Source of the DNA: Draconibacterium sediminis | GTDB taxonomy: Bacteria > Bacteroidota > Bacteroidia > Bacteroidales > Prolixibacteraceae | Length of the DNA stretch: 64,000 nucleotides | Assembly: GCF_000949475.1 (NCBI RefSeq) | Contig: NZ_JRHC01000001.1 | Location: 2,108,001-2,172,000 of the forward strand | Reading direction: 5' to 3' | Part shown: positions 1-64,000 of the stretch, one piece after another | How positions within the stretch are numbered: the first letter of the stretch is position 1 | Layout of the letters: each line of letters opens with the position of its first letter | The notes under the pieces: model-generated | The model's database searches: none | What the model saw: only the letters and a program-made list of their open reading frames with translations | Told to the model about the DNA's origin: nothing | Translations under genes and position numbers: made by a program

Positions 1-3
1 AAA

Positions 4-43
4 AACGAAGCTTGCTAATTTCATGGTGCAAGCTTCGTTTTTT
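4..43. terminator. Bidirectional intrinsic terminator
   Basis: Twelve-base perfect inverted repeat (AACGAAGCTTGC and its complement) around a 12-base loop. It has a T-run on the right and an A-run on the left, so it could stop transcription in both directions. It lies just past the stop codon of the minus-strand DUF4249 gene. Confidence 0.8.
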
Positions 44-86
44 CCTGTGAAATGTTTATTTCAAACTTTAATTGTATGAATCGATG

Positions 87-1004
87 TTAAATTTCGGGAA
101 CGCTCGATACCAAAGGTGTAAAATTTGAGTCGTCGATTATCACCGTATTGCCTACCGATATATCGCGTGCCGAAAACAGTCCCAGAATTCGTTTTCCATC
201 GCTCGATGTCAGGTTGCTGGGCACATTTGCAGGCGGTACACTAAACGGACCTCCGGCCCAGGCCTGGTCGCTCAGTCCCCAGTAAAATTCGTAAGCAGCC
301 TCCGAAATGGAGAGTTGCTCCACAACTACTGTATCTCCCAAATGGAGTATTTTGTCTTCTTCTTCGTCTTCCCAGTCGAGGAGGACCAGCATGTCGTAAA
401 TGTAATTTCCATCTACCAGTTCATCGCTGGCAAAAGCCAGGTCTTCACCGTCATTAAGTAATTCGCCGTTTAGGTAAATATCCCATTTGTAATAATGTCC
501 CAAACCGGGTGTTTCCTGCGAGTTGATATAAATTCCCAGGTATTCGTAATTGCCACGGTCGCTTAAATTTACTTTTACCGTATCAAGCGTTTCAACTTCC
601 TGTAAATATTCTTCGCCGGTAATTACGGTTCCGTCCGGAGTGGTTATTGTTAAGGTATAAGTCCTGCCTGTAACGCCCGGATAATTAGTGCCGGCGGGCA
701 GCATATAAATTCCTGTGGTTCCTTGCTCTTCGAGTGTTACGGTATTTGGCGAATCGGCATTGTCGCTTATTTGAACAACGGCATTACTGATTACCGGATT
801 TTGTGCTGTTTGATTTACCGCAAGCGTACGTTCAAGTTTTACGTAAACATTGTTTTCTGCTTTGGTGCTAATATACGCTTCAACGGCTATCAGGTCAATA
901 TCTTCGTCGTTCAGTTCCACCTCAACCACATCTTCGCATGCGGTGAATGCAACGATGGCAAACAGAAGAATGATAATTCCTTTTATTATTTGTGCTGTTT
1001 TCAT
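87..1004 (-). CDS. DUF4249 family lipoprotein
   Basis: A 305-residue surface or periplasmic lipoprotein. The N-terminus has a short basic stretch, a hydrophobic core and a lipobox ending at Cys23 (AFTAC), followed by an acidic stretch (EDVVEVELNDED). The remaining all-beta sequence matches the DUF4249 family, which in Bacteroidota is almost always encoded next to a TonB-dependent receptor. Here it follows the receptor gene by 5 bases, so the two form one transcription unit and probably one uptake complex. The DUF4249 protein plausibly acts as the receptor's surface partner, as SusD does for SusC; that role is inference and the substrate is unknown. Confidence 0.88.
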   Translation of the reverse strand: MKTAQIIKGIIILLFAIVAFTACEDVVEVELNDEDIDLIAVEAYISTKAENNVYVKLERTLAVNQTAQNPVISNAVVQISDNADSPNTVTLEEQGTTGIYMLPAGTNYPGVTGRTYTLTITTPDGTVITGEEYLQEVETLDTVKVNLSDRGNYEYLGIYINSQETPGLGHYYKWDIYLNGELLNDGEDLAFASDELVDGNYIYDMLVLLDWEDEEEDKILHLGDTVVVEQLSISEAAYEFYWGLSDQAWAGGPFSVPPANVPSNLTSSDGKRILGLFSARDISVGNTVIIDDSNFTPLVSSVPEI

Positions 1005-1009
1005 GACTT

Positions 1010-3358
1010 CTAGAATTTGAAATTATAAGTGATGGATGGGATAGGAGCTCCGATAATCGACAAACGGATAAATTCTGTTTGATTCGGATTGTCTTCGTTT
1101 GCCTCCGGAGTAATCGAATAAGCATTTCGTCGTCCGTAAACATTATACACCGACACGTTTATCGATTGTTTAAAACGGCGGTTCGCATTCTTTTTAAAGT
1201 CGTAGGTAAACGAAAGATCCAGGCGGTTGTAATCCGGAATCCGGTTGCTGTTGCGGGCCGAATATTCGTAAACCTGGTTGCCCTGAACATAGTATTTAGC
1301 CACCGGGTACGATGTTGGATTTCCGGTTGCATAAACAAAATTGGCTGCAAAGTTCCAGCGGTCGTTCAGTTGGTAACTCGATACCAGCGAAAGATCGTGT
1401 GTGCGATCGTACGACGATGGATACGGATTTCCGTTGTTAATACCCGGAATTTCGCGCTCGGTTTTCGACCAGGTGTAACCCACCCAACCGGTAAGTTTCC
1501 CTTTCGATTTTTTTACCAGTGCTTCCAGTCCTTTCGAGGTACCTGAGCCGTGCAGCAATTCGGTTTCAATAGCATCGTTCAAAAACAGTTCCGCTCCTTC
1601 AATGTAATCCAGAACATTATGCATGTCTTTGTAATAAACCTCAACAGATGTTTCATACATGTTTTGCTGGAAGTTTCGGAAATAGCCGAGCGATACCTGA
1701 TCAACTTTCAGCGGTTTGATGTAAGTGCTCGATGGCAACCAAATATCAAGTGGTGTAGGTGATTGTGTATTCGAAATTAGGTGCAGGTTTTGCACCATTC
1801 TGTTATACGATCCTTTTACCGAACTATTCCGGTCGAGGGTGTATTTCATGCTAAAACGTGGCTCCAGATGAACAAAGGCATCGCCGATTTTATCGTTCTT
1901 TCCGTAGCTAATGGTTTCAATAATTTCATTCTTATCAGGATTTTCAGGATCTGCGTAAATATTAACTTCTCCTTTACCAACCTGCTGAAAATGACTTAAA
2001 CGCACGCCGTATTGCATTGAAAAACGATCGGATAATTTCTGTTCGTTCGAAAGATACAACGCACTTTCAATGGCATTGTAGTGTGCCAGTTCCATGTCCG
2101 AAAACATGGAGTTATCGCCGTTGGTAGTAATCTTGCCCGGGCGGAATTCATGTCTGATGGTGTTCACTCCAAACTTAACGGTGTTTTGTGGATTTGCAAA
2201 CCAGGTAAAATCCGCTTTTCCGTTGTAGTCTTTTATCCTTGACGACCAATCGAAGTTATCGGCATTATCTCCCGGAACTCCAAGTTTGTAGTCGTAGTTG
2301 GAAAAAATGGCCGAAATATTCATAAAAATCTTATCTCCGAAAATATGGTTCCAGCGGGCGGTGGCTGTGGCATTTCCCCAACGCATGTACATCGATTCGC
2401 CCAGCTCAAAAACATCTTCGCCCATATAACCGGAAAGGTAAATGCGGTTGTTGTTATTGATAACAAGATTTGATTTTCCGTTCAAATCGTAGAAATACAT
2501 GGTGTTGTCTTCCAGCTCATCCAAACCGGCTGCTTTTCCCAGAATGTCGTAATAGGTGCGGCGTCCGGCCAGCAGAAAACTCCATTTGTCTTTTATAATC
2601 GGTCCTTCCAGAGTTAAGCGGCTCGACAGGTTTCCAATTCCACCATCGAATCCAAACTGTTTGGAATTACCGTCTTTTTGTCGGATATCGATTACCGAAG
2701 AAGCTTTTCCGCCATACTCGGCCGGAATTCCACTTTTGTACACCTGAATATCTTTAATGGCATTTGAGTTAAACACCGAAAAGAAACCCATAAGGTGCGA
2801 GGCGTTGTATACCGGTGCTTCGTCCAGAATCATCAGGTTTTCATCGGGGCCACCACCTCGAACGTATAAACCCGAGCTGGCTTCGCCGCCGCTCTGAATT
2901 CCGGGCAACAGCTGAATGGTGCGGATAATATCCACTTCGCCCATAAATGCCGGAAGCTTTTGAATGGTTTTTACCGGAAGTTTTTCCATTCCCATTTCAA
3001 TACGTTCCACATTGGCATTGGCAGCTTCGCCGCTTACAATAATCTCTTCCATTACTTCGGTATTTTCCTGTAACGAAAGCGAAATGTTAGTACTTTCCCG
3101 GGCATCAATTTTCTGTTTTACGGTTTTGTAACCGATAAACGAAACCTGAAGCGTGTAGCTTCCTTCGGGAATGGTGAGCGAGTAAAATCCGTAGGCATTT
3201 GATGCGGTGCCCTGTTTCAGTTCTTCAACATAAACCGTAGCACCAATTAGCGCTTCTCCGTTGGAAGCGTCTCTGAGGTACCCACTTAAGGTAATGTTCT
3301 GTGCTTGTACTACAACTCCAATAGAAAGGAGAAGGAGTAACATCATTGTTTTCATCAT
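1010..3358 (-). CDS. TonB-dependent receptor with carboxypeptidase-like regulatory domain
   Basis: A 782-residue outer-membrane receptor. The signal peptide (about residues 1-19) ends in VQAQ. A CarboxypepD_reg-like beta-sandwich follows (about 22-105), with the usual LIGATVYVEE and SYTLQVSFIGYKTV patterns. The plug domain covers about 120-240 and includes SGLYVRGGGPDENLMILDEA. The rest is a 22-strand-type barrel ending in an aromatic residue (TYNFKF). It is not a SusC (too short, no SusC signature) but the receptor class that pairs with DUF4249 lipoproteins, as seen immediately downstream. Ligand unknown. A TAnnTTTG-type element lies about 75 bases upstream of the start. Confidence 0.92.
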   Translation of the reverse strand: MMKTMMLLLLLSIGVVVQAQNITLSGYLRDASNGEALIGATVYVEELKQGTASNAYGFYSLTIPEGSYTLQVSFIGYKTVKQKIDARESTNISLSLQENTEVMEEIIVSGEAANANVERIEMGMEKLPVKTIQKLPAFMGEVDIIRTIQLLPGIQSGGEASSGLYVRGGGPDENLMILDEAPVYNASHLMGFFSVFNSNAIKDIQVYKSGIPAEYGGKASSVIDIRQKDGNSKQFGFDGGIGNLSSRLTLEGPIIKDKWSFLLAGRRTYYDILGKAAGLDELEDNTMYFYDLNGKSNLVINNNNRIYLSGYMGEDVFELGESMYMRWGNATATARWNHIFGDKIFMNISAIFSNYDYKLGVPGDNADNFDWSSRIKDYNGKADFTWFANPQNTVKFGVNTIRHEFRPGKITTNGDNSMFSDMELAHYNAIESALYLSNEQKLSDRFSMQYGVRLSHFQQVGKGEVNIYADPENPDKNEIIETISYGKNDKIGDAFVHLEPRFSMKYTLDRNSSVKGSYNRMVQNLHLISNTQSPTPLDIWLPSSTYIKPLKVDQVSLGYFRNFQQNMYETSVEVYYKDMHNVLDYIEGAELFLNDAIETELLHGSGTSKGLEALVKKSKGKLTGWVGYTWSKTEREIPGINNGNPYPSSYDRTHDLSLVSSYQLNDRWNFAANFVYATGNPTSYPVAKYYVQGNQVYEYSARNSNRIPDYNRLDLSFTYDFKKNANRRFKQSINVSVYNVYGRRNAYSITPEANEDNPNQTEFIRLSIIGAPIPSITYNFKF

Positions 3359-3432
3359 TTTTTGGCTTTTGTTTCTAATTGTTTTTTGTTTTGGATGTTT
3401 GGCTGAACATCCACATTGTTTTCTAGCTCCAA

Positions 3433-3440
3433 CAAAAGTA
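3433..3440 (-). promoter_or_regulatory. Candidate -7 promoter element for the receptor/DUF4249 operon
   Basis: Reads TACTTTTG on the minus strand, matching the Bacteroidota -7 consensus TAnnTTTG. A clear -33 TTG at 19-21 bases is missing; the region there is T-rich. The 5' leader would be about 70 bases. Confidence 0.35.
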
Positions 3441-3584
3441 ATACATCATATAAATGTGTTTTTAAAAATCCGACCAATTACCGATTTTAGTCGACAAATG
3501 ATACGAATCCATATTTTTGTCGGTTCTGTAGTTAGTGACAACAAAAAATGATGAGGGTTACAGTTTTAGGAATTTTTTTTGAAA

Positions 3585-4772
3585 TCAGTGCTGAATAGAA
3601 ATCTTTTGAGAATGCTGATATGAGCCTGCGCTAACGGTTACAATATACATTCCGTTCGTCAGGTCCAGAACCGGAATACGATCGTTGCTGTAGGTGGTTT
3701 TATAAACCTTTTTCAGCTGACCTATTGTATTATAAATTTGAATGGTTAACTGCTGATCAAATTGTTGTTCGGGATTGAAAAACTGGAACGATTCAGAAGC
3801 GGGACTTGGAAAAATATAGGCCGATTGTGAAGAAAGATGGCTGGTGTTATCGCGCCAGTCGCGAATGCCGTTTTGATTTGAATCGCCGGGAGTAGTGCTA
3901 CTGGCCGTTGAGTTTTGCCAGCTCGAACCTTTCACTACAATGTCAAAAAGATCGTCAAGTCCATCGTTATCCTGATCCGAAAGAAGGAGTTGAATTCCGG
4001 CCTTGCTTAGGTCTCCCAAGTCGTATGATTCAAACAAATCAGAACTTCCATCATCATCCGAATCAGTATCAAGCATATCGGGTATTCCATCGCGGTCGGT
4101 GTCTACCGGATTATAGCATGTGCCGCCCATTTCTGGTTCGTATGCATCATCCCATCCGTTTTGGTTGGCATCAATATTTGAGGGCTGAATGTAATTGCGC
4201 TCTTGTTGCCATTCAATATTATCGGTAATGCCATCGTTATCGCTGTCGATATCAAAATTGTTCGGAACACCATCATTGTCGGTATCCAATCCTATTCCAT
4301 CCAAATAATCGGGTAGGCCATCGTTATCGTTATCCAGGTCAGCGTAATTCGGTATGTCATCCAGATCGGCGTTTTCTATGATTTGAATAAATACTCGGGC
4401 TTGAGCACTGTATTCATTTTCGGTAATTTCTTTAATGTAATAGTCGAAACTAATTGTTCCTTCACATTTATCCGGTACCTCCAACTTGAAATGCCCGTTT
4501 TTTTCCATTGACAGCTTACCCTCTTTTGGAGAAGCTGCAAATAAAATTTCGATCCTGTCTCCGTTGGGATCATAATCGTTCCCAAGTACATCTCCGTAAA
4601 ATATAAGATTGTATTGGGCGGTTAAAAGAAAAGTATCGTTTTCAGCTATGGGAGGAACGTTCAAACCGTCATCATTGTTGGTAAGATTCGATGCTCCTTG
4701 TGTTGTATATAAACTACAAATAAAGAAAACCAGAAGCACGCCTGCGTTCCATATCTTGGCTCGTATTTTCAA
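3585..4772 (-). CDS. T9SS-secreted protein with cadherin-like domain and calcium-binding TSP3 repeats
   Basis: A 395-residue exported protein. The signal peptide is at about 1-27. A cadherin/Ig-like module follows (about 38-130), with the signature DVLGNDYDPNGD. Acidic thrombospondin type 3-like calcium-binding repeats cover about 135-270 (DLDNDNDGLPDYLDG, DTDNDGVPNNFDIDSDNDG, DTDRDGIPDMLDTDSDDDG). The C-terminal domain (about 315-395) has features of a type A T9SS sorting signal: FPSPASESF, IQIYNTIGQL, and LTNGMYIVTVSAG before a basic end. No catalytic domain is visible; adhesion or a structural surface role is inference. It is a single gene on the minus strand, 210 bases upstream of the neighbouring receptor operon and without obvious coupling to it. 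Confidence 0.85.
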   Translation of the reverse strand: MKIRAKIWNAGVLLVFFICSLYTTQGASNLTNNDDGLNVPPIAENDTFLLTAQYNLIFYGDVLGNDYDPNGDRIEILFAASPKEGKLSMEKNGHFKLEVPDKCEGTISFDYYIKEITENEYSAQARVFIQIIENADLDDIPNYADLDNDNDGLPDYLDGIGLDTDNDGVPNNFDIDSDNDGITDNIEWQQERNYIQPSNIDANQNGWDDAYEPEMGGTCYNPVDTDRDGIPDMLDTDSDDDGSSDLFESYDLGDLSKAGIQLLLSDQDNDGLDDLFDIVVKGSSWQNSTASSTTPGDSNQNGIRDWRDNTSHLSSQSAYIFPSPASESFQFFNPEQQFDQQLTIQIYNTIGQLKKVYKTTYSNDRIPVLDLTNGMYIVTVSAGSYQHSQKISIQH

Positions 4773-4981
4773 AACGGGTTTGTATTATTCAAATTTACGC
4801 AGATAATGAGGGCTTTAGCGAATAATATTTGCTGAAATGGTGGGGTGAAAAGATTGTTTTTAAAAGGCGTTTTACTTAGTGGGACTAAGTTTTATTGTGT
4901 TGTGTGTAAGGTATTTGCGCGTAAAACATCTGTTTTGCTTAGTGTTGGCTAAGGAATTGAGAAATGCAGGATGTGATTGTT

Positions 4982-6007
4982 TTATTTTTGTTGTGATGAA
5001 TTTCGCACAATCAGTTCTGTTTCCATCATTATCGTTTCGTAGTTTTTGGGTTTTGTTTTGCTGCCAATTTGTTTAATGAGCAGCTCGGCTGCCTTTTGAC
5101 CCATTTCAAAACCGGGCTGTTTTATTGTAGATATTGAAGGTGTTACCAATTCGCTAAACGGCTCGTTACTAAAACCTACAATCGCAATATCTTCAGGCAC
5201 CTTAATGCCTTTTTCGTTTAAATGAATGATAGCACTCAAAGCGGTGGTGTCGTTGGCACAAAAAATGGCGTCGGGTCGTTCTTTTGTTTTCAGAATCTTT
5301 TTAATGGCATTTAGTCCGTCTTCGCGGGTAAGGCTGTTATGCAAAATCTGATTTTCGTTAATTTGCAATCCGGCATCACTAATTGCCTTCCGGTAACCGG
5401 CTTCGCGTTTTGCGTAGATTTGCAGGTTCAGTGGCCCTCCAATATGTGCAACTTTTTTTCGTCCCTGCTCTATAAGGTGCTGCGTGGCCCGGTAGGCACC
5501 GCCAAAATCATCGACAACAATTTTATGCGCCGGAATTTCGTCCACAATCCGATCGAAAAATACCAGCGGAATATTTCTTTCCGAAAAAAGTTTCAGGTGA
5601 TCGTACGACTGAGTTTCCATACCTATCGATAAAATCAAACCATCAACACGGTTTGCAAAAAGAGTGTGGGCAATGGTACTTTCTTTCTCCAGATTATCGT
5701 TTGACTGTGAAATGGTAACAGCAAATCCTTGTTTGTAGGCCACATCTTCAATTCCGGAAATTACCGATGAAAAGAAATGACGGTTGATCAGCGGAACAAT
5801 AACTCCGATGGTATTGGTGCGCCGGGTACGCAAATTAGCCGCCATTACATTAGGCCGATAACCCATTTCTATTGCCGCTTTTTTAATCTTCTGTCGTGTT
5901 GCTTCACTAATCAAAGGATTGTCTTTTAAAGCACGCGAAACTGTGGAAGCCGAAATATTCAGCTTTTTGGCTATATCGTGAATTGTAATTTCCGGTTTTT
6001 GCGCCAT
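4982..6007 (-). CDS. LacI-family transcriptional regulator of the kduI-kduD operon
   Basis: A 341-residue repressor. The N-terminal LacI helix-turn-helix covers about 6-27 (TIHDIAKKLNISASTVSRAL). The hinge helix region (MGYRPNVMAANLRTRR) follows, then a periplasmic-binding-protein-like sensor domain from about 65 (TIGVIVPLINRHFFSSVISG) to the end. It is divergently transcribed from kduI. The 120-base spacer holds an 18-base perfect palindrome that overlaps the -33 elements of both promoters, so it likely represses itself and the kdu genes. The inducer is probably an unsaturated-uronate intermediate such as 5-keto-4-deoxyuronate or 2-keto-3-deoxygluconate (inference from context). Confidence 0.92.
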   Translation of the reverse strand: MAQKPEITIHDIAKKLNISASTVSRALKDNPLISEATRQKIKKAAIEMGYRPNVMAANLRTRRTNTIGVIVPLINRHFFSSVISGIEDVAYKQGFAVTISQSNDNLEKESTIAHTLFANRVDGLILSIGMETQSYDHLKLFSERNIPLVFFDRIVDEIPAHKIVVDDFGGAYRATQHLIEQGRKKVAHIGGPLNLQIYAKREAGYRKAISDAGLQINENQILHNSLTREDGLNAIKKILKTKERPDAIFCANDTTALSAIIHLNEKGIKVPEDIAIVGFSNEPFSELVTPSISTIKQPGFEMGQKAAELLIKQIGSKTKPKNYETIMMETELIVRNSSQQK

Positions 6008-6025
6008 TTGTTGTCTTATTTACGG

Positions 6026-6056
6026 CAAAGTTAAGAATATTTTTTAATCAATGCAA
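6026..6056 (-). promoter_or_regulatory. Promoter of the lacI-family gene
   Basis: On the minus strand, -33 TTG (inside the operator palindrome), 20 bases, then TAACTTTG, a full match to TAnnTTTG. The start codon is 18 bases past the -7 element. Confidence 0.65.
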
Positions 6057-6067
6057 TCGATTGCATT
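6050..6067. promoter_or_regulatory. LacI-type operator palindrome
   Basis: An 18-base perfect palindrome, AATGCAATCGATTGCATT, with the central CG typical of LacI-family operators. The TTG of the -33 element lies within it on each strand, so a single bound repressor would block both divergent promoters. Confidence 0.8.
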
Positions 6068-6091
6068 TCTGTTTCTTTCTTCTTACATTTG
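6061..6091 (+). promoter_or_regulatory. Promoter of the kduI-kduD operon
   Basis: -33 TTG in the right half of the operator, a 20-base spacer, then TACATTTG (TAnnTTTG consensus). The start codon of kduI is 37 bases downstream of the -7 element. The spacing is identical to that of the divergent promoter. Confidence 0.75.
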
Positions 6092-6128
6092 CACAACTAA
6101 ATGGTTTAAGAATTAAAAAATAAATACA

Positions 6129-6971
6129 ATGGCAACAATTTATGAAAGAAGGTATGCTTATCATCCTGAGGATTTTAAGAAATACGATACAGAAAAAATA
6201 AGAAAAGAATTTTTGGTGGAAAACCTGATGGAAGAAGGTAATGTTCGTATGGTGTATTCATCGATTGAGCGTTACATTGTTGGTGGTGCTGTTCCTGTAA
6301 AAGACGAACTTCCTTTAGAAACCATCGACCCCTTGAAAGCTGCCTATTTTTGCGAACGTCGCGAAGTGGGAGTAATGAATGTTGGTGGCACCGGAACCGT
6401 AGTAGTTGACGGTATAGCGTATAAAATGAATTACAAAGACGCCTTATATATTGGACGTGGCAGTAAGGAAGTCATCTTTAAATCAGACGATACAGCTAAA
6501 CCTGCTCACTTTTATTTTAACTCGGCACCGGCACACAAAGAATATCCAACCAAGCAGGTAACGTTGGCCGATGCCAATGTGCTGCACCTGGGAAGCCTGG
6601 AAACATCGAACGAAAGAAATATTAACCAGCTGATGATTAATACGGTTGTTGATACCTGTCAGCTGCAAATGGGAATGACTGAATTAAAACCGGGTAGTGT
6701 TTGGAACACCATGCCGGCACATCAGCACTCCCGTCGTAATGAGGTATATTTTTATTTTGAAGTACCCGAAAATCAGGCAATATGCCATTTTATGGGTGAG
6801 CCACAGGAAACACGTCATATCTGGATGAAAAACGAACAAGCTGTTATTTCTCCTGAGTGGTCGATTCACTCAGCTGCCGGAACTTCAAACTACGTTTTTA
6901 TATGGGGAATGGCGGGCGAAAATCTCGATTACACCGATATGGATGTTATTCAACCACAAGAATTGAGATAA
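6129..6971 (+). CDS. kduI: 5-dehydro-4-deoxy-D-glucuronate isomerase
   Basis: A 280-residue cytoplasmic enzyme that isomerises 5-keto-4-deoxyuronate to 2,5-diketo-3-deoxygluconate, in the breakdown of unsaturated uronic acids from pectin and other uronate polymers. Length and sequence match KduI throughout. The zinc-ligand set is present in two-domain cupin form: His198 and His200 in [10 protein letters not shown], Glu205, and His247 in WSIHSA. It is first in an operon with kduD (36-base gap) and a DUF4861 gene, behind a promoter with a LacI operator. Confidence 0.95.
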
Positions 6972-7007
6972 GACACAACAAGCAATCATAAAAAAATATT
7001 AATTGAA

Positions 7008-7805
7008 ATGATACAAGAATTATTCAGCCTAAACGGAAAAGTAGCACTAATAACCGGTGGAACTCACGGTATTGGAATGGCAATTGGAAAAACGTTGGGT
7101 CAGGCCGGTGCAAAAATCTGTGTTAACGATATTTCTGATGAAAAACTGGAAGAATGTAAGGCAGAATATGCCAAAGCGGGTGTTGATGTATACACTTTAA
7201 AATTTGATGTTACCAACGAAGAAGCTGTTGATAAAGGAATTTCTCAAATTGAAGAAGAGGTAGGCGATGTGGATATTTTGATCAACAATGCCGGAATCAT
7301 CAAACGTATTCCAATTCTGGATATGCCGGTTGCTGATTATAAACAGGTTATTGATATTGACCTTGTTGCTCCTTTGATTCTTGCCAAACGAGTTGCGCCA
7401 AAAATGATCGAAAAACGTGCGGGAAAAATCATCAACATGTGCTCGATGATGAGCGTTTACGGACGTAACTCAGTGTCGGCTTATGCATCGGCAAAAGGAG
7501 GCTTAAAACTGCTAACCGCAAATATGTGCTGCGAGTGGGCAAAATACAATGTACAGATTAACGGAATCGGTCCGGGGTATATTGCAACGGCTCAAACAGC
7601 GCCAATTCGCGAAGGAGGCCATCCGTTTAACGATTTGGTGATGATGCGTACACCGGCTAACCGCTGGGGAGAACCTGAAGATATTGGAAATGCTGCGTTG
7701 TTTTTAGCCTCAAAAGCGGCTGATTTTGTAAACGGTCAGGTGCTTTATGTTGACGGTGGTATTTTGGCCAATTTTGGCTACGTAAAAGGCGAAAACGATA
7801 TATAA
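7008..7805 (+). CDS. kduD: 2-dehydro-3-deoxy-D-gluconate 5-dehydrogenase (SDR family)
   Basis: A 265-residue NAD(P)-dependent short-chain dehydrogenase. The cofactor motif TGGTHGIG is at about 16-23, NNAG at about 93-96, and the catalytic set is Ser146, Tyr159, Lys163 (YASAK). KduD interconverts 2,5-diketo-3-deoxygluconate and 2-keto-3-deoxygluconate, the step after KduI. Gluconate 5-dehydrogenases are close relatives, but the position right behind kduI favours KduD. The start has no recognisable Shine-Dalgarno sequence, as usual for this phylum. Confidence 0.9.
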   Translation: MIQELFSLNGKVALITGGTHGIGMAIGKTLGQAGAKICVNDISDEKLEECKAEYAKAGVDVYTLKFDVTNEEAVDKGISQIEEEVGDVDILINNAGIIKRIPILDMPVADYKQVIDIDLVAPLILAKRVAPKMIEKRAGKIINMCSMMSVYGRNSVSAYASAKGGLKLLTANMCCEWAKYNVQINGIGPGYIATAQTAPIREGGHPFNDLVMMRTPANRWGEPEDIGNAALFLASKAADFVNGQVLYVDGGILANFGYVKGENDI

Positions 7806-7898
7806 TAATAAACAAGAAGAATGTGTGTTAGAAACAAAGTTGCGGAATGGTTGCTTGTTTCTGATACACTTTTTCTAATCAATAAATCTGGACCTACT

Positions 7899-9164
7899 AT
7901 GAAGAACATTTTCCCATTTGGTATTTTATCTCTGATGCTGTTTGCCGCGTGTACACAGCAAGCTGCAATTACTCTGGAAAATCCACTGGCGGAAGAACGA
8001 ACTGATGAAGTGATTGTATTTTCACGCGAAGAAATTGCCGCTAAAATAACTTTGCAGGAAGGCAAACTACCGGTTTTTAAAAACGGCGAAAAAACTATTC
8101 CCAGCCAGGTTGATGATTTAGACGGTGATGGAGCCTGGGACGAAGTGGTTCTGTTGGTAGATATGAAAGCCAGCGAAACTATTGAGGCAACAATCGAATT
8201 GGTTGCGGAATCGGATTATCCAAAAGTTGAAAAACGTACTAACTTACGTTTAGGAATTGCACAGGTTGACGGAACCTACAAAGAGGTAGATAAGTATAAA
8301 GCAATTCCGGTTAGCGAGCCTTTTAAAATTATTGCACAGGGAGAAGGTGTGACCTGGGAGAATGAGAAGATCGCTTTCAGGGTTTATTTCGATTGCCGGA
8401 ATGTAAAAGACCTGTTTGGAAAACGCAAACCGGTAATGGTGGCCGACGATGTTCATACTGCTGCCATACACGATTACCATGTTTTGAACGACTGGGGAAT
8501 GGATGTGCTACATTGCGGTAGCTCGCTGGGATCGGGTGGCATTGCATTATTGAGAAATGACTCACTGATTCGGCTGGGATCGACTGATGTGTATGAATAT
8601 CAGAAAATTGTTGAAGGCCCGATTCGTTCGGTTTTTGATTTGAAATATTCGGGTTGGGATGTTGATGGTGAAGAGATGGAAGCTGTGGAGCGCATTACCA
8701 TTTATCCCGGGAAATACTGGTTTGAGTCGGATGTAACGGTTTACGGATGTTCAGAAAACGATCAGATTGTAACAGGAATTGTTACCTCGCAATTAAAAAA
8801 GGAACCGTTCCGGTTCGATGCAGCCGGTTTTACCTGTATCGGCACGCACGATGTACAGTCGTTGAATAACGATGAGTTGGGAATGGCAGTAATTGTACCT
8901 AAAACCGAAGCCGGTAAAATAGGAAGAACTACCAATATCAACTGGTTTAAAGAAGGTGTTAAAACGGTGCCGGAGAAAAATTTTAGCCATGTGATTTCGG
9001 AAACGTATTACATCGGTCAAAAATGTAAAGATGCCCAAGCTGCCAAACATTATTTTTTCTCGGTTTGGGGATTGGACAAAGACCAGTGGAAAACGGAAGA
9101 TGGTTTCAGGGAATACATTACTGCTGAGGCTAAAAAGCTTTCGTCGCCTATTCAAAAGCTGTAG
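7899..9164 (+). CDS. DUF4861 family lipoprotein
   Basis: A 421-residue exported protein, counted from the internal ATG that gives a clean lipoprotein signal (MKNIFPFGILSLMLFAAC, lipid Cys18). The frame extends 26 codons further upstream, but that extension is not signal-like. The body is beta-rich and matches DUF4861, a family of unknown biochemical function found repeatedly in pectin and uronate gene sets of Bacteroidota. It is third in the kduI-kduD operon, about 90 bases after kduD, which ties it to uronate-polymer use. A carbohydrate-processing or binding role is inference. Confidence 0.82.
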   Translation: MKNIFPFGILSLMLFAACTQQAAITLENPLAEERTDEVIVFSREEIAAKITLQEGKLPVFKNGEKTIPSQVDDLDGDGAWDEVVLLVDMKASETIEATIELVAESDYPKVEKRTNLRLGIAQVDGTYKEVDKYKAIPVSEPFKIIAQGEGVTWENEKIAFRVYFDCRNVKDLFGKRKPVMVADDVHTAAIHDYHVLNDWGMDVLHCGSSLGSGGIALLRNDSLIRLGSTDVYEYQKIVEGPIRSVFDLKYSGWDVDGEEMEAVERITIYPGKYWFESDVTVYGCSENDQIVTGIVTSQLKKEPFRFDAAGFTCIGTHDVQSLNNDELGMAVIVPKTEAGKIGRTTNINWFKEGVKTVPEKNFSHVISETYYIGQKCKDAQAAKHYFFSVWGLDKDQWKTEDGFREYITAEAKKLSSPIQKL

Positions 9165-9186
9165 TTATTTTAAGTGAAATAATATT

Positions 9187-9333
9187 TTTTGCACCGTCTT
9201 TTAAGGCGGTGGTTTAAAAATTTCCGAACCAAGCAGATTTAATAGGATTTTTGTAAAATTAAGTTTACAAAAATCCTATTAAATCTTAAATGAGTGGATC
9301 TCTTTTACCACCGCTCTAAAGAACGGTGCAAAA
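9187..9333. repeat. Nested inverted-repeat element between convergent genes
   Basis: Outer arms of about 31 bases (from TTTTGCACCG to CGGTGCAAAA, a few mismatches) enclose a second, perfect 23-base inverted repeat (9235-9257 and 9264-9286) with a 6-base loop. It fills the space between the convergent DUF4861 and GH92 genes. It could act as a two-way terminator, but the nested structure is larger than a terminator needs. Confidence 0.75.
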
Positions 9334-9354
9334 GTTAGTCATCTGCTGAATTTT

Positions 9355-11586
9355 TTACTTCAAGAAGTTCAACGTTCCCCCTTTTTGCAAATCCTCGTGG
9401 TTTATTTTCGTGGCACTTTCTTTTCCGTTTAATTTAACGGAAGTGAATAGGTTTGACGATGTTGCTCCTTCGGCATTTAAAACAAACTTGCCTCCCGGGT
9501 AATAATTCTTATCCAGGTTAAGTGTAACCTTCTCAAATATTGGCGACGACAGTTGATATTCGTTGCTTCCCGGGCACATCGGATAAAAACCCATAGCCCC
9601 AAAAACATACCATGCTGAAAGTTGTCCGGCATCGTCGTTTCCTGACAGTCCGCCACGTCCTAATCCATATTCTGTGCGAAGAATATATTTTACCGTTTTT
9701 TGTGTTTTGTCCCACTCGTTGGTGAAATTAAAAAGGAAAGGAATATGATGACTGGGCTCGTTGCCATGCCAGTACAATTTTTCATCGATTAGGTTGTTCA
9801 GTTTTTCGCTAAACGCCTCTTCTCCACCTATCAATCCGATCAATCCTTCAACATCGTGCGGAACAAACCAGGTGTAATGTTTGGGCGTACCTTCTGTTAT
9901 AAAAAATTGCTCTGTGTTGGCATTAAAGTCTTCATAAAACCGGCCATCGGCATATTTGCCGTTCACCCAACCCTGGCTTTCATCAAAAACGTTTGAATAG
10001 TTATACGAACGGGTAAGCAGGTCATTATAATCGTCGGTTTTTTCTAATTTCTGTGCAAGTTGAGCTACGCACCAATCGTTGTAGGCATATTCCATTGTTC
10101 GCGAAACCTGCTCGTTCTTATGAAATGCATCGGCAACTGCATCATCGAGCGGAACATATCCAAACTCGATGTACGAAGTTAATGCACGGCGTCCTTTTCC
10201 GTCTTTGTAAACTTCTTCCTCAGGTGTTTCGTAGGCATTCTTTCGCATAAATTGATAGGCCTTTTCTAAGTCAAAATCAAAGCCTTTCATTGCGGCATCA
10301 CAAAGTATAGATGTGCTGTGGTCGCCAATCATTGCCGAGGTGTAATTGTTCCACATCGGGAAAATAGGAAGCCAGTCACCATCTTCAGCCATTACAACAA
10401 GTGATTTTACCATGTCGTTGTATTCTTTCGGGGCAATAAGACTTAATAATGGCATTTGTGCCCGAAAGATATCCCAGTTCGAGAAATCGCCATAATAATC
10501 AAAATCGCTGTTGTTCCTGGTTTCATATTGTTTCGAAAATGCCGGGTAGTCGCCGTTTACATCGCTCATTAAACGCGGATGAAACAATGAGTGGTAAATA
10601 GCGGTGTAAAATTTAGTAAGTTCCTCCTTATTTTCCGATTCCACATCAACGCGCCCAAGATAATCGTTCCAGGTATTCTCCAATTTTTGTTTGGTGGCAT
10701 CAAAATCCCAGTCGGCAATTTCTGTTTCCAGGTTTTTACGCGCATTTTCGATACTGGTAAACGAGGTACCCACTTTTAGTTTTACCGGCGCATTTCCCTC
10801 AAGGTTGAATGTTACATAGGCCCCGATTTTTTGCTGATCCTTGCGTTCTGTCGTCTCATGTTCATATTCAAAATCGCCCCATGTTCCGTATTTAACAATC
10901 TCCTGATCGAATTTAGCCACAAAATAACCCGATATGCCAGCCGGTTTGTTTTGCCCGCTATAGATGCGGTAGACCGGATTATAACCATATACTTCCTGTT
11001 TTTCCAAATCGATTTTTATATATCCTTTACCTTCATCGCTGTTAATGTCGAACATGATAGTTGGATTTTTCTCTTCCAACCACGAGAAACGAAAAAAGCC
11101 ACATCGTTTTGTGCCGGTCATTTCCGACAATATTGTTTTTGCCGGAAACAGAAACGAAGCATAAGCCGGCGACATATCTTCTGTTTTCATTAAGCACAAG
11201 GTTTGGCGCTGCACCGGTTGAAAGCTAAAACCGGTATTTAACACGGTGGGGTAAATGGTAAAAGAACCATAATCCTGTGTGCACGAACCGCTAAGCCAGT
11301 GGCTGGCCCTAAAACCTTGAATCATAGTTTGACCGGTGTAAAAAGGCGCAATACACTTTTGTTCGTTATCGTAAATTTGTGGTGTCCATTGTGTCATTCC
11401 GAACGGAGCTGTAACGGCAGGAATTGTTTGTCCGTTACTCACATGGTCGCCGGGATGATCTTTCGCAGCTAATGTTGATGCAGGCCCGGTTCCAATAAGC
11501 GGATCGACATAACTGATGTAATTTTTTTCGGTTTTGTGCGTGCAGGAAAACAATAGTATAAGTACAAGCAGATACCAGTTCTTCAT
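9355..11586 (-). CDS. GH92 family alpha-mannosidase, lipoprotein
   Basis: A 743-residue exported glycosidase. The signal MKNWYLLVLILLFSC gives lipid attachment at Cys15. The GH92 N-terminal beta-sandwich (to about 270) begins with YVDPLIGTG and includes HVSNGQTIPAVTAPFGMTQW. The (alpha/alpha)6 catalytic domain follows, with the family motifs GDHSTSILCDAAMKGFDFD, GNEPSHHIPFLF (conserved Glu) and GNDDAGQLSAWYVFGAMGF. GH92 enzymes are calcium-dependent exo-alpha-mannosidases acting on N-glycans or mannans. The exact linkage (1,2; 1,3; 1,4) cannot be read here. It likely acts in the periplasm or on the cell surface, and is followed by an unknown membrane protein gene on the same strand upstream. 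Confidence 0.93.
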   Translation of the reverse strand: MKNWYLLVLILLFSCTHKTEKNYISYVDPLIGTGPASTLAAKDHPGDHVSNGQTIPAVTAPFGMTQWTPQIYDNEQKCIAPFYTGQTMIQGFRASHWLSGSCTQDYGSFTIYPTVLNTGFSFQPVQRQTLCLMKTEDMSPAYASFLFPAKTILSEMTGTKRCGFFRFSWLEEKNPTIMFDINSDEGKGYIKIDLEKQEVYGYNPVYRIYSGQNKPAGISGYFVAKFDQEIVKYGTWGDFEYEHETTERKDQQKIGAYVTFNLEGNAPVKLKVGTSFTSIENARKNLETEIADWDFDATKQKLENTWNDYLGRVDVESENKEELTKFYTAIYHSLFHPRLMSDVNGDYPAFSKQYETRNNSDFDYYGDFSNWDIFRAQMPLLSLIAPKEYNDMVKSLVVMAEDGDWLPIFPMWNNYTSAMIGDHSTSILCDAAMKGFDFDLEKAYQFMRKNAYETPEEEVYKDGKGRRALTSYIEFGYVPLDDAVADAFHKNEQVSRTMEYAYNDWCVAQLAQKLEKTDDYNDLLTRSYNYSNVFDESQGWVNGKYADGRFYEDFNANTEQFFITEGTPKHYTWFVPHDVEGLIGLIGGEEAFSEKLNNLIDEKLYWHGNEPSHHIPFLFNFTNEWDKTQKTVKYILRTEYGLGRGGLSGNDDAGQLSAWYVFGAMGFYPMCPGSNEYQLSSPIFEKVTLNLDKNYYPGGKFVLNAEGATSSNLFTSVKLNGKESATKINHEDLQKGGTLNFLK

Positions 11587-11630
11587 ATTAGTTCGATTTA
11601 GTTAGGAATGGCAAAATTAAAATTTTCGGT

Positions 11631-12509
11631 TTAAATGATTAGCACCTGAATCCAGCCCTGAATGATTTCTCCGGTTTCAGGATCAAGTTGCGAGCCATAC
11701 ATACTGTGTGGAATTGAATAAACAATCAGCATAACTATCGATGCAACGATGGTATACACCGGACGTTCTTTTTTCCGGTTCATAACAAATGCCAGAATCC
11801 AGAAGATAAAGGCTACAAGTGTTTTATTGTCGGTTAAATCCCAGGCAAACGGAATGCCGGCCCAGGCTTCGCCAAAAGCATGCAGCTGAACAATTGGCCC
11901 CAAAATCATGCCGCCAACCAGTAAGGTAGCCAGCGTAATTGTGGTGTAAAATTTATACCGCTGATGCCTGAAAACAGCCATAATTCCGGCAAGGTTGCCC
12001 AACAGCATGGCAAAGAACATAAAAAAGATATGTGGTGCCAAAACCGATGAGGGGACCGCTCCTTTAAAACGTATTACAACCGGTGTTTTATCCATGTATG
12101 TTTTTGTTCCGTTTGAGTCGGATATTTCAAAATAGTACTGAATTTTTCCAGCGGCAGGTTGTTCGGGCACCGGTGCAAACCACCCTTTCTCTTCGGTAAT
12201 TTTAAACACCTTATTCATAAGGTACGAATCAACAGCTTTCTCTTTATAAACGAAGTCGACCGATTGGTAAGGATTGTCTGATTGAAACTGTTTGTAAAAC
12301 AAACGGGCATCAATATTTTTATCATCAATGGCCAGTTTTACTTCCGTGTTGCTGCCAATTTCAATACTGCGTACCAGTTTAACTTCGTATGGGGTATTAT
12401 TAACTTCTACCGACAGCTTTTTGTCGTAGGTGGGGCCCGTTTTTCGTTGGTAGATAACAGCAGCAAGAGTGATAACAATAGCCAATAACCAGTAAAATAC
12501 TTTTTTCAT
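11631..12509 (-). CDS. Conserved membrane protein of unknown function
   Basis: A 292-residue protein with one N-terminal membrane helix (about 4-20), a soluble, probably periplasmic beta-rich domain (about 30-150, with WFAPVPEQPAAGKIQYYFEI), then four membrane helices (about 158-178, 188-208, 226-244, 250-268). A conserved-looking stretch in the loop reads HAFGEAWAGIPFAWDLTDNK. I do not recognise a named family. It lies directly upstream of the GH92 gene with a 44-base gap, so the two may be co-transcribed. No catalytic motif is evident. Confidence 0.75.
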   Translation of the reverse strand: MKKVFYWLLAIVITLAAVIYQRKTGPTYDKKLSVEVNNTPYEVKLVRSIEIGSNTEVKLAIDDKNIDARLFYKQFQSDNPYQSVDFVYKEKAVDSYLMNKVFKITEEKGWFAPVPEQPAAGKIQYYFEISDSNGTKTYMDKTPVVIRFKGAVPSSVLAPHIFFMFFAMLLGNLAGIMAVFRHQRYKFYTTITLATLLVGGMILGPIVQLHAFGEAWAGIPFAWDLTDNKTLVAFIFWILAFVMNRKKERPVYTIVASIVMLIVYSIPHSMYGSQLDPETGEIIQGWIQVLII

Positions 12510-12914
12510 TGTTGATAGTTTTGAATAGCATTACAATAATAGAATGATTTTTTGAATAACTCAAGCTCATAAAAAACACATTTAGTTAACTAATGAAAGA
12601 GCTTATTATCTGGTGGAGCGATTGTTACGTTCATAAGCTTAGTGTAAAAATGACAATTATGTTTTTTAACACATGCTGTACTTTTCTATTCTTGAAATGA
12701 AAAACATACTTTAGCAATCAAATCAAAAATATTTAACCTGTATTTCTGATTTAGAACTAAAACTAACGAAGAGTCTATTTTACTAACTAACTAATTAATT
12801 AAACTTATGGATAAGCCGCACTGATCCTTACTTGGAATTGTAGCTTCACTACAGTTCTATCCAGAATAAATTTTTATTCAAATTTCTATTTATTAATACC
12901 AAAACTTAAAATCT
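12510..12914. other. Intergenic leader region upstream of the SusC/SusD operon
   Basis: About 400 A/T-rich bases between the divergent membrane-protein and SusC genes. No ORF or strong hairpin was seen. A convincing TAnnTTTG promoter with a spaced -33 TTG was not found; a 7/8 match TACTTTTC lies near 12669. It probably carries the susC promoter and a long 5' leader. Confidence 0.4.
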
Positions 12915-15900
12915 ATGGAAAAAAATCCTTTAAGAGGTTTTTTAACCTTGCTTATGATGTCTGTATTCATGGCATTTTCTCTAGGTTCTTACGCGCAAAC
13001 TGCTGTTACCGGTACTGTTACCGGTGAAGATGGCGTGGGGATACCTGGTGTGTCGATTGTGGTTCAGGGAACCACTCAGGGAACAATTACCGACCTAGAT
13101 GGTAATTACACCTTAACATTACCTGATGGTGCAGAGAAATTAACTTTCTCTTACATTGGTATGTTAACACAGGAAGTTGAGATTGCCGGTCAATCAACAA
13201 TTAACATTGTGATGAAGGCCGACGTAATCGGTGTTGACGAGGTGGTTGTTGTGGGGTATGGTACCCAAATGAAAGAAGAGTTAACAGGTGCAGTTTCAAC
13301 TGTTTCAGCTGAAAAACTGGAGACTACTTCTGAAACCAGTGTTGCCAGCCGTTTACAAGGTCAGGTAGCCGGTGTTACCGTTACTTCTGCTAACCGTCCG
13401 GGTGCTGATGCAACGATTCGTATTCGTGGTATTGGAACCATTAACGATCCTAACCCATTGTACATCATCGACGGTGTACCTGCCGGTCCGGGGAACAATA
13501 TCCCTCCGGGTGATATTGAAAGCATTTCGGTGTTAAAAGATGCATCATCTGCAGCTATTTATGGTACACGTGGTGCAAACGGTGTTGTAATTATTACCAC
13601 CAAACGCGGTCGTGCAAACCAACAGCCAAGCATTAACTTCTCAGTACGTACAGGAGTTACCAAAGCAACAAACAAATACGATTTGTTGAATACTCCGGAA
13701 TATGCCGAAGCTGTTTGGTTATCGTTTGCTAACAGGGGAATAGCTCCTTCTCACCAGCAATATGGTTCAGGATCTTCTCCTGTTATTCCTGATTATATTT
13801 TGCCTGGTGGTGCTATGAATGGTGAAGTTGATGAATCAGCTTACAGCTATCCTGGTAATGTTATCTTTAAAGCGAACAAACAAGGTACTGATTGGTACGA
13901 TGAGATTTATCAAACCGGTATCATTCAGGAGTACGATCTTTCAATTAGTGGTGGTGGTAAAAACTCTACTTACGCATTCTCTGCCAATTACCTTGACGAG
14001 GAGGGTATTTTAAAATGGACAGAATTCAAACGTTATACCATGCGTATGAACTCGGATGCCAAATTTAACGACTGGTTAAAAGTGGGTGAATCATTACAAG
14101 TTGTATACATCGACGAGAATGGTAACTTTGGTGATAACGGTGAAGGAACTGTAATTTCGCAAGCTTACCGTTCACAACCAATCATCCCAGTATACGATAT
14201 CGCCGGTGAATTTGCAGGTTCAAAAGCGCCAGAGATGGGTAACTCCGCAAACCCAGTTCGTGTGCTTTATGACGCACGTAATAACAATGGTAAATGGATG
14301 CGTATTTTAGGTAACGCATTTGCTGAAGTTACCTTAGCTGAAGGCCTTACTGCTAAGACTTTATTTGGCGCGAATATGGGACAATGGAATTACAAAGGTT
14401 ATGTTCTTCCAACCTACGAACATTCAGAACCAAATACTGTGAATGGAGTTGATGTAAACTCGAATTACAGTATTCAGTGGAACTGGTCTAATACTTTAAA
14501 CTACAATAAAACATTTAACGATGTTCACCGATTGAACTTGTTGGTAGGTACAGAGGCTGTTGAAAATACATATCAATCGTTAAATGCAAGTCGCCGCGTA
14601 TACTTCTCAGAAGATCCTAACTACATGCAGTTGGATTCAGGTGAAAGTAATAAGGAAAATAGTGGTAACGCATCAGAATGGTCATTGTTCTCTGTATTTG
14701 GTCGTGTAAATTATAACTACATGGGTAAATATTATGTGGAAGGTACAGTACGTCGAGATGGTTCTTCTCGTTTTAGTGAAGAAAACAAATATGCTGTTTT
14801 CCCGGCTGGTTCTGCTGCATGGGCAATCTCTGAAGAGAGCTTTATGCAAGGATCTCGTAGCTGGTTAGATATGTTGAAACTTCGTTTAGGTTGGGGTATG
14901 TCAGGTAACGATCGTATTGGTAACTATAACTCATATTCAACTTATTCAACTGATGCATATAAAGCATCGTATGCAATAGACGGATCGAATACTAGCGCTG
15001 TTTCAGGTTTTAAACCAGCTACTTTAGGTAGTGAAGATGTAACCTGGGAAACAACTAAAACAGTAAACATCGGTATTGATGCGAATATGTTAGATAACCA
15101 TTTGGCAGTTGCTATTGACTTGTGGCAACGCGACACAGAAGATATGTTGTTCCGCGAGCCGATACCACAGGTAATGGGTATTGCAACTGCTCCTTATGTA
15201 AACGTTGGTGAAATGCGTAACAAAGGTGTTGATTTTGAAATATCGTATAATAACACTGCTATAGGTGGTGATCTTACGTACAACATTAGCATGAACCTGT
15301 CGCATTATAAAAACGAAATCATGAGACTTTCAGGTGATCCTGATCGTTATATTGATGCCGGAAGTTTGCGTCAAAAGACGTATACACGTTATGCAGCAGG
15401 AACTGCATTCCCGGAATTCTTCGGATATATCGTTGACGGAATATTCCAGACTCAAGGTGAAGCTGATGCACACGCTCCGTATGGTGATTCTGATTATAAC
15501 AAACCAGGTCACTTTAAATACAGAGATGTGAACGGTGATGGAACAATCACTGCAGATGACAGAACTTTTATCGGAAGCCCACATCCTGATTTAGTTGGTG
15601 GTTTGAACCTTAATCTGGGTTATAAAAACTTCGATTTAACAATGTTCTTCTATGGTAGCTTAGGTAATGATATGGTGAACTATGTAACTCGCTGGATTGA
15701 TTACGGTCAGTTTAATGGAGGTTTAAGTAAAGATGCATTGTACAATTCTTGGGGAAGTCCTTACCTGGATAATAACTCAAAAGCAAAATTACCAATGTTG
15801 GATCAAAATGATTATTCTCAGGAACCTTCTACTGCATTCCTGGAAGATGCTTCTTATCTACGCTTGAAAAACTTACGTCTGGGTTATACTGTTCCTAAAT

Positions 15901-16085
15901 CATTGCTTGATAGAGCAGGAATTAAAAGTTTAAGACTTTACGGACAGGTATCTAACGTATTTACTATCTCTGGATATAGTGGATTGGATCCGGAAGTTAA
16001 TTCTTCAGGTACCACTATGGGATTGGACCAAGGTGCGTGGCCAACACCACGTCAGATCATGTTCGGTGTTCAACTCGGTTTATAA
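12915..16085 (+). CDS. SusC/RagA family TonB-linked outer-membrane transporter
   Basis: A 1056-residue nutrient transporter. The signal peptide is at about 1-28 (ending SYAQ). The carboxypeptidase-like regulatory domain covers about 30-105 (TVTGEDGVGIPGVSIVVQGT). The SusC signature is DEVVVVGYGTQ, just after it. The plug domain contains IRIRGIGTINDPNPLYIIDG and VLKDASSAAIYGTRGANGV. The large barrel runs to QIMFGVQLGL. Together with the SusD partner encoded 37 bases downstream it forms a TonB-energised complex that takes up glycan fragments. Whether it serves mannosides (GH92 nearby), uronates or another glycan cannot be decided from the sequence. Confidence 0.96.
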   Translation: MEKNPLRGFLTLLMMSVFMAFSLGSYAQTAVTGTVTGEDGVGIPGVSIVVQGTTQGTITDLDGNYTLTLPDGAEKLTFSYIGMLTQEVEIAGQSTINIVMKADVIGVDEVVVVGYGTQMKEELTGAVSTVSAEKLETTSETSVASRLQGQVAGVTVTSANRPGADATIRIRGIGTINDPNPLYIIDGVPAGPGNNIPPGDIESISVLKDASSAAIYGTRGANGVVIITTKRGRANQQPSINFSVRTGVTKATNKYDLLNTPEYAEAVWLSFANRGIAPSHQQYGSGSSPVIPDYILPGGAMNGEVDESAYSYPGNVIFKANKQGTDWYDEIYQTGIIQEYDLSISGGGKNSTYAFSANYLDEEGILKWTEFKRYTMRMNSDAKFNDWLKVGESLQVVYIDENGNFGDNGEGTVISQAYRSQPIIPVYDIAGEFAGSKAPEMGNSANPVRVLYDARNNNGKWMRILGNAFAEVTLAEGLTAKTLFGANMGQWNYKGYVLPTYEHSEPNTVNGVDVNSNYSIQWNWSNTLNYNKTFNDVHRLNLLVGTEAVENTYQSLNASRRVYFSEDPNYMQLDSGESNKENSGNASEWSLFSVFGRVNYNYMGKYYVEGTVRRDGSSRFSEENKYAVFPAGSAAWAISEESFMQGSRSWLDMLKLRLGWGMSGNDRIGNYNSYSTYSTDAYKASYAIDGSNTSAVSGFKPATLGSEDVTWETTKTVNIGIDANMLDNHLAVAIDLWQRDTEDMLFREPIPQVMGIATAPYVNVGEMRNKGVDFEISYNNTAIGGDLTYNISMNLSHYKNEIMRLSGDPDRYIDAGSLRQKTYTRYAAGTAFPEFFGYIVDGIFQTQGEADAHAPYGDSDYNKPGHFKYRDVNGDGTITADDRTFIGSPHPDLVGGLNLNLGYKNFDLTMFFYGSLGNDMVNYVTRWIDYGQFNGGLSKDALYNSWGSPYLDNNSKAKLPMLDQNDYSQEPSTAFLEDASYLRLKNLRLGYTVPKSLLDRAGIKSLRLYGQVSNVFTISGYSGLDPEVNSSGTTMGLDQGAWPTPRQIMFGVQLGL

Positions 16086-16122
16086 CAGTTAATTTAATTT
16101 GAATATTAAACAGATAAGAATT

Positions 16123-17955
16123 ATGAAAAAACTATCAATATTAATGGTTATAGTGTTTTTACTAACCATGTCATATTCATGTTCCGAAGAATTCCTGACC
16201 AAGGAACCTCCCGGTTCTACATCAGAGAATGTTTTCTATGATGCTACCGGTATTGACGCCTTGCTGATCGGTACTTATGCAATGGTGGGAGGTAGTTCTC
16301 TTTGGGAAATTTCGTGGGGAGCATCTATCCAAAACTGGACTTATGGTTCTGCTGCATCTGACGATGCTTATAAAGGATCGGAAGAAGGAGACCAGACTCC
16401 TGTTAATGATATCGAACGTTGGCAGGTTCAAACAACCAACGGATATCCATCAAATAAGTGGCAATGGGCTTTTGGTATGGGTGTTGACCGTGCCAATAAA
16501 ACCATAAAAGTGATCAATAAAACTGAAGAGGATGGAACTATTACTGCAGATGAGGCTACTCAATTCAGAGCTCAGGCCAGATTCTTGCGTGCCCTATTCT
16601 ATTTTGAAGCCCGTTTGGTATTTGGAGATTATATTCCGATTCTGGATGAAAATACAGAAGATCCTTCACTGGTTACTAATGTTAACGCTGATGGAGCAGT
16701 GCTTAAATTTATCACTGATGATTTAGCTTATGCTGCAAGCAACTTGCCTGCATCACAGGCTCAGGTGGGTCGTGCAACTAAATATGCAGCGATGGCATTG
16801 GCTGCAAGAGCATACCTGCAGGATTTGAAATATTCGGAAGCGGAGGCTTTACTTGATCAGATCATTGCCAGTGGAAAATTTACATTGGTTCCTGATTTTA
16901 TGGATAACTTCAATATTGAAACAAACAATAATGAGGAGTCGATCTTTGAAATACAGGCAAACGTAAACGATATAAACGAGTCGTTGAATGCCGAGATGGG
17001 AATTGGTTTGAACTGGCCACACGGTGGTGACATTGGTATGTGCTGTGGTTTCCACCAGCCTTCACAAAACCTTTTCAATGCCTACAAAGTAGATGCAAAT
17101 GGTCTGCCAATGTTCGATACATTTAATGATACCGATTTGGCAAATGATGCTGGAATTGGATCGGACGAAACTTTTGTTCCTACTGATCATGCTCTTGATC
17201 CACGTGTTGATCATACTCTCAGCCGTCGTGGTATCCCATATAAAGATTGGGGTATTAACCGCGGTAATGCATGGGTACGTAAACAAACTGATGGTGGTCC
17301 TTATCTGCCGGTTGCAAAACCATTCTTTAAAAAGTCAGAGCGTTTTAGCTTGTCTACAACTACAGGATGGCAAACAGGTATTAACGCCAACAACTATCGT
17401 TACTTACGTTACACTCATGTAATTCTTTGGAAAGCTGAATGTGCTGCTGCCCGTGGCGATTTGGAAACTGCTCGTACTTATGTAAATATGATACGCCAGC
17501 GTGCTAAAGATAGTGACGTGGTTATGGGAAAAGTACTTATTACAAAACTTCCTCCTGAAGCATATCCTTGGGGTATAGGTTCATCTGACGCCGATTATTT
17601 AACCGGAGGAGATGTAGACTGGACTCAGCCAGCTGCTAATTATCAGATTGGATTATATACATCGTTTGCTGATGCAAATGCTGCTATGGAAGCTGTACAG
17701 TGGGAACAACGTTTGGAGTTTGCTACTGAAGGTATGCGTTTCTTCGATCTTCGTCGCTGGGATGATCTTCCTAATCAGATTGGTGGTAAAAGTATGGCAG
17801 AAATTCTTAATGGTTTCGCTACTGCTGACCTTAGAGTTCGCCCATCATTCTTGTCGGGGGCAAACTTCAGTGATAACGACAAATATATGCCAATTCCGCA
17901 AAATCAGTTAGATCAACAAGTCGGTGTTCTGGAACAACGTCCGGAATACAAATAA
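16123..17955 (+). CDS. SusD/RagB family glycan-binding lipoprotein
   Basis: A 610-residue surface lipoprotein. The start at the ATG gives the lipoprotein signal MKKLSILMVIVFLLTMSYSC; a TTG eight codons upstream is in frame but less likely. The tetratricopeptide-like SusD fold is indicated by RFLRALFYFEARLVFGD near 155 and, in the C-terminal half, by ARTYVNMIRQRA, VQWEQRLEFATEGMRFFDLRRW and KYMPIPQNQLDQ. It caps the SusC barrel and binds the substrate outside the cell. It is followed by a strong intrinsic terminator, so the operon appears to be only susC-susD, with no glycosidase inside it. Confidence 0.95.
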   Translation: MKKLSILMVIVFLLTMSYSCSEEFLTKEPPGSTSENVFYDATGIDALLIGTYAMVGGSSLWEISWGASIQNWTYGSAASDDAYKGSEEGDQTPVNDIERWQVQTTNGYPSNKWQWAFGMGVDRANKTIKVINKTEEDGTITADEATQFRAQARFLRALFYFEARLVFGDYIPILDENTEDPSLVTNVNADGAVLKFITDDLAYAASNLPASQAQVGRATKYAAMALAARAYLQDLKYSEAEALLDQIIASGKFTLVPDFMDNFNIETNNNEESIFEIQANVNDINESLNAEMGIGLNWPHGGDIGMCCGFHQPSQNLFNAYKVDANGLPMFDTFNDTDLANDAGIGSDETFVPTDHALDPRVDHTLSRRGIPYKDWGINRGNAWVRKQTDGGPYLPVAKPFFKKSERFSLSTTTGWQTGINANNYRYLRYTHVILWKAECAAARGDLETARTYVNMIRQRAKDSDVVMGKVLITKLPPEAYPWGIGSSDADYLTGGDVDWTQPAANYQIGLYTSFADANAAMEAVQWEQRLEFATEGMRFFDLRRWDDLPNQIGGKSMAEILNGFATADLRVRPSFLSGANFSDNDKYMPIPQNQLDQQVGVLEQRPEYK

Positions 17956-17980
17956 TAAATAGAGATTTGGTTTGAATGAA

Positions 17981-18009
17981 AGAGGGGCTGTAAAGTCCCT
18001 CTTTTTTTA
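17981..18009 (+). terminator. Intrinsic terminator of the SusC/SusD operon
   Basis: Stem AGAGGG/CCCTCT with a 10-base loop followed by seven T residues, 26 bases after the susD stop codon. Confidence 0.85.
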
Positions 18010-18011
18010 TG

Positions 18012-18042
18012 TTTGCAGAAAAGAAAACTTCATCTATCTTTA
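18012..18042 (+). promoter_or_regulatory. Candidate promoter of the SpmA/SpmB-like gene
   Basis: TTTG, 19 bases, then TATCTTTA (7 of 8 to TAnnTTTG). It lies immediately after the susD terminator and about 70 bases before the start codon. Confidence 0.55.
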
Positions 18043-18110
18043 GATGCCAAACTTATGAAGCACAATTTTTAGCATAAAATCTTGAATAAATTCAAAATTC
18101 AACTGGCAGA

Positions 18111-19343
18111 ATGGCACTGAATTATCTTTTCATCTTCTTTTTTGTAATCGCATTTATAATTGCTCTGGTAAAGCTTGTGTTTATGGGCGATACACAGGTT
18201 TTTACCGACATGGTGCAGGCCACTTTTGATATGGCCAAAACCGGTTTCGAAATATCGCTGGGATTAACCGGTGTGCTTACCCTGTGGATGGGGATTATGA
18301 AAATAGGGGAGAAAGGCGGGATTGTTCATGTGTTTTCGAAAGTAATAGGGCCGTTTTTTAATAAACTGTTTCCCGAGTTGGGGAAAGAACATCCGGCACA
18401 TGGTTCCATTTTAATGAACATTGCGGCCAATATGCTGAATCTCGATAATGCAGCAACGCCAATGGGTTTGCAGGCCATGAAAGAAATGCAGGAAACCAAC
18501 CCCAACAAAAAAACGGCATCGAATGCACAAATTATGTTTTTGGTGCTGAATACTTCGGGGCTGACCTTGTTGCCCATAAGTATTATGGTTTATCGTGCCC
18601 AGTTGGGAGCGGTAAATCCGTCAGATATATTTATTCCTATTTTATTGGCTACTTATTTTTCAACCATTGCCGGACTGATTTCGGTAGCGCTTTATCAGAA
18701 AATAAACCTGCTTGATAAAACCATTTTAGCTTACCTGGGCGGATTAACGGCCATCATTGTGGGTATCATCTGGTATTTTTCAACCCTCGATAAAGATGCC
18801 ATTACGCAGGTATCGAATGTAGCCAGTAATTTTATCCTGTTCACGGTAATTGTGGCCTTTATTCTTATGGCTCTGTTTCGTAAAGTGAATGTTTACGAGG
18901 CTTTTATTGAAGGGGCAAAAGACGGCTTTAAAACGGCTGTGAAAATTATTCCTTACCTGGTTGCCATTTTGGTTGCCATTGGTGTATTTCGTGCTTCCGG
19001 AGCTATGGATTGGTTGGTTGCCGGTGTTACCTGGTGTTTTGAGCAAATGGGCGTTAATGCCGATTTTACCCCGGCATTGCCAACAGCATTAATGAAACCA
19101 CTGAGCGGAAGTGGTGCACGCGGAATGATGGTGGACGCCATGACAACTTACGGTGCCGACTCGTTTGTTGGCCGTGTGGCAAGTACTGTGCAGGGAGCAA
19201 CCGATACAACATTCTATATTTTAGCTGTTTATTTTGGTGCCGTGGGAATTAAAAACACACGATATGCCGTAGTGTGCGGATTAATTGCCGATTTTGTAGG
19301 AATCATCGCATCGATATTGCTGGCTTATCTTTTCTTTTATTAG
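18111..19343 (+). CDS. Nucleoside-recognition (Gate) domain membrane protein, SpmA-SpmB fusion type
   Basis: A 410-residue integral membrane protein with about ten helices. Two Gate-type halves correspond to the spore maturation proteins SpmA (about 1-210: AHGSILMNIAANMLNLDNAATPMG, longer than quoted here only in context) and SpmB (about 230-410: ALPTALMKPLSGSGARGM, VQGATDTTFYIL). Non-sporulating bacteria often carry this fused form. The SpmA/SpmB pair is needed for spore core dehydration in Bacillus, but its transport activity is not established and the role in Bacteroidota is unknown. It stands alone with its own promoter. Confidence 0.85.
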   Translation: MALNYLFIFFFVIAFIIALVKLVFMGDTQVFTDMVQATFDMAKTGFEISLGLTGVLTLWMGIMKIGEKGGIVHVFSKVIGPFFNKLFPELGKEHPAHGSILMNIAANMLNLDNAATPMGLQAMKEMQETNPNKKTASNAQIMFLVLNTSGLTLLPISIMVYRAQLGAVNPSDIFIPILLATYFSTIAGLISVALYQKINLLDKTILAYLGGLTAIIVGIIWYFSTLDKDAITQVSNVASNFILFTVIVAFILMALFRKVNVYEAFIEGAKDGFKTAVKIIPYLVAILVAIGVFRASGAMDWLVAGVTWCFEQMGVNADFTPALPTALMKPLSGSGARGMMVDAMTTYGADSFVGRVASTVQGATDTTFYILAVYFGAVGIKNTRYAVVCGLIADFVGIIASILLAYLFFY

Positions 19344-19775
19344 GGATTGCCCGGGGAACAGGAAAATCGGCGGATGGAAAACATTCGATAGCCAATTTTA
19401 CCGGAAAATTCATCAACGGATGGACTACGAATGCCAATTCTTTCAAAAAAAATAGCCGATGGGAGGGTATACATAGCCATAGGAATAATAAAAAATAGCC
19501 ATTTGACGCGTTAGATTGCCAAAGGACGAGGTTAAACAGCCATTTGTCGCGTTAAATTGCCAAAGGACAGGTTTAAACAGCCATTTGTCGCATTAAATTG
19601 GCAAAGGACGGGATTAAGCTGCCATTTTGCTCATTATATTGCCAAAGGAAGGGGTAAAACTGCCGTTTGGCAGGTTAAATTGCCATTTGGCGCATTAAAG
19701 TGCTGGGGGGAGTAGTAAAATCAGCAGGTGTAAACTTCACGGAGTTGAAAAAGAGTATGAAATCTCTGCCCGAAC
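19344..19775. other. Non-coding stretch holding a degenerate tandem repeat
   Basis: A 430-base gap between the SpmA/B-like gene and a convergent Dabb gene. It is occupied mainly by the repeat array listed separately. The part before the array also has looser copies of the same TAGCCA-type motif. No open frame with coding character was found. Confidence 0.6.
19497..19700. repeat. Degenerate 41-bp tandem repeat (five units)
   Basis: Four consecutive 41-base units (19497-19537, 19538-19578, 19579-19619, 19620-19660) and a fifth diverged 40-base unit. Each unit splits into two related halves of 20-21 bases: (A/T)GCCATTTG-CGC-TTAAAT and TGCCAAAGGAC-GGTTAAAC. The register is kept exactly while the bases drift. 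There are no spacers, so this is not a CRISPR. Confidence 0.85.
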
Positions 19776-20195
19776 TTATAAAGCCTGATCCATCGAATCA
19801 TAAACCACAACCTTACTCCACAAATGCTGGTTCTCCTCTACAAATTTCAGGTGAATAGGATCAACCTGGTACGAATCCTGATCGGCCTGATTATCAAACA
19901 TAGCCATATACGACACCGAATAGGAATGGTCTACCACATCGCGGTCTTCGGTTGATGCCGGAAAACCAATGTGACTCAGTTTTATGGTTTTTACTTTGGT
20001 GAGTTGGTTCAAGGCCTCTACCAGTTGTTTTTTGTGCTGCTCGTTTGCAGGTTCTTTTAACCAAAAAAATACATGATGTATCAGTGCATCCTTAAGTTTT
20101 ACCTCGCCGGCAGTGGCACTTTTGGTAATAGGAAGCAAGGCCGAAAGGGTAACTCCCGCAATGGCTTTCTTTAAAAACGATCTTCTTTTTTGCAT
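19776..20195 (-). CDS. Dabb (stress-responsive A/B barrel) domain protein with exported N-terminus
   Basis: A 139-residue protein. The N-terminus MQKRRSFLKKAIAGVTLSAL resembles a Tat-type or Sec signal (RRSFLKK). A single Dabb domain covers about 36-135: LIHHVFFWLK at its start, VDHSYSVSYMAMFDNQADQDSYQ in the centre (split here by context), and HLKFVEENQHLWSKVVVYD at the end. Dabb proteins are small dimeric ferredoxin-like folds, some with cyclase activity; no function can be assigned. It is one base from the DinB-like gene and probably in an operon with kdsA and that gene. Confidence 0.8.
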   Translation of the reverse strand: MQKRRSFLKKAIAGVTLSALLPITKSATAGEVKLKDALIHHVFFWLKEPANEQHKKQLVEALNQLTKVKTIKLSHIGFPASTEDRDVVDHSYSVSYMAMFDNQADQDSYQVDPIHLKFVEENQHLWSKVVVYDSMDQAL

Positions 20196-20196
20196 C

Positions 20197-20673
20197 TTAT
20201 TGTTGGTTTAATAGTTCTTCAATTTCTGCAATATGGAGTTTAAAATGTCGTGGAAAATCTTCCACCATATCTTTTAGCGAGACGAACTGGTTTGTGTCTG
20301 CAATCCATTGCTGATCAAGTTTTTTCGTATTTATATTTCGGATAAGATGAATAAAATGCAGGTGCGCATATTTCCAGTGGTTTACCAGCACATTCCAATT
20401 TTCTTCCTGGTAATTCTGAATGGAAATCCACCTGTCGTTGTTGCCATAGGTGGCATAATTCGGAAATTCAACCGGCGATTTTCTGTATTGCAGATGAACA
20501 ACTCGGTGTGTATTATTCGAGGCCGAATCAACCATGTGGCCAACGATTTGCCGGATCGAACGATCCTGGCTATTTCTTCGGCCGGCAATGGTTCGAGCCG
20601 GCAATTTTTCGAACTTATTTGCCCAGTTCGCTACCAGCTCGTTTAATTCCTCTGCAATTGTTTCAAATGCCAT
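20197..20673 (-). CDS. DinB-like superfamily protein
   Basis: A 158-residue four-helix-bundle protein of the DinB/YfiT-like type. Candidate metal-ligand histidines are His46 in IVGHMVDSASNN and the pair in FPRHFKLHIAEIEELL near the C-terminus, the usual spacing for this fold. DinB-like proteins include thiol S-transferases and many members of unknown function. The start codon is immediately next to the kdsA stop codon, so translation is probably coupled with the upstream kdsA. Confidence 0.8.
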   Translation of the reverse strand: MAFETIAEELNELVANWANKFEKLPARTIAGRRNSQDRSIRQIVGHMVDSASNNTHRVVHLQYRKSPVEFPNYATYGNNDRWISIQNYQEENWNVLVNHWKYAHLHFIHLIRNINTKKLDQQWIADTNQFVSLKDMVEDFPRHFKLHIAEIEELLNQQ

Positions 20674-21495
20674 TTATCCCAGTTGATTGACGGTTTGTTT
20701 TAACAGAACCAGTTTGGTTAAAAGTTGCTCCAACAGATCGAGTTGCAACATATTCGCACCATCCGATTTAGCTTCGGCCGGATTTGGATGTGTTTCAATA
20801 AAAATACCATCAGCACCAACGGCGATTCCGGCACGCGCAACAGTTTCTATCAACTCCGGTTTGCCACCGGTTACCCCGCTGGCCTGGTTGGGTTGTTGCA
20901 GCGAATGGGTAATATCCAGAACAACCGGAACATTCATTTCTTTCATTACAGGAATTCCGCGGTAATCCACCACTAAATCCTGGTAGCCAAATGTTGTTCC
21001 CCTTTCGGTAAGTGCGATATTGTTGTTGCCGCTTTCACGAACTTTGTTCACTGCAAATTGCATGGCATCAGCCGAAAGAAACTGTCCTTTTTTGATGTTT
21101 ACCACCTTCCCGGTTTTGGCAGCAGCCACCAAAATGTCGGTTTGGCGACACAAAAATGCGGGTATCTGAAGCACATCAACATATTCGGCAGCCATCGCCG
21201 CTTCGTCGGCAGTATGAATATCGGTAACCACCGGAATATTATAGGTTTCGTTGACTTTTTTTAGAATCTTTAATGCTTTTTCGTCGCCAATTCCTGTAAA
21301 CGAATCGATGCGCGAACGGTTGGCTTTTCGATACGAGCCTTTGAAAATATACGGGATTTTGAGTTTGTCGGTAATGGCAACCACTTTTTCGGCAATTTCC
21401 ATCGCCATGGTTTCGCTTTCAATGGCGCACGGGCCGGCCATCAGAAAAAAGTTGCCCGCGTCGGTCTGTTTTAGATTTTTTATCGTAGGAATCAT
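20674..21495 (-). CDS. kdsA: 3-deoxy-8-phosphooctulonate (KDO-8-P) synthase
   Basis: A 273-residue cytoplasmic enzyme that condenses phosphoenolpyruvate with arabinose 5-phosphate to KDO-8-phosphate, for the lipopolysaccharide core. Family motifs are AGPCAIES near the N-terminus, GSYRKANRSRIDSFTG (about 54-69), VNIKKGQFLS (about 133-142), the TERGTTFGY stretch, and the C-terminal IETHPNPAEAKSDGANML. Full length for KdsA. The substrate-binding KANR motif is intact. It is first of a three-gene unit with the DinB-like and Dabb genes, an association that has no obvious functional meaning. Confidence 0.96.
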   Translation of the reverse strand: MIPTIKNLKQTDAGNFFLMAGPCAIESETMAMEIAEKVVAITDKLKIPYIFKGSYRKANRSRIDSFTGIGDEKALKILKKVNETYNIPVVTDIHTADEAAMAAEYVDVLQIPAFLCRQTDILVAAAKTGKVVNIKKGQFLSADAMQFAVNKVRESGNNNIALTERGTTFGYQDLVVDYRGIPVMKEMNVPVVLDITHSLQQPNQASGVTGGKPELIETVARAGIAVGADGIFIETHPNPAEAKSDGANMLQLDLLEQLLTKLVLLKQTVNQLG

Positions 21496-21545
21496 GTTCT
21501 GAATTTTAGTGGGTAAAGGTAGTAAGAAAATGATTTGCTACGGCA

Positions 21546-22928
21546 CTAATCAGCATCAACATAAGCCTCATATTCCCAGCCACCGCCAAGCGCCAAATAC
21601 AGTTTTACTACCGATTGCAGGTAATTCATATACGAATCCGATGCTTGCAATTGCGCACTAAACAGCGAGTTTTGCAAGTTTATAAATTCGAGGAAAGTCG
21701 TCACACCTTCTTCGTAACGCACCCAGGCCAAATCGAGTGCTTCCTGCGAAAGATCGAGTTTTTGTTTTTTAATCTCGAATTCGTTTTGATACGAATCAAT
21801 GGCAATCACAGCATCCTGCACTTCCTGTAAAGCCAAATAATACGACTGGATGTAGTTATTTACCAGGATATTGTATTCTTCCTGTTGCACGGAAATCGAT
21901 TTATTTATTCGTCCGGCATTGAATATCGGCCCCAGCAAATCAGCGGCCAATTCGGTAAATACCATTGATGGATCTGTAATTTGTGCACCCACATCAAGCG
22001 ATAAGGTAAGATTCGGATAACGCAAAGCCTGGGTAGCGTCGATCATACGCAGTTGTGCTTTTAATTTCTTCTCGTTGATAAGAAGGTCGGGGCGGCGCTG
22101 AAGCAAATAAACAGGTACACCCAATGGCATTTCAGATGTAATAATTTGTTGCTCCAGTGGCAGACCGCGCGGGATAGATTTTGGTGCCGAGCCCAAAACA
22201 ATGCTAATGGCATTTTCCAGCTGGCCGCGGGCACGAAGTAGCGATTCCAACGTTACTTCAGCATCTTTTACCGCAATTTCCGACTGGTTAACATCTACTT
22301 TCGAAACAAATCCTCCCCGGTATCGCGCACCAATAATGTCGTGAAAATCGTTCATGTTCACGATCATATTCTCGGCTACAATGATTTTGTTGTCGATATC
22401 GCGCAATGTAAAATACAAACTTGCAATTTGAGTTACCAGCGTTGCTTTTACCTGGTGATAACCAATTTCGGTGGCGAGATAAGCTTCCAGTGCGGCGTCG
22501 CGCTGGTTGGTAAGCTGGCCCCAAAAATCGAGTGTATACGAAACATTTGCCAGTGCTGCCACGCTGCCTTTAAAAGTGCCCGAGGATAAGGAGTTTGCCG
22601 AAGTAGATGCACTTCCTCCGTAGTTTACCGCCGGAATTAACATGGTTTTAGCAATTTCGTACTGCAACTCCGACTGTTTGATCGAGGTCGCCATATTTTG
22701 CACCTGCAGGTTGTTTTCCAGTCCTTCGCGAATGAGTGAGATAAGCATACTGTCGTTGAAGATTTGCCACCAGTCGACATCTGAAAAACTGCTGCTGTCG
22801 GCCGCCGCATCAGTATACGTTTCCTGAATTTCAATTTCGGGTTGAGTGAATTTCTCGTGAACATTACACGAAAAAATAAACATTCCGAACAAACAGGTGA
22901 TAAGCGAATATGTTATTTTATTTTTCAA
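21546..22928 (-). CDS. Outer-membrane efflux channel (OprM/NodT type lipoprotein)
   Basis: About 460 residues from a TTG start, chosen because it yields a proper lipoprotein signal (KNKITYSLITCLFGMFIFSC) and overlaps the upstream gene by only 11 bases. An ATG 42 bases further upstream would give an odd, non-signal N-terminus and a 53-base overlap. It has two outer-membrane-factor repeats: DVDWWQIFNDSML at the beginning, YLLQRRPDLL and GPIFNAGRI in the middle, and LDLAWVRYEEGVTTFLEFI with a second LF.AQLQ segment late. It is the exit duct for the HlyD/DUF2955 pump encoded upstream. Confidence 0.9.
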   Translation of the reverse strand: MKNKITYSLITCLFGMFIFSCNVHEKFTQPEIEIQETYTDAAADSSSFSDVDWWQIFNDSMLISLIREGLENNLQVQNMATSIKQSELQYEIAKTMLIPAVNYGGSASTSANSLSSGTFKGSVAALANVSYTLDFWGQLTNQRDAALEAYLATEIGYHQVKATLVTQIASLYFTLRDIDNKIIVAENMIVNMNDFHDIIGARYRGGFVSKVDVNQSEIAVKDAEVTLESLLRARGQLENAISIVLGSAPKSIPRGLPLEQQIITSEMPLGVPVYLLQRRPDLLINEKKLKAQLRMIDATQALRYPNLTLSLDVGAQITDPSMVFTELAADLLGPIFNAGRINKSISVQQEEYNILVNNYIQSYYLALQEVQDAVIAIDSYQNEFEIKKQKLDLSQEALDLAWVRYEEGVTTFLEFINLQNSLFSAQLQASDSYMNYLQSVVKLYLALGGGWEYEAYVDAD

Positions 22929-23952
22929 TTGCTGAGATTTTAGGATTATTAAAAGCGGTAACCACAACATATGCTAAGGTGGTGTAAACAATAGCAATAC
23001 CGATCTGTAATAAACGATTCCAGACTTCACTTCCTGCTCCACTGGTTGAGGTGGAAATTATTCCCATAATCACAATAAATGTATTAAAACTTGTTGCGAA
23101 AACGGGGGCTATTTTTTTTGTAGAAAACAGGTTGATCATAAAAAAGAAAGCGACTGACAGAACCAGGAAAATATAGAACAGGTAGGCGGGTACAATAATT
23201 AAGAGTTGATAAGCCAGCACACCAAAGAATCCACCCAGAATGTTGGCTACGATTATTACCAACCCTTTTTTTGATTGGTATACAAAAGGATCAAATCCAA
23301 GGATAATGGTAAAAACAAGTGTAAGCGTTCCAACGGTGGCATTAAAAAGATAGAATAGTACTACCAGAGGGAAAATCACCAGCACACCGTTAAAAGCCAC
23401 TTTGTTCATGTCGAGCGGATTTGGAGGCGCTGCACTTTTCTTTTTCGTGGAATTGGTACTTACCGGTTTATCGGGGAATAACGCAAACGCAATCTTTACG
23501 ATGATGAGTGCAATAATCAAATTCAGTAGTAATACCTGTAGAATTATTCCGCCAATGGCGTTGGCTGTTATACTGTTAAAGGGTATAAGCACGATCAACA
23601 TCAAAAATACCAAACGGATGGGGGCTGGTATTTTTACCAGTTTGAAACTCCAGAAAATGGCCAGGGCCAGTAAAGGCAGAATTACAAGCGGGTAGTCGAT
23701 AAGTCGGTTACCCAGAAATACGCCGATAGACCCTAGAACATAAATTAAAAACGGAACAATAATTTCTTTTTTTAGCCCGAGTGCCTGTTTCCCCGGACCG
23801 ATGAACATCATGGTTAAAATGGCCGTGAGGTGAGGAGCCGGATAACCAACAGTGGTGGCAAAAACCAGTGCAAGCGTAACGGCAAAAACTGCACGTAAAA
23901 CAGGGTATTCGTTTCTTAAATCAGCAAAATATGTTTTGATTTTATCGGACAT
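22918..23952 (-). CDS. DUF2955 inner-membrane efflux protein (FUSC-like)
   Basis: A 344-residue protein with about ten membrane helices in two sets separated by a charged loop near 185-205 (STKKKSAAPPN). The start at MSDKIKTYF is preferred; an upstream in-frame start would add 13 residues overlapping the HlyD gene. The early segment VTLALVFATTVGYPAPHLTAI and the general layout match DUF2955/FUSC-type transporters. These pair with HlyD periplasmic adaptors and outer-membrane channels, as in the aromatic-acid efflux AaeAB system. Substrate unknown. It overlaps both neighbours by 11 bases, indicating tight coupling. Confidence 0.82.
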   Translation of the reverse strand: MSDKIKTYFADLRNEYPVLRAVFAVTLALVFATTVGYPAPHLTAILTMMFIGPGKQALGLKKEIIVPFLIYVLGSIGVFLGNRLIDYPLVILPLLALAIFWSFKLVKIPAPIRLVFLMLIVLIPFNSITANAIGGIILQVLLLNLIIALIIVKIAFALFPDKPVSTNSTKKKSAAPPNPLDMNKVAFNGVLVIFPLVVLFYLFNATVGTLTLVFTIILGFDPFVYQSKKGLVIIVANILGGFFGVLAYQLLIIVPAYLFYIFLVLSVAFFFMINLFSTKKIAPVFATSFNTFIVIMGIISTSTSGAGSEVWNRLLQIGIAIVYTTLAYVVVTAFNNPKISAIEK

Positions 23953-25078
23953 ACGAAAGTTTCGACATGATTCTGATGCGTAAACGGGCAATCATATTCA
24001 GTAGTGGCTTTTTGCCGGTATACACTACAATTTCGGCCTGGCTGCCCTGGCGTAGTTTGCTTATAATTTCTTTGTCTTCCAGCTCAATCATCACCGGAAA
24101 CCGTTGCGGATCTCGCAACCAACCCTGGGCCGATGATACTTTTGGCAAACCGTTCGGATTGGTATTGTCGACGGATACACCGTAAGAAATACTGGTGAGT
24201 TTTCCTTCGAAAACCTTGCCGGGTTCAATGTCAAAAATCAGTTCCACTCTGTCGCCAGGTTCCACTTTCGAGAGGTTATTTTCTTTCAGGTTGGCCTGAA
24301 TCCACATATCGTTGTTCGAAACCAGCGACATAAGTGAATGCCCTGCCGCAGCAAAATAGCCATCTTCAATGTTAAAGCTTTCCACAATTCCATCAGATGG
24401 AGCAATGACCGCTGTGTACCCTAAATTTATTTGTGCATTCTCGAGGTTGTTTAAGGCAGCTTTTATTGTTGGATTGTTTTCGTTAAGCGGTCCCAAAGCT
24501 TCGGTTTGCCGCTCCAGGTCGGCTTGCGATGATTTTACCGATTCAATAGCCTCAAGGTACGAAGCTTCCGATCGGTCTATGTCAGCTTCGGAAAGGGCTC
24601 CTTCGTTTTCTGCCAAAACTCGCTGGGTGCGTTCCCAGTTTTTTGTCGATCGTTCGAGTTTTACTTTTGCACGGCTTAAACGTGCCTGTGCCGATTTTAA
24701 CGTCGATTCACCCGCATCAATCGACTGAATGGCTTTTTCAAGGTTCGATTCGGCAACTTTTACGGCAATTTCGTACGATGTTGGGTCAATGATAAACAAG
24801 GTGTCGCCTGCTTTTACACGCGAGTGCTGGCTTACATTGGTTTGGATAATATAGCCGCTAACCATTGGGGCTACCGGCAATACGAGCCCTTTTACCCGAG
24901 CCTGATCGGTGTGAGGCGTATGGCGATCGGAAAGGACATTGATGATAAAAATAAGTACCGTGATGATAAGGACGATAAGACTTATTTTCTTCACCGGGCT
25001 TTTTTTCGCCGGTGTTTCCTGTTGCTTGTTTTCAACCGGTTCTTGTTCTTTTGGTTCAGTTTTTTCGTTGCTTGCCAT
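23942..25078 (-). CDS. HlyD/EmrA family periplasmic adaptor
   Basis: A 378-residue membrane-fusion protein. The short cytoplasmic N-terminus is rich in Glu, Gln and Lys, with one membrane helix at about 32-48. The first barrel/lipoyl half is ARVKGLVLPVAPMVSGYI, followed by a long helical hairpin (about 100-190, heptad-like Ala/Leu/Glu) and the second lipoyl half (NLGYTAVIAPSDGIVESF). The barrel ends near LRQGSQAEIVVYTGKKP. It bridges the DUF2955 inner-membrane protein and the outer-membrane channel. It overlaps the preceding ion-channel gene by 23 bases. Confidence 0.92.
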   Translation of the reverse strand: MASNEKTEPKEQEPVENKQQETPAKKSPVKKISLIVLIITVLIFIINVLSDRHTPHTDQARVKGLVLPVAPMVSGYIIQTNVSQHSRVKAGDTLFIIDPTSYEIAVKVAESNLEKAIQSIDAGESTLKSAQARLSRAKVKLERSTKNWERTQRVLAENEGALSEADIDRSEASYLEAIESVKSSQADLERQTEALGPLNENNPTIKAALNNLENAQINLGYTAVIAPSDGIVESFNIEDGYFAAAGHSLMSLVSNNDMWIQANLKENNLSKVEPGDRVELIFDIEPGKVFEGKLTSISYGVSVDNTNPNGLPKVSSAQGWLRDPQRFPVMIELEDKEIISKLRQGSQAEIVVYTGKKPLLNMIARLRIRIMSKLSYVR

Positions 25079-25517
25079 TTTGTTCTCGTAAGGTTTTATA
25101 TATAATTTGAATCAACGAATACATCAATGCTGTTGACCATCCAATTAGCATTATCCCGTTTATCGCCTCAATTCCCGACAGAATTTTCCATTCTGAGCTA
25201 ATTGTCATATCGCCATAACCAAGCGTTGTAAAGGTGACAATCGAGTAATAGAAAATGTCGTGAAAACTGGCAAAATCGGGCTGTATGCTTGGGATAAGAT
25301 ACAGACAATAGGCCCAGATCAAAGAGTGGATTGCATGTAAGAATGTTAGAAAAAGGAAGGAATAAACAAGCAGGCGTAATATTCGCATATTATTGAGCTT
25401 TTTCTTCCACTCGCTTATAACACTTACTGTTTTTCGTGTAAGGTAGATATTTGCCCACGCCTGAAGAACAACATTAAAGGCGATTATGGCAAAACCAATT
25501 ATTAGAATTTTAAACAT
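25056..25517 (-). CDS. Two-helix potassium channel-like protein
   Basis: A 153-residue membrane protein. An N-terminal helix at about 2-20 and a second at about 50-75 precede a pore loop with the selectivity filter TTLGYGD (97-103). The last helix (about 115-138) forms the inner pore. This is the Ion_trans_2 pore module with one additional N-terminal helix and no regulatory RCK domain. It is the first gene of the efflux operon and overlaps the HlyD gene, an unusual partner. A link between potassium flux and the pump is inference. The start is the first ATG of the frame. Confidence 0.85.
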   Translation of the reverse strand: MFKILIIGFAIIAFNVVLQAWANIYLTRKTVSVISEWKKKLNNMRILRLLVYSFLFLTFLHAIHSLIWAYCLYLIPSIQPDFASFHDIFYYSIVTFTTLGYGDMTISSEWKILSGIEAINGIMLIGWSTALMYSLIQIIYKTLREQNGKQRKN

Positions 25518-25687
25518 TTTATTTAAGAATTTTAAATAACAGTGTAATCACCAGACAGAAAGGTCGGGAATTAAACTTGTGTTTTGTTAAAATTACATAA
25601 TACTAAAACGTAAATCAAGAGCTGGAATGAATTTATGTGGATTGTTTTGGGAATATGAGGGAGAATGATCGGTTTCTATAAAACACA

Positions 25688-25721
25688 AATGGGAACTATT
25701 CTGTTACAAATAGCTCCCATT
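25688..25721 (-). terminator. Intrinsic terminator of the unassigned minus-strand unit
   Basis: Near-perfect hairpin: AATGGGA-CTATT paired with AATAG-TCCCATT, one mismatch, 8-base loop. On the minus strand it is followed by TGTGTTTTA. It lies about 165 bases from the start of the ion-channel gene. Confidence 0.75.
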
Positions 25722-25934
25722 CACTTTCTAGCAACCGAAGTTACTATTGGTGCCAGGTTACGGTTATTACGACCGGCGTTGGCTTTTTCTTTCGAATCCG
25801 CCTTTGCCTTAACTTTCGGGCTGTGCTTTCTACGGCTCAGCCTTCCGGTTGTTCTTTCGGTAATCGCGCTTACCTTCCTGAACGAAGTGTCTTTCAGTGT
25901 ATTCAGCTAATCCCTAAGGATGTCCCCTTTCCAA

Positions 25935-26105
25935 TCAACGGGTTTGAGTTGCCTCGTTTTCGTTGTGCAGTTTCGCAGTTAAGACCTTGATCTTGTTACT
26001 TCCTGCCTGATGACCCAATCTTGAAAGAACTTCTGGATTTTCTTCCAGATGATTGCCTGAACTTTGATACTCCAGAATATCGCGTTCAAACTTCAGCTTT
26101 TTCAT
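25935..26105 (-). CDS. Small ORF (56 residues) inside the unassigned transcription unit
   Basis: ATG to TGA, beginning MKKLKFERDILEYQSSG and ending NENEATQTR. It is hydrophilic, with balanced charge and no membrane segment. Codon usage is not unlike neighbouring genes, but the ORF is short. It starts about 100 bases into a promoter-bearing transcript. I do not recognise it. It may be a real small protein or a chance frame in a structured RNA; the downstream half of the transcript has no matching long frame. Confidence 0.3.
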   Translation of the reverse strand: MKKLKFERDILEYQSSGNHLEENPEVLSRLGHQAGSNKIKVLTAKLHNENEATQTR

Positions 26106-26208
26106 TGTGCCGCCCCGAAGGGTGGGATGAAATGGTTCCGGTTTCGACTAAGAAACTTTTCCCGTTTCCACAATTTCCAAGCAGCCTTTTATCGCTCACC
26201 TGATAAAT

Positions 26209-26238
26209 CAAATATACAGCGAAAAATGAAAAATGCAA
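26209..26238 (-). promoter_or_regulatory. Promoter of the unassigned minus-strand unit
   Basis: On the minus strand: TTG, a 19-base spacer, TATATTTG. This is a full match to the TAnnTTTG -7 element at standard spacing. Transcription would start near 26203. Confidence 0.65.
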
Positions 26239-26329
26239 GTGATTTTCAGTCGTTTATATCCACCATGAATTAACCGCGGTTATCAACAATTGTTAATAAG
26301 GTCGTTTAGTCTTTTATCGGGCTACATAC

Positions 26330-28120
26330 TTATTTAATCCACAACCATTGGAACTTGATCGGGTCTGCTTCGGTTGGTTGAATACTGAGCTCGATGGTGT
26401 AAAAACCTGGTTTCAGAAAATTGATCGTTCCTATTTCGTTCGATTCGAAATTATCGATATGCCAGTTCTGGTTGGGTTCGCCAACTGTTTGCCCGGTTGG
26501 ATGCACCGGATGATACAACGATTGCTCCGCAGCGTTTAAAACTATCTGGCTGTTGTTTCTGTTACCCTGAAAACTATACGACACATCCACACGTTTTTCA
26601 CCCGGTTTGTCAACGTAGATCTTCCAGCTAAAATCAGTAACACCATCAGCTGATACATGAGCGGGAACCGTACCGTGTTTTACCGGAGACGCAATCTTCA
26701 TTGATTCAGGCTGCGGATTCTGATTTCCGGGAAGCAGTGAATAGCCATCATCGCTTGTTTGGGCTACCAGCCCATCCATAATCTCCGGTTTCGATTGGTA
26801 TTCAACCACTAGTACTGAAACATACGGATCCGGTTCGTTATCGGGAAGTATGATTTGAGTAAATGCTCCGGAATGTGAAAAGGAGAGAGGTGATTTCTGT
26901 GTATCGGCCAGCAGGTAGATTTTTTCAGGAGTCGCGGTAATTCCTGTTAGATTGATGAGTTTGTTTAACGGCCAGTTGTAAACATGCAAAAACAATTTAA
27001 AGCTGTTTCCATCTTGCTTACAGGTAATTTTTCCCCAGTCGTGAAGGTCTTTGTTTAGGTCGAAAGCTTCTGCACCGTAAATCGATTCTCCATTCACCTG
27101 AAGCCATTTGCCCATTTCAAGCATGCGTTGCGAAATTTCAAAAGGCACATCGCCGTTGGCACGTGGCCCGATATTCAGCATAAAATTTCCATTCAAGCTA
27201 ACGTTGCCAATTAGTGATTTCAGTAATGTTGTTGTTGATTTCCATTGCGAATCAGAAGAATGGAAACCCCAGGAATGAGCAACTGTTGCCGGCGATTGCC
27301 AGGGGAAATCCTCCTTCTTTTCGCCAAGTTGGTTGTCGCCCAGTGTTTTGTAATCAATGTCGGGATCTTCTTCGATAGACAAACCTAAACGAGAATTTAC
27401 AAGGCAATTGGGTTGTAACTCGCGAATCAGTGATTTTAGCTGAAGTAGCTGGTCTTTGCTAACAATACTTTCGGAGTGATGGATCCACATATCGAACCAA
27501 AGCATCGATATTTCGCCGTACTTGGTTAGCAGCTCGGTAATTTGCGGTATTACTTTTTGCTGCCAGTAGCGGTCGTAATCACTTTCCGATATTTTATAGA
27601 TTTCGCGGGTATGGTCCCAGCCAAGCGGATGTTCCCAATCCACCCAATGCGAATAATACAGACAAAGCTTTATGCCGTGTTTTTTGCAGGCTTCGGCCAT
27701 TTCGGCGATGATATCGCGTTTGGGGTTGGTGTAATTTCCCAGGTCGTAATCGCTAACCTGGCTGTCCCATAACCCAAAACCATCATGATGTTTGGCTGTA
27801 ATGGTAATGTATTTCATCCCCGAATTTTTAGCCAGAACTACCCACTCCTCGGGATCAATCTCGTCCCATCGAAAGCGGTCGAGGAGTGTAACATATTCGT
27901 CGCGTTCAATACGGTTTCGGTATAAAATCCATTCGGCGTAGTTGTTGTCGTGACGCAGTTTTTCACCTTTCCAGTAACCTTCGGCACCACTGTAAACGCC
28001 CCAGTGAATAAACATTCCAAAACGCGCGTCGGTGAACCATTTGGCGCGTTCATTGGTGTTTTTCTGGCCAAATGAAGTTAAACTGCAAAGCAGGCAAATT
28101 AAAACAATAAGGTTTTTCAT
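26330..28120 (-). CDS. GH29 family alpha-L-fucosidase
   Basis: A 596-residue exported glycosidase from the ATG that gives the signal MKNLIVLICLLCSLTSFGQ; the open frame runs 44 codons further upstream but into the preceding gene. The (beta/alpha)8 domain has WFTDARFGMFIHWGVYS, YITITAKHHDGFGLWDS, and the nucleophile Asp in SMLWFDMWIHH, all typical of GH29. The C-terminal beta-sandwich domains (about 370-596) are longer than in minimal GH29 enzymes and include a galactose-binding-like region. It releases terminal alpha-L-fucose. The gene follows the carboxynorspermidine decarboxylase gene by 34 bases on the same strand, a functionally odd pairing. Confidence 0.92.
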   Translation of the reverse strand: MKNLIVLICLLCSLTSFGQKNTNERAKWFTDARFGMFIHWGVYSGAEGYWKGEKLRHDNNYAEWILYRNRIERDEYVTLLDRFRWDEIDPEEWVVLAKNSGMKYITITAKHHDGFGLWDSQVSDYDLGNYTNPKRDIIAEMAEACKKHGIKLCLYYSHWVDWEHPLGWDHTREIYKISESDYDRYWQQKVIPQITELLTKYGEISMLWFDMWIHHSESIVSKDQLLQLKSLIRELQPNCLVNSRLGLSIEEDPDIDYKTLGDNQLGEKKEDFPWQSPATVAHSWGFHSSDSQWKSTTTLLKSLIGNVSLNGNFMLNIGPRANGDVPFEISQRMLEMGKWLQVNGESIYGAEAFDLNKDLHDWGKITCKQDGNSFKLFLHVYNWPLNKLINLTGITATPEKIYLLADTQKSPLSFSHSGAFTQIILPDNEPDPYVSVLVVEYQSKPEIMDGLVAQTSDDGYSLLPGNQNPQPESMKIASPVKHGTVPAHVSADGVTDFSWKIYVDKPGEKRVDVSYSFQGNRNNSQIVLNAAEQSLYHPVHPTGQTVGEPNQNWHIDNFESNEIGTINFLKPGFYTIELSIQPTEADPIKFQWLWIK

Positions 28121-28154
28121 AAGTTGGTTAGTTAGTTTAGTAAATAGCTTATAA

Positions 28155-29291
28155 CTACGACAACCGGTTTTTAAAATCCTCGTATTTAAATTTCCGAATA
28201 ATCTGTAGTTCATCATCTTTTGTCCAAATGGCAATTGACGGATGATTAACACCGTTAAACATGGTGGTTTTTACCATGGTGTAATGAATCATATCAAGGA
28301 AAACGATCTGTTCACCAATTTGTAACTCTCGTCCAAAATCATAAGCTTCCATAAAATCACCTGCCAGACAACTGCCGCCTCCCAAACGATAAAGGTATCG
28401 GCTTTCTTCTGATGGATCTTTGGCCCCAATAATTTTCGGGCGGTAGGGCATTTCCAGCGTGTCGGGCATATGGGCGGTAAACGAAACATCCAGAATCGCT
28501 GTTTTAACGCCCTGATGTTCCACAATGTCATGAACGGTTGAAACCAAAACGCCCGTTTCCCAGGCAATGGCACTGCCGGGTTCCAATATAACTTTTACAT
28601 CGTATTTTTTTCTGAAATCTTTCAGCAGTTTGATGAGGTGTTGGTGGTTATAGCCTTCCCGTGTCATCAGGTGGCCGCCACCCATGTTCACCCATTTTAC
28701 ATGGTGCAGGTATTTACTGTATTTATTTTCGAGGTTCTTGAGTACTTTTTCGAGGCTGAATGAATCCGATTCGCACAACACATGAAAATGAATACCTTCA
28801 ATTCCTTCAGGCAGTTCATCCGGCATTTCGTTGCTTCCAATTCCCAGTCGCGAACCCGGAGCACTAGGGTTGTAAAGATCGGTACCCACATCCGAATATT
28901 CAGGATTTACCCGAATACCACAAGAAATTTTATGACCGGCAGTTTGCGTGCGTTGGTAATATTTATCAAACTGTTTAACTGAATTAAAAACAATGTGGCT
29001 GCTGTAACTCATCAACTCATCAAATTCATGATCAAGGTATACCGGCGAATAAAGATGCGCGCGGGTTTTCATTTCCTCGAAACACAAACGTGCTTCGTAC
29101 AACGAGCTGGCTGTTGCGCCTTTCAGGTATTCGCGTACAATGGGGAAGGCGCTCCACATGGCAAATCCTTTAAATGCAAGGATAATCTCAATGCCGGCTT
29201 CCTGCTGAACACTGTTGATCAGTTCCAGATTGTTACGCAGTAGTTTTTCATCGAGCACAAAAGCCGGCGATGGTATTTCTTTATAATTCAT
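28155..29291 (-). CDS. nspC: Carboxynorspermidine/carboxyspermidine decarboxylase
   Basis: A 378-residue PLP-dependent fold-type III (alanine-racemase-like barrel) enzyme. The PLP lysine is Lys41 in LAFKGFAMW. Phosphate-binding and substrate motifs include HFHVLCESDSF, KWVNMGGGHLMTR, LEPGSAIAW and the catalytic-Cys region GGGSCLAGDF. It decarboxylates carboxyspermidine to spermidine in the alternative polyamine route common in Bacteroidota. The dehydrogenase for the previous step is encoded 70 bases upstream, and arginine decarboxylase is encoded divergently beyond it. Confidence 0.93.
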   Translation of the reverse strand: MNYKEIPSPAFVLDEKLLRNNLELINSVQQEAGIEIILAFKGFAMWSAFPIVREYLKGATASSLYEARLCFEEMKTRAHLYSPVYLDHEFDELMSYSSHIVFNSVKQFDKYYQRTQTAGHKISCGIRVNPEYSDVGTDLYNPSAPGSRLGIGSNEMPDELPEGIEGIHFHVLCESDSFSLEKVLKNLENKYSKYLHHVKWVNMGGGHLMTREGYNHQHLIKLLKDFRKKYDVKVILEPGSAIAWETGVLVSTVHDIVEHQGVKTAILDVSFTAHMPDTLEMPYRPKIIGAKDPSEESRYLYRLGGGSCLAGDFMEAYDFGRELQIGEQIVFLDMIHYTMVKTTMFNGVNHPSIAIWTKDDELQIIRKFKYEDFKNRLS

Positions 29292-29308
29292 TTTGCTAAG
29301 GGCTTAGC

Positions 29309-29344
29309 GCAAAGAGCAGAGGGAAAAGGCGCCGTGCTCTTTGC
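29309..29344. repeat. Hairpin between the two carboxyspermidine genes
   Basis: Perfect 10-base stem GCAAAGAGCA/TGCTCTTTGC with a 16-base loop. The outer sequences (GCGCAAAGAGCAGAGGG and CCCTCTGCGCC) can form an alternative pairing. It is located in the 70-base gap between two co-directional genes. It looks like a dispersed repeat of the GCGCAAAGAGC type, or an attenuating hairpin. Confidence 0.55.
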
Positions 29345-29361
29345 CCTCTGCGCCTGGCTTG

Positions 29362-30555
29362 TTACACTTCCAGATCGCCATTAATTTCTTCGTTCCACGG
29401 TAAGCCGTGTTCTCCGATTTTTTCCATAAACGGATCCGGATCGAATTCTTCAACGTTAAATACGCCTTTGCCCTGCCATTTTCCGGTAAGTACCATCATG
29501 GCACCCAACATTGCAGGAACGCCGGTGGTGTAAGATACACCTTGAGTCCCGGTTTCTTCAAATGCCTTTTGGTGGCTGCAGTTGTTCCAAACGTAGTAGG
29601 TTTTTTCTTCGCCGTCTTTTACTCCTTTTATGCGGCATCCAATCGATGTTTCGCCGGTGTAGTTATCGCCAAGATCTCCCGGGTTTGGAAGTACCTCTTT
29701 CAGGAACTCCAACGGAATAATGTCAATACCTTTGTATTTAACGGGATCTATGCGGCTCATACCAATATTCTGGATCACACGAAGGTGAGTCAGGTATTCC
29801 TGGCCGAAAGTCATCCAAAAACGTGCGCGTTTCAAACTTGGAAAGTTTTTGGTCAGCGACTCCAGCTCTTCATGATAAAGAACGTAGGAGTCTCTGGCAC
29901 CAATATTCGGGTAATTTAAGGCCTGTTTAATCTCAAAAGGTTTGGTTTCCACCCATTGTCCGTTTTCCCAGTAACGTCCGTTTTGTGTAATCTCGCGAAT
30001 GTTAATTTCCGGGTTAAAATTGGTGGCAAATGCTTTTCCATGGTCACCGCCGTTGCAATCTACAATATCAAGGTAGTGCATTTCATCAAAATGATGTTTG
30101 GCTGCATAAGCGGTATAAATGCTTGTTACACCGGGATCGAATCCGCAACCCAGCACAGCCATAATACCTTTTTCTTTAAAACGATCGTGGTAAGCCCACT
30201 GCCAGCTATATTCAAATTTAGCTTCGTCTTTTGGTTCGTAGTTGGCAGTATCAAGGTAGTTTACACCGGTTTCCAAACAGGCATCCATAATCGGAAGATC
30301 CTGGTACGGAAGCGCAACATTGATAACCAACTCCGGTTGAAATTCGTTGATTAGTGCAACGGTATCGGCAACATTATCGGCATTTAACGAGGCCGTTTTA
30401 ATTCTTCCTTTACCAACTTCTTTTGCTATTACATCGCATTTCGAGACAGTACGGCTGGCCAATAAAATTTCAGAAAAAACTTCAGGGTTGTCAGCACATT
30501 TACTGGCAACCACACGGCCAACACCACCAGCTCCAATTATTAATACTTTACTCAT
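29362..30555 (-). CDS. Carboxynorspermidine/carboxyspermidine synthase (saccharopine-dehydrogenase family)
   Basis: A 397-residue NADPH-dependent enzyme. The start is the ATG giving MSKVLIIGAGGVGRVVASK, with the Rossmann motif GAGGVG at the N-terminus; a TTG four codons upstream is less likely. The saccharopine-dehydrogenase fold is indicated by LGCGFDPGVTSIYTAYAAK and the catalytic domain DIVDCNGGDHGKAFATNF. It joins aspartate semialdehyde with putrescine to form carboxyspermidine, which NspC then decarboxylates. The adjacent nspC makes this assignment firm relative to other members of the family. Confidence 0.92.
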   Translation of the reverse strand: MSKVLIIGAGGVGRVVASKCADNPEVFSEILLASRTVSKCDVIAKEVGKGRIKTASLNADNVADTVALINEFQPELVINVALPYQDLPIMDACLETGVNYLDTANYEPKDEAKFEYSWQWAYHDRFKEKGIMAVLGCGFDPGVTSIYTAYAAKHHFDEMHYLDIVDCNGGDHGKAFATNFNPEINIREITQNGRYWENGQWVETKPFEIKQALNYPNIGARDSYVLYHEELESLTKNFPSLKRARFWMTFGQEYLTHLRVIQNIGMSRIDPVKYKGIDIIPLEFLKEVLPNPGDLGDNYTGETSIGCRIKGVKDGEEKTYYVWNNCSHQKAFEETGTQGVSYTTGVPAMLGAMMVLTGKWQGKGVFNVEEFDPDPFMEKIGEHGLPWNEEINGDLEV

Positions 30556-30567
30556 TTTCTTAATCAA

Positions 30568-31009
30568 TCATTTTAATTCAATAACATAAAACATATTCTC
30601 ATGAATATTGTAATTTCGTTCGAAGATTACAAAAAAATCAGAGACAAATTAAGCATTTTTTTTAATGGGTGAAACTTTCGAAAATAAAGATTTTAATGCA
30701 AATGGTGTAGGGCTGAAAAACGATAATATTATTGAGCCTTCGTTTGGTAAAATTGTGGCAGGCGTTTGTTGTTTTCCTGATTTTAATATTTCAGCCGCTT
30801 TAATAAATAAATTAAGTTGTTTGGCCTGTTAATTTTGATTGGTGCTACTTATTTTTTTACTTTGAAAGAACGTTTCAATTTGTTTGGAACATTAAAATAG
30901 GAGAGTGTTTGGGGTGATTTCATTTTATGGCGCATTTATTCGAAAAAATTATATTTATTTGCGCTTTGAAAAAAATACAAAAACACTAATAATTTTTATG
31001 GCTACGTAG
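30568..31009. other. Intergenic region between divergent polyamine genes
   Basis: About 440 A/T-rich bases. It contains a short inverted repeat TTGAAAGAACGTTTCAA near 30862. One 55-codon frame on the plus strand (30665-30832) has no family resemblance and A/T-rich composition, and I do not call it. No riboswitch was recognised. Confidence 0.4.
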
Positions 31010-32425
31010 ATGAAGAATACTTATTTTGATTTGATTGAACAAAGCTACTACTTCCCGCAGGAAGGCTTTGATTTAAGAGGCGATTCGTTAACGTTTCACG
31101 GAATCTCTTTAAAATATCTGATTAAAAAATACGGTACCCCGTTTCGGTTTATATACCTGCCGAAAATTGGGGAGCAAATCAAAAAATCGCGTAACCTGTT
31201 TAATAAGGCCATAAAAAAGAACAATTATACCGGCAAATATTATTATTGTTATTGTACAAAATGTAACCACTTTTCGCATGTGGTTAACGAGGCTTTAAAA
31301 CACAATGTAAACCTCGAAACTTCTTCATCATACGATATCGACTTGATCTTGCATCTTTTTAAGGATAAAAAGATCGATAAAAACCGTAAGATCATTCATA
31401 ACGGATATAAAACGCAGGAATACCTTACAAAGATTATTGAGCTTCAACGGCTTGGGTTTAAGAATAATATTATTGTTTTGGATAGTATTAACGAACTGGA
31501 GCGAATTGAAAAACTGGCCAATGGCGAAAAGGTAAAAGTGGGTATCCGAATGGCCATAAACGAGGAGTCGCAGTCGGCTTACTACACCTCGCGATTGGGA
31601 ATCAGACACACCAAGATCCCGGAGTTTTTTCAAAATCAGATTAAAGGAAAGAAAAACATCGAATTAAAGATGCTTCATTTTTTTGTTGATTCAGGAATTA
31701 AAGACAGTTTGTATTTCTGGGGCGAGTTCCAAAAAGCCATGAAGCTGTACGTGGAGTTGAAAAAACAATGCGATACGCTCGATTCGTTTAACCTCGGTGG
31801 GGGTTTCCCAATTCGTAACCACCTGGGGTTTGAGTACGATTATGAGTACATGATTAAAGAAATTGTTTCGAATATAAAAACAGCCTGCTCGGCTGAAAAC
31901 CTGCCTGATCCGGATATTTATACCGAGTTTGGCAAATATACGGTTGGCGAAAGTGGCGCGATTATTTTCGAGGTGTTGGAGCAAAAGCAGCAAAACGATA
32001 CCGAAAGCTGGTACATTATTAACAACAGTTTAATGAACACCATTCCGGATTCGTGGTCGATCTTCGAGAAATTTATTTTACTGCCGATCAACAAATGGAA
32101 TAACGAATACAAACGTGCCAATATTGGCGGTATCAGTTGCGACCACTCGGACTATTACAACTCGGAAGACTTTAACCAGGAGGTTTTGCTGCCTTCGTAT
32201 TCCGACGATGACAAGGAGCCGCTGTATCTTGGGTTCTTCCACACCGGTGCCTATCAGGATGCCATTAGTGGTTATGGTGGAATTAAACACTGTTTGATTC
32301 CGGCACCAAAACATGTAATTATCGATCGCGACGAGAAAGGTAATTTCTTCGATTATGTATATCGTAACGAGCAGTCGGCTGAGGAAATGTTCAAGATTTT
32401 AGGTTATACCAAGGACGAGGAATAG
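31010..32425 (+). CDS. speA: Biosynthetic arginine decarboxylase (PLP fold-type III)
   Basis: A 471-residue enzyme of the SpeA-type family, shorter than the enterobacterial enzyme (about 630-660) but usual for Bacteroidota. The PLP lysine lies in CYCTKCNHFSH near residue 83. Other barrel motifs are IHNGYKTQEY, GIRMAINEES, MLHFFVDSGI, FNLGGGFPI, YTEFGKYTVGESG and, at the C-terminus, FFHTGAYQDAISGYGG. It makes agmatine from arginine, feeding putrescine for the carboxyspermidine route encoded divergently. The deiminase and amidohydrolase steps are not in this window. Confidence 0.9.
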   Translation: MKNTYFDLIEQSYYFPQEGFDLRGDSLTFHGISLKYLIKKYGTPFRFIYLPKIGEQIKKSRNLFNKAIKKNNYTGKYYYCYCTKCNHFSHVVNEALKHNVNLETSSSYDIDLILHLFKDKKIDKNRKIIHNGYKTQEYLTKIIELQRLGFKNNIIVLDSINELERIEKLANGEKVKVGIRMAINEESQSAYYTSRLGIRHTKIPEFFQNQIKGKKNIELKMLHFFVDSGIKDSLYFWGEFQKAMKLYVELKKQCDTLDSFNLGGGFPIRNHLGFEYDYEYMIKEIVSNIKTACSAENLPDPDIYTEFGKYTVGESGAIIFEVLEQKQQNDTESWYIINNSLMNTIPDSWSIFEKFILLPINKWNNEYKRANIGGISCDHSDYYNSEDFNQEVLLPSYSDDDKEPLYLGFFHTGAYQDAISGYGGIKHCLIPAPKHVIIDRDEKGNFFDYVYRNEQSAEEMFKILGYTKDEE

Positions 32426-32666
32426 TTTTCAGTCTCAGTTTACAGTTTACTTGTTTGTCGTTTCGGGAAAGAGCGAAAGCTGTTCCCGGATGCGGGTAAT
32501 AATTGATTAATAGTTTTATGTGATCGGATGGAGATGCCTATTTTATTTTAAACATCAATCTTTCATCAATCCCCATCAATCTTTTTCAATCCTTTCCTGC
32601 GGCTTAATGGCTTTGCAAAATCATTCAACTTTTTTAGGGGAACTGTGTTTTTCTTAAAAAAACTAT

Positions 32667-33233
32667 ATGTCAGTTATAGAAATTATAAAAAACCGAAGAG
32701 CGACACCTCCCCGTTTATTTGCAAAAAAAGACTTGCCAAACGGCTCGGTAGAAGAGTTGTTGAGAAGTGCCAACTGGGCACCCAACCATAAAAAAACAGA
32801 ACCCTGGCGCTTTAAAGTGTACCGTGGCGAAGCCAAAGCCAAACTGGCCGCTGATGCGAGGACTTTGTTACTTGAAAAGCAAAAGGAAGGTTATCCGGTT
32901 GCTCCCGAAAAAATAGAAAAGTTTGCCTCTACAATTGAGCAGGTACCTGTGGCAATTGCGGTAATCTTACAGCCCGATTCGGCCGGGCGTTTACCCGAAT
33001 GGGAAGAAATTGCCGCGGTATCGATGGCCGTGCAAAATATGTGGTTAACGGCTACAGAAATGGATTTGGCTGCGTTTTGGGCCACACCAACTTTTATAGA
33101 GTTGTTTGATAGATTGCTTGAACTGGAAAACAACCAAAAAAGTTTGGGCTTCTTTTATGTTGGGCAGGTAATGATGGATTTTCCTTCGCCGGGACGACGC
33201 GACTGGAAGGAAAAAATTGAATGGAAAGATTGA
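32667..33233 (+). CDS. Nitroreductase-family FMN protein
   Basis: A 188-residue single-domain flavoprotein. The N-terminal IIKNRRATPPRLF and ANWAPNHKKTEPWRFKVYRG supply the FMN phosphate and ribityl contacts. The helical AAVSMAVQNMWLTATEMDLAAFW region supplies the dimer interface (given here in part). The C-terminal FFYVGQVMMDFPSPGR completes the fold. It reduces nitroaromatics or other electrophiles with NAD(P)H; the physiological substrate is unknown. It is followed 37 bases later by a small exported protein gene and then a terminator. Confidence 0.88.
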   Translation: MSVIEIIKNRRATPPRLFAKKDLPNGSVEELLRSANWAPNHKKTEPWRFKVYRGEAKAKLAADARTLLLEKQKEGYPVAPEKIEKFASTIEQVPVAIAVILQPDSAGRLPEWEEIAAVSMAVQNMWLTATEMDLAAFWATPTFIELFDRLLELENNQKSLGFFYVGQVMMDFPSPGRRDWKEKIEWKD

Positions 33234-33270
33234 AATTGTTACCTTCAGCTTTTCAAAAAAAATCTGAATC

Positions 33271-33747
33271 ATGCGAATAGTGGGAATCTTTTTAATGCTG
33301 GTACTTGGTTTTACAACACAGGCACAAACCGATCAGGATGTATCAACCTTGGTTGACGGGAAAGATTTTCCAAACCCGGTTTTTATATCACCCGATCCGC
33401 CAAAGCCCATAAAAGGCTGGGAAATAACAAAGGTTTCGAACGAAAAGATACTGCAGGGAGAATACCCCGGCGAGATTATCAAATTTCGTTTTAAAGGAAC
33501 GGCCGTTGGTATTTTGGTTTATTCCGATAACAATTCAGGAATTATAGAATACAGCCTGGATGGGCAGCCCTGGTTTGAGCTTGATGTTTATTCAAATAAG
33601 TCAGATGCAACATTAAAAGGTTTTACGCTGAATAAAGATTTAAAGAACCGAAAGCACACGCTGCAGATTCGGATTGTCGAAAAGCGGAATCCTGAAAGTT
33701 CAGGAACCAGCATTGCATTACGATCATTTTATTTTAATAAAGAATAA
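33271..33747 (+). CDS. Small exported beta-sandwich protein of unknown function
   Basis: A 158-residue protein with a signal peptide (MRIVGIFLMLVLGFTTQAQ). The remaining sequence looks like one beta-sandwich: FRFKGTAVGILVYSDNNSG, IIEYSLDGQPWFELDVYS and HTLQIRIVEK. This resembles the N-terminal galactose-binding-like domain found in some SGNH-type carbohydrate esterases (GTAVGI, SLDG, HTLQI), here without any esterase domain. A carbohydrate-binding role is a guess. It shares a short operon with the nitroreductase gene and ends at an intrinsic terminator. Confidence 0.72.
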   Translation: MRIVGIFLMLVLGFTTQAQTDQDVSTLVDGKDFPNPVFISPDPPKPIKGWEITKVSNEKILQGEYPGEIIKFRFKGTAVGILVYSDNNSGIIEYSLDGQPWFELDVYSNKSDATLKGFTLNKDLKNRKHTLQIRIVEKRNPESSGTSIALRSFYFNKE

Positions 33748-33751
33748 AAAA

Positions 33752-33780
33752 AGGAGTTTCAATTGAAGCTCCTTTTTTTT
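33752..33780 (+). terminator. Intrinsic terminator
   Basis: Stem GGAGTTTC/GAAGCTCC (one G-T pair) with a 4-base loop and eight T residues, directly after the small exported protein gene. Confidence 0.85.
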
Positions 33781-33848
33781 AACGCCTATTCGGGATTAAA
33801 GCTGTTGCTTCTTTATACATCGCTTTTATATAGGGCTGTTTTAATTCT

Positions 33849-34120
33849 CGTCCGGAACAACCATCAGCGTTGAACGATTTTCTTCGCCGGACGATTCACA
33901 TGACAAACTTTTACTTTAGCCCGGGGCGGCGTAATTCGAAGAATTACTCTGCCCCGGGCTAAAGTAAAACGCACTTTTAGCGCTATTTGTTAAGAGCCCT
34001 AAAGGGGCGGCAGCCAATAACCCGGTGCGACTGACGGAGTCAGGAAGCGCCGGGAAAGGGCATGAAGTCGATTTCGTCCGGCGAAGAAAGCAGAATCGGG
34101 GTTGTTCGTGATCCCGGACG
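33849..34120. repeat. Large palindromic element (REP/MITE-like)
   Basis: Outer inverted arms 33849-33893 and 34075-34120 share CGTCCGG, AACAACC and TTCTTCGCCGGACG in mirror order. Inside lies a 29-base near-perfect inverted repeat (33909-33937 and 33941-33969, two mismatches, 3-base loop) with core AGCCCGGGGC. Further small GC-rich hairpins follow. It is more G+C-rich than its surroundings and has no ORF. It fills most of the 470-base gap between the terminator and pepD. Confidence 0.75.
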
Positions 34121-34225
34121 AAATAAATAGAAAGTAACTATAAACTGATTGTCTAAATAAAAGAGATGAGAAAATTCTTTCACTCCTGTTGGTGGTCTCT
34201 GATAATCAAGATTATATTATGCACA

Positions 34226-35680
34226 CTACCTTATATTTTCAAGCACATCAACTAGGTGTTTCCAGAATTTTTCAGTGGTTGAGATGTCAAGTCTTTCATC
34301 GGGCGAGTGAGCTCCTTTAATGGTTGGCCCAAACGAAACCATATCGAGGTGCGGGTATTTTTCAAGGAATAATCCGCATTCCAATCCTGCGTGGATGGAG
34401 CGAACAACCGGCTCAACACCAAACAGCTTTTTGTAAGAATCAACAGTGGTTTTTAAAATGTCAGAATTTGGATTTGGTGTCCAGCCCGGGTAACCGTCGC
34501 TGTGTCTTACTTTTGCCCCGGCAAGGTTGAAAACAGCTTTTACGGTTTCGGCAGCGTAATATTTACGTCCTTCAATTTCGCTACGCTGGCTGGTGGTTAT
34601 CACTATTTTATTGTCGTTGGTAAATTTTACCGAAGCAAGGTTTGTCGATGTTTCCACCATCCCTTCCATGCGCGAACTCATTTCCAAAACACCGTGCGGA
34701 CAAGCATACACTGCATTTAAAAGTTTGTTCTGCGTATCGGAATCAACAACAAAAGCCGGTAGTTCAACTTCTGCACAATTGATTTCCAGTTTTGGCTCGG
34801 CAAACTGAAATTCATCTTTTATGGAAGCCGCCATTTTGTTGAATGAAGCCAGCACATCATCTTTTTTTCCGGCAGGAATGGTAATAATGCCAAAAGCTTC
34901 ACGGGCGATGGCATTGCGTAAATTTCCACCGTTAAAATCGGCGAGGCGGATTTCAAAATCCTCGTTCCAGTTCCATAAAAAGCGGTTGAGAATTTTATTG
35001 GCATTTCCAAGGTTTTTATGAATATCGTCGCCCGAATGTCCTCCCAAAAGTCCGCTAACTGATATTTTTAGAGCAATTGAGTTCTCATGAGTCTCTTCCT
35101 GCTGGTAATCAAAAGTAGCCAGCGTGTCAATTCCGCCGGCACACCCGATAAACAGTTCTCCTTCGTCTTCCGAATCGAGGTTCAGTAAAACCGAACCCGA
35201 TAAAAAGCCGGGTTGCAGGTTAAAAGCACCGGTTAATCCGGTTTCTTCATCCACTGTTATCAAACATTCAATTGGGCCGTGTTTTAGTTCTTTTGAAGTC
35301 AGTACCGCCAATTGGGCTGCAATACCAATTCCGCAATCGGCACCCAATGTTGTTCCGTTGGCTTTTACCCAACCATCAACAATCATCGTCTCAATGGCGT
35401 CATTATCAAAATCAAATTCCTTGTCCGAATTCTTTTCGCAAACCATATCCATGTGCGTTTGCAGAATAACGGTTGGCGCCTGCTCCATTCCTTTACTGGC
35501 AGGTTTTTTTATCACAACATTCCCAATTTTATCGGTGGTTGCTTCAAGCTTATTCTGCTCGGCAAAATCAAGTAAATACTGTCTTATTTTTTCCTCTTTT
35601 TTCGATGGCCGTGGCACCTGGCAAATGGTTTCGAAATAGTTAAAAAGAGGCTGTGGTTTTAACGCTGCTAATGTTTTCAT
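34226..35680 (-). CDS. pepD: Aminoacyl-histidine dipeptidase (Xaa-His dipeptidase, M20 family)
   Basis: A 484-residue cytoplasmic metallopeptidase, the usual length for PepD. Zinc-site motifs: TVILQTHMDMVCEK (first ligand His and bridging Asp), LGADCGIGIA, the general-base region TVDEETGLTGAFNL, and the late SIHAGLECGLF and GPTIKGAHSPDERLDI. The lid/dimerisation domain lies in between (SGLLGGHSGDDIHK). It hydrolyses dipeptides such as carnosine and Xaa-His. A single gene with no obvious operon partner. Confidence 0.94.
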   Translation of the reverse strand: MKTLAALKPQPLFNYFETICQVPRPSKKEEKIRQYLLDFAEQNKLEATTDKIGNVVIKKPASKGMEQAPTVILQTHMDMVCEKNSDKEFDFDNDAIETMIVDGWVKANGTTLGADCGIGIAAQLAVLTSKELKHGPIECLITVDEETGLTGAFNLQPGFLSGSVLLNLDSEDEGELFIGCAGGIDTLATFDYQQEETHENSIALKISVSGLLGGHSGDDIHKNLGNANKILNRFLWNWNEDFEIRLADFNGGNLRNAIAREAFGIITIPAGKKDDVLASFNKMAASIKDEFQFAEPKLEINCAEVELPAFVVDSDTQNKLLNAVYACPHGVLEMSSRMEGMVETSTNLASVKFTNDNKIVITTSQRSEIEGRKYYAAETVKAVFNLAGAKVRHSDGYPGWTPNPNSDILKTTVDSYKKLFGVEPVVRSIHAGLECGLFLEKYPHLDMVSFGPTIKGAHSPDERLDISTTEKFWKHLVDVLENIR

Positions 35681-35745
35681 TCTCCAGAAATTTAGAAGTA
35701 CAAAGTTGGAAAAACAAACGGAAAAATTTGTTGACGGATGACAGG

Positions 35746-36345
35746 TTAGTACGAGTGTTTCCCGGTATTCCAGCCTTTTTGTCCAAGCAGTTTTTCGCCC
35801 GATTCTATTGCTCCGCTCTCAATTTCAGTTCCCATCGAGTCGTTCCAACGGTTGAGGTAGCCAAATAAAGCAACTACGCCGGTAATTTCTACGATCTCGC
35901 CTTCGTGCCAATGTCTTCTTAAATTTTCGGCAATTTGGTCATCAACACTATTTGGAATAATGGATGCTGCAAATGCAAAATCCAGTGCCGCACGTTCGGC
36001 TTCAGAGAATGCTGCGTGTGTTTTATAGTCCCAAATATTGTCAAGTTTTTCCTGCTCAGCACCATAACGTTCTGCAGCTCGTATGGCGTGTGCCTGGCAA
36101 TAACGGCAGCCTGCAGCATTGCTGCTGATATAGGCGATCATTCGTTTCAAAGCACTGGTAACCCGACCTTTGTTTTCCATCACGGCTTTGTTCATTTCTA
36201 TAAAAGCATAAGCAATTCGCGGCCGGTGATGCATGGTTTTTACGCTGTTGGGGCAGAAACCAAGCGTCTCTTCGTAAAATTCTATAAGTTGCTGTAATTC
36301 CGGATCAGATTCTCCGGTTTTTGGAGCTACAAGTGGTTGTTTCAT
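35746..36345 (-). CDS. Carboxymuconolactone decarboxylase/AhpD-like protein
   Basis: A 199-residue all-helical protein of the CMD family. The redox-type motif GCRYCQAHAIRAAERYG (CxxC followed by His) is in the middle (about 86-102), as in AhpD-like peroxidase partners. The later FAASIIPNSVDDQIAENLRR helix is also typical (quoted for position). It may act as a thiol-dependent peroxidase or reductase; a genuine decarboxylase role is unlikely. It is 16 bases upstream of the AI-2E-type transporter on the same strand, in the order CMD gene... transporter reversed: the transporter gene lies downstream. Confidence 0.82.
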   Translation of the reverse strand: MKQPLVAPKTGESDPELQQLIEFYEETLGFCPNSVKTMHHRPRIAYAFIEMNKAVMENKGRVTSALKRMIAYISSNAAGCRYCQAHAIRAAERYGAEQEKLDNIWDYKTHAAFSEAERAALDFAFAASIIPNSVDDQIAENLRRHWHEGEIVEITGVVALFGYLNRWNDSMGTEIESGAIESGEKLLGQKGWNTGKHSY

Positions 36346-36361
36346 TTTCTTAAAACAGATT

Positions 36362-37393
36362 TTATTCGTTAATGGTGCCGCGTTGGCTTAATAATATGGC
36401 AAATGGTCGTGTACCCGGAAATTCAGACATTATAATGATGAGGATAACTGTGATTGGTACACTTAACAGCATGCCTGAAATTCCCCAGATCACACCCCAA
36501 ATGGCCAGTGTAAGAAATACCACGAGCGGGCTTATGTTTAGTGAATTGCCCATTAATTTAGGCTCGATAAAGTTGCCAACAACCAATTGAATGGCGCCCA
36601 CAATTGAGAGAACTAAAATTCCGGGAGTGATTTCGCCGAACTGTAATATGGCGAATATGGCCGGAAATGCAGTGGCAATAAGCGATCCGATGGTGGGAAT
36701 AAAGTTGAGCACAAAAATGAGAAAGGCCCAGAAAACCGGTGCATCGATACCAATAAAAAGTAAGGCAAAATAACTCAGAAAACCAGTTAAAAGACTGGTC
36801 AGGGTTTTCAGTGCAATATAGTTTCCAATGGAGTGATCAATTTTATCAACCAGTTTTTTTACATGTTCATGACGTTCCTTATCAGGGTACATGGCTTTTA
36901 ATTTCTTTGGAAAAATTGGCTCTTCCAACAGCAAAAACAGGAGATAAAGTAACACGGTGAAGGCGTTACCAAATAGTCCGGTTAAGGTGCTGAAGAGCGA
37001 TGAAAGAATGCTCCCGAAGTTCAGGTCCTTGGCAAAATTTCCGGCCATATCCATGAGGTCGATATCAAATTGCTGGTTGATCTGCTGGGCTATTTTATTT
37101 ACGTTGGCTTCGTAATCCGGTAAAGTATTCGACAGCGTTTTAATGTTTTTCGAAATCATGATAACAGCCAGTGTCAAAAAGCCGATCAGCACCAGCGTGG
37201 AAAACAGGGTGATAATCCATTTGGGCATGCGGCCAATGAATTTCACTTTCACCAGTAACTTTTTAATTACCCGGATGAGGAACCAAAATAATATGGCCAA
37301 AATAAACGGGATAATAATGGATTGGGCGTAAATACAAACCACAACAATTGTGATAAGGACTAAGAAAATGTAAATCTTTTTGCTTGTTTCCAT
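36362..37393 (-). CDS. AI-2E family (PerM-like) transporter
   Basis: A 343-residue membrane protein, counted from METSKKIYIFLVLIT; an upstream in-frame start would add a 28-residue Cys- and Lys-rich, non-hydrophobic extension. It has about eight helices in the AI-2E/PerM arrangement: pairs near the N-terminus, a soluble segment (about 95-150), and the C-terminal block with FLIFVLNFIPTIGSLIATAF and ISPLVVFLTLAIWGVIWGIS (the strongest family signature). Members are implicated in autoinducer or sodium/proton exchange, so the substrate is uncertain. The CMD-family gene lies just downstream on the same strand. Confidence 0.88.
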   Translation of the reverse strand: METSKKIYIFLVLITIVVVCIYAQSIIIPFILAILFWFLIRVIKKLLVKVKFIGRMPKWIITLFSTLVLIGFLTLAVIMISKNIKTLSNTLPDYEANVNKIAQQINQQFDIDLMDMAGNFAKDLNFGSILSSLFSTLTGLFGNAFTVLLYLLFLLLEEPIFPKKLKAMYPDKERHEHVKKLVDKIDHSIGNYIALKTLTSLLTGFLSYFALLFIGIDAPVFWAFLIFVLNFIPTIGSLIATAFPAIFAILQFGEITPGILVLSIVGAIQLVVGNFIEPKLMGNSLNISPLVVFLTLAIWGVIWGISGMLLSVPITVILIIIMSEFPGTRPFAILLSQRGTINE

Positions 37394-37548
37394 GAGGTAG
37401 AAATTAATTGGGGAAAATACAAAAAACTTCGTTGCCCGTTTACAATGGCTTTTGCAAACTTGTTCAGACAGGAACAATAAGTTTGTTATAGGCTTTAAAA
37501 TTAAGCGACTAACCGAACTTTTGTTTTCCTGAAATCTTCTAATTCATA

Positions 37549-38880
37549 TCAGCAACTGATTTTTGCCGATTCTTTTAAGCCCCATTCTTCTTTCATGGTA
37601 ATTCCAAGTTTCTCCAGTTCTGTTAAAACAGGCTCATAGATACTTTTTGAAACCGGAATATGAACGCCAGTGTCGGTAATTTTTCCGTCCAGGATCATTT
37701 TAACAGCAATGGCGGCCGGTAACCCAACAGTTCTCGCAATCGATGTATCTTCTTTAGTGGCAAAATCAAGTAGTCGCGATTTAATAACTTCAATGCTTCC
37801 GTCGGCATTCTTAACCAAAAATGAGTGAAGCATGATAACCATATCGCGGGCACCTTCGGGCAACATCATTTTTTTGAGCATCAGGTCGGTAACCATATCA
37901 AAGTTTGAGCCTTCGTCCATTGCAACCATATAATCGCTGAAAAGCCCCAGCCATTCCATTGCTAAAATTGCCGGGCTGTCGATTGGCAGCCGTAGGCGCT
38001 CAGCAGCTTTTTCTTTAATGTTGGCCGGATAAACATCCAGCTGGCGTGCCATAATTTTTTTGTAGGTTTTTCCGGCAAAACTTTGTTTGTCGTATGTAAC
38101 CAATCCAAGCGTTTTTATGGCATCCATTATTTCGCACCAGTTAGGGTAACGGAAAGTTCCGCGATACATGGTTGTAACATCTTTTAATCCGTACTGATCG
38201 ATGTATGCCAGCGAGTCGCGATTCGGATAAACCTCCATTTCCCCAACTTCAGGGAAATCAATTTTTAATGGATTTTTAAAGAGGTCTTCTGTTGGTAGCT
38301 CAACAATTTCTCCGCCTTTTAAATATTTTGCACCGTTATTTCCGGCCATAATCACACCTTTTGGCGACCACGAGAATTTATATTTAAACGGATTGTTGGT
38401 TTCTTCGGGTGCTGCCAACGCACCACACAACGAGTAAAATTCTTTAACCTTGCCACCTTTGTCTTTCACCTTGTCGATAATTCGCATGGCCGTCATGTGG
38501 TCGAATCCCGGATCAACACCTATCTCGTTCAGAATAATAATACCGGCTTTTTTCGCTTCTGGATCTAAAGCTTTCATTTCTTCCGATACATACGAAGTGG
38601 TAACCATGTTTTTTTTGTGTTGAATACACAATTTGGCAACTGTTACATGATACGCATAAGGCAGCAGACTGACTGTTAAATCGTGGCTTGCAATTAACTC
38701 ATCCAGTTGAGTAAGATCATCGGTGGTCCATTGCGTGGCTTTGCCGTTGGCACGGTTTCTTATTAATTTATCGGCTTTGGCAAGTGTGCGGCTGGCAATG
38801 GTTAATTCTATTTGGTTATCAAGAATATAATCGGCAAGTGGTTTGGCCACCATCCCGGCGCCAAGTAATAGTACTTTCAT
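37549..38880 (-). CDS. Saccharopine dehydrogenase-like oxidoreductase (LYS9 type), copy A
   Basis: A 443-residue NAD(P)-dependent enzyme, counted from MKVLLLGAGMVAKPLADYI with the Rossmann motif GAGMVA. The family signature is LNEIGVDPGFDHMTAMRII (about 145-163), followed by FYSLCGALAAPEETNNPFKYK, NRDSLAYIDQYGL and the C-terminal ARTVGLPAAIAVKMIL. This is the saccharopine dehydrogenase (glutamate-forming) or saccharopine reductase type; lysine 6-dehydrogenases share the fold. It is transcribed away from the aminomutase/CoA-transferase run that includes a second such gene, so it probably supplies 2-aminoadipate semialdehyde from lysine or saccharopine. Direction in vivo is inference. Confidence 0.88.
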   Translation of the reverse strand: MKVLLLGAGMVAKPLADYILDNQIELTIASRTLAKADKLIRNRANGKATQWTTDDLTQLDELIASHDLTVSLLPYAYHVTVAKLCIQHKKNMVTTSYVSEEMKALDPEAKKAGIIILNEIGVDPGFDHMTAMRIIDKVKDKGGKVKEFYSLCGALAAPEETNNPFKYKFSWSPKGVIMAGNNGAKYLKGGEIVELPTEDLFKNPLKIDFPEVGEMEVYPNRDSLAYIDQYGLKDVTTMYRGTFRYPNWCEIMDAIKTLGLVTYDKQSFAGKTYKKIMARQLDVYPANIKEKAAERLRLPIDSPAILAMEWLGLFSDYMVAMDEGSNFDMVTDLMLKKMMLPEGARDMVIMLHSFLVKNADGSIEVIKSRLLDFATKEDTSIARTVGLPAAIAVKMILDGKITDTGVHIPVSKSIYEPVLTELEKLGITMKEEWGLKESAKISC

Positions 38881-39511
38881 CGTATTAAAATTGTTTTTAA
38901 AAGGCATAAGATGGAACTCGCATGATAGTTATAATGCCTATTTCTGACAGTCTTTTTCATGCTCGTTTCATTTTTTCTGCTTTCTGTTTGTTTCCAATTA
39001 TTCAAACGAAAATTATAAGAATTCGTTCGATAATTTTCACCCTGGTTTCTATCTGAATTTATTGTCCTGATCAAAAAAAATGGATTTTTAATTGATGCAA
39101 TAAACTTCTTTTTTTCAGCCCCTTAAGTTGCTAAAAATTTACTGAACAAAAGATGATATCTACCATTTTTATAAATTATGGTAAAAATCATGGGCTTCTG
39201 GCTCAAATTTTTATAAATTGTGCACATGGTACAATCGTATTCATGTCCTGTATTTTTCTATCTAGGCATGCCGGAGTGCCTCGATGATGATACGGTTTCA
39301 CATTAGCTGCAACCGCAGTTATTTTTATTCCATAACTCTTATTGACGCTTGTCAATGTTTTTTACTGTATTAATTCCTTTCAAATCGGTGTGTCGATAAG
39401 ACGGATTCGGAATGAAGCGCAACAGCCTTACTACATGGTTCGTATACAACTGTGTATGTGCTATTGTGTGTATTATGAAATTTTCAATATGAACTTTTAA
39501 TATCAAAAGAG
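38881..39511. other. Divergent regulatory region of the proposed lysine-degradation cluster
   Basis: About 630 bases with no credible ORF. It holds an inverted repeat at 39008-39038 (GAAAATTAT/ATAATTTTC), two copies of ATTTTTATAAATT at 39165-39177 and 39207-39219, a GC-rich hairpin near 39264-39283 (AGGCA/TGCCT) and ATTGAC-N4-GTCAAT at 39341-39356. I did not recognise a lysine riboswitch. A clear TAnnTTTG promoter was not found on either strand. Confidence 0.6.
39161..39222. promoter_or_regulatory. Candidate paired operator sites
   Basis: The 13-base sequence ATTTTTATAAATT occurs twice, exactly 42 bases apart (four helical turns). Flanks are also similar: CC-ATTTTTATAAATT-ATGG and CAA-ATTTTTATAAATT-GTG. 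The first copy is bounded by TACCAT/ATGGTA. This suggests two same-face sites for a dimeric regulator. Confidence 0.45.
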
Positions 39512-41080
39512 ATGATTAGTACGAAGGAGTCATTGAATATTGCAGAAATGATGCGTGCTTACGATTTTACGCCCGAAACAATACAAACCATTAATAACGA
39601 GAAACTTTTGCCTGCCGGTTTAGTTCGGCGTTTACAAAAATGTTATCCTCAGTATTCCCAATTTTCAAAACAAAAGGACCCACTTTTTAAAGGAAAAACA
39701 CATTACTCAGGATTAAACGGTTTTCGCGAAATTTTACAGGTGCTAAAAGCTAACGGAGTTGAGCTCGACAACATTAAGGAACGCGAGTTTTTCCTGGAGG
39801 TTTACCGTTTTATGGCTACCAAACATATTCTGAATACAATTGATTGGAGCAACTATAAAAATGATCCGAATTATTACCTCGTATTTCCGCAGCCTGATAT
39901 GATTAACAAAGCGGATGTACAAAGATACCTGGACGCCGACAGCGACGAAGAAAGACGGAAAGTTGTTGAAGCCTACCAGTTAAAAACCAATCCGCACGAC
40001 GGGAAACAGAAACTAAACAAACCTTTCTTTTATAACGAAGAGGGGCAAATAGAAATTCTGGAAGGTAGCCAGCACAAGTACCCGCCAATTAAACTGATTT
40101 TGGATGCCGGAACACAAAACTGTTTTGCTTTTTGCACTTACTGTTTCAGGCATGCACAGGTTCGTGGCGACGAGGACATGTTTGTGCAGCACGATATCAA
40201 CCAGGTGCACAAGTACCTGAAAAAGCACAAAGAAGTCACCGACATTTTGATTACAGGTGGAGATGCAGGGTACATTTCTTACAGGCGTTTAAAAGAATAC
40301 CTCATACCAATTCTGGAAGATGACGAGCTTTTGCATATTCGTACGCTACGAATCGGCTCAAGGGCTATTACTTTTCATCCTGAGCATTTGCTGACCGATC
40401 AGTTCAAAGAAATACTGGAACTGCTGAGAATGACCGTTGAAAATGGTATTCAGGTGGTTTGGATGTCACATACATCAACACCGCGTGAAATACTGAATCC
40501 CGGAGCAATTGCCGCCATTCAGCGACTAAAAAAATACGGCATTAAAGTGAAGAGCCAAAGTCCGATTATGAACACCATTAGTTTGTATAAGGATGAAAAT
40601 GGAAAAGTGGACGTGAATCGTTCGGCACAAAACTGGATAGATTTGGGCAATATTCTGGCCATGGTAGGAATTGGTTTCCATTCGATGTACTGCGCACGGC
40701 CAACCGGCGAGCATCATCATTTTACGGCTCCACTGGCCGACATCACAAAAGTATTCAATAAGGTGTATCGTAGTTTGGCGTCGATAAATCGCCCGTCGCG
40801 ATACATCACTATGACTTCCTCTGCCGGAAAAACTTCTCTGATGGGAACAACCGAGATTGATGGCGAAAAAGTGTTTGTGCTCAAATTCAACGAAGCCCGG
40901 AACATGGAGTGGATGGACCGCGTATATTTTGCCGAGTACGACGAGCAGGAAAACACGATAGAAAAGTTAAAGCCGTACAAGACTGACAAATACTTCTACG
41001 AAGAAGAACTGGAGGAGATTGAGGGCAGACTGGAAGAGGCGTTAAAAAAAGAATCGTTAAAAATGGCAAACCATGATTAA
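39512..41080 (+). CDS. KamA-family radical SAM aminomutase, proposed 2-aminoadipate 2,3-aminomutase
   Basis: A 522-residue radical SAM/PLP enzyme. The 4Fe-4S motif is C204-x3-C208-x2-C211, SAM motif TGGDAG (248-253), and the PLP lysine is Lys440 in SSAGKTSLMG. It is about 100 residues longer than typical lysine 2,3-aminomutase. In clostridial KamA, as I recall it, two aspartates in RGVND and YIYQCD hold the lysine side-chain amine. Here these positions read MNTIS (353-357) and SMYCARP (391-397), so both acids are gone and Arg396 is nearby. That suits a substrate with a distal carboxylate. Genomic context suggests 2-aminoadipate to 3-aminoadipate. The family is certain; the substrate is inference. 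It overlaps the next gene by 8 bases. Confidence 0.8.
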   Translation: MISTKESLNIAEMMRAYDFTPETIQTINNEKLLPAGLVRRLQKCYPQYSQFSKQKDPLFKGKTHYSGLNGFREILQVLKANGVELDNIKEREFFLEVYRFMATKHILNTIDWSNYKNDPNYYLVFPQPDMINKADVQRYLDADSDEERRKVVEAYQLKTNPHDGKQKLNKPFFYNEEGQIEILEGSQHKYPPIKLILDAGTQNCFAFCTYCFRHAQVRGDEDMFVQHDINQVHKYLKKHKEVTDILITGGDAGYISYRRLKEYLIPILEDDELLHIRTLRIGSRAITFHPEHLLTDQFKEILELLRMTVENGIQVVWMSHTSTPREILNPGAIAAIQRLKKYGIKVKSQSPIMNTISLYKDENGKVDVNRSAQNWIDLGNILAMVGIGFHSMYCARPTGEHHHFTAPLADITKVFNKVYRSLASINRPSRYITMTSSAGKTSLMGTTEIDGEKVFVLKFNEARNMEWMDRVYFAEYDEQENTIEKLKPYKTDKYFYEEELEEIEGRLEEALKKESLKMANHD

Positions 41081-41795
41081 CAAGATCGTGAATTCGGCAA
41101 AAGAAGCGGTTGCCGGAATTTTCGATGGAGCAACCGTAATGATAAGTGGTTTTGGTGAGGCCGGCAGCCCGGTGGAATTGATTCATGCGCTGGTCGATCA
41201 GGGAGCAAAAGACCTGACCGTTGTGAGTAACAACGCCGGAAGCGGGCATGTTGGGCTGGCAGCACTTATCGAAAACCGGCAGGTAAAAAAGATTCTCTGC
41301 TCTTTTCCGCGTACTGCTATTTCTGTTGTATTTCCGGAGTTGTACCGGGCGGGCGAAATTGAACTGGAACTGGTGCCGCAGGGAACGTTAGCTGAACGCA
41401 TTCGTGCAGGCGGCGCAGGAGTTCCGGCATTTTATACACCTGCAACTGTAAATACTCCATTGGCAGAAGGGAAAGAAATACGCGAGTTTAATGGACGGCA
41501 ATACGTAATGGAAGAAGCTATTCAGGCCGATTTTGCTTTGGTGAAATGTGCTGCTGCCGATAAGTACGGCAATCTCATTTACAACAAAACAGCCCGCAAT
41601 TTTGGGCCGGTAATGTGTATAGCTGCAAAAACAACTATTGTACAAGCCAAACAGGTGGTTGAGCTTGGAACTATCGATCCCGAACATGTAGTAACACCGG
41701 GAATTTTTGTTCATCGCGTAGTGGAAATTTCCAATCCGGCAGATGAATCGAAACTGGTTGCCGAAAATGTAAAGTACCATGGAATCAGACAATAA
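41073..41795 (+). CDS. pcaI: 3-oxoadipate CoA-transferase subunit A-like
   Basis: A 240-residue family I CoA-transferase alpha subunit. The CoA-binding motif is GFGEAGSPVELI near 25-36, with SNNAGSG (about 50-56) and VPQGTLAERIRAGGAG after it. The segments LCSFPR, YRAGEIELE, LAEGKEIREFNGRQYV, ARNFGP and ELGTIDPEHVVTPGIFV agree better with PcaI than with succinyl-CoA:acetoacetate (ScoA/AtoD) subunits as I remember them. With PcaJ it would move CoA from succinyl-CoA to 3-oxoadipate. The ATG lies within the end of the aminomutase gene, and the stop codon overlaps the next gene by 17 bases, so the three are translationally coupled. Confidence 0.82.
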   Translation: MINKIVNSAKEAVAGIFDGATVMISGFGEAGSPVELIHALVDQGAKDLTVVSNNAGSGHVGLAALIENRQVKKILCSFPRTAISVVFPELYRAGEIELELVPQGTLAERIRAGGAGVPAFYTPATVNTPLAEGKEIREFNGRQYVMEEAIQADFALVKCAAADKYGNLIYNKTARNFGPVMCIAAKTTIVQAKQVVELGTIDPEHVVTPGIFVHRVVEISNPADESKLVAENVKYHGIRQ

Positions 41796-42435
41796 AATTA
41801 CAGGTTGGAGCACCGGCGAAATGGCGCAAAAAGTTGCCATGGATATTCATGACGGTGCATATGTAAATCTAGGGATTGGCATTCCTGAAATGGTTGCCGG
41901 ATTTATTCCCGAAGGGCGCGAAGTGATCTATCATACAGAAAATGGATTGCTGGGTATGGGAAAAGTCGCTGAAGTTGGTTGTGAAGATCCGGAGTTGGTA
42001 AATGCCGGTAAAAAGTATATAACAGCGATTCCCGGCGCGGCTTATTTTCATCATGCCGACAGTTTTGCCATGATACGCGGCGGCCACATTGATGTATGTG
42101 TGTTGGGTGCATACCAGGTTTCGGAAGAAGGCGATTTGGCCAATTGGTCTACCGGAAATGCAAATGATATTCCCGCAGTGGGAGGTGCCATGGATTTGGT
42201 GGCCGGTGTGAAAACCATTTATGTCATCACAAAACACACGACCAAAACCGGCGAATCGAAAATTGTAAAACAGTGTACTTATCCTTTAACGGGGAAGAAT
42301 GTGGTGAGTCGAATCTATTCCAATTATGCGATAATTGATGTCAAAGAGAAACAGCTTTTTGTGAGGGAACTGGCTCCCGGAGTGAGTTTCGATTTTTTGC
42401 AGAAACATACCGAAGCAACGTTGCATCAGAAATAA
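41779..42435 (+). CDS. pcaJ: 3-oxoadipate CoA-transferase subunit B-like
   Basis: A 218-residue beta subunit carrying the catalytic glutamate, Glu54, in TENGLLGMG. N-terminal EMAQKVAMDIHDGAYVNLGI and the middle HHADSFAMIRGGHIDVCVLG are family features. The stretch DLANWSTGNANDIPAVGGAM and TKTGESKIV, CTYPLTG, VSRIYSN follow PcaJ, where ScoB/AtoA have a different segment before VGGAM. This supports 3-oxoadipate over acetoacetate as acceptor, although some subunits are promiscuous. It overlaps the A subunit by 17 bases and precedes the aminotransferase gene by 18 bases. Confidence 0.82.
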   Translation: MESDNKITGWSTGEMAQKVAMDIHDGAYVNLGIGIPEMVAGFIPEGREVIYHTENGLLGMGKVAEVGCEDPELVNAGKKYITAIPGAAYFHHADSFAMIRGGHIDVCVLGAYQVSEEGDLANWSTGNANDIPAVGGAMDLVAGVKTIYVITKHTTKTGESKIVKQCTYPLTGKNVVSRIYSNYAIIDVKEKQLFVRELAPGVSFDFLQKHTEATLHQK

Positions 42436-42453
42436 ATCAGTAAGTACAGAAAG

Positions 42454-43797
42454 ATGGCTAAAAAAGAAAATAGCGAAGAAATATATAACAAGGCACGTCA
42501 GGTAATAAGTGGCGGAGTGAGCCGGAATACAGTTTTCCGGATGCCATATCCGAATTATGCCAACAGTGCCTCAGGTTGTTACATTACCGATATTGACGGT
42601 ACAGTACGCACCGATTTCGCCAATAATATGGCAGCATTAATTCACGGGCATTCGTTTCCGCCAATAGTAGATGCGGTTATCGGGCAGCTAAAAAAAGGAA
42701 CAGCCTACACACTTGCTTCCGAAATTGAAGTTGCTTTTGCCACTCACCTGATCGAACGTGTGCAGAGTTTCGAGCGTATACGTTTTATGAATTCAGGTAC
42801 CGAAGCGGTAATGGCCATGATAAAAGCTTCGAGGGCGTTTACCGGCCGGCCAAAAATTGCAAAAGCCGAAGGCGCTTATCATGGTACTTATGATTTTGCG
42901 GAGGTGAGTCAAATGGCAGATCCAACAAATTGGGGGAAGGAAGATCAGCCCAGCAGTGTTGCGTTGGCTCATGGGACACCACAATCTGTAACCAAAGACG
43001 TGGTTATTTATCCGTACAACAACATTGACCGAACGCTGAATATCTTGGATAAACATGCTTCAGATATTGCCTGTGTTATCGTTGATCCTGTTCCTCACCG
43101 GGTAGGTCTGGTTCCCGGTAACAATGATTTTATAGAGGCGCTTTACAGCTGGACCAGGAAAAACGAGGCTTTACTGGTTTTTGATGAGGTGATAACTTTT
43201 CGGGTGAATTATGGCGGGGCACAGGAAAATTATTCCGTAAAACCCGATCTGACATCGCTTGGGAAGATAATCGGTGGCGGATTCCCTGTTGGTGCTGTTG
43301 CCGGAAGAGCAGATGTGATGCAGGTTTTCGATCCACACGAAAAGAATCTTCTGTTGCCTTATTCCGGAACGTTCTCGGCTAATCCGATAACCATGACTGC
43401 CGGTTACCAGGCCATGAAGTATTATGATTCGGAAGCGGTGACGCAGCTAAATCTACTTGCCGATGTTGCAGTTAAACAGATACGCGAAGTGATAAAACTT
43501 GCCGGTGTTCCGGTTTCGGTTACCGGCGCCGGTTCAATGTTAAGGATGCATCTTCGTCCCGATCCGCCGACAACTTACCGTGAGGCTTATATGGACAAAG
43601 AAGGCAAAAAGCTGGTTAATGAATTGCTGGACTATATGTATTACAAAGAAAATACGCTGATGATCAATACTTTCTCGTGTATGCTTTCAACGGTAATGAC
43701 ACAAAAGGAAATTGATCAACTCTCTGAAGGATTGCACCGGGCGTTCACAACATTTAAACCAAGGATTGAAAAACTAAACAAAGATAACTATGAATAA
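42454..43797 (+). CDS. Class III aminotransferase, GSA-like; proposed 3-aminoadipate (beta-amino acid) transaminase
   Basis: A 447-residue PLP enzyme. Motifs: MNSGTEAVMAMIKASRAFTG (112-131), Asp244 in VFDEVITFR that binds the PLP ring nitrogen, and the Schiff-base Lys271 in SLGKIIGGGFPVGA. It looks like glutamate-1-semialdehyde aminomutase, but a heme-pathway enzyme would be unexpected here. The SRNTVF segment (Arg24) and GTFSANPITMTAGYQ recall beta-phenylalanine transaminases, which are relatives of that aminomutase. Position between a KamA-like aminomutase and pcaF suits conversion of 3-aminoadipate to 3-oxoadipate. Annotation pipelines would probably call it hemL-like. It overlaps the thiolase gene by 8 bases. 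Confidence 0.78.
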   Translation: MAKKENSEEIYNKARQVISGGVSRNTVFRMPYPNYANSASGCYITDIDGTVRTDFANNMAALIHGHSFPPIVDAVIGQLKKGTAYTLASEIEVAFATHLIERVQSFERIRFMNSGTEAVMAMIKASRAFTGRPKIAKAEGAYHGTYDFAEVSQMADPTNWGKEDQPSSVALAHGTPQSVTKDVVIYPYNNIDRTLNILDKHASDIACVIVDPVPHRVGLVPGNNDFIEALYSWTRKNEALLVFDEVITFRVNYGGAQENYSVKPDLTSLGKIIGGGFPVGAVAGRADVMQVFDPHEKNLLLPYSGTFSANPITMTAGYQAMKYYDSEAVTQLNLLADVAVKQIREVIKLAGVPVSVTGAGSMLRMHLRPDPPTTYREAYMDKEGKKLVNELLDYMYYKENTLMINTFSCMLSTVMTQKEIDQLSEGLHRAFTTFKPRIEKLNKDNYE

Positions 43798-44992
43798 CGT
43801 TTTTATTTGCGATGCGATACGCACGCCGGTTGGAAAATATGGAGGTTCACTGTCGGCGATCCGGGCAGATGATCTGGCGGCCATTCCCATAAAAACTTTG
43901 CTGGAACGTAACGATCAGATCGACCCGGCAGCGTTTGATGATGTGCTAATGGGATGTGCTAATCAGGCCGGAGAAGATAACAGAAATATTGCACGGATGG
44001 CTTTGCTTTTGGCCGGAATGCCGGAGTCGGTTCCGGGAGTGACGATAAACCGATTGTGTTCTTCCGGGATGGAAGCCATCGGAATGGCGGCGCGCGCCAT
44101 AAAAGCAGGCGAGGCTGAGCTGATGATTGCCGGTGGAGCTGAAAATATGTCGCGATCGCCATTGGTAATGCCAAAAGCAACACAGGCTTTTTCCCGAAAT
44201 GCAGAAATATATGACTCAACCATCGGCTGGCGTTTTGTGAACAACAAATTTCAGGAAAAATATGGAACAGATCCGCTTATTTGCACTGCTGAGAATCTGG
44301 CCTCAGAATTTAAGATCAGTCGCGAAGATCAGGATCGTTTTGCACACAACAGTCAGCTTAAAACGGCTGAAGCTCAGCAAAACGGGGCACTGGCCCGGGA
44401 AATAATTCCGGTTTCCATTCCGCAGCGAAAAGGCGATCCGATAATCTTTGAAATGGATGAACACCCGCGGCTGACTTCGCTTGAAAAACTGGCGTCGCTA
44501 AATCCTGTTTATGGACCGGGAACAACAGTTACTGCAGGCAATGCATCGGGCATTAACGACGGGGCAGCAGCTGTAATTGTAGCATCGGAAGCGGCAGTTA
44601 AGAAGTTCAATCTAACTCCGAAAGCCAGAATTTTGGGCACGCAGGCAGCTGGTGTACCACCACGTACCATGGGGATTGGACCGGTACCGGCCACCAATAA
44701 GCTTTTAAAACGATTGGGGATGCGACTGGACCAAATGGATATTATCGAATTAAATGAAGCATTCGCAGCACAATCGCTGGCCTGCATCCGTGAGTTTGGA
44801 ATGGCAGACGATGATCTACGAGTGAATCCGCTTGGCGGAGCAATTGCACTCGGACACCCGCTGGGAATGTCAGGAGCGCGTTTGGTTACCACAGCAATTT
44901 ATCAGCTGCAAAATTCAAACTCAAAATTCGCGCTTTGTACCATGTGTGTTGGCGTTGGCCAGGGAGTTTCAATGGTCTTGGAAAAGGTTTAA
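43790..44992 (+). CDS. pcaF: 3-oxoadipyl-CoA thiolase
   Basis: A 400-residue thiolase. Nucleophile Cys90 in NRLCSSGMEA, His in GGAIALGHPLG and acid/base Cys386 in CTMCVGVGQG complete the active site. The PcaF-type (rather than acetoacetyl-CoA-type) character is seen in FICDAIRTPVGKYGG, RADDLAAIP, GCANQAGEDNRN, IYDSTIGWRFVN and PQRKGDPIIFEMDEHPR. It cleaves 3-oxoadipyl-CoA with CoA to succinyl-CoA and acetyl-CoA, which would regenerate the CoA donor used by PcaIJ. The product assignment rests on by-eye resemblance from memory; general thiolase function is certain. Confidence 0.85.
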   Translation: MNNVFICDAIRTPVGKYGGSLSAIRADDLAAIPIKTLLERNDQIDPAAFDDVLMGCANQAGEDNRNIARMALLLAGMPESVPGVTINRLCSSGMEAIGMAARAIKAGEAELMIAGGAENMSRSPLVMPKATQAFSRNAEIYDSTIGWRFVNNKFQEKYGTDPLICTAENLASEFKISREDQDRFAHNSQLKTAEAQQNGALAREIIPVSIPQRKGDPIIFEMDEHPRLTSLEKLASLNPVYGPGTTVTAGNASGINDGAAAVIVASEAAVKKFNLTPKARILGTQAAGVPPRTMGIGPVPATNKLLKRLGMRLDQMDIIELNEAFAAQSLACIREFGMADDDLRVNPLGGAIALGHPLGMSGARLVTTAIYQLQNSNSKFALCTMCVGVGQGVSMVLEKV

Positions 44993-45028
44993 AAGATAAG
45001 AATATATCTGCCCGCTTGTAGGATAGAG

Positions 45029-45070
45029 TTTTCCCCTTGAGGGGAAGTGCCGATAGGCAAAGGGGTGATG
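45029..45070. repeat. Dispersed G/C-run palindrome, copy 1
   Basis: A run pairing TTCCCCTTGAGGGGAA, followed by a GGCAAAGGGG segment, in the 120-base gap between the thiolase and ALDH7 genes. Related in style to copies at 46717-46780 and 54261-54322. Confidence 0.5.
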
Positions 45071-45113
45071 ATAATTTAATAAGTAGAATTTATAAACAAC
45101 TAAAAATAGTACA

Positions 45114-46655
45114 ATGAAAATTGACATCTCAAAAGAATTAAAACAGTTAGGAATTAGTGAAGTTAATAATGGTGTTTGCACCGGAATCGAATGGAAAACA
45201 ACGTCCGGTGCAGCTGTTGAATCGTTTTCGCCATCGGACGGGGAATTGATTGCAAGCGTAAATCAGGCAACCGCTACCGACTACCACGAGGTGGTGAAAA
45301 AAGCAAAAGATGCTTTTAGAGTTTGGCGGATGGTGCCGGCTCCAAAACGAGGCGAGATAGTGCGCCAAATTGGACTGGAACTTCGTAAATTCAAGGAACC
45401 GCTCGGAAAATTGGTTTCGTACGAAATGGGTAAAATTTACCAGGAAGGTTTGGGCGAGGTGCAGGAAATGATCGATATCTGCGATTTTGCTGTTGGTCAG
45501 TCGCGCCAGTTATATGGTTTTACCATGCATTCGGAACGGGAAAAGCACCGCATGTACGACCAGTATCATCCGCTTGGAATTGTGGGAGTTGTCTCTGCTT
45601 TTAACTTTCCGGTTGCTGTTTGGGCCTGGAACGCAATGATCGCTTTGGTAGCGGGTGATGTGGTTATTTGGAAACCTTCATCAAAAGTATTTTTATGTGC
45701 TATTGCCGTTCACAATATTGTTGCTAAAGTTTTAAAAGAAAACGATGTTCCAGAAGGTGTTTTGAGTCTGGTAGCCGCTGGTTCGCGCGAATTGGGCGAT
45801 GAGTTTTTCAGCGACAAAAATATTCCGTTGGTGTCGTTTACCGGCTCAACAAAAATTGGTAAAAAAGTTGGTGGTCTTGTTGGTCAGCGTTTGGGGAAAA
45901 CAATCCTTGAACTTGGCGGAAACAATGCCATAATAATCACTCCTGAGGCCGATATTGAAATGGCGCTTCGTGCAGTTGTTTTTGGTGCAGTGGGTACTTG
46001 CGGTCAGCGTTGTACTTCCACACGCCGCATTATTGTTCACGATTCGGTTTACGAAGATTTTAAAAACCGATTGATCACCATTTACGGGCAGTTACCCATT
46101 GGTCATGCCCTGGATGAAAAAACACTGGTTGGCCCGCTGGTTGATCGCTGGGCTGTGGATACTTACCTGGCCGCCATCGAAAAGGTAAAAGCACAGGGCG
46201 GAAAACTGTTGATCGGCGGAGAAGTGTTGACGGGAGAAGGATACGAATCAGGTTGTTTTGTAACTCCGGCTATCGCTGAAGTGGAAAATCATTACGAAAT
46301 CGTTCAGGACGAAACGTTTGCTCCTCTACTATACATGATTCGCTATTCCGAATTTGATGAAGCCATTCGTTTGCACAATGATGTACCGCAGGGATTATCA
46401 TCGGCAATTTTCTCAACGCACCTATTGGAAACCGAAAAATTCCTTTCGCATGAAGGATCGGATTGCGGAATTGCCAATGTAAATATTGGAACGTCGGGTG
46501 CCGAAATAGGCGGCGCTTTTGGTGGCGAGAAAGAAACAGGCGGTGGTCGCGAGTCGGGCTCCGATGCCTGGAAAGCTTACATGCGACGCCAGACCAACAC
46601 AATAAATTACAGTACAGAGCTTCCATTGGCTCAGGGAATTGAGTTTAATGTTTAA
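45114..46655 (+). CDS. amaB: 2-aminoadipate-6-semialdehyde dehydrogenase (ALDH7/antiquitin type)
   Basis: A 513-residue NAD-dependent aldehyde dehydrogenase. Active-site Glu266 in LELGGNNAII, nucleophile Cys300 in GTCGQRCTSTRR. The double-Asn ELGGNNA and GQRCTSTRR patterns are hallmarks of ALDH7 (antiquitin), which oxidises 2-aminoadipate semialdehyde to 2-aminoadipate in lysine catabolism. N-terminal YHPLGIVGVVSAFNFPVAVW is also typical. This is the enzyme that best identifies the pathway as lysine degradation. It is 121 bases after the thiolase on the same strand. Confidence 0.92.
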   Translation: MKIDISKELKQLGISEVNNGVCTGIEWKTTSGAAVESFSPSDGELIASVNQATATDYHEVVKKAKDAFRVWRMVPAPKRGEIVRQIGLELRKFKEPLGKLVSYEMGKIYQEGLGEVQEMIDICDFAVGQSRQLYGFTMHSEREKHRMYDQYHPLGIVGVVSAFNFPVAVWAWNAMIALVAGDVVIWKPSSKVFLCAIAVHNIVAKVLKENDVPEGVLSLVAAGSRELGDEFFSDKNIPLVSFTGSTKIGKKVGGLVGQRLGKTILELGGNNAIIITPEADIEMALRAVVFGAVGTCGQRCTSTRRIIVHDSVYEDFKNRLITIYGQLPIGHALDEKTLVGPLVDRWAVDTYLAAIEKVKAQGGKLLIGGEVLTGEGYESGCFVTPAIAEVENHYEIVQDETFAPLLYMIRYSEFDEAIRLHNDVPQGLSSAIFSTHLLETEKFLSHEGSDCGIANVNIGTSGAEIGGAFGGEKETGGGRESGSDAWKAYMRRQTNTINYSTELPLAQGIEFNV

Positions 46656-46716
46656 TAGATCAGTCGAGATGTCAAAAAAGTAATAGTAGAAATGACGTGT
46701 TCAATTTTTAAATAAT

Positions 46717-46780
46717 GACCCCACCCGGCCTCCCCAAAGGGGAGGAGAAAGTCCCCCTTTGGGGGATTTAGGGGGTATTT
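46717..46780. repeat. Dispersed G/C-run palindrome, copy 2
   Basis: Two adjacent palindromes: CCTCCCCAAAGGGGAGG and TCCCCCTTTGGGGGA, preceded by CCCCACCCGG. It lies between the ALDH7 gene and the second saccharopine-dehydrogenase-like gene. Strongly similar to the element downstream of typA. Confidence 0.75.
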
Positions 46781-46873
46781 GATAAAAACGATCTCAGTTT
46801 GTACATCATTTTCTATTTTAACTTTATAGACAGTCCATGTTAACTCGTGGCTCGTAGCTAATAGCTAAAAAGT

Positions 46874-48223
46874 ATGAAAAACATATTAATATTTGGTGCC
46901 GGTAGGTCGAGCGTATTTTTGCTCACCTATCTGGCCGAACGTGCATCAAAATATCACTGGCACATAAAAGTTGTTGACGCTGAAGAAAGCGAATTGGCAA
47001 GATCGTTAAAACTGGCTTTTGCGATTTTAAATGTGCGGGATGAATTTGCCCGTGATCAGGAAGTTCGCGAAGCCGACCTGGTAATTTCCATGTTGCCTGC
47101 ACGCTTTCATAAACTGGTGATGCAATCTTGCCTGAAATATTCGAAAAGCTTGTTTACGGCTTCTTACGAAAGTAAAGAGATTCAGCAGGTTGAAGATGAG
47201 GTGAAAAGTAAAGGTCTGTTGTTTTTAAACGAGTGCGGATTGGATCCCGGCCTCGATCACATGTCAGCCATGCGTGTGATCAACCAGATTAAACAGGAAG
47301 GCCATCAGTTGGAGGCTTTTGAATCATTTACGGGTGGTTTGGTTGCTCCCGAATCGGATGATAATCCGTGGCACTACAAGTTTAGCTGGAATCCGCGAAA
47401 TGTGGTGTTGGCAGGGCAGGGCGGACCTGCAAAATTTATCCAGAAAGGAAAAGTAAAGTACATTCCGTACAACCGTTTATTTCGCAGAACGGAGTTGATT
47501 AATATTGATGATTACGGTTGGTTTGAAGGTTATGCCAACCGCGATTCGTTGAGTTATATCGATAAATATGGATTGCAGGAGGTTCCCACTGTTTTCCGGG
47601 GAACTTTGCGTCGACCGGGTTTTTGTAAAGCATGGAATGTGTTTGTGCAGTTGGGTGCTACCAGCGACGATCACTATATCGACAATGTGGAAGACATGAC
47701 CTACCGCGAGTTTATCAACTCCTTTTTGTATTACCATCCTGCAACGGTCGATCTGAAACTGTATCATTCGATGCAAATTCCTATGGACTCGGAGATTATT
47801 CCAAAACTGGAATGGTTGGGAATTTTTGATAACCGGAAAATTGGTTTAAAACGTGCCACGCCTGCCCAGGTGATGGAAAAGTTACTTTCGGAAAAATGGC
47901 AATTGATGCCCGAAGACAAAGACATGATCGTGATGTGGCACAAGTTTGAATACCTGGATCGCGATACTAAGGATAAAGTGGAGAAGAACAGCTCGTTGGT
48001 GGTAATTGGAGAATCGGGAGAGAAAACAGCTATGGCAAAAACCGTAGGTTTACCGCTTGCCGTTGCAGCCAAATTGTTTCTGACCGATAAACTCAACCAC
48101 CGTGGAATTTATATACCAACGCATCCCGATATTTATGAACCTATTTTAGACGAACTGGAAAGTTTTGGTATCAAATTCACCGAAACGGAGAAAAAGTTAG
48201 TAGGACAGGAAGATACGTTTTAA
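46874..48223 (+). CDS. Saccharopine dehydrogenase-like oxidoreductase, copy B
   Basis: A 449-residue paralogue of the gene on the other side of the cluster. Shared features: N-terminal Rossmann motif (LIFGAGRSSVFLL, here GAGRSS rather than GAGMVA), LNECGLDPGLDHMSAMRVI, the FTGGLVAPESDDNPWHYKFS stretch, NRDSLSYIDKYGL and AKTVGLPLAVAAKLFL. The dinucleotide-binding loop differs clearly from copy A (a longer insertion, ERASKYHWHIKVVDAEE), so the two may differ in cofactor or direction. No separate lysine-ketoglutarate reductase domain was found in the window, making a division of labour between the copies plausible (inference). Confidence 0.87.
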   Translation: MKNILIFGAGRSSVFLLTYLAERASKYHWHIKVVDAEESELARSLKLAFAILNVRDEFARDQEVREADLVISMLPARFHKLVMQSCLKYSKSLFTASYESKEIQQVEDEVKSKGLLFLNECGLDPGLDHMSAMRVINQIKQEGHQLEAFESFTGGLVAPESDDNPWHYKFSWNPRNVVLAGQGGPAKFIQKGKVKYIPYNRLFRRTELINIDDYGWFEGYANRDSLSYIDKYGLQEVPTVFRGTLRRPGFCKAWNVFVQLGATSDDHYIDNVEDMTYREFINSFLYYHPATVDLKLYHSMQIPMDSEIIPKLEWLGIFDNRKIGLKRATPAQVMEKLLSEKWQLMPEDKDMIVMWHKFEYLDRDTKDKVEKNSSLVVIGESGEKTAMAKTVGLPLAVAAKLFLTDKLNHRGIYIPTHPDIYEPILDELESFGIKFTETEKKLVGQEDTF

Positions 48224-48240
48224 AGAAAAACAATCTTCCC

Positions 48241-49029
48241 TTATTTTATCAATCTAAGTACGGATAAAACGGCACAGTGGTCGGAAGCAATTTCATCGCA
48301 AATAACTTCCGTTTCCACAACTTGCCACTTGCCGGCAGGCCTGAAAAATATGTAATCGATCTTTATTTCAGGATCATTGGATGGATAAGTAAAAGCGCCT
48401 TTTTGGTCGTTTGCTGTCCAGTATTCTTTAAGAATTGAAATTGGTTCGCTGTTGGGGGTAGCATTTAAATCTCCGGCTAAAATTGTCGGGTACTTGCACG
48501 GGGCAAAAACTTCATTGATGGTTTTTACCTGGTCGATTCGGTCTGTACTGTTTTCCTGGTGCTCCAAATGAGTGCCGATAAAACTGATGGTGTCGCCTGA
48601 TTCCAGTTGCACCAATACCTGAAGTGCTGCCCGCGGTTCATTGTTGGGTGAGTGAGGTAGCGGTACATTTTTGCTCGACAGGATGGGCATCTTTGTCAGT
48701 ATTCCTTCACCGTATCCGCCACCGTCATAAGGCATGGCAATACCAAATAAGGGCGCCATTTTCGTTCGCCAGCCCAGCTCGGTAACCAAGTCGTAATTTT
48801 TGGCGCGGTTGGTTTTAAAGTCAACTTCCTGTAAGGCTACGAGGTCTGGATTTGTGCTCTTGATTACCGATGCGATCTTGTCTAAATCAAAATCGCCTTT
48901 GGTCGTTGCACCGTGCAAAATATTGAAGGTCAGAACGCGAACCATTATTTCTTCATCACTTGTATTCTGTGCAGTAAGTGTATTGAATGTTAAAACGAGA
49001 GTGAGTATAGAAAGTATCAGTTTTGTCAT
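48241..49029 (-). CDS. Endonuclease/exonuclease/phosphatase family protein, exported
   Basis: A 262-residue protein with a signal peptide (MTKLILSILTLVLTFNTLTAQ). The EEP fold motifs are present: VLTFNILHGAT, LVALQEVDFKTNR with the metal-binding Glu, the HLEHQENSTDR region, ILAGDLNATPNS, and the terminal SDHCAV. It is a metal-dependent phosphodiesterase, possibly acting on nucleic acid, phosphoinositides or sphingomyelin-type lipids; the substrate is unknown. Convergent with the lysine cluster's last gene (17-base gap), with no obvious link. Confidence 0.88.
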   Translation of the reverse strand: MTKLILSILTLVLTFNTLTAQNTSDEEIMVRVLTFNILHGATTKGDFDLDKIASVIKSTNPDLVALQEVDFKTNRAKNYDLVTELGWRTKMAPLFGIAMPYDGGGYGEGILTKMPILSSKNVPLPHSPNNEPRAALQVLVQLESGDTISFIGTHLEHQENSTDRIDQVKTINEVFAPCKYPTILAGDLNATPNSEPISILKEYWTANDQKGAFTYPSNDPEIKIDYIFFRPAGKWQVVETEVICDEIASDHCAVLSVLRLIK

Positions 49030-49074
49030 TTTTATCGATCTTATATTAAAGAGGTGAAGGTAAAGATTAAATTT

Positions 49075-49102
49075 TTGAAATTCCAGAATTCATTTAACTT
49101 TG
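49075..49102 (+). promoter_or_regulatory. Candidate promoter of the propeller lipoprotein gene
   Basis: TTTTTG, then a 17-base spacer (shorter than the usual 19-21), then TAACTTTG, a full TAnnTTTG match. It lies 22 bases before the start codon. Confidence 0.4.
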
Positions 49103-49124
49103 GATGTAACAAACTTTACCTAAA

Positions 49125-50399
49125 ATGATGACCAAAAGAATCAACTTTACCGCAATTGTTTTCCTTTTTTTTGTGTTGGCAGCCTGCCAAAATAAGCAAC
49201 AAAACTGGACCCACTTTCGTGGTTCGGATATGGATGGACATGCAAATGTGGAAACTGCTCCGCAGAATTGGAGCGACACTGAAAATATAGTTTGGAAAGT
49301 GCCCGTAAAAGGATTGGGCTGGTCTTCGCCGGTAGTTTATGATGGTCGTATTTGGGTAACGTCAGCCGAAAAAGACGGCCACGAATTTTACCTGTTTTGT
49401 TTCGATTTGGAAACCGGCAAACTACTGAATGAACAAACCTTATTTACGGCAGAAGATCCGCAACGTATTCACGGAACAAACTCGTATGCCACGCCAACTC
49501 CGTGTGTTGATGAAGAACACGTTTATGTGCATTACGGAAGTTTTGGGACGGCCTGTGTTGATACCAAAAGTTTTGAAGTGATTTGGAAACGAGATGATTT
49601 ACCATGTAAACACATGCAGGGACCGGCTTCGTCGCCAATTATTTACAAGGATAAATTGATTGTGCATCTGGAAGGAACAGAAGATCCGTATGTAATTGCG
49701 CTGGATAAAAATACAGGAGAAACAATCTGGAAAAGTATTCGCCCTAAAGAAATTTACGATACACTGGAGCCGGTTTACCGGAAGTCGTACCAAACGCCAA
49801 TTGTAATAACTGTAGGCAACCGTGATTTATTAATCAGTAATTCGGCTTACATGTGTTTTGCGCACGATGTTACTACCGGCGAAGTAGTCTGGTCGTTTAA
49901 GTATGGTTACGACTCAACAGTAAGTCAGCCTTTGTTTTACAACGGTCTGGTATTTGTCAATTCCGGCTGGATCTTTCTCGACGGCGTACCGTATTTTACC
50001 CGCCAGTATGCCATCGATCCAACAGGAGAAGGCGATGTAACAGAAACCCACCAGGTGTGGATGTACGAAGATGAGGTGCCGCAAATTCCAACGCCGCTAA
50101 TTGTCGACGGTAAAATGTATATGGTACACGACCGCGGAATGGTAACTTGCCTGGATGCAATGACCGGCAATGTAATCTGGAAAGAAAAACTGAAAGGCAA
50201 CTTTAATTCATCGCCCATTTATGCCGGTGGAAATATTTACTTCATCAATGTAAAAGGATTTTGTACGATTATAAAACCCGGTGATTCATTCGAAAAAGTT
50301 GCTGAAAACGATATCGGTGAAACCGTTAAAGCGGTACCGGTTTTTGTTGGCGATAAAATGCTTTTACGGAGCGAGAAAAATTTGATTCTCATTCAGTAG
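49125..50399 (+). CDS. PQQ-type beta-propeller lipoprotein, copy 1
   Basis: A 424-residue exported protein with a lipobox ending VLAAC (Cys21). The mature protein is made of repeated blades of the PQQ/BamB type: WTHFRGSDMDGH at the start, GWSSPVVYDGRIWV, FCFDLETGKLL, VIALDKNTGETIWK, TTGEVVWSFKYG and LDAMTGNVIWKE (each DxxTGxxxW-like). The family includes quinoprotein dehydrogenases and scaffold proteins; PQQ-binding residues cannot be confirmed by eye. Three paralogues occur 5-10 kb downstream. It ends at a convergent palindromic terminator. Confidence 0.85.
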   Translation: MMTKRINFTAIVFLFFVLAACQNKQQNWTHFRGSDMDGHANVETAPQNWSDTENIVWKVPVKGLGWSSPVVYDGRIWVTSAEKDGHEFYLFCFDLETGKLLNEQTLFTAEDPQRIHGTNSYATPTPCVDEEHVYVHYGSFGTACVDTKSFEVIWKRDDLPCKHMQGPASSPIIYKDKLIVHLEGTEDPYVIALDKNTGETIWKSIRPKEIYDTLEPVYRKSYQTPIVITVGNRDLLISNSAYMCFAHDVTTGEVVWSFKYGYDSTVSQPLFYNGLVFVNSGWIFLDGVPYFTRQYAIDPTGEGDVTETHQVWMYEDEVPQIPTPLIVDGKMYMVHDRGMVTCLDAMTGNVIWKEKLKGNFNSSPIYAGGNIYFINVKGFCTIIKPGDSFEKVAENDIGETVKAVPVFVGDKMLLRSEKNLILIQ

Positions 50400-50439
50400 T
50401 TTTTGCACTCAGATTACGCTGATTTTGCAGATTTACGTG

Positions 50440-50471
50440 AGGATGTCATCTTTTTAAAAAGATGACATCCT
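50440..50471. terminator. Perfect 32-base palindromic bidirectional terminator
   Basis: AGGATGTCATCTTTTT and its exact reverse complement back to back, with U-run potential in both directions. It separates the convergent propeller and DUF4252 genes. Just before it (50405-50436) is the phrase ACTCAGATTACGCTGATTTT, a recurring intergenic motif type in this phylum. Confidence 0.75.
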
Positions 50472-50496
50472 TGCTATTTGCTCCTTTGAGTTACAT

Positions 50497-50988
50497 CTAC
50501 ATTCCCATAGCACTTCCCGCTATTTCAATTATTTGTTCAAACTGCTGGATATTCTGCAGGTCGAGTGTGCCCGTAATGTAAATAATCATGTTTGTGCTTA
50601 CCAGGAGAAACTCATTCTCATTTTTACCGTCCTTTTTGTAAAACGATATTTTAGAGCGTTGGTCTCGTTGGGTCATTAGCCGCGTATAATCCTTCAGATT
50701 CACATTGTTCATAATACTATTGTAGAGCTCTTCGCCAAGCACCTGGCGTTTTTCACCCCTTGGTTGAATCATTTTCAGTTGATGAAGCGTGCTGATATAT
50801 TCCTTAAACTCGGGACTGATTTCCCGGGATTCCGACAGCATTTTAAACATGTCTTTGGTAACTTCAAAGTACGAAATGTCTTCGCGGCTGTCGATTAGTT
50901 TAAAGGCCTGATCGATACTTTTGTTGCCATTTTGTGCCAGGCTGCAGAAACTAATGAATAGAAAAAATAAGATGAATTTTGTTTTCAT
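50497..50988 (-). CDS. DUF4252 family protein
   Basis: A 163-residue exported protein with a signal peptide (MKTKFILFFLFISFCSLAQ). The rest is mixed alpha/beta and ends with FLLVSTNMIIYITGTLDLQN and QFEQIIEIAGSAMG, matching DUF4252, a family of unknown function. In Bacteroidota it is often encoded behind an ECF sigma/anti-sigma pair, as here: the sigma and putative anti-sigma genes lie immediately upstream on the same strand. It is likely part of that regulon (context inference). Confidence 0.82.
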   Translation of the reverse strand: MKTKFILFFLFISFCSLAQNGNKSIDQAFKLIDSREDISYFEVTKDMFKMLSESREISPEFKEYISTLHQLKMIQPRGEKRQVLGEELYNSIMNNVNLKDYTRLMTQRDQRSKISFYKKDGKNENEFLLVSTNMIIYITGTLDLQNIQQFEQIIEIAGSAMGM

Positions 50989-51086
50989 ACGGTTAAATTG
51001 TTTGTGAATAAGGCATTGTATGGAACTCGCATTTTACAGCTGACTATTTCGATTGGTGCGATCCCACTTTCATGCTCATTTCATGA

Positions 51087-51575
51087 TTAATTGATTTTAA
51101 GATCTTTAATTGGATTATCGAATTGAATATTCAAATTTCTCAACGATTCAACGTCGCTTAACGGAGCATTGATTCGTTTTGCGTTTTCAAGATTGGCAAG
51201 GCAGGCATTCATCTCTTTCGAAAAATGCCACAAAGCCAGCTTGGTATTTTCCTGTAGTTCAGTTAACTCATTTTCTGTTAATGTTGGCTGTTTTTCATTG
51301 CGCGTGTGATTTACACCAACAAAAACCAGGCTCACCACTAACAGAATTGAGGCAGCATAGGCAAACAAGCGTTTTGTTTGTAAGAAACGTTGTTTGTTAT
51401 GTTCTTCTAATTTTTCGAACGGATTAAAGTTCGGAATTTCCGCGTTTATCCGGTCGTTCAGTTGTTGGTACGATTGCATAAACTCCTGTTCAACCGAATT
51501 ATCATTTTCGGATTGGCTGAAATCTTTCAGATCGAAATCCTCTTCAGAAAAGTGTTTTGTTTTCTTGTTACACAT
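51087..51575 (-). CDS. Putative membrane anti-sigma factor
   Basis: A 162-residue protein with an acidic cytoplasmic N-terminal part (about 1-70), one membrane helix (about 71-86, AYAASILLVVSLVFVG) and a helical C-terminal part outside (about 90-162). It overlaps the ECF sigma gene by 8 bases, the classic arrangement for a sigma/anti-sigma pair. No known zinc anti-sigma motif is present and the domain family is not recognised, so the assignment rests on topology and context. Confidence 0.68.
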   Translation of the reverse strand: MCNKKTKHFSEEDFDLKDFSQSENDNSVEQEFMQSYQQLNDRINAEIPNFNPFEKLEEHNKQRFLQTKRLFAYAASILLVVSLVFVGVNHTRNEKQPTLTENELTELQENTKLALWHFSKEMNACLANLENAKRINAPLSDVESLRNLNIQFDNPIKDLKIN

Positions 51576-52062
51576 TTGCTAACTCCTCCTTAAAAATTTC
51601 AAATAATTTTTTTCTTCCTCTCGAAACATGCACGCGTATGGTGTTTGCGCTTTGTTCCATAATTTCGCTTACCTCTTCGTAGTCCAGTCCCTGGAAATCT
51701 TTTAATTCTATAGCCATTCGTTGCTGAACTGGTAGCTGGTGCAATTCCTGTTTCAGTTTTTCTACAAAGTCAATGGCATCAAATCGTGTTTCTTCCATCT
51801 GTTCAGTAATGTTTGTCTGAAGATAGTTTTGGTGGTGTTTTTGTTTTCGTAACACATCGAAACAATGGTTTTTAACAGCGGTCAAACAATAACTTTCATG
51901 GTATTGCGAATTATCTATTAAACGCCTGTTTTTCCATAATTTCAACACCACTTCCTGCACCGCATCCTGTGCTTCATCGGTGTCTTTTAAAATGCTCAGA
52001 GCAAACCTGAATAGTTTATCTTTTTGTTGTATTATGAGTTTTTCAAATTCGCTCCTTGTCAT
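51568..52062 (-). CDS. RNA polymerase ECF-type sigma factor
   Basis: A 164-residue group 4 sigma factor. Region 2 spans about 8-75: KLFRFALSILKDTDEAQDAV and VLKLWKNR. Region 4 covers about 105-155: LPVQQRMAIELKDFQGLDYE and EVSEIMEQSANTIRVHVSRG with the helix-turn-helix. Region 3 is missing, as in ECF sigmas. It is first in an operon with a putative anti-sigma gene and DUF4252, and probably autoregulated. The signal is unknown. Confidence 0.93.
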   Translation of the reverse strand: MTRSEFEKLIIQQKDKLFRFALSILKDTDEAQDAVQEVVLKLWKNRRLIDNSQYHESYCLTAVKNHCFDVLRKQKHHQNYLQTNITEQMEETRFDAIDFVEKLKQELHQLPVQQRMAIELKDFQGLDYEEVSEIMEQSANTIRVHVSRGRKKLFEIFKEELANV

Positions 52063-52261
52063 CCTTAACGGGTTCTTGCTTTTTATGAATTACGTTTGAG
52101 TATCGGTTTCATAACACGGCTAAGGTAAAAAAATGAAACAATTGTATCATTTTCTGCGCTCCTTTTGCTGATTTCTAGTGTGTTGTGGCTGCCGATATTA
52201 AATTTAAATGTAAGAACTACTTTATTCATTGCAATCCTCATATTACACTGCAAAACTTTCT

Positions 52262-52269
52262 TACATTTG
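52262..52269 (+). promoter_or_regulatory. Candidate -7 element for typA
   Basis: TACATTTG matches TAnnTTTG and is identical to the kduI -7 element including the preceding CT. No TTG lies at the expected -33 position. The leader would be about 95 bases and contains the near-palindrome GATTCCGGAGTC. Confidence 0.45.
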
Positions 52270-52367
52270 CGCGCCGATTCCGGAGTCGGGCTTTCAATGT
52301 CATAAATAATTGATTGAAAACAAATAAAGCCTTTCGGTGTTGGTTAGTTGGATTAGAAAAAAGTAAA

Positions 52368-54179
52368 ATGACAGAAATCAGAAACATTGCAATTATTGCA
52401 CACGTCGACCACGGTAAAACTACGTTGGTTGACCGTATACTTCACCAGGTAAAATTGTTCCGCGAGAACCAGGAGGTTCAGGAACTTTTACTGGATAACA
52501 ATGACCTGGAACGTGAACGTGGAATTACCATTCTTTCGAAAAACGTTTCGGTACGCTACAAAGACACCAAGATTAACATCATCGATACACCGGGGCACAG
52601 CGACTTTGGTGGCGAGGTGGAGCGCGTTTTGAATATGGCCGACGGTGTTTTACTAATTGTTGATGCTTTTGAAGGCCCTATGCCGCAAACCCGTTTTGTA
52701 TTGCAAAAAGCCATCGAACTTGGATTAAAGCCAATGGTGGTGGTTAATAAAGTTGACAAAGAAAACTGTACGCCTGAAATTGCTCAGGAAAAAGTTTTCG
52801 ACCTGATGTTTAGCCTTGATGCTACCGAAGAGCAGTTGGATTTTCCAACCGTTTACGGATCGGCAAAAGCTGGCTGGATGGGCCCCGACTGGCAGACTCC
52901 AACTGAAGATGTGGTTTATTTGCTCGATCAGATTCTGGAACATATTCCACCAACAAAACACAAAGAAGGTACGGTGCAAATGCGCATTACCTCGCTCGAT
53001 TATTCGTCGTACACCGGCCGTATTGCGGTAGGAAAAGTTACGCGTGGCGAATTGGTTCCGGGCTCGAGAGTATCATTGGTAAAACGCGATGGAAGCATAA
53101 TAAAAACAGCTGCCAAAGAATGTTACCTGTTTGAAGGACTGGGAAAAGAAAAAACACAAGCTCCTGTACCGTGTGGCGAAATTTGCGCCGTACTCGGACT
53201 GGAAGGTTTTGATATTGGCGATACCATTGCCGACGCTGAAGAACCGGAAGGATTGACTCCGATTCAGGTGGATGAGCCAACCATGAGCATGTTGTTTGTT
53301 TCGAACAATTCACCATTTTTCGGACGCGATGGTAAGTTTGTAACCTCGCGCCAGGTACGCGATCGTTTGTTTAAAGAAACCGAAAAGAACCTGGCCTTGC
53401 GTGTTGAGGAAACCAATTCGGCTGATTCGTTCCTTGTTTATGGCCGTGGAATCCTTCACTTGTCGATTCTGATTGAAACTATGCGTCGCGAAGGCTACGA
53501 AATTCAGGTGGGACAGCCACAGGTAATTATAAAAGAAATTGACGGTAAAAAATGCGAGCCGATTGAGGCATTAACTGTTCAGGTTCCTGACGAATTTTCA
53601 GGAAAGGTAATTGAACTGGTAACGGCCCGTAAAGGTGATATTGCAAATATTGAAGTAAAAGACGACCGTGCACATTTGGAGTTTTATATTCCGGCGCGTG
53701 GTTTGATCGGATTACGTAACCAAATGCTTACAGCTACCGAAGGCGAGGCTATTATGGCTCACCGTTTGAAAGGTTACGAACCTTGGAAAGGAGAGCTGGG
53801 CGTAAAACGAAACGGAGCGCTTATTTCGCTTGAAACAGGAACGGCCATTGCCTATTCGATTGATAAAATGCAGGATCGCGGGCGTTTCTTTGTGAATCCG
53901 GGCGAGGAAGTTTACGCCGGACAGGTAATTGGTGAAAATACCCGATTGGATGACCTGACTATAAATATTATCAGAACCAAGAAGTTGAGCAACATGCGTG
54001 CATCTGGTTCCGATGATAAAACAGCCATTGCACCGGCAATTAAATTTTCGCTGGAAGAAGCTATGGAATACATCCGCAATGATGAGTACATCGAGATTAC
54101 ACCGAATTTTATGCGTATCCGTAAAATATACCTCGATGAGCACGAGCGTAAACGCCGTGCGAAAGTAATAAGCGAATAA
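52368..54179 (+). CDS. typA: Translational GTPase TypA/BipA
   Basis: A 603-residue ribosome-associated GTPase of the elongation-factor G superfamily; the length matches the family when starting at [20 protein letters not shown]. An upstream in-frame start would add 18 residues before the G1 motif. G-motifs: G1 [11 protein letters not shown]3 [11 protein letters not shown]4 VVNKVDKE. Later landmarks are [21 protein letters not shown] (quoted in part: [18 protein letters not shown]), [20 protein letters not shown] (position about 440-459) and the C-terminal [10 protein letters not shown]-like [12 protein letters not shown]. It assists ribosome assembly and stress adaptation. A terminator follows. 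Confidence 0.96.
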
Positions 54180-54198
54180 GAAGCTAAAGAAATATAGG

Positions 54199-54231
54199 AA
54201 AGGCAGGTTGATAATCAATCTGCCTTTTTTT
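54199..54231 (+). terminator. Intrinsic terminator of typA
   Basis: Stem AGGCAGGTTGA/TCAATCTGCCT with a 3-base loop and seven T residues, 19 bases after the typA stop codon. Confidence 0.85.
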
Positions 54232-54260
54232 ATGAGTTCCGTTCTATAAGTAGATCTTAT

Positions 54261-54322
54261 TCACCCCACCTGGCCTTCCCAAAGGGGAGAAATTATCCTC
54301 CTTTGGGGGATTATACGGGGTC
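54261..54322. repeat. Dispersed G/C-run palindrome, copy 3
   Basis: CACCCCACCTGGCCTTCCCAAAGG-type start (first part CCCCACCTGGCCTTCCC), then CCTCCTTTGGGGGATTA and a GGGGTCTTG ending. It is arranged like the element between the ALDH7 and saccharopine-dehydrogenase-like genes, with the same CCCCACC-GGCCT-CCC-AAAGGGGAG order and about 80 percent matching by eye. Confidence 0.7.
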
Positions 54323-54585
54323 TTGCGGGTAGGATTTATCAGAAACCAAAATTGTAGCCAATTGTTACTTATTCCCAAAAACTGCTAATTCATACAATTC
54401 AATTCCTGTCGTTTTTGCAATTCACACATATGTTACAATTATTGTTCGCTACTTTTTATTTGTTAATAATTTCTAAACCAATTCTAAACATATCTTACTA
54501 TTTAGATAGCTGATAAATTGCTGGTAAGCGTTGCTAATGTGGGGTTTTGGTTCTATTTTTAGGAGCAAAACTTAACGATAAAGTC
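54323..54585. other. Intergenic region upstream of the propeller gene cluster
   Basis: About 260 A/T-rich bases with no ORF. Contains ACTTTTTATTTGTTAATAAT and ACTATTTAGATAGCTG-like stretches. I did not find a consensus promoter at the right spacing, but one is expected here. Confidence 0.4.
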
Positions 54586-55797
54586 ATGATTAAAAAATGC
54601 TTATTTCTTGCTTCGGCACTGCTTTTTTCAGTAACAATTTTATTTGCCCAGGAACCTACGGTTTGGCGGGGCGAAAACAACGGAATATACCCCGAAACCG
54701 GTCTTTTAAAAGAGTGGCCGGCCAATGGCCCCGAAATTTTATGGACGGCTGAGGGACTAGGCGAAGGGCATTCGTCGCCGGTTTTTGCCAACGGTAAAAT
54801 TTACCTTTCAACTTTGCAGGGTGAAGAGGGATATATAGTTGTTTTTAACCAGGATGGCAAGGTGGAGCAAAAAGTGAATTACGGAAAAGATTTTAAGGAC
54901 AGTTATCCCGGCACCCGTTCGTCGGTTGTTGTTGCAGGCGACTTAATGTATATGTATACCGGGTATGGCGATTTGGTTTGTATGGATGCCAATTCGGGGG
55001 CTAAAAAATGGACAAAAAACGCATTTACAGATTTCGACGGTGAAAATATTCGCTGGGGAGTTACCGAAACCGTTCTTATCGATGGCGACGTTTTGTATTT
55101 AACTCCGGGCGGAAAGAAAAATAATATGGTGGCCTTAAACCGTTTTACCGGCGACTTGATCTGGACATCAGCCGGAAAAGGAGAACTGTCAGCTTATTGT
55201 ACTCCTCTTCTGATAAATCTTCCGGCACGGAAACTTATCGTGACACACACTGCCGATCATATTATTGGTGTTGATGCCAAAACCGGGCAATTGCTGTGGG
55301 ATTACCCGCATAAAAACCAGTGGAGCGTTCATCCGAATACACCGCTTTTTTACCAGGGCGATTTGTTTTGCTTTAGTGGCTACGGTAAAGGTGGTGTAAA
55401 ACTCGATCTTAGCGATGATGGCAGCAGCGTAACAAAACAGTGGGAAAAACCGGAACTCGACAGCCGCATGGGAGGAATGGTTGTGCTTGATGGTTACATG
55501 TACGGATCGGGTGACAAAGGGCGCGAATGGCGCTGTGTAAACTGGGAAACCGGCGAAGAAAAATATGCATCGAAAGGCATTGCAAAAGGTGTTACCATTT
55601 ATGCCGACGGCATGTTGTATTGCTACAGCGAACGTGGCGAACTGGCATTGGTTGAAGCTACACCCGAAAGTTTTAACATTGTAAGCCAAACAAAGGTTGA
55701 ATTGGGAACTGCGCAACACTGGGCGCACCCGGTAATTAACAACGGCCGTTTGTTTGTTCGCCATGGCGATGTGCTTATTGCCTATAAAATAAAATAG
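54586..55797 (+). CDS. PQQ-type beta-propeller exported protein, copy 2
   Basis: A 403-residue protein with a signal peptide (MIKKCLFLASALLFSVTILFAQ is the signal, ending FAQ). The ATG chosen is 13 codons inside the longest frame because it begins the signal peptide. The mature N-terminus WRGENNGIYPETGLLKEWP is nearly shared with copy 3. Blades show GHSSPVFANGKIYL, VCMDANSGAKKW, VALNRFTGDLIW and GVDAKTGQLLWDY. Ends WAHPVINNGRLFVRHGDVL. Periplasmic location; function unknown within the PQQ-like family. A terminator follows, so it is a separate unit from the LytS gene. Confidence 0.86.
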   Translation: MIKKCLFLASALLFSVTILFAQEPTVWRGENNGIYPETGLLKEWPANGPEILWTAEGLGEGHSSPVFANGKIYLSTLQGEEGYIVVFNQDGKVEQKVNYGKDFKDSYPGTRSSVVVAGDLMYMYTGYGDLVCMDANSGAKKWTKNAFTDFDGENIRWGVTETVLIDGDVLYLTPGGKKNNMVALNRFTGDLIWTSAGKGELSAYCTPLLINLPARKLIVTHTADHIIGVDAKTGQLLWDYPHKNQWSVHPNTPLFYQGDLFCFSGYGKGGVKLDLSDDGSSVTKQWEKPELDSRMGGMVVLDGYMYGSGDKGREWRCVNWETGEEKYASKGIAKGVTIYADGMLYCYSERGELALVEATPESFNIVSQTKVELGTAQHWAHPVINNGRLFVRHGDVLIAYKIK

Positions 55798-55810
55798 ATG
55801 GAGGAACTGA

Positions 55811-55844
55811 AAAAGGATGTTTGCAAAGTAAACATCCTTTTTTA
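55811..55844 (+). terminator. Intrinsic terminator of propeller copy 2
   Basis: Stem AAAGGATGTTT/AAACATCCTTT with a 7-base loop and a T-run, 14 bases after the stop codon. Confidence 0.88.
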
Positions 55845-55864
55845 GCCTGTATTTGTCGCATGTT

Positions 55865-55896
55865 TTTGATGGCCAATAGCTCAAAAAGTATATTTG
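55865..55896 (+). promoter_or_regulatory. Promoter of the LytS/LytTR operon
   Basis: TTTG, a 20-base spacer, TATATTTG: a full consensus match. The ATG of the histidine kinase begins only 11 bases after the -7 element, so the mRNA leader would be a few bases or absent. Confidence 0.7.
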
Positions 55897-55906
55897 AGAA
55901 AAAATC

Positions 55907-56962
55907 ATGAACGAAAACCAACTACCAATATTTTTCCGCTACCGTTTTTTGTGGCACCTCTTGTTTTGGGTGGTTGTTTTTATTGGCTACTGGCTTACCT
56001 ACGGTGGTTATCTTGAGCATTATCGTCAGGAATTTTTTATCGGTTTAACCTTATTGCCGGCCCGGATTATAGGAACATATACGCTTATTTACGGCATTCT
56101 ACCGTATGCCATTGAGAAGAAAAAATTTGTAACATTTGGTATTCTAACCCTGATTCATGCACCGCTTTTCGGATTTCTGATCTACATGTCGTACAAGATT
56201 CCAAACTTGTATCCCGAAATGTTTGATTATTCAAAACTGCCATTTTTTTATGTGCCAAAAATCTTCAATAAAGTTATTTCCAATTATGGAATTCCGCTTT
56301 TGGCCGCATCAATAATCGTATTTAAAAAGTGGTACATCGACGAGCAAAAAAATAAAAAGCTGGCCGAAGAAAAGCTGGCCGCCGAACTAAATTTTCTTAA
56401 ATCGCAGGTTCATCCGCATTTTCTTTTTAATACACTGAATAACCTGTATGCGCTTACCTTGATCAAATCGGAAAAAACACCTGATATTGTGCTAAAATTG
56501 TCGGGTTTGCTCGATTATATGATCTACAAAAGCAACGACGATTTTGTGCCGTTAAAAGAAGAAATTAAGATTATTGAAAGCTATGTGGAGCTGGAAAGCA
56601 TGCGCTACAATAATCGCCTCGATCTGAAATACAACATTGAAGGAGATGTTGATCATCACCGGATTGCGCCGCTGATATTATTGCCATTTATTGAAAATGC
56701 ATTTAAACATGGTGCCAGCAAAGACCGTAAAAACCCAAAGGTAGACATTGATATAAAGATTGACGAAAAATGCCTGACTTTACAGGTGACAAATTCAATC
56801 CATCCTGAGAAGGAAAAGGTAGAGAAGCTGAATGAAGGAATTGGGTTGAAAAATGTACGCCGGCGTTTGGAGCTGCTTTATCCAAAATCGCATAAACTTA
56901 CGATCGATAAGCAGGATACGAAATTTGAGATTAACCTAAAAGTGTGCTGGGTAAATGAATAA
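55907..56962 (+). CDS. LytS-type sensor histidine kinase
   Basis: A 351-residue membrane kinase. Four membrane helices at about 13-33, 46-66, 76-96 and 123-141 form an integral sensor without a periplasmic domain. A short coiled stretch (about 143-165) leads to the His_kinase motif with phospho-acceptor His171 in HPHFLFNTLNNLY. The ATPase N-box is LILLPFIENAFKHG, and a glycine-rich GIGLKNVRRRLELLYP closes it. This is the kinase class that partners LytTR regulators, here encoded directly downstream with an 8-base overlap. The signal is unknown. Confidence 0.93.
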   Translation: MNENQLPIFFRYRFLWHLLFWVVVFIGYWLTYGGYLEHYRQEFFIGLTLLPARIIGTYTLIYGILPYAIEKKKFVTFGILTLIHAPLFGFLIYMSYKIPNLYPEMFDYSKLPFFYVPKIFNKVISNYGIPLLAASIIVFKKWYIDEQKNKKLAEEKLAAELNFLKSQVHPHFLFNTLNNLYALTLIKSEKTPDIVLKLSGLLDYMIYKSNDDFVPLKEEIKIIESYVELESMRYNNRLDLKYNIEGDVDHHRIAPLILLPFIENAFKHGASKDRKNPKVDIDIKIDEKCLTLQVTNSIHPEKEKVEKLNEGIGLKNVRRRLELLYPKSHKLTIDKQDTKFEINLKVCWVNE

Positions 56963-57680
56963 AACAAGGTGCATAATAGTTGATGACGAACCGCTTGCGA
57001 TTGAAGTGCTGAAATCGCATATCCAAAAGCTGGATTCGTTGGAGATTGTTGGAACCTGTGCCGATGCCATTGAGGCATTCGACTTTCTAAAGTCGCACAA
57101 TGTCGACCTGGTTTTTCTTGATATCAATATGCCGGAAATGAAAGGGACTGACCTGGTGAAAACCCTGAAAAATCCGCCGGCCATTGTTTTTACAACTGCT
57201 TACCGCGAATATGCCATTGAAAGCTACGACCTGAATGTGCTGGACTATCTGCTGAAACCCATTTCGTTCGAGCGTTTTTTGCAGGCGGTTGAAAAATACA
57301 AGCAGCAAAATCTATTACTAGAAGAAGTTTCGTTACACAAAAACAACGGCGATTCGGAATACATTTATCTGCGCGAGAAAAATGTGATTCACAAAATACC
57401 GGTTACCGAAATCCTTTATGTTGAAAGTTTTGGCGATTACCTGAAGTTGCATACGCCCGACCGGGAAATTAACAGCCGCTGCACGATGGCAGCACTCGAA
57501 AAAGCATTGCCCGATAAGGGCTTTGTCCGGGTGCACCGGTCATTTTTAATTGCTGTTAGCCGAATAACCAGCTTTAGTCCGGTTATGGTAGCCATTGGCG
57601 ATAAAGAGTTCCCGATAGGCACTCGGTACCGCGAAAAGACCTTTGAAAAACTCGATTATAATTCATTCTTGAACAAATAA
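56955..57680 (+). CDS. LytTR-family response regulator
   Basis: A 241-residue regulator. The receiver domain (about 1-120) has the acidic pair Asp10-Asp11, phospho-acceptor Asp56 in LVFLDINMPEMKG and Lys near 105 in YLLKPISFERFL. The LytTR DNA-binding domain (about 138-238) includes REKNVIHKIPVTEILYVESF, FVRVHRSFLIAVSRI and FPIGTRYREKTF. It is co-transcribed with its LytS kinase and 19 bases upstream of propeller copy 3, so the downstream propeller operon may be its target or its output (inference). Confidence 0.94.
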   Translation: MNKTRCIIVDDEPLAIEVLKSHIQKLDSLEIVGTCADAIEAFDFLKSHNVDLVFLDINMPEMKGTDLVKTLKNPPAIVFTTAYREYAIESYDLNVLDYLLKPISFERFLQAVEKYKQQNLLLEEVSLHKNNGDSEYIYLREKNVIHKIPVTEILYVESFGDYLKLHTPDREINSRCTMAALEKALPDKGFVRVHRSFLIAVSRITSFSPVMVAIGDKEFPIGTRYREKTFEKLDYNSFLNK

Positions 57681-57699
57681 AAACCTTAAATAAAAAAAC

Positions 57700-58932
57700 A
57701 TGAAGATTGCACTAACACTTTTGATTACCGCATTTGCTTTTTCAATAAGCGCACAGGTTACACAATGGCGCGGCCCAAACCGCGACGGGCATTACCCCGA
57801 AACTGGTCTGCTAAAAGAATGGCCCGAGGATGGCCCTGAATTGGTGATGCAGGTGGAGAAAATAGGAAAAGGATATTCGTCGGCAATTCCAGAAGGTGAT
57901 ATGATTTACATTACGGGAATGATTGATACGCTCGATTACCTTACTGCGATAAATCCAGACGGTTCGTTTAAATGGCAGGTACCTTACGGGCGTTCATGGA
58001 ATAAATCGTTTCCCGACACACGTAGTACACCGGTTGTTGAGGATAGTCGGATTTATGTTCAAAGTGGAACCGGACAGGTTTCATGTATTAACAAAGAAAA
58101 CGGGGAAACCATTTGGGAAGTTAACGTTGACGAATATTTTCATGGAGAATACCACATTTGGGGAAATTCTGAAACAGTTCTGATTTACGACGATAAAGTA
58201 ATTGTTTCGCCCGGGGGAAAAGAAACCAGCGTTGTGGCGTTAAATAAAATGACTGGCGAGAAAGTTTGGCAAACCAAGTCGCTTGGAGGCCCGAGAGCTT
58301 ATGCATCGGCAACCATTTACGAGTGGAATGGCTTCCGTTATATTTTGGCGGTAATCGGCACCGATCTTATGGCAATTGTTCCCGAAACTGGCGAGATAGC
58401 CTGGAGTTACAGGTATTGGAATTCTGATAAGTGGGATCAGAATGGATTGATCTGGACCAATACACCTGTTTTTAAAGACAATACTATTTTCCTTACGATG
58501 GGTTACGATTATCCGGCAGTGATGTTGGAAATGGACTCGACGGGAACATCGGTGAGCGAAAAATTTGTTGACCATACTTTTGATAATCATCATCACGGTG
58601 TAATTCTGCACGATGGATATTTGTATGGTTCAAATTGGTTCGACAACAAACGCGGGCGCTGGATTTGCATGAACTGGGATACTGGTGAGATTAAATACGT
58701 AGCAGATTGGGACACAAAAGGTGCAATTGTTATGGCCGATGGACTTTTATACTGCTACAACGAACGGGGAAATGTTGGCCTTGTAAAACCTGATCCTGAT
58801 GGTTTTGAAGTAATAAGCCAGTTTAAAATTACCGAGGGAGCCGGACCTCACTGGGCGCATCCGTTTATAGCCAATGGTAAGCTGTATATGCGCCATGGCG
58901 ACGTGCTGATGGTGTATAATATTAAAGCTTAA
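57700..58932 (+). CDS. PQQ-type beta-propeller exported protein, copy 3
   Basis: A 410-residue protein with a signal peptide (MKIALTLLITAFAFSISAQ). The mature start WRGPNRDGHYPETGLLKEWP parallels copy 2. Blade repeats include YLTAINPDGSFKW, CINKENGETIWE, VALNKMTGEKVW, IVPETGEIAWSY and the final WAHPFIANGKLYMRHGDVL. It looks like a recent paralogue of copy 2, with the LytS/LytTR genes in between. Possible dehydrogenase or binding protein in the periplasm; no cofactor residue was confirmed. Nineteen bases after the response regulator, so probably in the same operon. Confidence 0.86.
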   Translation: MKIALTLLITAFAFSISAQVTQWRGPNRDGHYPETGLLKEWPEDGPELVMQVEKIGKGYSSAIPEGDMIYITGMIDTLDYLTAINPDGSFKWQVPYGRSWNKSFPDTRSTPVVEDSRIYVQSGTGQVSCINKENGETIWEVNVDEYFHGEYHIWGNSETVLIYDDKVIVSPGGKETSVVALNKMTGEKVWQTKSLGGPRAYASATIYEWNGFRYILAVIGTDLMAIVPETGEIAWSYRYWNSDKWDQNGLIWTNTPVFKDNTIFLTMGYDYPAVMLEMDSTGTSVSEKFVDHTFDNHHHGVILHDGYLYGSNWFDNKRGRWICMNWDTGEIKYVADWDTKGAIVMADGLLYCYNERGNVGLVKPDPDGFEVISQFKITEGAGPHWAHPFIANGKLYMRHGDVLMVYNIKA

Positions 58933-58991
58933 CCCCGCGTTAACTCAAGTTTGCAGCAAAACTATTATCTTTCTGTTTTTTACCTGAATTA

Positions 58992-60419
58992 ATGACTAAA
59001 AGAACCATAAATATCATTCTGATCTCGATCGGTACCATTGGATTTATTTCTATTTTTTGGTGGTTAAATGCCGATCCTACAAAAGATTTTACCGTTAATC
59101 TTGAAGGTGCCGATAACAGGGGGAAAGGAGTGCCTCCGCAAGATGTAACTATTGGTGAGCATTTCGAACAACTGGCCTCTGATTATGAGGTGCTGGAAGA
59201 AACGTGGACCAATTTTCGGGGTGCCGATTACGATAATATTTCAAAGTCGCCGGTAAAACTGGTGGAAAGTTTTGGGGCTGAAGGGCCAAAAATTCTTTGG
59301 TCGAAAACATTAGGTGAAGGACACTCAGGCGCTGCAATCTACAAAGGTTTGGCGTATGTGCTTGATTACGACGAAGAAGAGCGTGCCGATATTTTGCGCT
59401 GTTTTTCGGTGGTTACCGGAGAAGAGCAGTGGCGACGCGGTTACGATGTGGCCATAAAACGAAATCACGGAATGTCGCGAACAATTCCGGCAGTTACTGA
59501 AGACTACATTGTAACCATCGGACCCAAGTGCCATGTTATGTGTCTCGACCGTGAAACCGGAGATTTCCGCTGGGGGCTCGATGTAGTGAAAGAGTATCAG
59601 AATGAAATTCCTTTTTGGTATACCGGGCAGTGTCCGATAATCGACAATGGCGTTGCAATTATTGCCACCGGAGGTAGTAAAATGATGGTGGCTATTGATT
59701 GCGAAACCGGCGAGAAATTGTGGGAAACGCCAAATCCGGAAGGATGGAAAATGTCGCATTCATCAGTTATACCCTATACTTTTGGTGGCCGAAAAATGTA
59801 TGTGTACAGTGCCATCGGAGGTTTACTTGGTGTGGCTGCCGACGGTCCTGATGCCGGGCAGATCTTGTGGGAAACATCTCAATGGAACCACTCGGTTGTT
59901 GCACCTTCGCCGGTTTGTATGCCCGACGGAAAGATATTTATGACCGCGGGTTATGGTGCCGGAAGTATGATGGTTCAACTATCGGAAAGTAATGGCGCTT
60001 TCTCTGCTGAGCCGCTTTACGAATATGCACCAAAAGATGGACTGGCTTGCGAGCAGCAAACACCGATTTTGTGGAATGGCTATTTGTTTGGTATCGTTCC
60101 GAAAGATGGAGGAGCCAACCGAAATCAGCTGATTTGTGTGAATCCAAATGATACCAGGAATGTGGTGTGGACAAGTGGTAAGGAAACCCGTTTTGGACTC
60201 GGGCCGTATTTTATTGCCGACAATAAAATGTTTATTCTGAGCGACGACGGAACCCTGACTATTGCACGCCCAAGCACCGAAAAATACATTCAGTTGGAAC
60301 AGGTTAAAGTAATTGAAGACGGGCACGATGCCTGGGCTCCTTTTGCACTTGCCGACGGTTATTTGTTGCTGCGCGATGCAAAAACAATGATTTGTATTGA
60401 TTTGAATGTGAACGGATAG
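58992..60419 (+). CDS. PQQ-type beta-propeller membrane-anchored protein, copy 4
   Basis: A 475-residue protein with an N-terminal membrane helix (about 5-24) lacking an obvious cleavage site or lipobox, so it may stay anchored. The propeller begins at WTNFRGADYDNISKS and has SGAAIYKGLAYVLDYD, CFSVVTGEEQWRRG, CLDRETGDFRWGLD, AIDCETGEKLWET and ICVNPNDTRNVVW. More diverged than copies 2 and 3. It begins a run of redox-type genes (NHL propeller, small Cys protein, polyferredoxin, NapH-like) with short gaps, suggesting one operon and a membrane electron-transfer role (inference). Confidence 0.84.
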   Translation: MTKRTINIILISIGTIGFISIFWWLNADPTKDFTVNLEGADNRGKGVPPQDVTIGEHFEQLASDYEVLEETWTNFRGADYDNISKSPVKLVESFGAEGPKILWSKTLGEGHSGAAIYKGLAYVLDYDEEERADILRCFSVVTGEEQWRRGYDVAIKRNHGMSRTIPAVTEDYIVTIGPKCHVMCLDRETGDFRWGLDVVKEYQNEIPFWYTGQCPIIDNGVAIIATGGSKMMVAIDCETGEKLWETPNPEGWKMSHSSVIPYTFGGRKMYVYSAIGGLLGVAADGPDAGQILWETSQWNHSVVAPSPVCMPDGKIFMTAGYGAGSMMVQLSESNGAFSAEPLYEYAPKDGLACEQQTPILWNGYLFGIVPKDGGANRNQLICVNPNDTRNVVWTSGKETRFGLGPYFIADNKMFILSDDGTLTIARPSTEKYIQLEQVKVIEDGHDAWAPFALADGYLLLRDAKTMICIDLNVNG

Positions 60420-60445
60420 AAAAGCATTAATGCAAATATATAGTC

Positions 60446-61420
60446 ATGAAGAATAAAGGAATTGTACTATTTCTGATTGTACTGGCGGTGGTAATCGTTG
60501 GCATAATGGTGGTCGACTGGTACTCGAAGCGCCCGGATAACATGGAGGCCAATAAATTTGAGTTCAGTGTTGATGAGTTTCGAAACGTTCCGGAGGAGCT
60601 GGTGAAGTACAAAGAAACCCGGAATTTTAACCTGGGCTTTGTTTTGGCTGAAGCGCTGGAAGTTGCCAATAATAAAATATATGCAGTTGGCGATCAGGAA
60701 CTGAAGATCGTTGATTTTTCAGGTACGCTGCTTGGCGAAGTTGGTTTTCTTGACGAACCCCACGGGCTGGATGTTGTTGGCGACACCATATATGTGGTTT
60801 TCGAGAAATTTGTGTGGATAGTTGATGAAACGGGCACTACCATTCATAAATGGGAAATTGAAGGAGAAGATACCTATTTAACTGCTGTGGCAGTTGAGGG
60901 AGAGGATATTATGGTTGCCGATGCCGGTAACCGACGCGTTCTGCGTTTTAATCACCAGGGAGAAATTGTGAATGAGTTTGAAGGAAAAACCGATGACGAT
61001 TTAGCACACGGTTTTATAATTCCCAGCCCGTATTTCGACGTTGATATAAATGCTTACGGCGATTTGTGGGTGGCCAATCCGGGTATGCACACCATGGAAA
61101 ATTACACCAAAGAAGGACGTTTGCGCGAGTTCTGGAAAGCTTCAGGAAATCAAACCGAAAATTTTAGCGGATGTTGTAATCCTGCTCATTTTTGCTTTTT
61201 GCCCGATGGCAGTTTTGTTACCAGCGAAAAAGGTTTGGTTCGTGTGAAGATCTACAAAGCCTCCGGAGAATTCAGCGGAGTTGTAGCACCACCGGCAAAA
61301 TTCGATGAAAAAATTGAAGGACAGGCACCCGATGTGGCTGTCGACGACGAAGGAAATATTTATGCGCTTGATTTCGACAGAAATGTCTTACGTGTATTTG
61401 AACCAAAAATTTCAGAATAG
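60446..61420 (+). CDS. NHL-repeat / six-bladed beta-propeller membrane-anchored protein
   Basis: A 324-residue protein with an N-terminal membrane helix (about 4-22). The rest has NHL-like blades: FVLAEALEVANNKIYAVGDQ, YLTAVAVEGEDIMVADAGNR, GDLWVANPGMHTMENYTKEG, FCFLPDGSFVTSEKG, VAVDDEGNIYALDFDRNVL. An unusual pair of cysteines occurs in SGCCNPAHFC, possible metal or cluster ligands. It sits 26 bases after propeller copy 4 and 14 bases before the small Cys protein gene, so it belongs to the same redox operon. Function unknown. Confidence 0.82.
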   Translation: MKNKGIVLFLIVLAVVIVGIMVVDWYSKRPDNMEANKFEFSVDEFRNVPEELVKYKETRNFNLGFVLAEALEVANNKIYAVGDQELKIVDFSGTLLGEVGFLDEPHGLDVVGDTIYVVFEKFVWIVDETGTTIHKWEIEGEDTYLTAVAVEGEDIMVADAGNRRVLRFNHQGEIVNEFEGKTDDDLAHGFIIPSPYFDVDINAYGDLWVANPGMHTMENYTKEGRLREFWKASGNQTENFSGCCNPAHFCFLPDGSFVTSEKGLVRVKIYKASGEFSGVVAPPAKFDEKIEGQAPDVAVDDEGNIYALDFDRNVLRVFEPKISE

Positions 61421-61434
61421 ATAATAGCTATTTT

Positions 61435-61641
61435 ATGAAACGAAAAGAATTTATAAGAACAACAGGTCAGCTTTTACTTCTCGGAGGAATTACTGCTTCT
61501 GCAGGTAATTTGTTCGTGAATAAAAAAGTGTCTGCTGCTTGTTCGGTTTCCCCAACTTGTAAGAACTGTGGAAAAGTTTCAGCTTGTATAAATCCGGAGA
61601 TTAAAGAGGAGCGGGGAGAAGTAGAAATAGCTCCAAAGTAA
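61435..61641 (+). CDS. Small exported four-cysteine protein
   Basis: A 68-residue protein. The N-terminal KRKEFIRTTGQLLLLGG resembles a Tat or Sec signal (about 1-30). The mature part has Cys36, Cys42, Cys45 and Cys51 in a C-x5-C-x2-C-x5-C pattern, then an acidic tail. The pattern could hold an iron-sulfur cluster or zinc, but it is not a standard ferredoxin spacing. I do not recognise a family. It sits between the NHL propeller gene and the polyferredoxin gene in the redox operon. Confidence 0.68.
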   Translation: MKRKEFIRTTGQLLLLGGITASAGNLFVNKKVSAACSVSPTCKNCGKVSACINPEIKEERGEVEIAPK

Positions 61642-61655
61642 TTTTGATTTTATAG

Positions 61656-61675
61656 CCCCGGGTTTTAACCCGGGG
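61656..61675. repeat. GC-rich palindrome inside the redox operon
   Basis: CCCCGGGTT-TT-AACCCGGGG, followed by the direct repeat AACGAG(T)GAAACGAG and a second stem GGCGCTT/AAGCGCC (about 61698-61745). It shares the AGCCC(C)GGG core with the large palindromic element upstream of pepD. It lies in the 130-base gap before the polyferredoxin gene. Confidence 0.6.
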
Positions 61676-61771
61676 GAACGAGTGAAACGAGTAGGAAGGC
61701 GCTTTTGGTAAGTTGATTGAAAAGCAAAATTATCAAGCGCCGAAAAAGCAAACGTTGATTAGAAAGAACAA

Positions 61772-62350
61772 ATGGAAAATAATAGCAAATCACAAAGCCG
61801 CCGGAAATTTATCCGTAACGGGGTACGCGCTTCCTTGTTATTATCGTTGGGCGCGGTAAGTGTTTCGGCACTTCGTAAGGTAAGTGGCGATGATTATGTG
61901 TGGCAGATCGATCCGTTTAAATGTACGCAGTGCGGCCGATGTGCAACCGAGTGTGTATTAAATCCTTCAGCCGTAAAATGTCTCCACGCTTTTGATTTGT
62001 GTGGTTACTGCGACCTTTGTGGCGGTTACCTGAAACCGGATGCAAACGCGCAAAGTACAGCTGCCGAAAACCAGTTATGCCCTACGGCAGCCATCGAACG
62101 TCGTTTTATCGAGGAACCCTATTTCGAATATCATATTAACGAGGATCTGTGCATTGGTTGTGCAAAATGTGTTGCCGGGTGTACTTCGTTTGGAAACGGG
62201 TCGATGCACCTGCAGATCATGCACCACATTTGTGTGAATTGCAACGAATGTTCCATCGCCAGGGTTTGCCCGTCCGACGCCATAAGCCGGGTAAAAGCCA
62301 GTGAAGCCTACAACGTAAAAGGCGATTTTACAAACAATCCTGAAGCCTGA
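61772..62350 (+). CDS. Tat-signal polyferredoxin (4Fe-4S)
   Basis: A 192-residue iron-sulfur protein. The N-terminus SRRKFIRNGVRASLLLSLG is a twin-arginine signal (RRKFI), so it is exported folded. Cysteine sets: CTQCGRCATEC (about 51-61), CGYCDLCGG (about 77-85), CIGCAKCVAGC (about 128-138) and CVNCNECSIARVC (about 152-164), together with CPTAAI and CPSDAI, giving about three or four 4Fe-4S clusters. It is a periplasmic electron carrier, probably donating to or accepting from the NapH/NosR-like membrane protein encoded 8 bases downstream. Confidence 0.9.
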   Translation: MENNSKSQSRRKFIRNGVRASLLLSLGAVSVSALRKVSGDDYVWQIDPFKCTQCGRCATECVLNPSAVKCLHAFDLCGYCDLCGGYLKPDANAQSTAAENQLCPTAAIERRFIEEPYFEYHINEDLCIGCAKCVAGCTSFGNGSMHLQIMHHICVNCNECSIARVCPSDAISRVKASEAYNVKGDFTNNPEA

Positions 62351-62358
62351 TATTAAAA

Positions 62359-63684
62359 ATGAGAAATCAACTTAACCAAAATAAAAACCAAAATAGTTTC
62401 GGACTTCGAATTCCGGACATCAGACATAAGTTAAAGTACTTACTTTTTACTTTTGCCTTTTTCCTTTTCACTTTTAATTTGTCGGCGCAGAAACAACGGT
62501 TCCCAAAACCTGAATTCGATACCGGTTATACGCAACCAACGCCGGTAACACCCGAACCACGGGCACTGGCAATGGAATATTTCGATGTACTGGTACTGCT
62601 ACTTGTGTTAGCGGCAGCAACTTATTTTGCCTTAAAAAGCCGCTCGCGACAAGGTATTTTGTGGCTTTCGGTCTTCACACTTGTTTATTTCGGCTTTTAC
62701 CGGAACGGATGTATTTGCAGCATCGGTGCCATACAAAATGTTGCGCTCACCTTTTTCGATCCGGCCTATGTCATTTCGTTAACGGCACTGTTGTTTTTTG
62801 TTATTCCGCTTGTTGTTACGCTCTTTTTCGGGCGAACATTCTGTGCCGGAGCTTGTCCGTTAGGTGCCATTCAGGATTTGGTGGTGGTGAAACCGATAAG
62901 TTTGCCAAAGTGGTTAAATAAAACACTCGGGTTGATTCCGTATTTGTACCTGTCGCTGGCAGTGCTTTTTGCGGCTACCGGAACCGATTTTATCATTTGC
63001 CGCTACGATCCCTTCGTGGGCATTTTTCGTATGGATGCAAAATTCCTGATGATAGTTTTGGGTGTGGCCTTCCTTTTGATGGGAATGTTTGTTGCCCGTC
63101 CGTATTGCCGTTTTTTATGTCCTTATGGCGTGCTACTCAGCTGGATGTCGCGTTTTTCAAGCCGGCATCTAACTATCACACCATCAAAATGTATTCAGTG
63201 TAAATTGTGTACGCACTCGTGTCCGTTTGATGCCATTGATTTCCCAACCAATGAGAAAGAAGTCGTAAAATCAGGTCTGGGACCAAAACGCTTTATAACC
63301 TACGCTTTAGTAATTCCGTTGTGGGTCGCACTTGGGGTATTTGTAGGCGCAAAATCGCATACTTTCTTGTCGAAAGCCAATCAGGATGTATACCTGGCAG
63401 AATTGCTGATTGCACATCCTGAACTGCGAAATGATCCCGATAATATTGATGTACAGACTTTCCTTGCCTCCGGAAAACCGATGGAGCAGCTGGTAAGTGA
63501 AGCCACCGCAATTCGTGAGAAATTTTATATCGGAAGTATGATTGCCGGAGGATTTATGGGATTGGTAATCGGTATGACTTTACTGAATACGGTGGTGTTC
63601 CGTAAACGACAGGATTATGAACCTCATAAAGGAAATTGTTTCAGTTGCGCAAGGTGTGTGGATTATTGCCCTGTGGAAAAATAA
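62359..63684 (+). CDS. NapH/NosR-like membrane polyferredoxin
   Basis: A 441-residue membrane protein. An N-terminal helix ends in a signal-like NLSAQ, then about five further helices. Cys-Pro pairs CICSIGAIQN, CAGACPLGAIQD and CRFLCPYGVLLSW occur at the membrane faces, as in NapH/NosR/RdxA proteins. Two ferredoxin motifs are CIQCKLCTHSCPFDAI (about 275-290) and, at the very C-terminus, CFSCARCVDYCPVEK. A helix near 310-330 and another at about 390-408 separate these. It moves electrons from the quinone pool or cytoplasm to a periplasmic acceptor. The N-terminal part before the first helix is unusual (Gln/Asn/Lys-rich). Confidence 0.88.
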   Translation: MRNQLNQNKNQNSFGLRIPDIRHKLKYLLFTFAFFLFTFNLSAQKQRFPKPEFDTGYTQPTPVTPEPRALAMEYFDVLVLLLVLAAATYFALKSRSRQGILWLSVFTLVYFGFYRNGCICSIGAIQNVALTFFDPAYVISLTALLFFVIPLVVTLFFGRTFCAGACPLGAIQDLVVVKPISLPKWLNKTLGLIPYLYLSLAVLFAATGTDFIICRYDPFVGIFRMDAKFLMIVLGVAFLLMGMFVARPYCRFLCPYGVLLSWMSRFSSRHLTITPSKCIQCKLCTHSCPFDAIDFPTNEKEVVKSGLGPKRFITYALVIPLWVALGVFVGAKSHTFLSKANQDVYLAELLIAHPELRNDPDNIDVQTFLASGKPMEQLVSEATAIREKFYIGSMIAGGFMGLVIGMTLLNTVVFRKRQDYEPHKGNCFSCARCVDYCPVEK

Positions 63685-63711
63685 TGTTGAATAAAAAGAA
63701 GAACCAAAATA

Positions 63712-64000
63712 ATGAACAACCAGGATAAACTAAAACTCTCGCATAACATAGCTTTAATTGCAGGTATTTTTTGTGCGGCTGTTGCACTGCTGCTCTTATT
63801 GAATTTTTGGCAGATTACAAAAACCGATCCCATTGAAAGTAAGGCTTTGGAAGCTTTGGTTCAACGGTTAAAAGACGATCGAAACAATGAGGAGTTAAAA
63901 GAGGAGATTCGCAATTTCGATTTACTGGCCCGTAAGGCATATTTTAACAGCCAGTGGCAGGTTGAAACTGGTGCCTACATGTTGCTGTTTGGTGCCATTG
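63712..64000 (+). CDS. Membrane protein, partial (cut by window end)
   Basis: Only the first 96 codons are present. It begins MNNQDKLKLSHNIALIAGIF, with a membrane helix at about 12-32, then a soluble helical segment rich in Glu, Lys and Arg (RLKDDRNNEELKEEIRNFD), and a second helix starting near 88 (YMLLFGAI). No family was recognised. It starts 27 bases after the NapH-like gene and so is probably the next member of the redox operon. Confidence 0.6.
   Translation, partial: MNNQDKLKLSHNIALIAGIFCAAVALLLLLNFWQITKTDPIESKALEALVQRLKDDRNNEELKEEIRNFDLLARKAYFNSQWQVETGAYMLLFGAI

Follow-up and report, generated by a model that had tools for sequence, protein, structure and literature searches.

The saccharopine/AASS-ALDH7 route of lysine catabolism leads from lysine to saccharopine by lysine-ketoglutarate reductase (LKR) and then, by saccharopine dehydrogenase and ALDH7, over 2-aminoadipate semialdehyde to 2-aminoadipate, and the known continuations make 2-oxoadipate, which then yields either glutaryl-CoA or, with HglS, 2-hydroxyglutarate. 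Lysine fermentation by KamA-KamDE-Kdd-Kce-Kal/Kat is independent of oxygen and combines aminomutases, one of them cobalamin-dependent, with a CoA-transferase and a thiolase acting on acetoacetyl-CoA; the lower beta-ketoadipate pathway employs PcaIJ and PcaF to arrive at succinyl-CoA and acetyl-CoA. We know of no 2-aminoadipate 2,3-aminomutase activity of the radical-SAM type. Enzymes deaminating beta-lysine, lysine or 2-aminoadipate toward adipic acid are called not known in an engineering paper (PMC7241714), and a review describes a lysine-to-adipate route having steps without an enzyme (PMC8706239).

The window analysed here, 64,000 nt of the forward strand of Draconibacterium sediminis (GCF_000949475.1, NZ_JRHC01000001.1, positions 2,108,001-2,172,000), holds a cluster that, on balance, probably encodes an oxygen-independent lysine catabolic route via an aminomutase (KAM), a CoA-transferase, an aminotransferase (AT) and a thiolase (THL), with CoA transfer before transamination. 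LKR, whose gene lies outside the window, would act with saccharopine dehydrogenase to convert lysine to 2-aminoadipate semialdehyde, which ALDH7 would oxidise to 2-aminoadipate; KAM would then move the amino group of the latter from C2 to C3. The resulting 3-aminoadipate would be activated by the CoA-transferase to 3-aminoadipyl-CoA, the CoA probably coming from succinyl-CoA; AT, with 2-oxoglutarate as amino acceptor, would give 3-oxoadipyl-CoA, and THL would cleave this to succinyl-CoA and acetyl-CoA, so that the CoA spent on activation would be returned. The catabolic direction and the physiological role are those which we infer for the operon as a whole.

The proposed route would share its first three reactions with the saccharopine route, the enzymes of which have all been identified in D. 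sediminis, but would not make 2-oxoadipate. With the lower beta-ketoadipate pathway it has in common the CoA-transferase family, the thiolase and the end products, but it would be entered from an amino acid, probably as the CoA ester, and without ring cleavage. Lysine fermentation differs in that oxidation to 2-aminoadipate would here come first, the THL substrate would be 3-oxoadipyl-CoA instead of acetoacetyl-CoA, and the D. sediminis genome has no match to the cobalamin aminomutase. No description of the route was found in the open-licence PMC literature, which does not imply its absence from print at large.

Gene content and conservation of the locus

The original prediction placed eight reading frames between 37549 and 48223, and all were found there. 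SDH1 (37549-38907, minus strand) is of the L-glutamate-forming saccharopine dehydrogenase type (PF16653, 257 bits; PF03435, 91 bits). On the plus strand follow KAM (39512-41080), a KamA-like radical-SAM/PLP aminomutase and the proposed 2-aminoadipate 2,3-aminomutase; CoA-transferase subunits A (41073-41795; TIGR02429 pcaI_scoA_fam, 360 bits, cut-off 128.5) and B (41779-42435; TIGR02428 pcaJ_scoB_fam, 297 bits, cut-off 243.55); AT (42454-43797), a HemL-like class III aminotransferase (PF00202) which does not reach the cut-off of TIGR00713 hemL (332 bits, cut-off 527); and THL (43790-44992), which exceeds the equivalog cut-off of TIGR02430 pcaF (660 bits, cut-off 597) and is a 3-oxoadipyl-CoA thiolase of the PcaF type. 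Downstream lie ALDH7 (45114-46655, plus strand; NF050084, 800 bits, cut-off 730), a 2-aminoadipate 6-semialdehyde (piperideine-6-carboxylate) dehydrogenase, and SDH2 (46874-48223, plus strand; PF16653, 267 bits), a second saccharopine-dehydrogenase-type protein. The run from KAM to THL is as tightly coupled as had been claimed, with shared stretches of 8 (KAM/subunit A), 17 (subunits A/B) and 8 bases (AT/THL) and a single gap, of 18 bases, between subunit B and AT. Rfam searched at gathering scores over window positions 37000-48500 gave no match.

Among 79 KAM loci, gene order could be assessed in the 65 with at least 4.8 kb downstream, the other 14 being too short. Both CoA-transferase subunits and AT come after KAM in every one of the 65 and THL in 61, the latter showing the complete order KAM-CoA-A-CoA-B-AT-THL; the five-gene grouping is more than chance. 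The KAM rows of the tree bear 11 phylum-level labels, and inheritance or transfer would have spread the route over these bacterial groups. We lean towards the view that a radical-SAM 2-aminoadipate 2,3-aminomutase founds, across these 11 groups, a cobalamin-free and oxygen-free lysine route through 3-aminoadipate and 3-aminoadipyl-CoA.

As to the lysine genes, ALDH7, saccharopine dehydrogenase or LKR lies in the flanks of 17/79 loci and is absent from the examined flanks (up to 10 kb, often shorter) of 62. The 17 belong to four lineages, namely Prolixibacteraceae and kin (12 loci, of which L074 terminates in ALDH7-LKR), Cloacimonadota (L034, with SDH-LKR-KAM-CoA-A-CoA-B-AT-THL), delta-proteobacteria (L033, L042 and L079, with ALDH7) and Motiliproteus (L059, with an ALDH7 fragment of 40 residues where the contig stops).

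PcaIJ and PcaF are the families of the lower beta-ketoadipate pathway, and the CoA-transferase and THL might accordingly serve aromatic degradation, KAM and AT being unrelated to them. We give this reading hardly any credence, as the CoA-transferase genes and AT accompany KAM in 65/65 loci, with THL in 61, and the intradiol ring-cleavage dioxygenase (PF00775; intradiol enzymes only) has no match in the D. sediminis genome, on which ground an aromatic role was rejected. Across the operon genomes, PF00775 scores above cut-off in 4/43.

Active-site residues of the aminomutase

KAM misses every KamA-family cut-off among the NCBIfam profiles, scoring 64 bits against TIGR03820 (lysine 2,3-aminomutase, cut-off 525) and 59 bits against TIGR04368 (glutamate 2,3-aminomutase, cut-off 650); it also stays below the Pfam Radical_SAM cut-off (25.0, cut-off 29.5) and shows no match at 1e-3 to the LAM_C domain (PF12544), of which the sole match in the genome is the other aminomutase, on contig C15. 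It is 20-22% identical to the compared aminomutases, with a longer N-terminal part than lysine and glutamate 2,3-aminomutases. The AlphaFold model (mean pLDDT 83.9; residues 212-220 below 50) resembles lysine 2,3-aminomutase 2a5h with a VIA Z of 28.6, the next chain reaching 12.0, and with a Foldseek TM of 0.51-0.52 by query length; the VIA ranking leaves room for other folds.

The notable residues of KAM are the cluster cysteines C204, C208 and C211 together with R213, R396, T433 and K440. In the alignment, all 73 KAM sequences keep the CxxxCxxC cysteines as well as Arg134, for the alpha-carboxylate, and Lys337, for PLP (LAM numbering); fold, cysteine motif and both residues are thus shared with KamA and EAM. 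LAM Asp293 and Asp330, presumably the residues binding the side-chain ammonium of lysine, are replaced in the same 73/73 by arginine (Arg396 in KAM) and by threonine or serine. The glutamate 2,3-aminomutase reference (L115; TIGR04368, 716 bits) has lysine at the Asp293 and asparagine at the Asp330 position, so that KAM Arg396/Thr433 agrees with it in kind, not in identity: both pockets combine a positive charge with an uncharged residue, Arg/Thr in KAM versus Lys/Asn in EAM and Asp/Asp in KamA. The reference was taken from another genome (1/297), since TIGR04368, run against the 43 operon genomes, matched 19 at 1e-60 and none above cut-off. Five of six further alignments also place Arg396 at LAM Asp293; the sixth, and one earlier alignment, put Ala395 there with Arg396 next to it.

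The loss of both aspartates, one of them to an arginine, favours substrates whose side chain ends in a carboxylate, 2-aminoadipate being one, and the side-chain pocket may have switched from amine-binding to carboxylate-binding. This argument would suit glutamate equally. The D. sediminis genome has a second KAM-like gene, standing alone, which carries the same arginine with no operon around it, and therefore the arginine alone does not specify 2-aminoadipate; similar genes occur in 21 others of 296 genomes, the arginine having been checked in the D. sediminis copy only.

The KamA-like fold of the model and the CoA-transferase and thiolase found also in the KamDE pathway (L112) would agree with KAM acting as lysine 2,3-aminomutase in a cluster that either represents a variant of the KamA-KamDE-Kdd-Kce fermentation of beta-lysine or produces a beta-lysine osmolyte. 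This is nonetheless most improbable: both aspartates for the side-chain amine are lost in 73/73 sequences, KamD (PF09043) has no match in the whole D. sediminis genome and is present in only 2/43 operon genomes, and the genome possesses, apart from KAM, an aminomutase of the ordinary lysine type (L001; 490 bits against 2a5h). The assignment was rejected on the active-site residues and the family cut-offs.

The substrate of KAM may, with rather low probability, be a different acidic amino acid, either glutamate or a compound like 2-aminopimelate, the operon degrading the corresponding beta-amino acid with the lysine genes as mere neighbours. The resemblance of the Arg/Thr pocket to glutamate 2,3-aminomutase would fit, as would the 9/43 operon genomes, many of the 43 being MAGs, without LKR (1e-20), lysine 6-aminotransferase (LAT) or ALDH7, namely three Shewanella, one Photobacterium, Motiliproteus SC1-56 and four others. 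However, a THL above the pcaF cut-off suggests a C6 3-oxo dicarboxylate, glutamate would lead over 3-oxoglutaryl-CoA to malonyl-CoA, a poor catabolic end, lysine genes flank the operon in four lineages, and KAM falls well short of the cut-off for glutamate 2,3-aminomutase. Beyond the original reasoning, the predicted step from 2-aminoadipate to 3-aminoadipate gains support from the active-site residues, the conserved operon with these flanking lysine genes and the LKR gene in the genome.

Order of CoA transfer and transamination

The closest PDB entries to AT are 6k8h and ForI, followed by HemL, with beta-transaminases farther down the list, including the free beta-amino-acid transaminases 4ao9 and 2yku; THL is closest to thiolase 8gqh and beta-ketoadipyl-CoA thiolase 6pca, with the common stretch D-x-T-x-G-W-R-F-x-N. 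By description, AT can be likened to the 3-aminobutyryl-CoA aminotransferase Kat, which is HemL-like, is encoded beside a thiolase gene and carries out beta-transamination of a CoA ester with 2-oxoglutarate as amino acceptor; Kat requires the thioester, the free beta-amino acids offered to it having been left untransformed (Perret et al., 2011, PMC3149608). The proposed AT substrate differs in bearing a second carboxylate. A search for Kat in the Marinifilum KamDE cluster (L112) found no AT homologue at 1e-8, and a short reading frame there was read as Kal-like from its size and place.

Gene order and the Kat precedent suggest that the CoA-transferase acts on 3-aminoadipate and AT on 3-aminoadipyl-CoA, and within the proposed route we regard this order as rather likely, in which case free 3-oxoadipate is probably not made. 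Of the predicted bridge from 3-aminoadipate to 3-oxoadipate, beta-transamination is accordingly retained, whereas the product is probably the CoA ester. The same route with AT first, forming free 3-oxoadipate from free 3-aminoadipate for activation by a PcaIJ-type CoA-transferase, would accord with subunits that fall in the 3-oxoacid family containing PcaIJ and with the kinship of AT to 4ao9 and 2yku. It is an unlikely though serious alternative, as the order in 61/65 loci, itself only suggestive, fits CoA transfer first, Kat was inactive on the free beta-amino acids offered to it, and free 3-oxo acids lose CO2 easily.

Lysine-side genes and competing routes

The predicted families of the flanking genes hold by Pfam, PDB and NF050084. 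SDH1 and SDH2 both carry Sacchrp_dh_C and Sacchrp_dh_NADP and have saccharopine reductase as best PDB match over nearly their full length (1e5l, 302 and 224 bits); judged by sequence, both are of the saccharopine-to-semialdehyde type. A 60% relative of SDH2 stands in the order ALDH7-LKR-SDH2 in another operon genome (L105), and the PDB matches of ALDH7 include alpha-aminoadipic semialdehyde dehydrogenase. A role of SDH1 or SDH2 as polyamine carboxysynthase was rejected on the nearly full-length match and on a further saccharopine-dehydrogenase-family gene, which has decarboxylase-family genes on both sides, at 28155-32425.

One gene for every step had been predicted, but LKR is absent from the window and located elsewhere in the genome (G000:C1:1147454-1148665; 62% identical). 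The PDB matches of LKR are alpha-aminoadipic semialdehyde synthase and the saccharopine dehydrogenase of the L-lysine-forming type. LKR, L-glutamate-forming saccharopine dehydrogenase and ALDH7 are hence together in one genome. LAT occurs in 3/43 operon genomes, all three without LKR, and in one of them 2.4 kb away from ALDH7. A semialdehyde-forming enzyme and ALDH7 are found together in only 19/43, many of them MAGs. Motiliproteus SC1-56, counted without ALDH7, does retain one end of this gene at the border of a contig. In the sampled class, ALDH7 is present in 262/296 genomes and LKR in 242/296; as both are near-universal, their co-occurrence with KAM alone says little, and it was set aside as uninformative.

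Among 39 of the 42 flanking window reading frames (at least 110 aa), Pfam gave no match at 1e-8 to BKACE (Kce), KamD, HGLS or acyl-CoA dehydrogenase. The predicted lack of DUF1338 is correct for the window but not for the genome, which has a short DUF1338/HGLS gene (C15:20886-21677), and 24/43 operon genomes, D. sediminis included, have a match to this family. Joint occurrence with DUF1338 or KamD, which the prediction had counted against itself, is therefore seen in part. In the flanks of the 79 loci, searched with the L059 protein as query, DUF1338 appears at L059 only, and in Motiliproteus SC1-56 the gene adjoins the operon. By our reading of the frames in two genomes, a Shewanella and a Photobacterium, DUF1338 genes come after Ast-like arginine genes there, and the D. 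sediminis copy has unrelated neighbours. The DUF1338 and KamD occurrences do not exclude the proposed route.

If the proposed route is true, bacteria taking lysine to 2-aminoadipate would possess an anaerobic exit which bypasses 2-oxoadipate, radical-SAM aminomutases would gain a new substrate, and natural enzymes would be at hand for making 3-aminoadipate and 3-oxoadipyl-CoA from lysine.

Gene content of the window and spread of the operon

The window covers G000:C1:2108001-2172000. The original prediction was confirmed overall in what it observed: all eight genes it named lie at their positions, and gene families were assigned with NCBIfam and Pfam. The 2-aminoadipate semialdehyde dehydrogenase ALDH7 (NF050084, NCBIfam), the PcaF-type thiolase THL (TIGR02430) and both 3-oxoacid CoA-transferase subunits, CoA-A and CoA-B, score over their cut-offs, and SDH1 and SDH2 are two Lys9-type saccharopine dehydrogenases. 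The HemL-like class III aminotransferase AT does not reach the hemL cut-off, while the KamA-like radical-SAM protein KAM stays under every KamA-family cut-off and slightly under the Pfam Radical_SAM cut-off. Neighbours in the run KAM, CoA-A, CoA-B, AT, THL (the operon) overlap or lie at most 18 bases apart. Elsewhere in the window, a saccharopine-dehydrogenase-family gene (29362-30567) flanked by two Orn/DAP/Arg-decarboxylase-family genes (28155-32425) is probably a polyamine cluster of the carboxynorspermidine type.

A scan of 84,980 species, one genome each, with six KAM peptides gave 198 stretches with a pattern match, at least 80 of them confirmed, and at least 79 KAM loci, a lower bound as the peptides pick up close relatives only. 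Of the 65 loci for which 4.8 kb or more of downstream sequence was available, 61 keep the operon order; the four exceptions (L042, L058, L063, L068) lack only THL from the run, and L068 has a thiolase nearby on the opposite strand. The KAM tree carries 11 phylum-level labels (Bacteroidota, Pseudomonadota, Balneolota, Thermodesulfobacteriota, Chlorobiota, Acidobacteriota, Sumerlaeota, Cloacimonadota, Rhodothermota, Ignavibacteriota and Planctomycetota), some intermixed, taken from submitters' titles with misbinning of MAG contigs possible; the window's KAM has Draconibacterium-like neighbours (L003, L002, L029). Among 296 genomes of the window's class, presumably Bacteroidia, operon-type KAM was detected at 1e-30 in the window's own 6.0 Mb genome only, and 21 other genomes hold a shorter KAM-like gene of 32-36% identity. 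A LysR-type regulator lies in the operon flank in Gammaproteobacteria and delta-proteobacteria (L045:8787-9656, cluster in 13 loci), and one of XRE-cupin type does so in several further lineages (L030:9362-9916, 9 loci), each cluster identified from one or two members; lineage-specific control of the operon is likely.

Active site of the aminomutase-like protein

The window's KAM and 72 locus proteins of more than 470 residues (7 of the 79 loci omitted as short or unclustered) were aligned with the lysine 2,3-aminomutase structure 2a5h, two further proteins of the own genome (its lysine-type aminomutase and its second KAM-like protein) and L115, which passes the glutamate 2,3-aminomutase model TIGR04368 with 716 bits. 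All 73 KAM sequences keep the three cysteines of the cluster, Arg134 and Lys337, and relative to 2a5h all 73 have Arg396 in place of Asp293 and Thr or Ser in place of Asp330; L115 has Lys and Asn at these two positions. Residue roles follow the lysine 2,3-aminomutase literature. The same pairing was obtained in five of six further alignments, while the sixth, which lacked L115, and one earlier alignment set it one residue off. The KAM AlphaFold model, which is poor at 212-220, the stretch containing Arg213, matches 2a5h with a VIA Z of 28.6 (rmsd 3.7 over 329 residues; next chain Z 12.0) and, by Foldseek, a TM of 0.51-0.52 by query length (rmsd 8.6-8.9). By residues and structure, therefore, KAM has the build of a 2,3-aminomutase, lysine is an unlikely substrate and a side chain with a carboxylate is favoured.

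The own second KAM-like protein (L095:8620-9972, G000:C15:17754-18959; 450 aa, about 30-31% identical to KAM) also has Arg at the Asp293 position, with Ser at Asp330, and is encoded by a lone gene after rod-shape-like genes, outside any operon; the Arg alone therefore does not name the substrate. The own genome further encodes a lysine-type aminomutase of the ordinary kind, and after it an ORF that we read as acetyltransferase-like (L001:672-2835), a pair as for N-acetyl-beta-lysine osmolyte synthesis.

Lysine genes and alternative routes

Since ALDH7 and lysine-ketoglutarate reductase (LKR) are so common in the class (262/296 and 242/296 genomes), the argument for lysine is physical linkage, not co-occurrence. 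ALDH7, saccharopine dehydrogenase or LKR lies in the available flanks of 17/79 loci. Prolixibacteraceae and kin account for 12 of these, delta-proteobacteria for three, and Cloacimonadota and Motiliproteus for one each, the Motiliproteus case being an ALDH7 end of 40 residues at the edge of a contig. In L034 the order is SDH-LKR-KAM-CoA-A-CoA-B-AT-THL followed by an amino acid permease, and L074 reads KAM-CoA-A-CoA-B-AT-THL-ALDH7-LKR. LKR was identified by its AlaDh_PNT domains; that of L074 matches L-lysine-forming saccharopine dehydrogenase and alpha-aminoadipic semialdehyde synthase in the PDB, the latter in our reading through the LKR half of the synthase. On separate contigs of two more operon genomes (genomes carrying the run), L105 holds ALDH7-LKR-SDH2 and L103 holds ALDH7 and, after it, the start of LKR; the own-genome LKR (L096) is isolated, about 1.0 Mb from the operon.

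Across 43 operon genomes picked from the 79 loci, LKR occurs in 24 at 1e-3 and 23 at 1e-20 (the G029 match is weak), ALDH7 in 27, and lysine 6-aminotransferase in three, all without LKR. By tally, 19 combine a semialdehyde-forming enzyme with ALDH7, and one or more of the three genes is present in 34; none of the three was matched in the other nine, which include three Shewanella and one Photobacterium. In two Desulfuromusa-like genomes without an LKR or lysine 6-aminotransferase match, an ornithine-aminotransferase-like gene near the operon, just under the TIGR01885 cut-off (L033:16594-17868, L079:16682-17980), may be the lysine 6-aminotransferase.

The predicted lack of genes for established routes held in part. 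KamD was not found in the own genome but occurs in 2/43 operon genomes, both Marinifilum, where in L112 the adjoining ORFs look to us like the rest of a KamDE cluster. DUF1338 is missing from the window, yet the family is matched in 24/43 operon genomes including the own; in the flanks available for the 79 loci it appears only in Motiliproteus SC1-56 (L059). In our reading, it comes after Ast-like genes of arginine catabolism in both Shewanella sp. UCD-KL12 and Photobacterium obscurum and, in the own genome, lies near unrelated carbohydrate-kinase-like and polyphosphate-kinase-like ORFs. The short DUF1338/HGLS-family protein of about 265-310 aa (L095:11785-12708, L100:9469-10263, L102:9446-10246) may have a role other than the 2-oxoadipate reaction of long HglS. 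As for aromatic ring cleavage, no intradiol gene was found in the own genome, but 4/43 operon genomes have one over the cut-off.

A candidate route through 3-aminoadipate

The ALDH7 end would supply 2-aminoadipate and the THL end would take 3-oxoadipyl-CoA, so that three reactions are needed in between: moving the amino group from C2 to C3, removing it, and activating the chain with CoA. KAM, AT and the CoA-transferase, respectively, could provide these. The HemL-like enzyme Kat, encoded next to a thiolase gene, transaminates 3-aminobutyryl-CoA and did not transform the three free beta-amino acids tried (PMC3149608). This precedent and the gene order favour CoA transfer before transamination, which refines the step order of the predicted aminomutase/aminotransferase bridge, itself supported. 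If CoA comes from succinyl-CoA, as it does for PcaIJ, the route would overall turn 2-aminoadipate + 2-oxoglutarate + CoA into glutamate + succinate + acetyl-CoA.

Lysine catabolism is itself known; no description of this pathway was found in the open-licence literature, subscription journals and preprints lying largely outside the search, nor any open-licence paper on 3-aminoadipyl and related compounds. For 3-aminoadipate or its aminomutase, that literature yielded two papers, one a study of meteorites and the other mentioning it only through a title among its references. A radical-SAM step fits anoxic life. A route of lysine catabolism through 3-aminoadipate is reasonably likely, and the aminomutase specificity of KAM is probably new.
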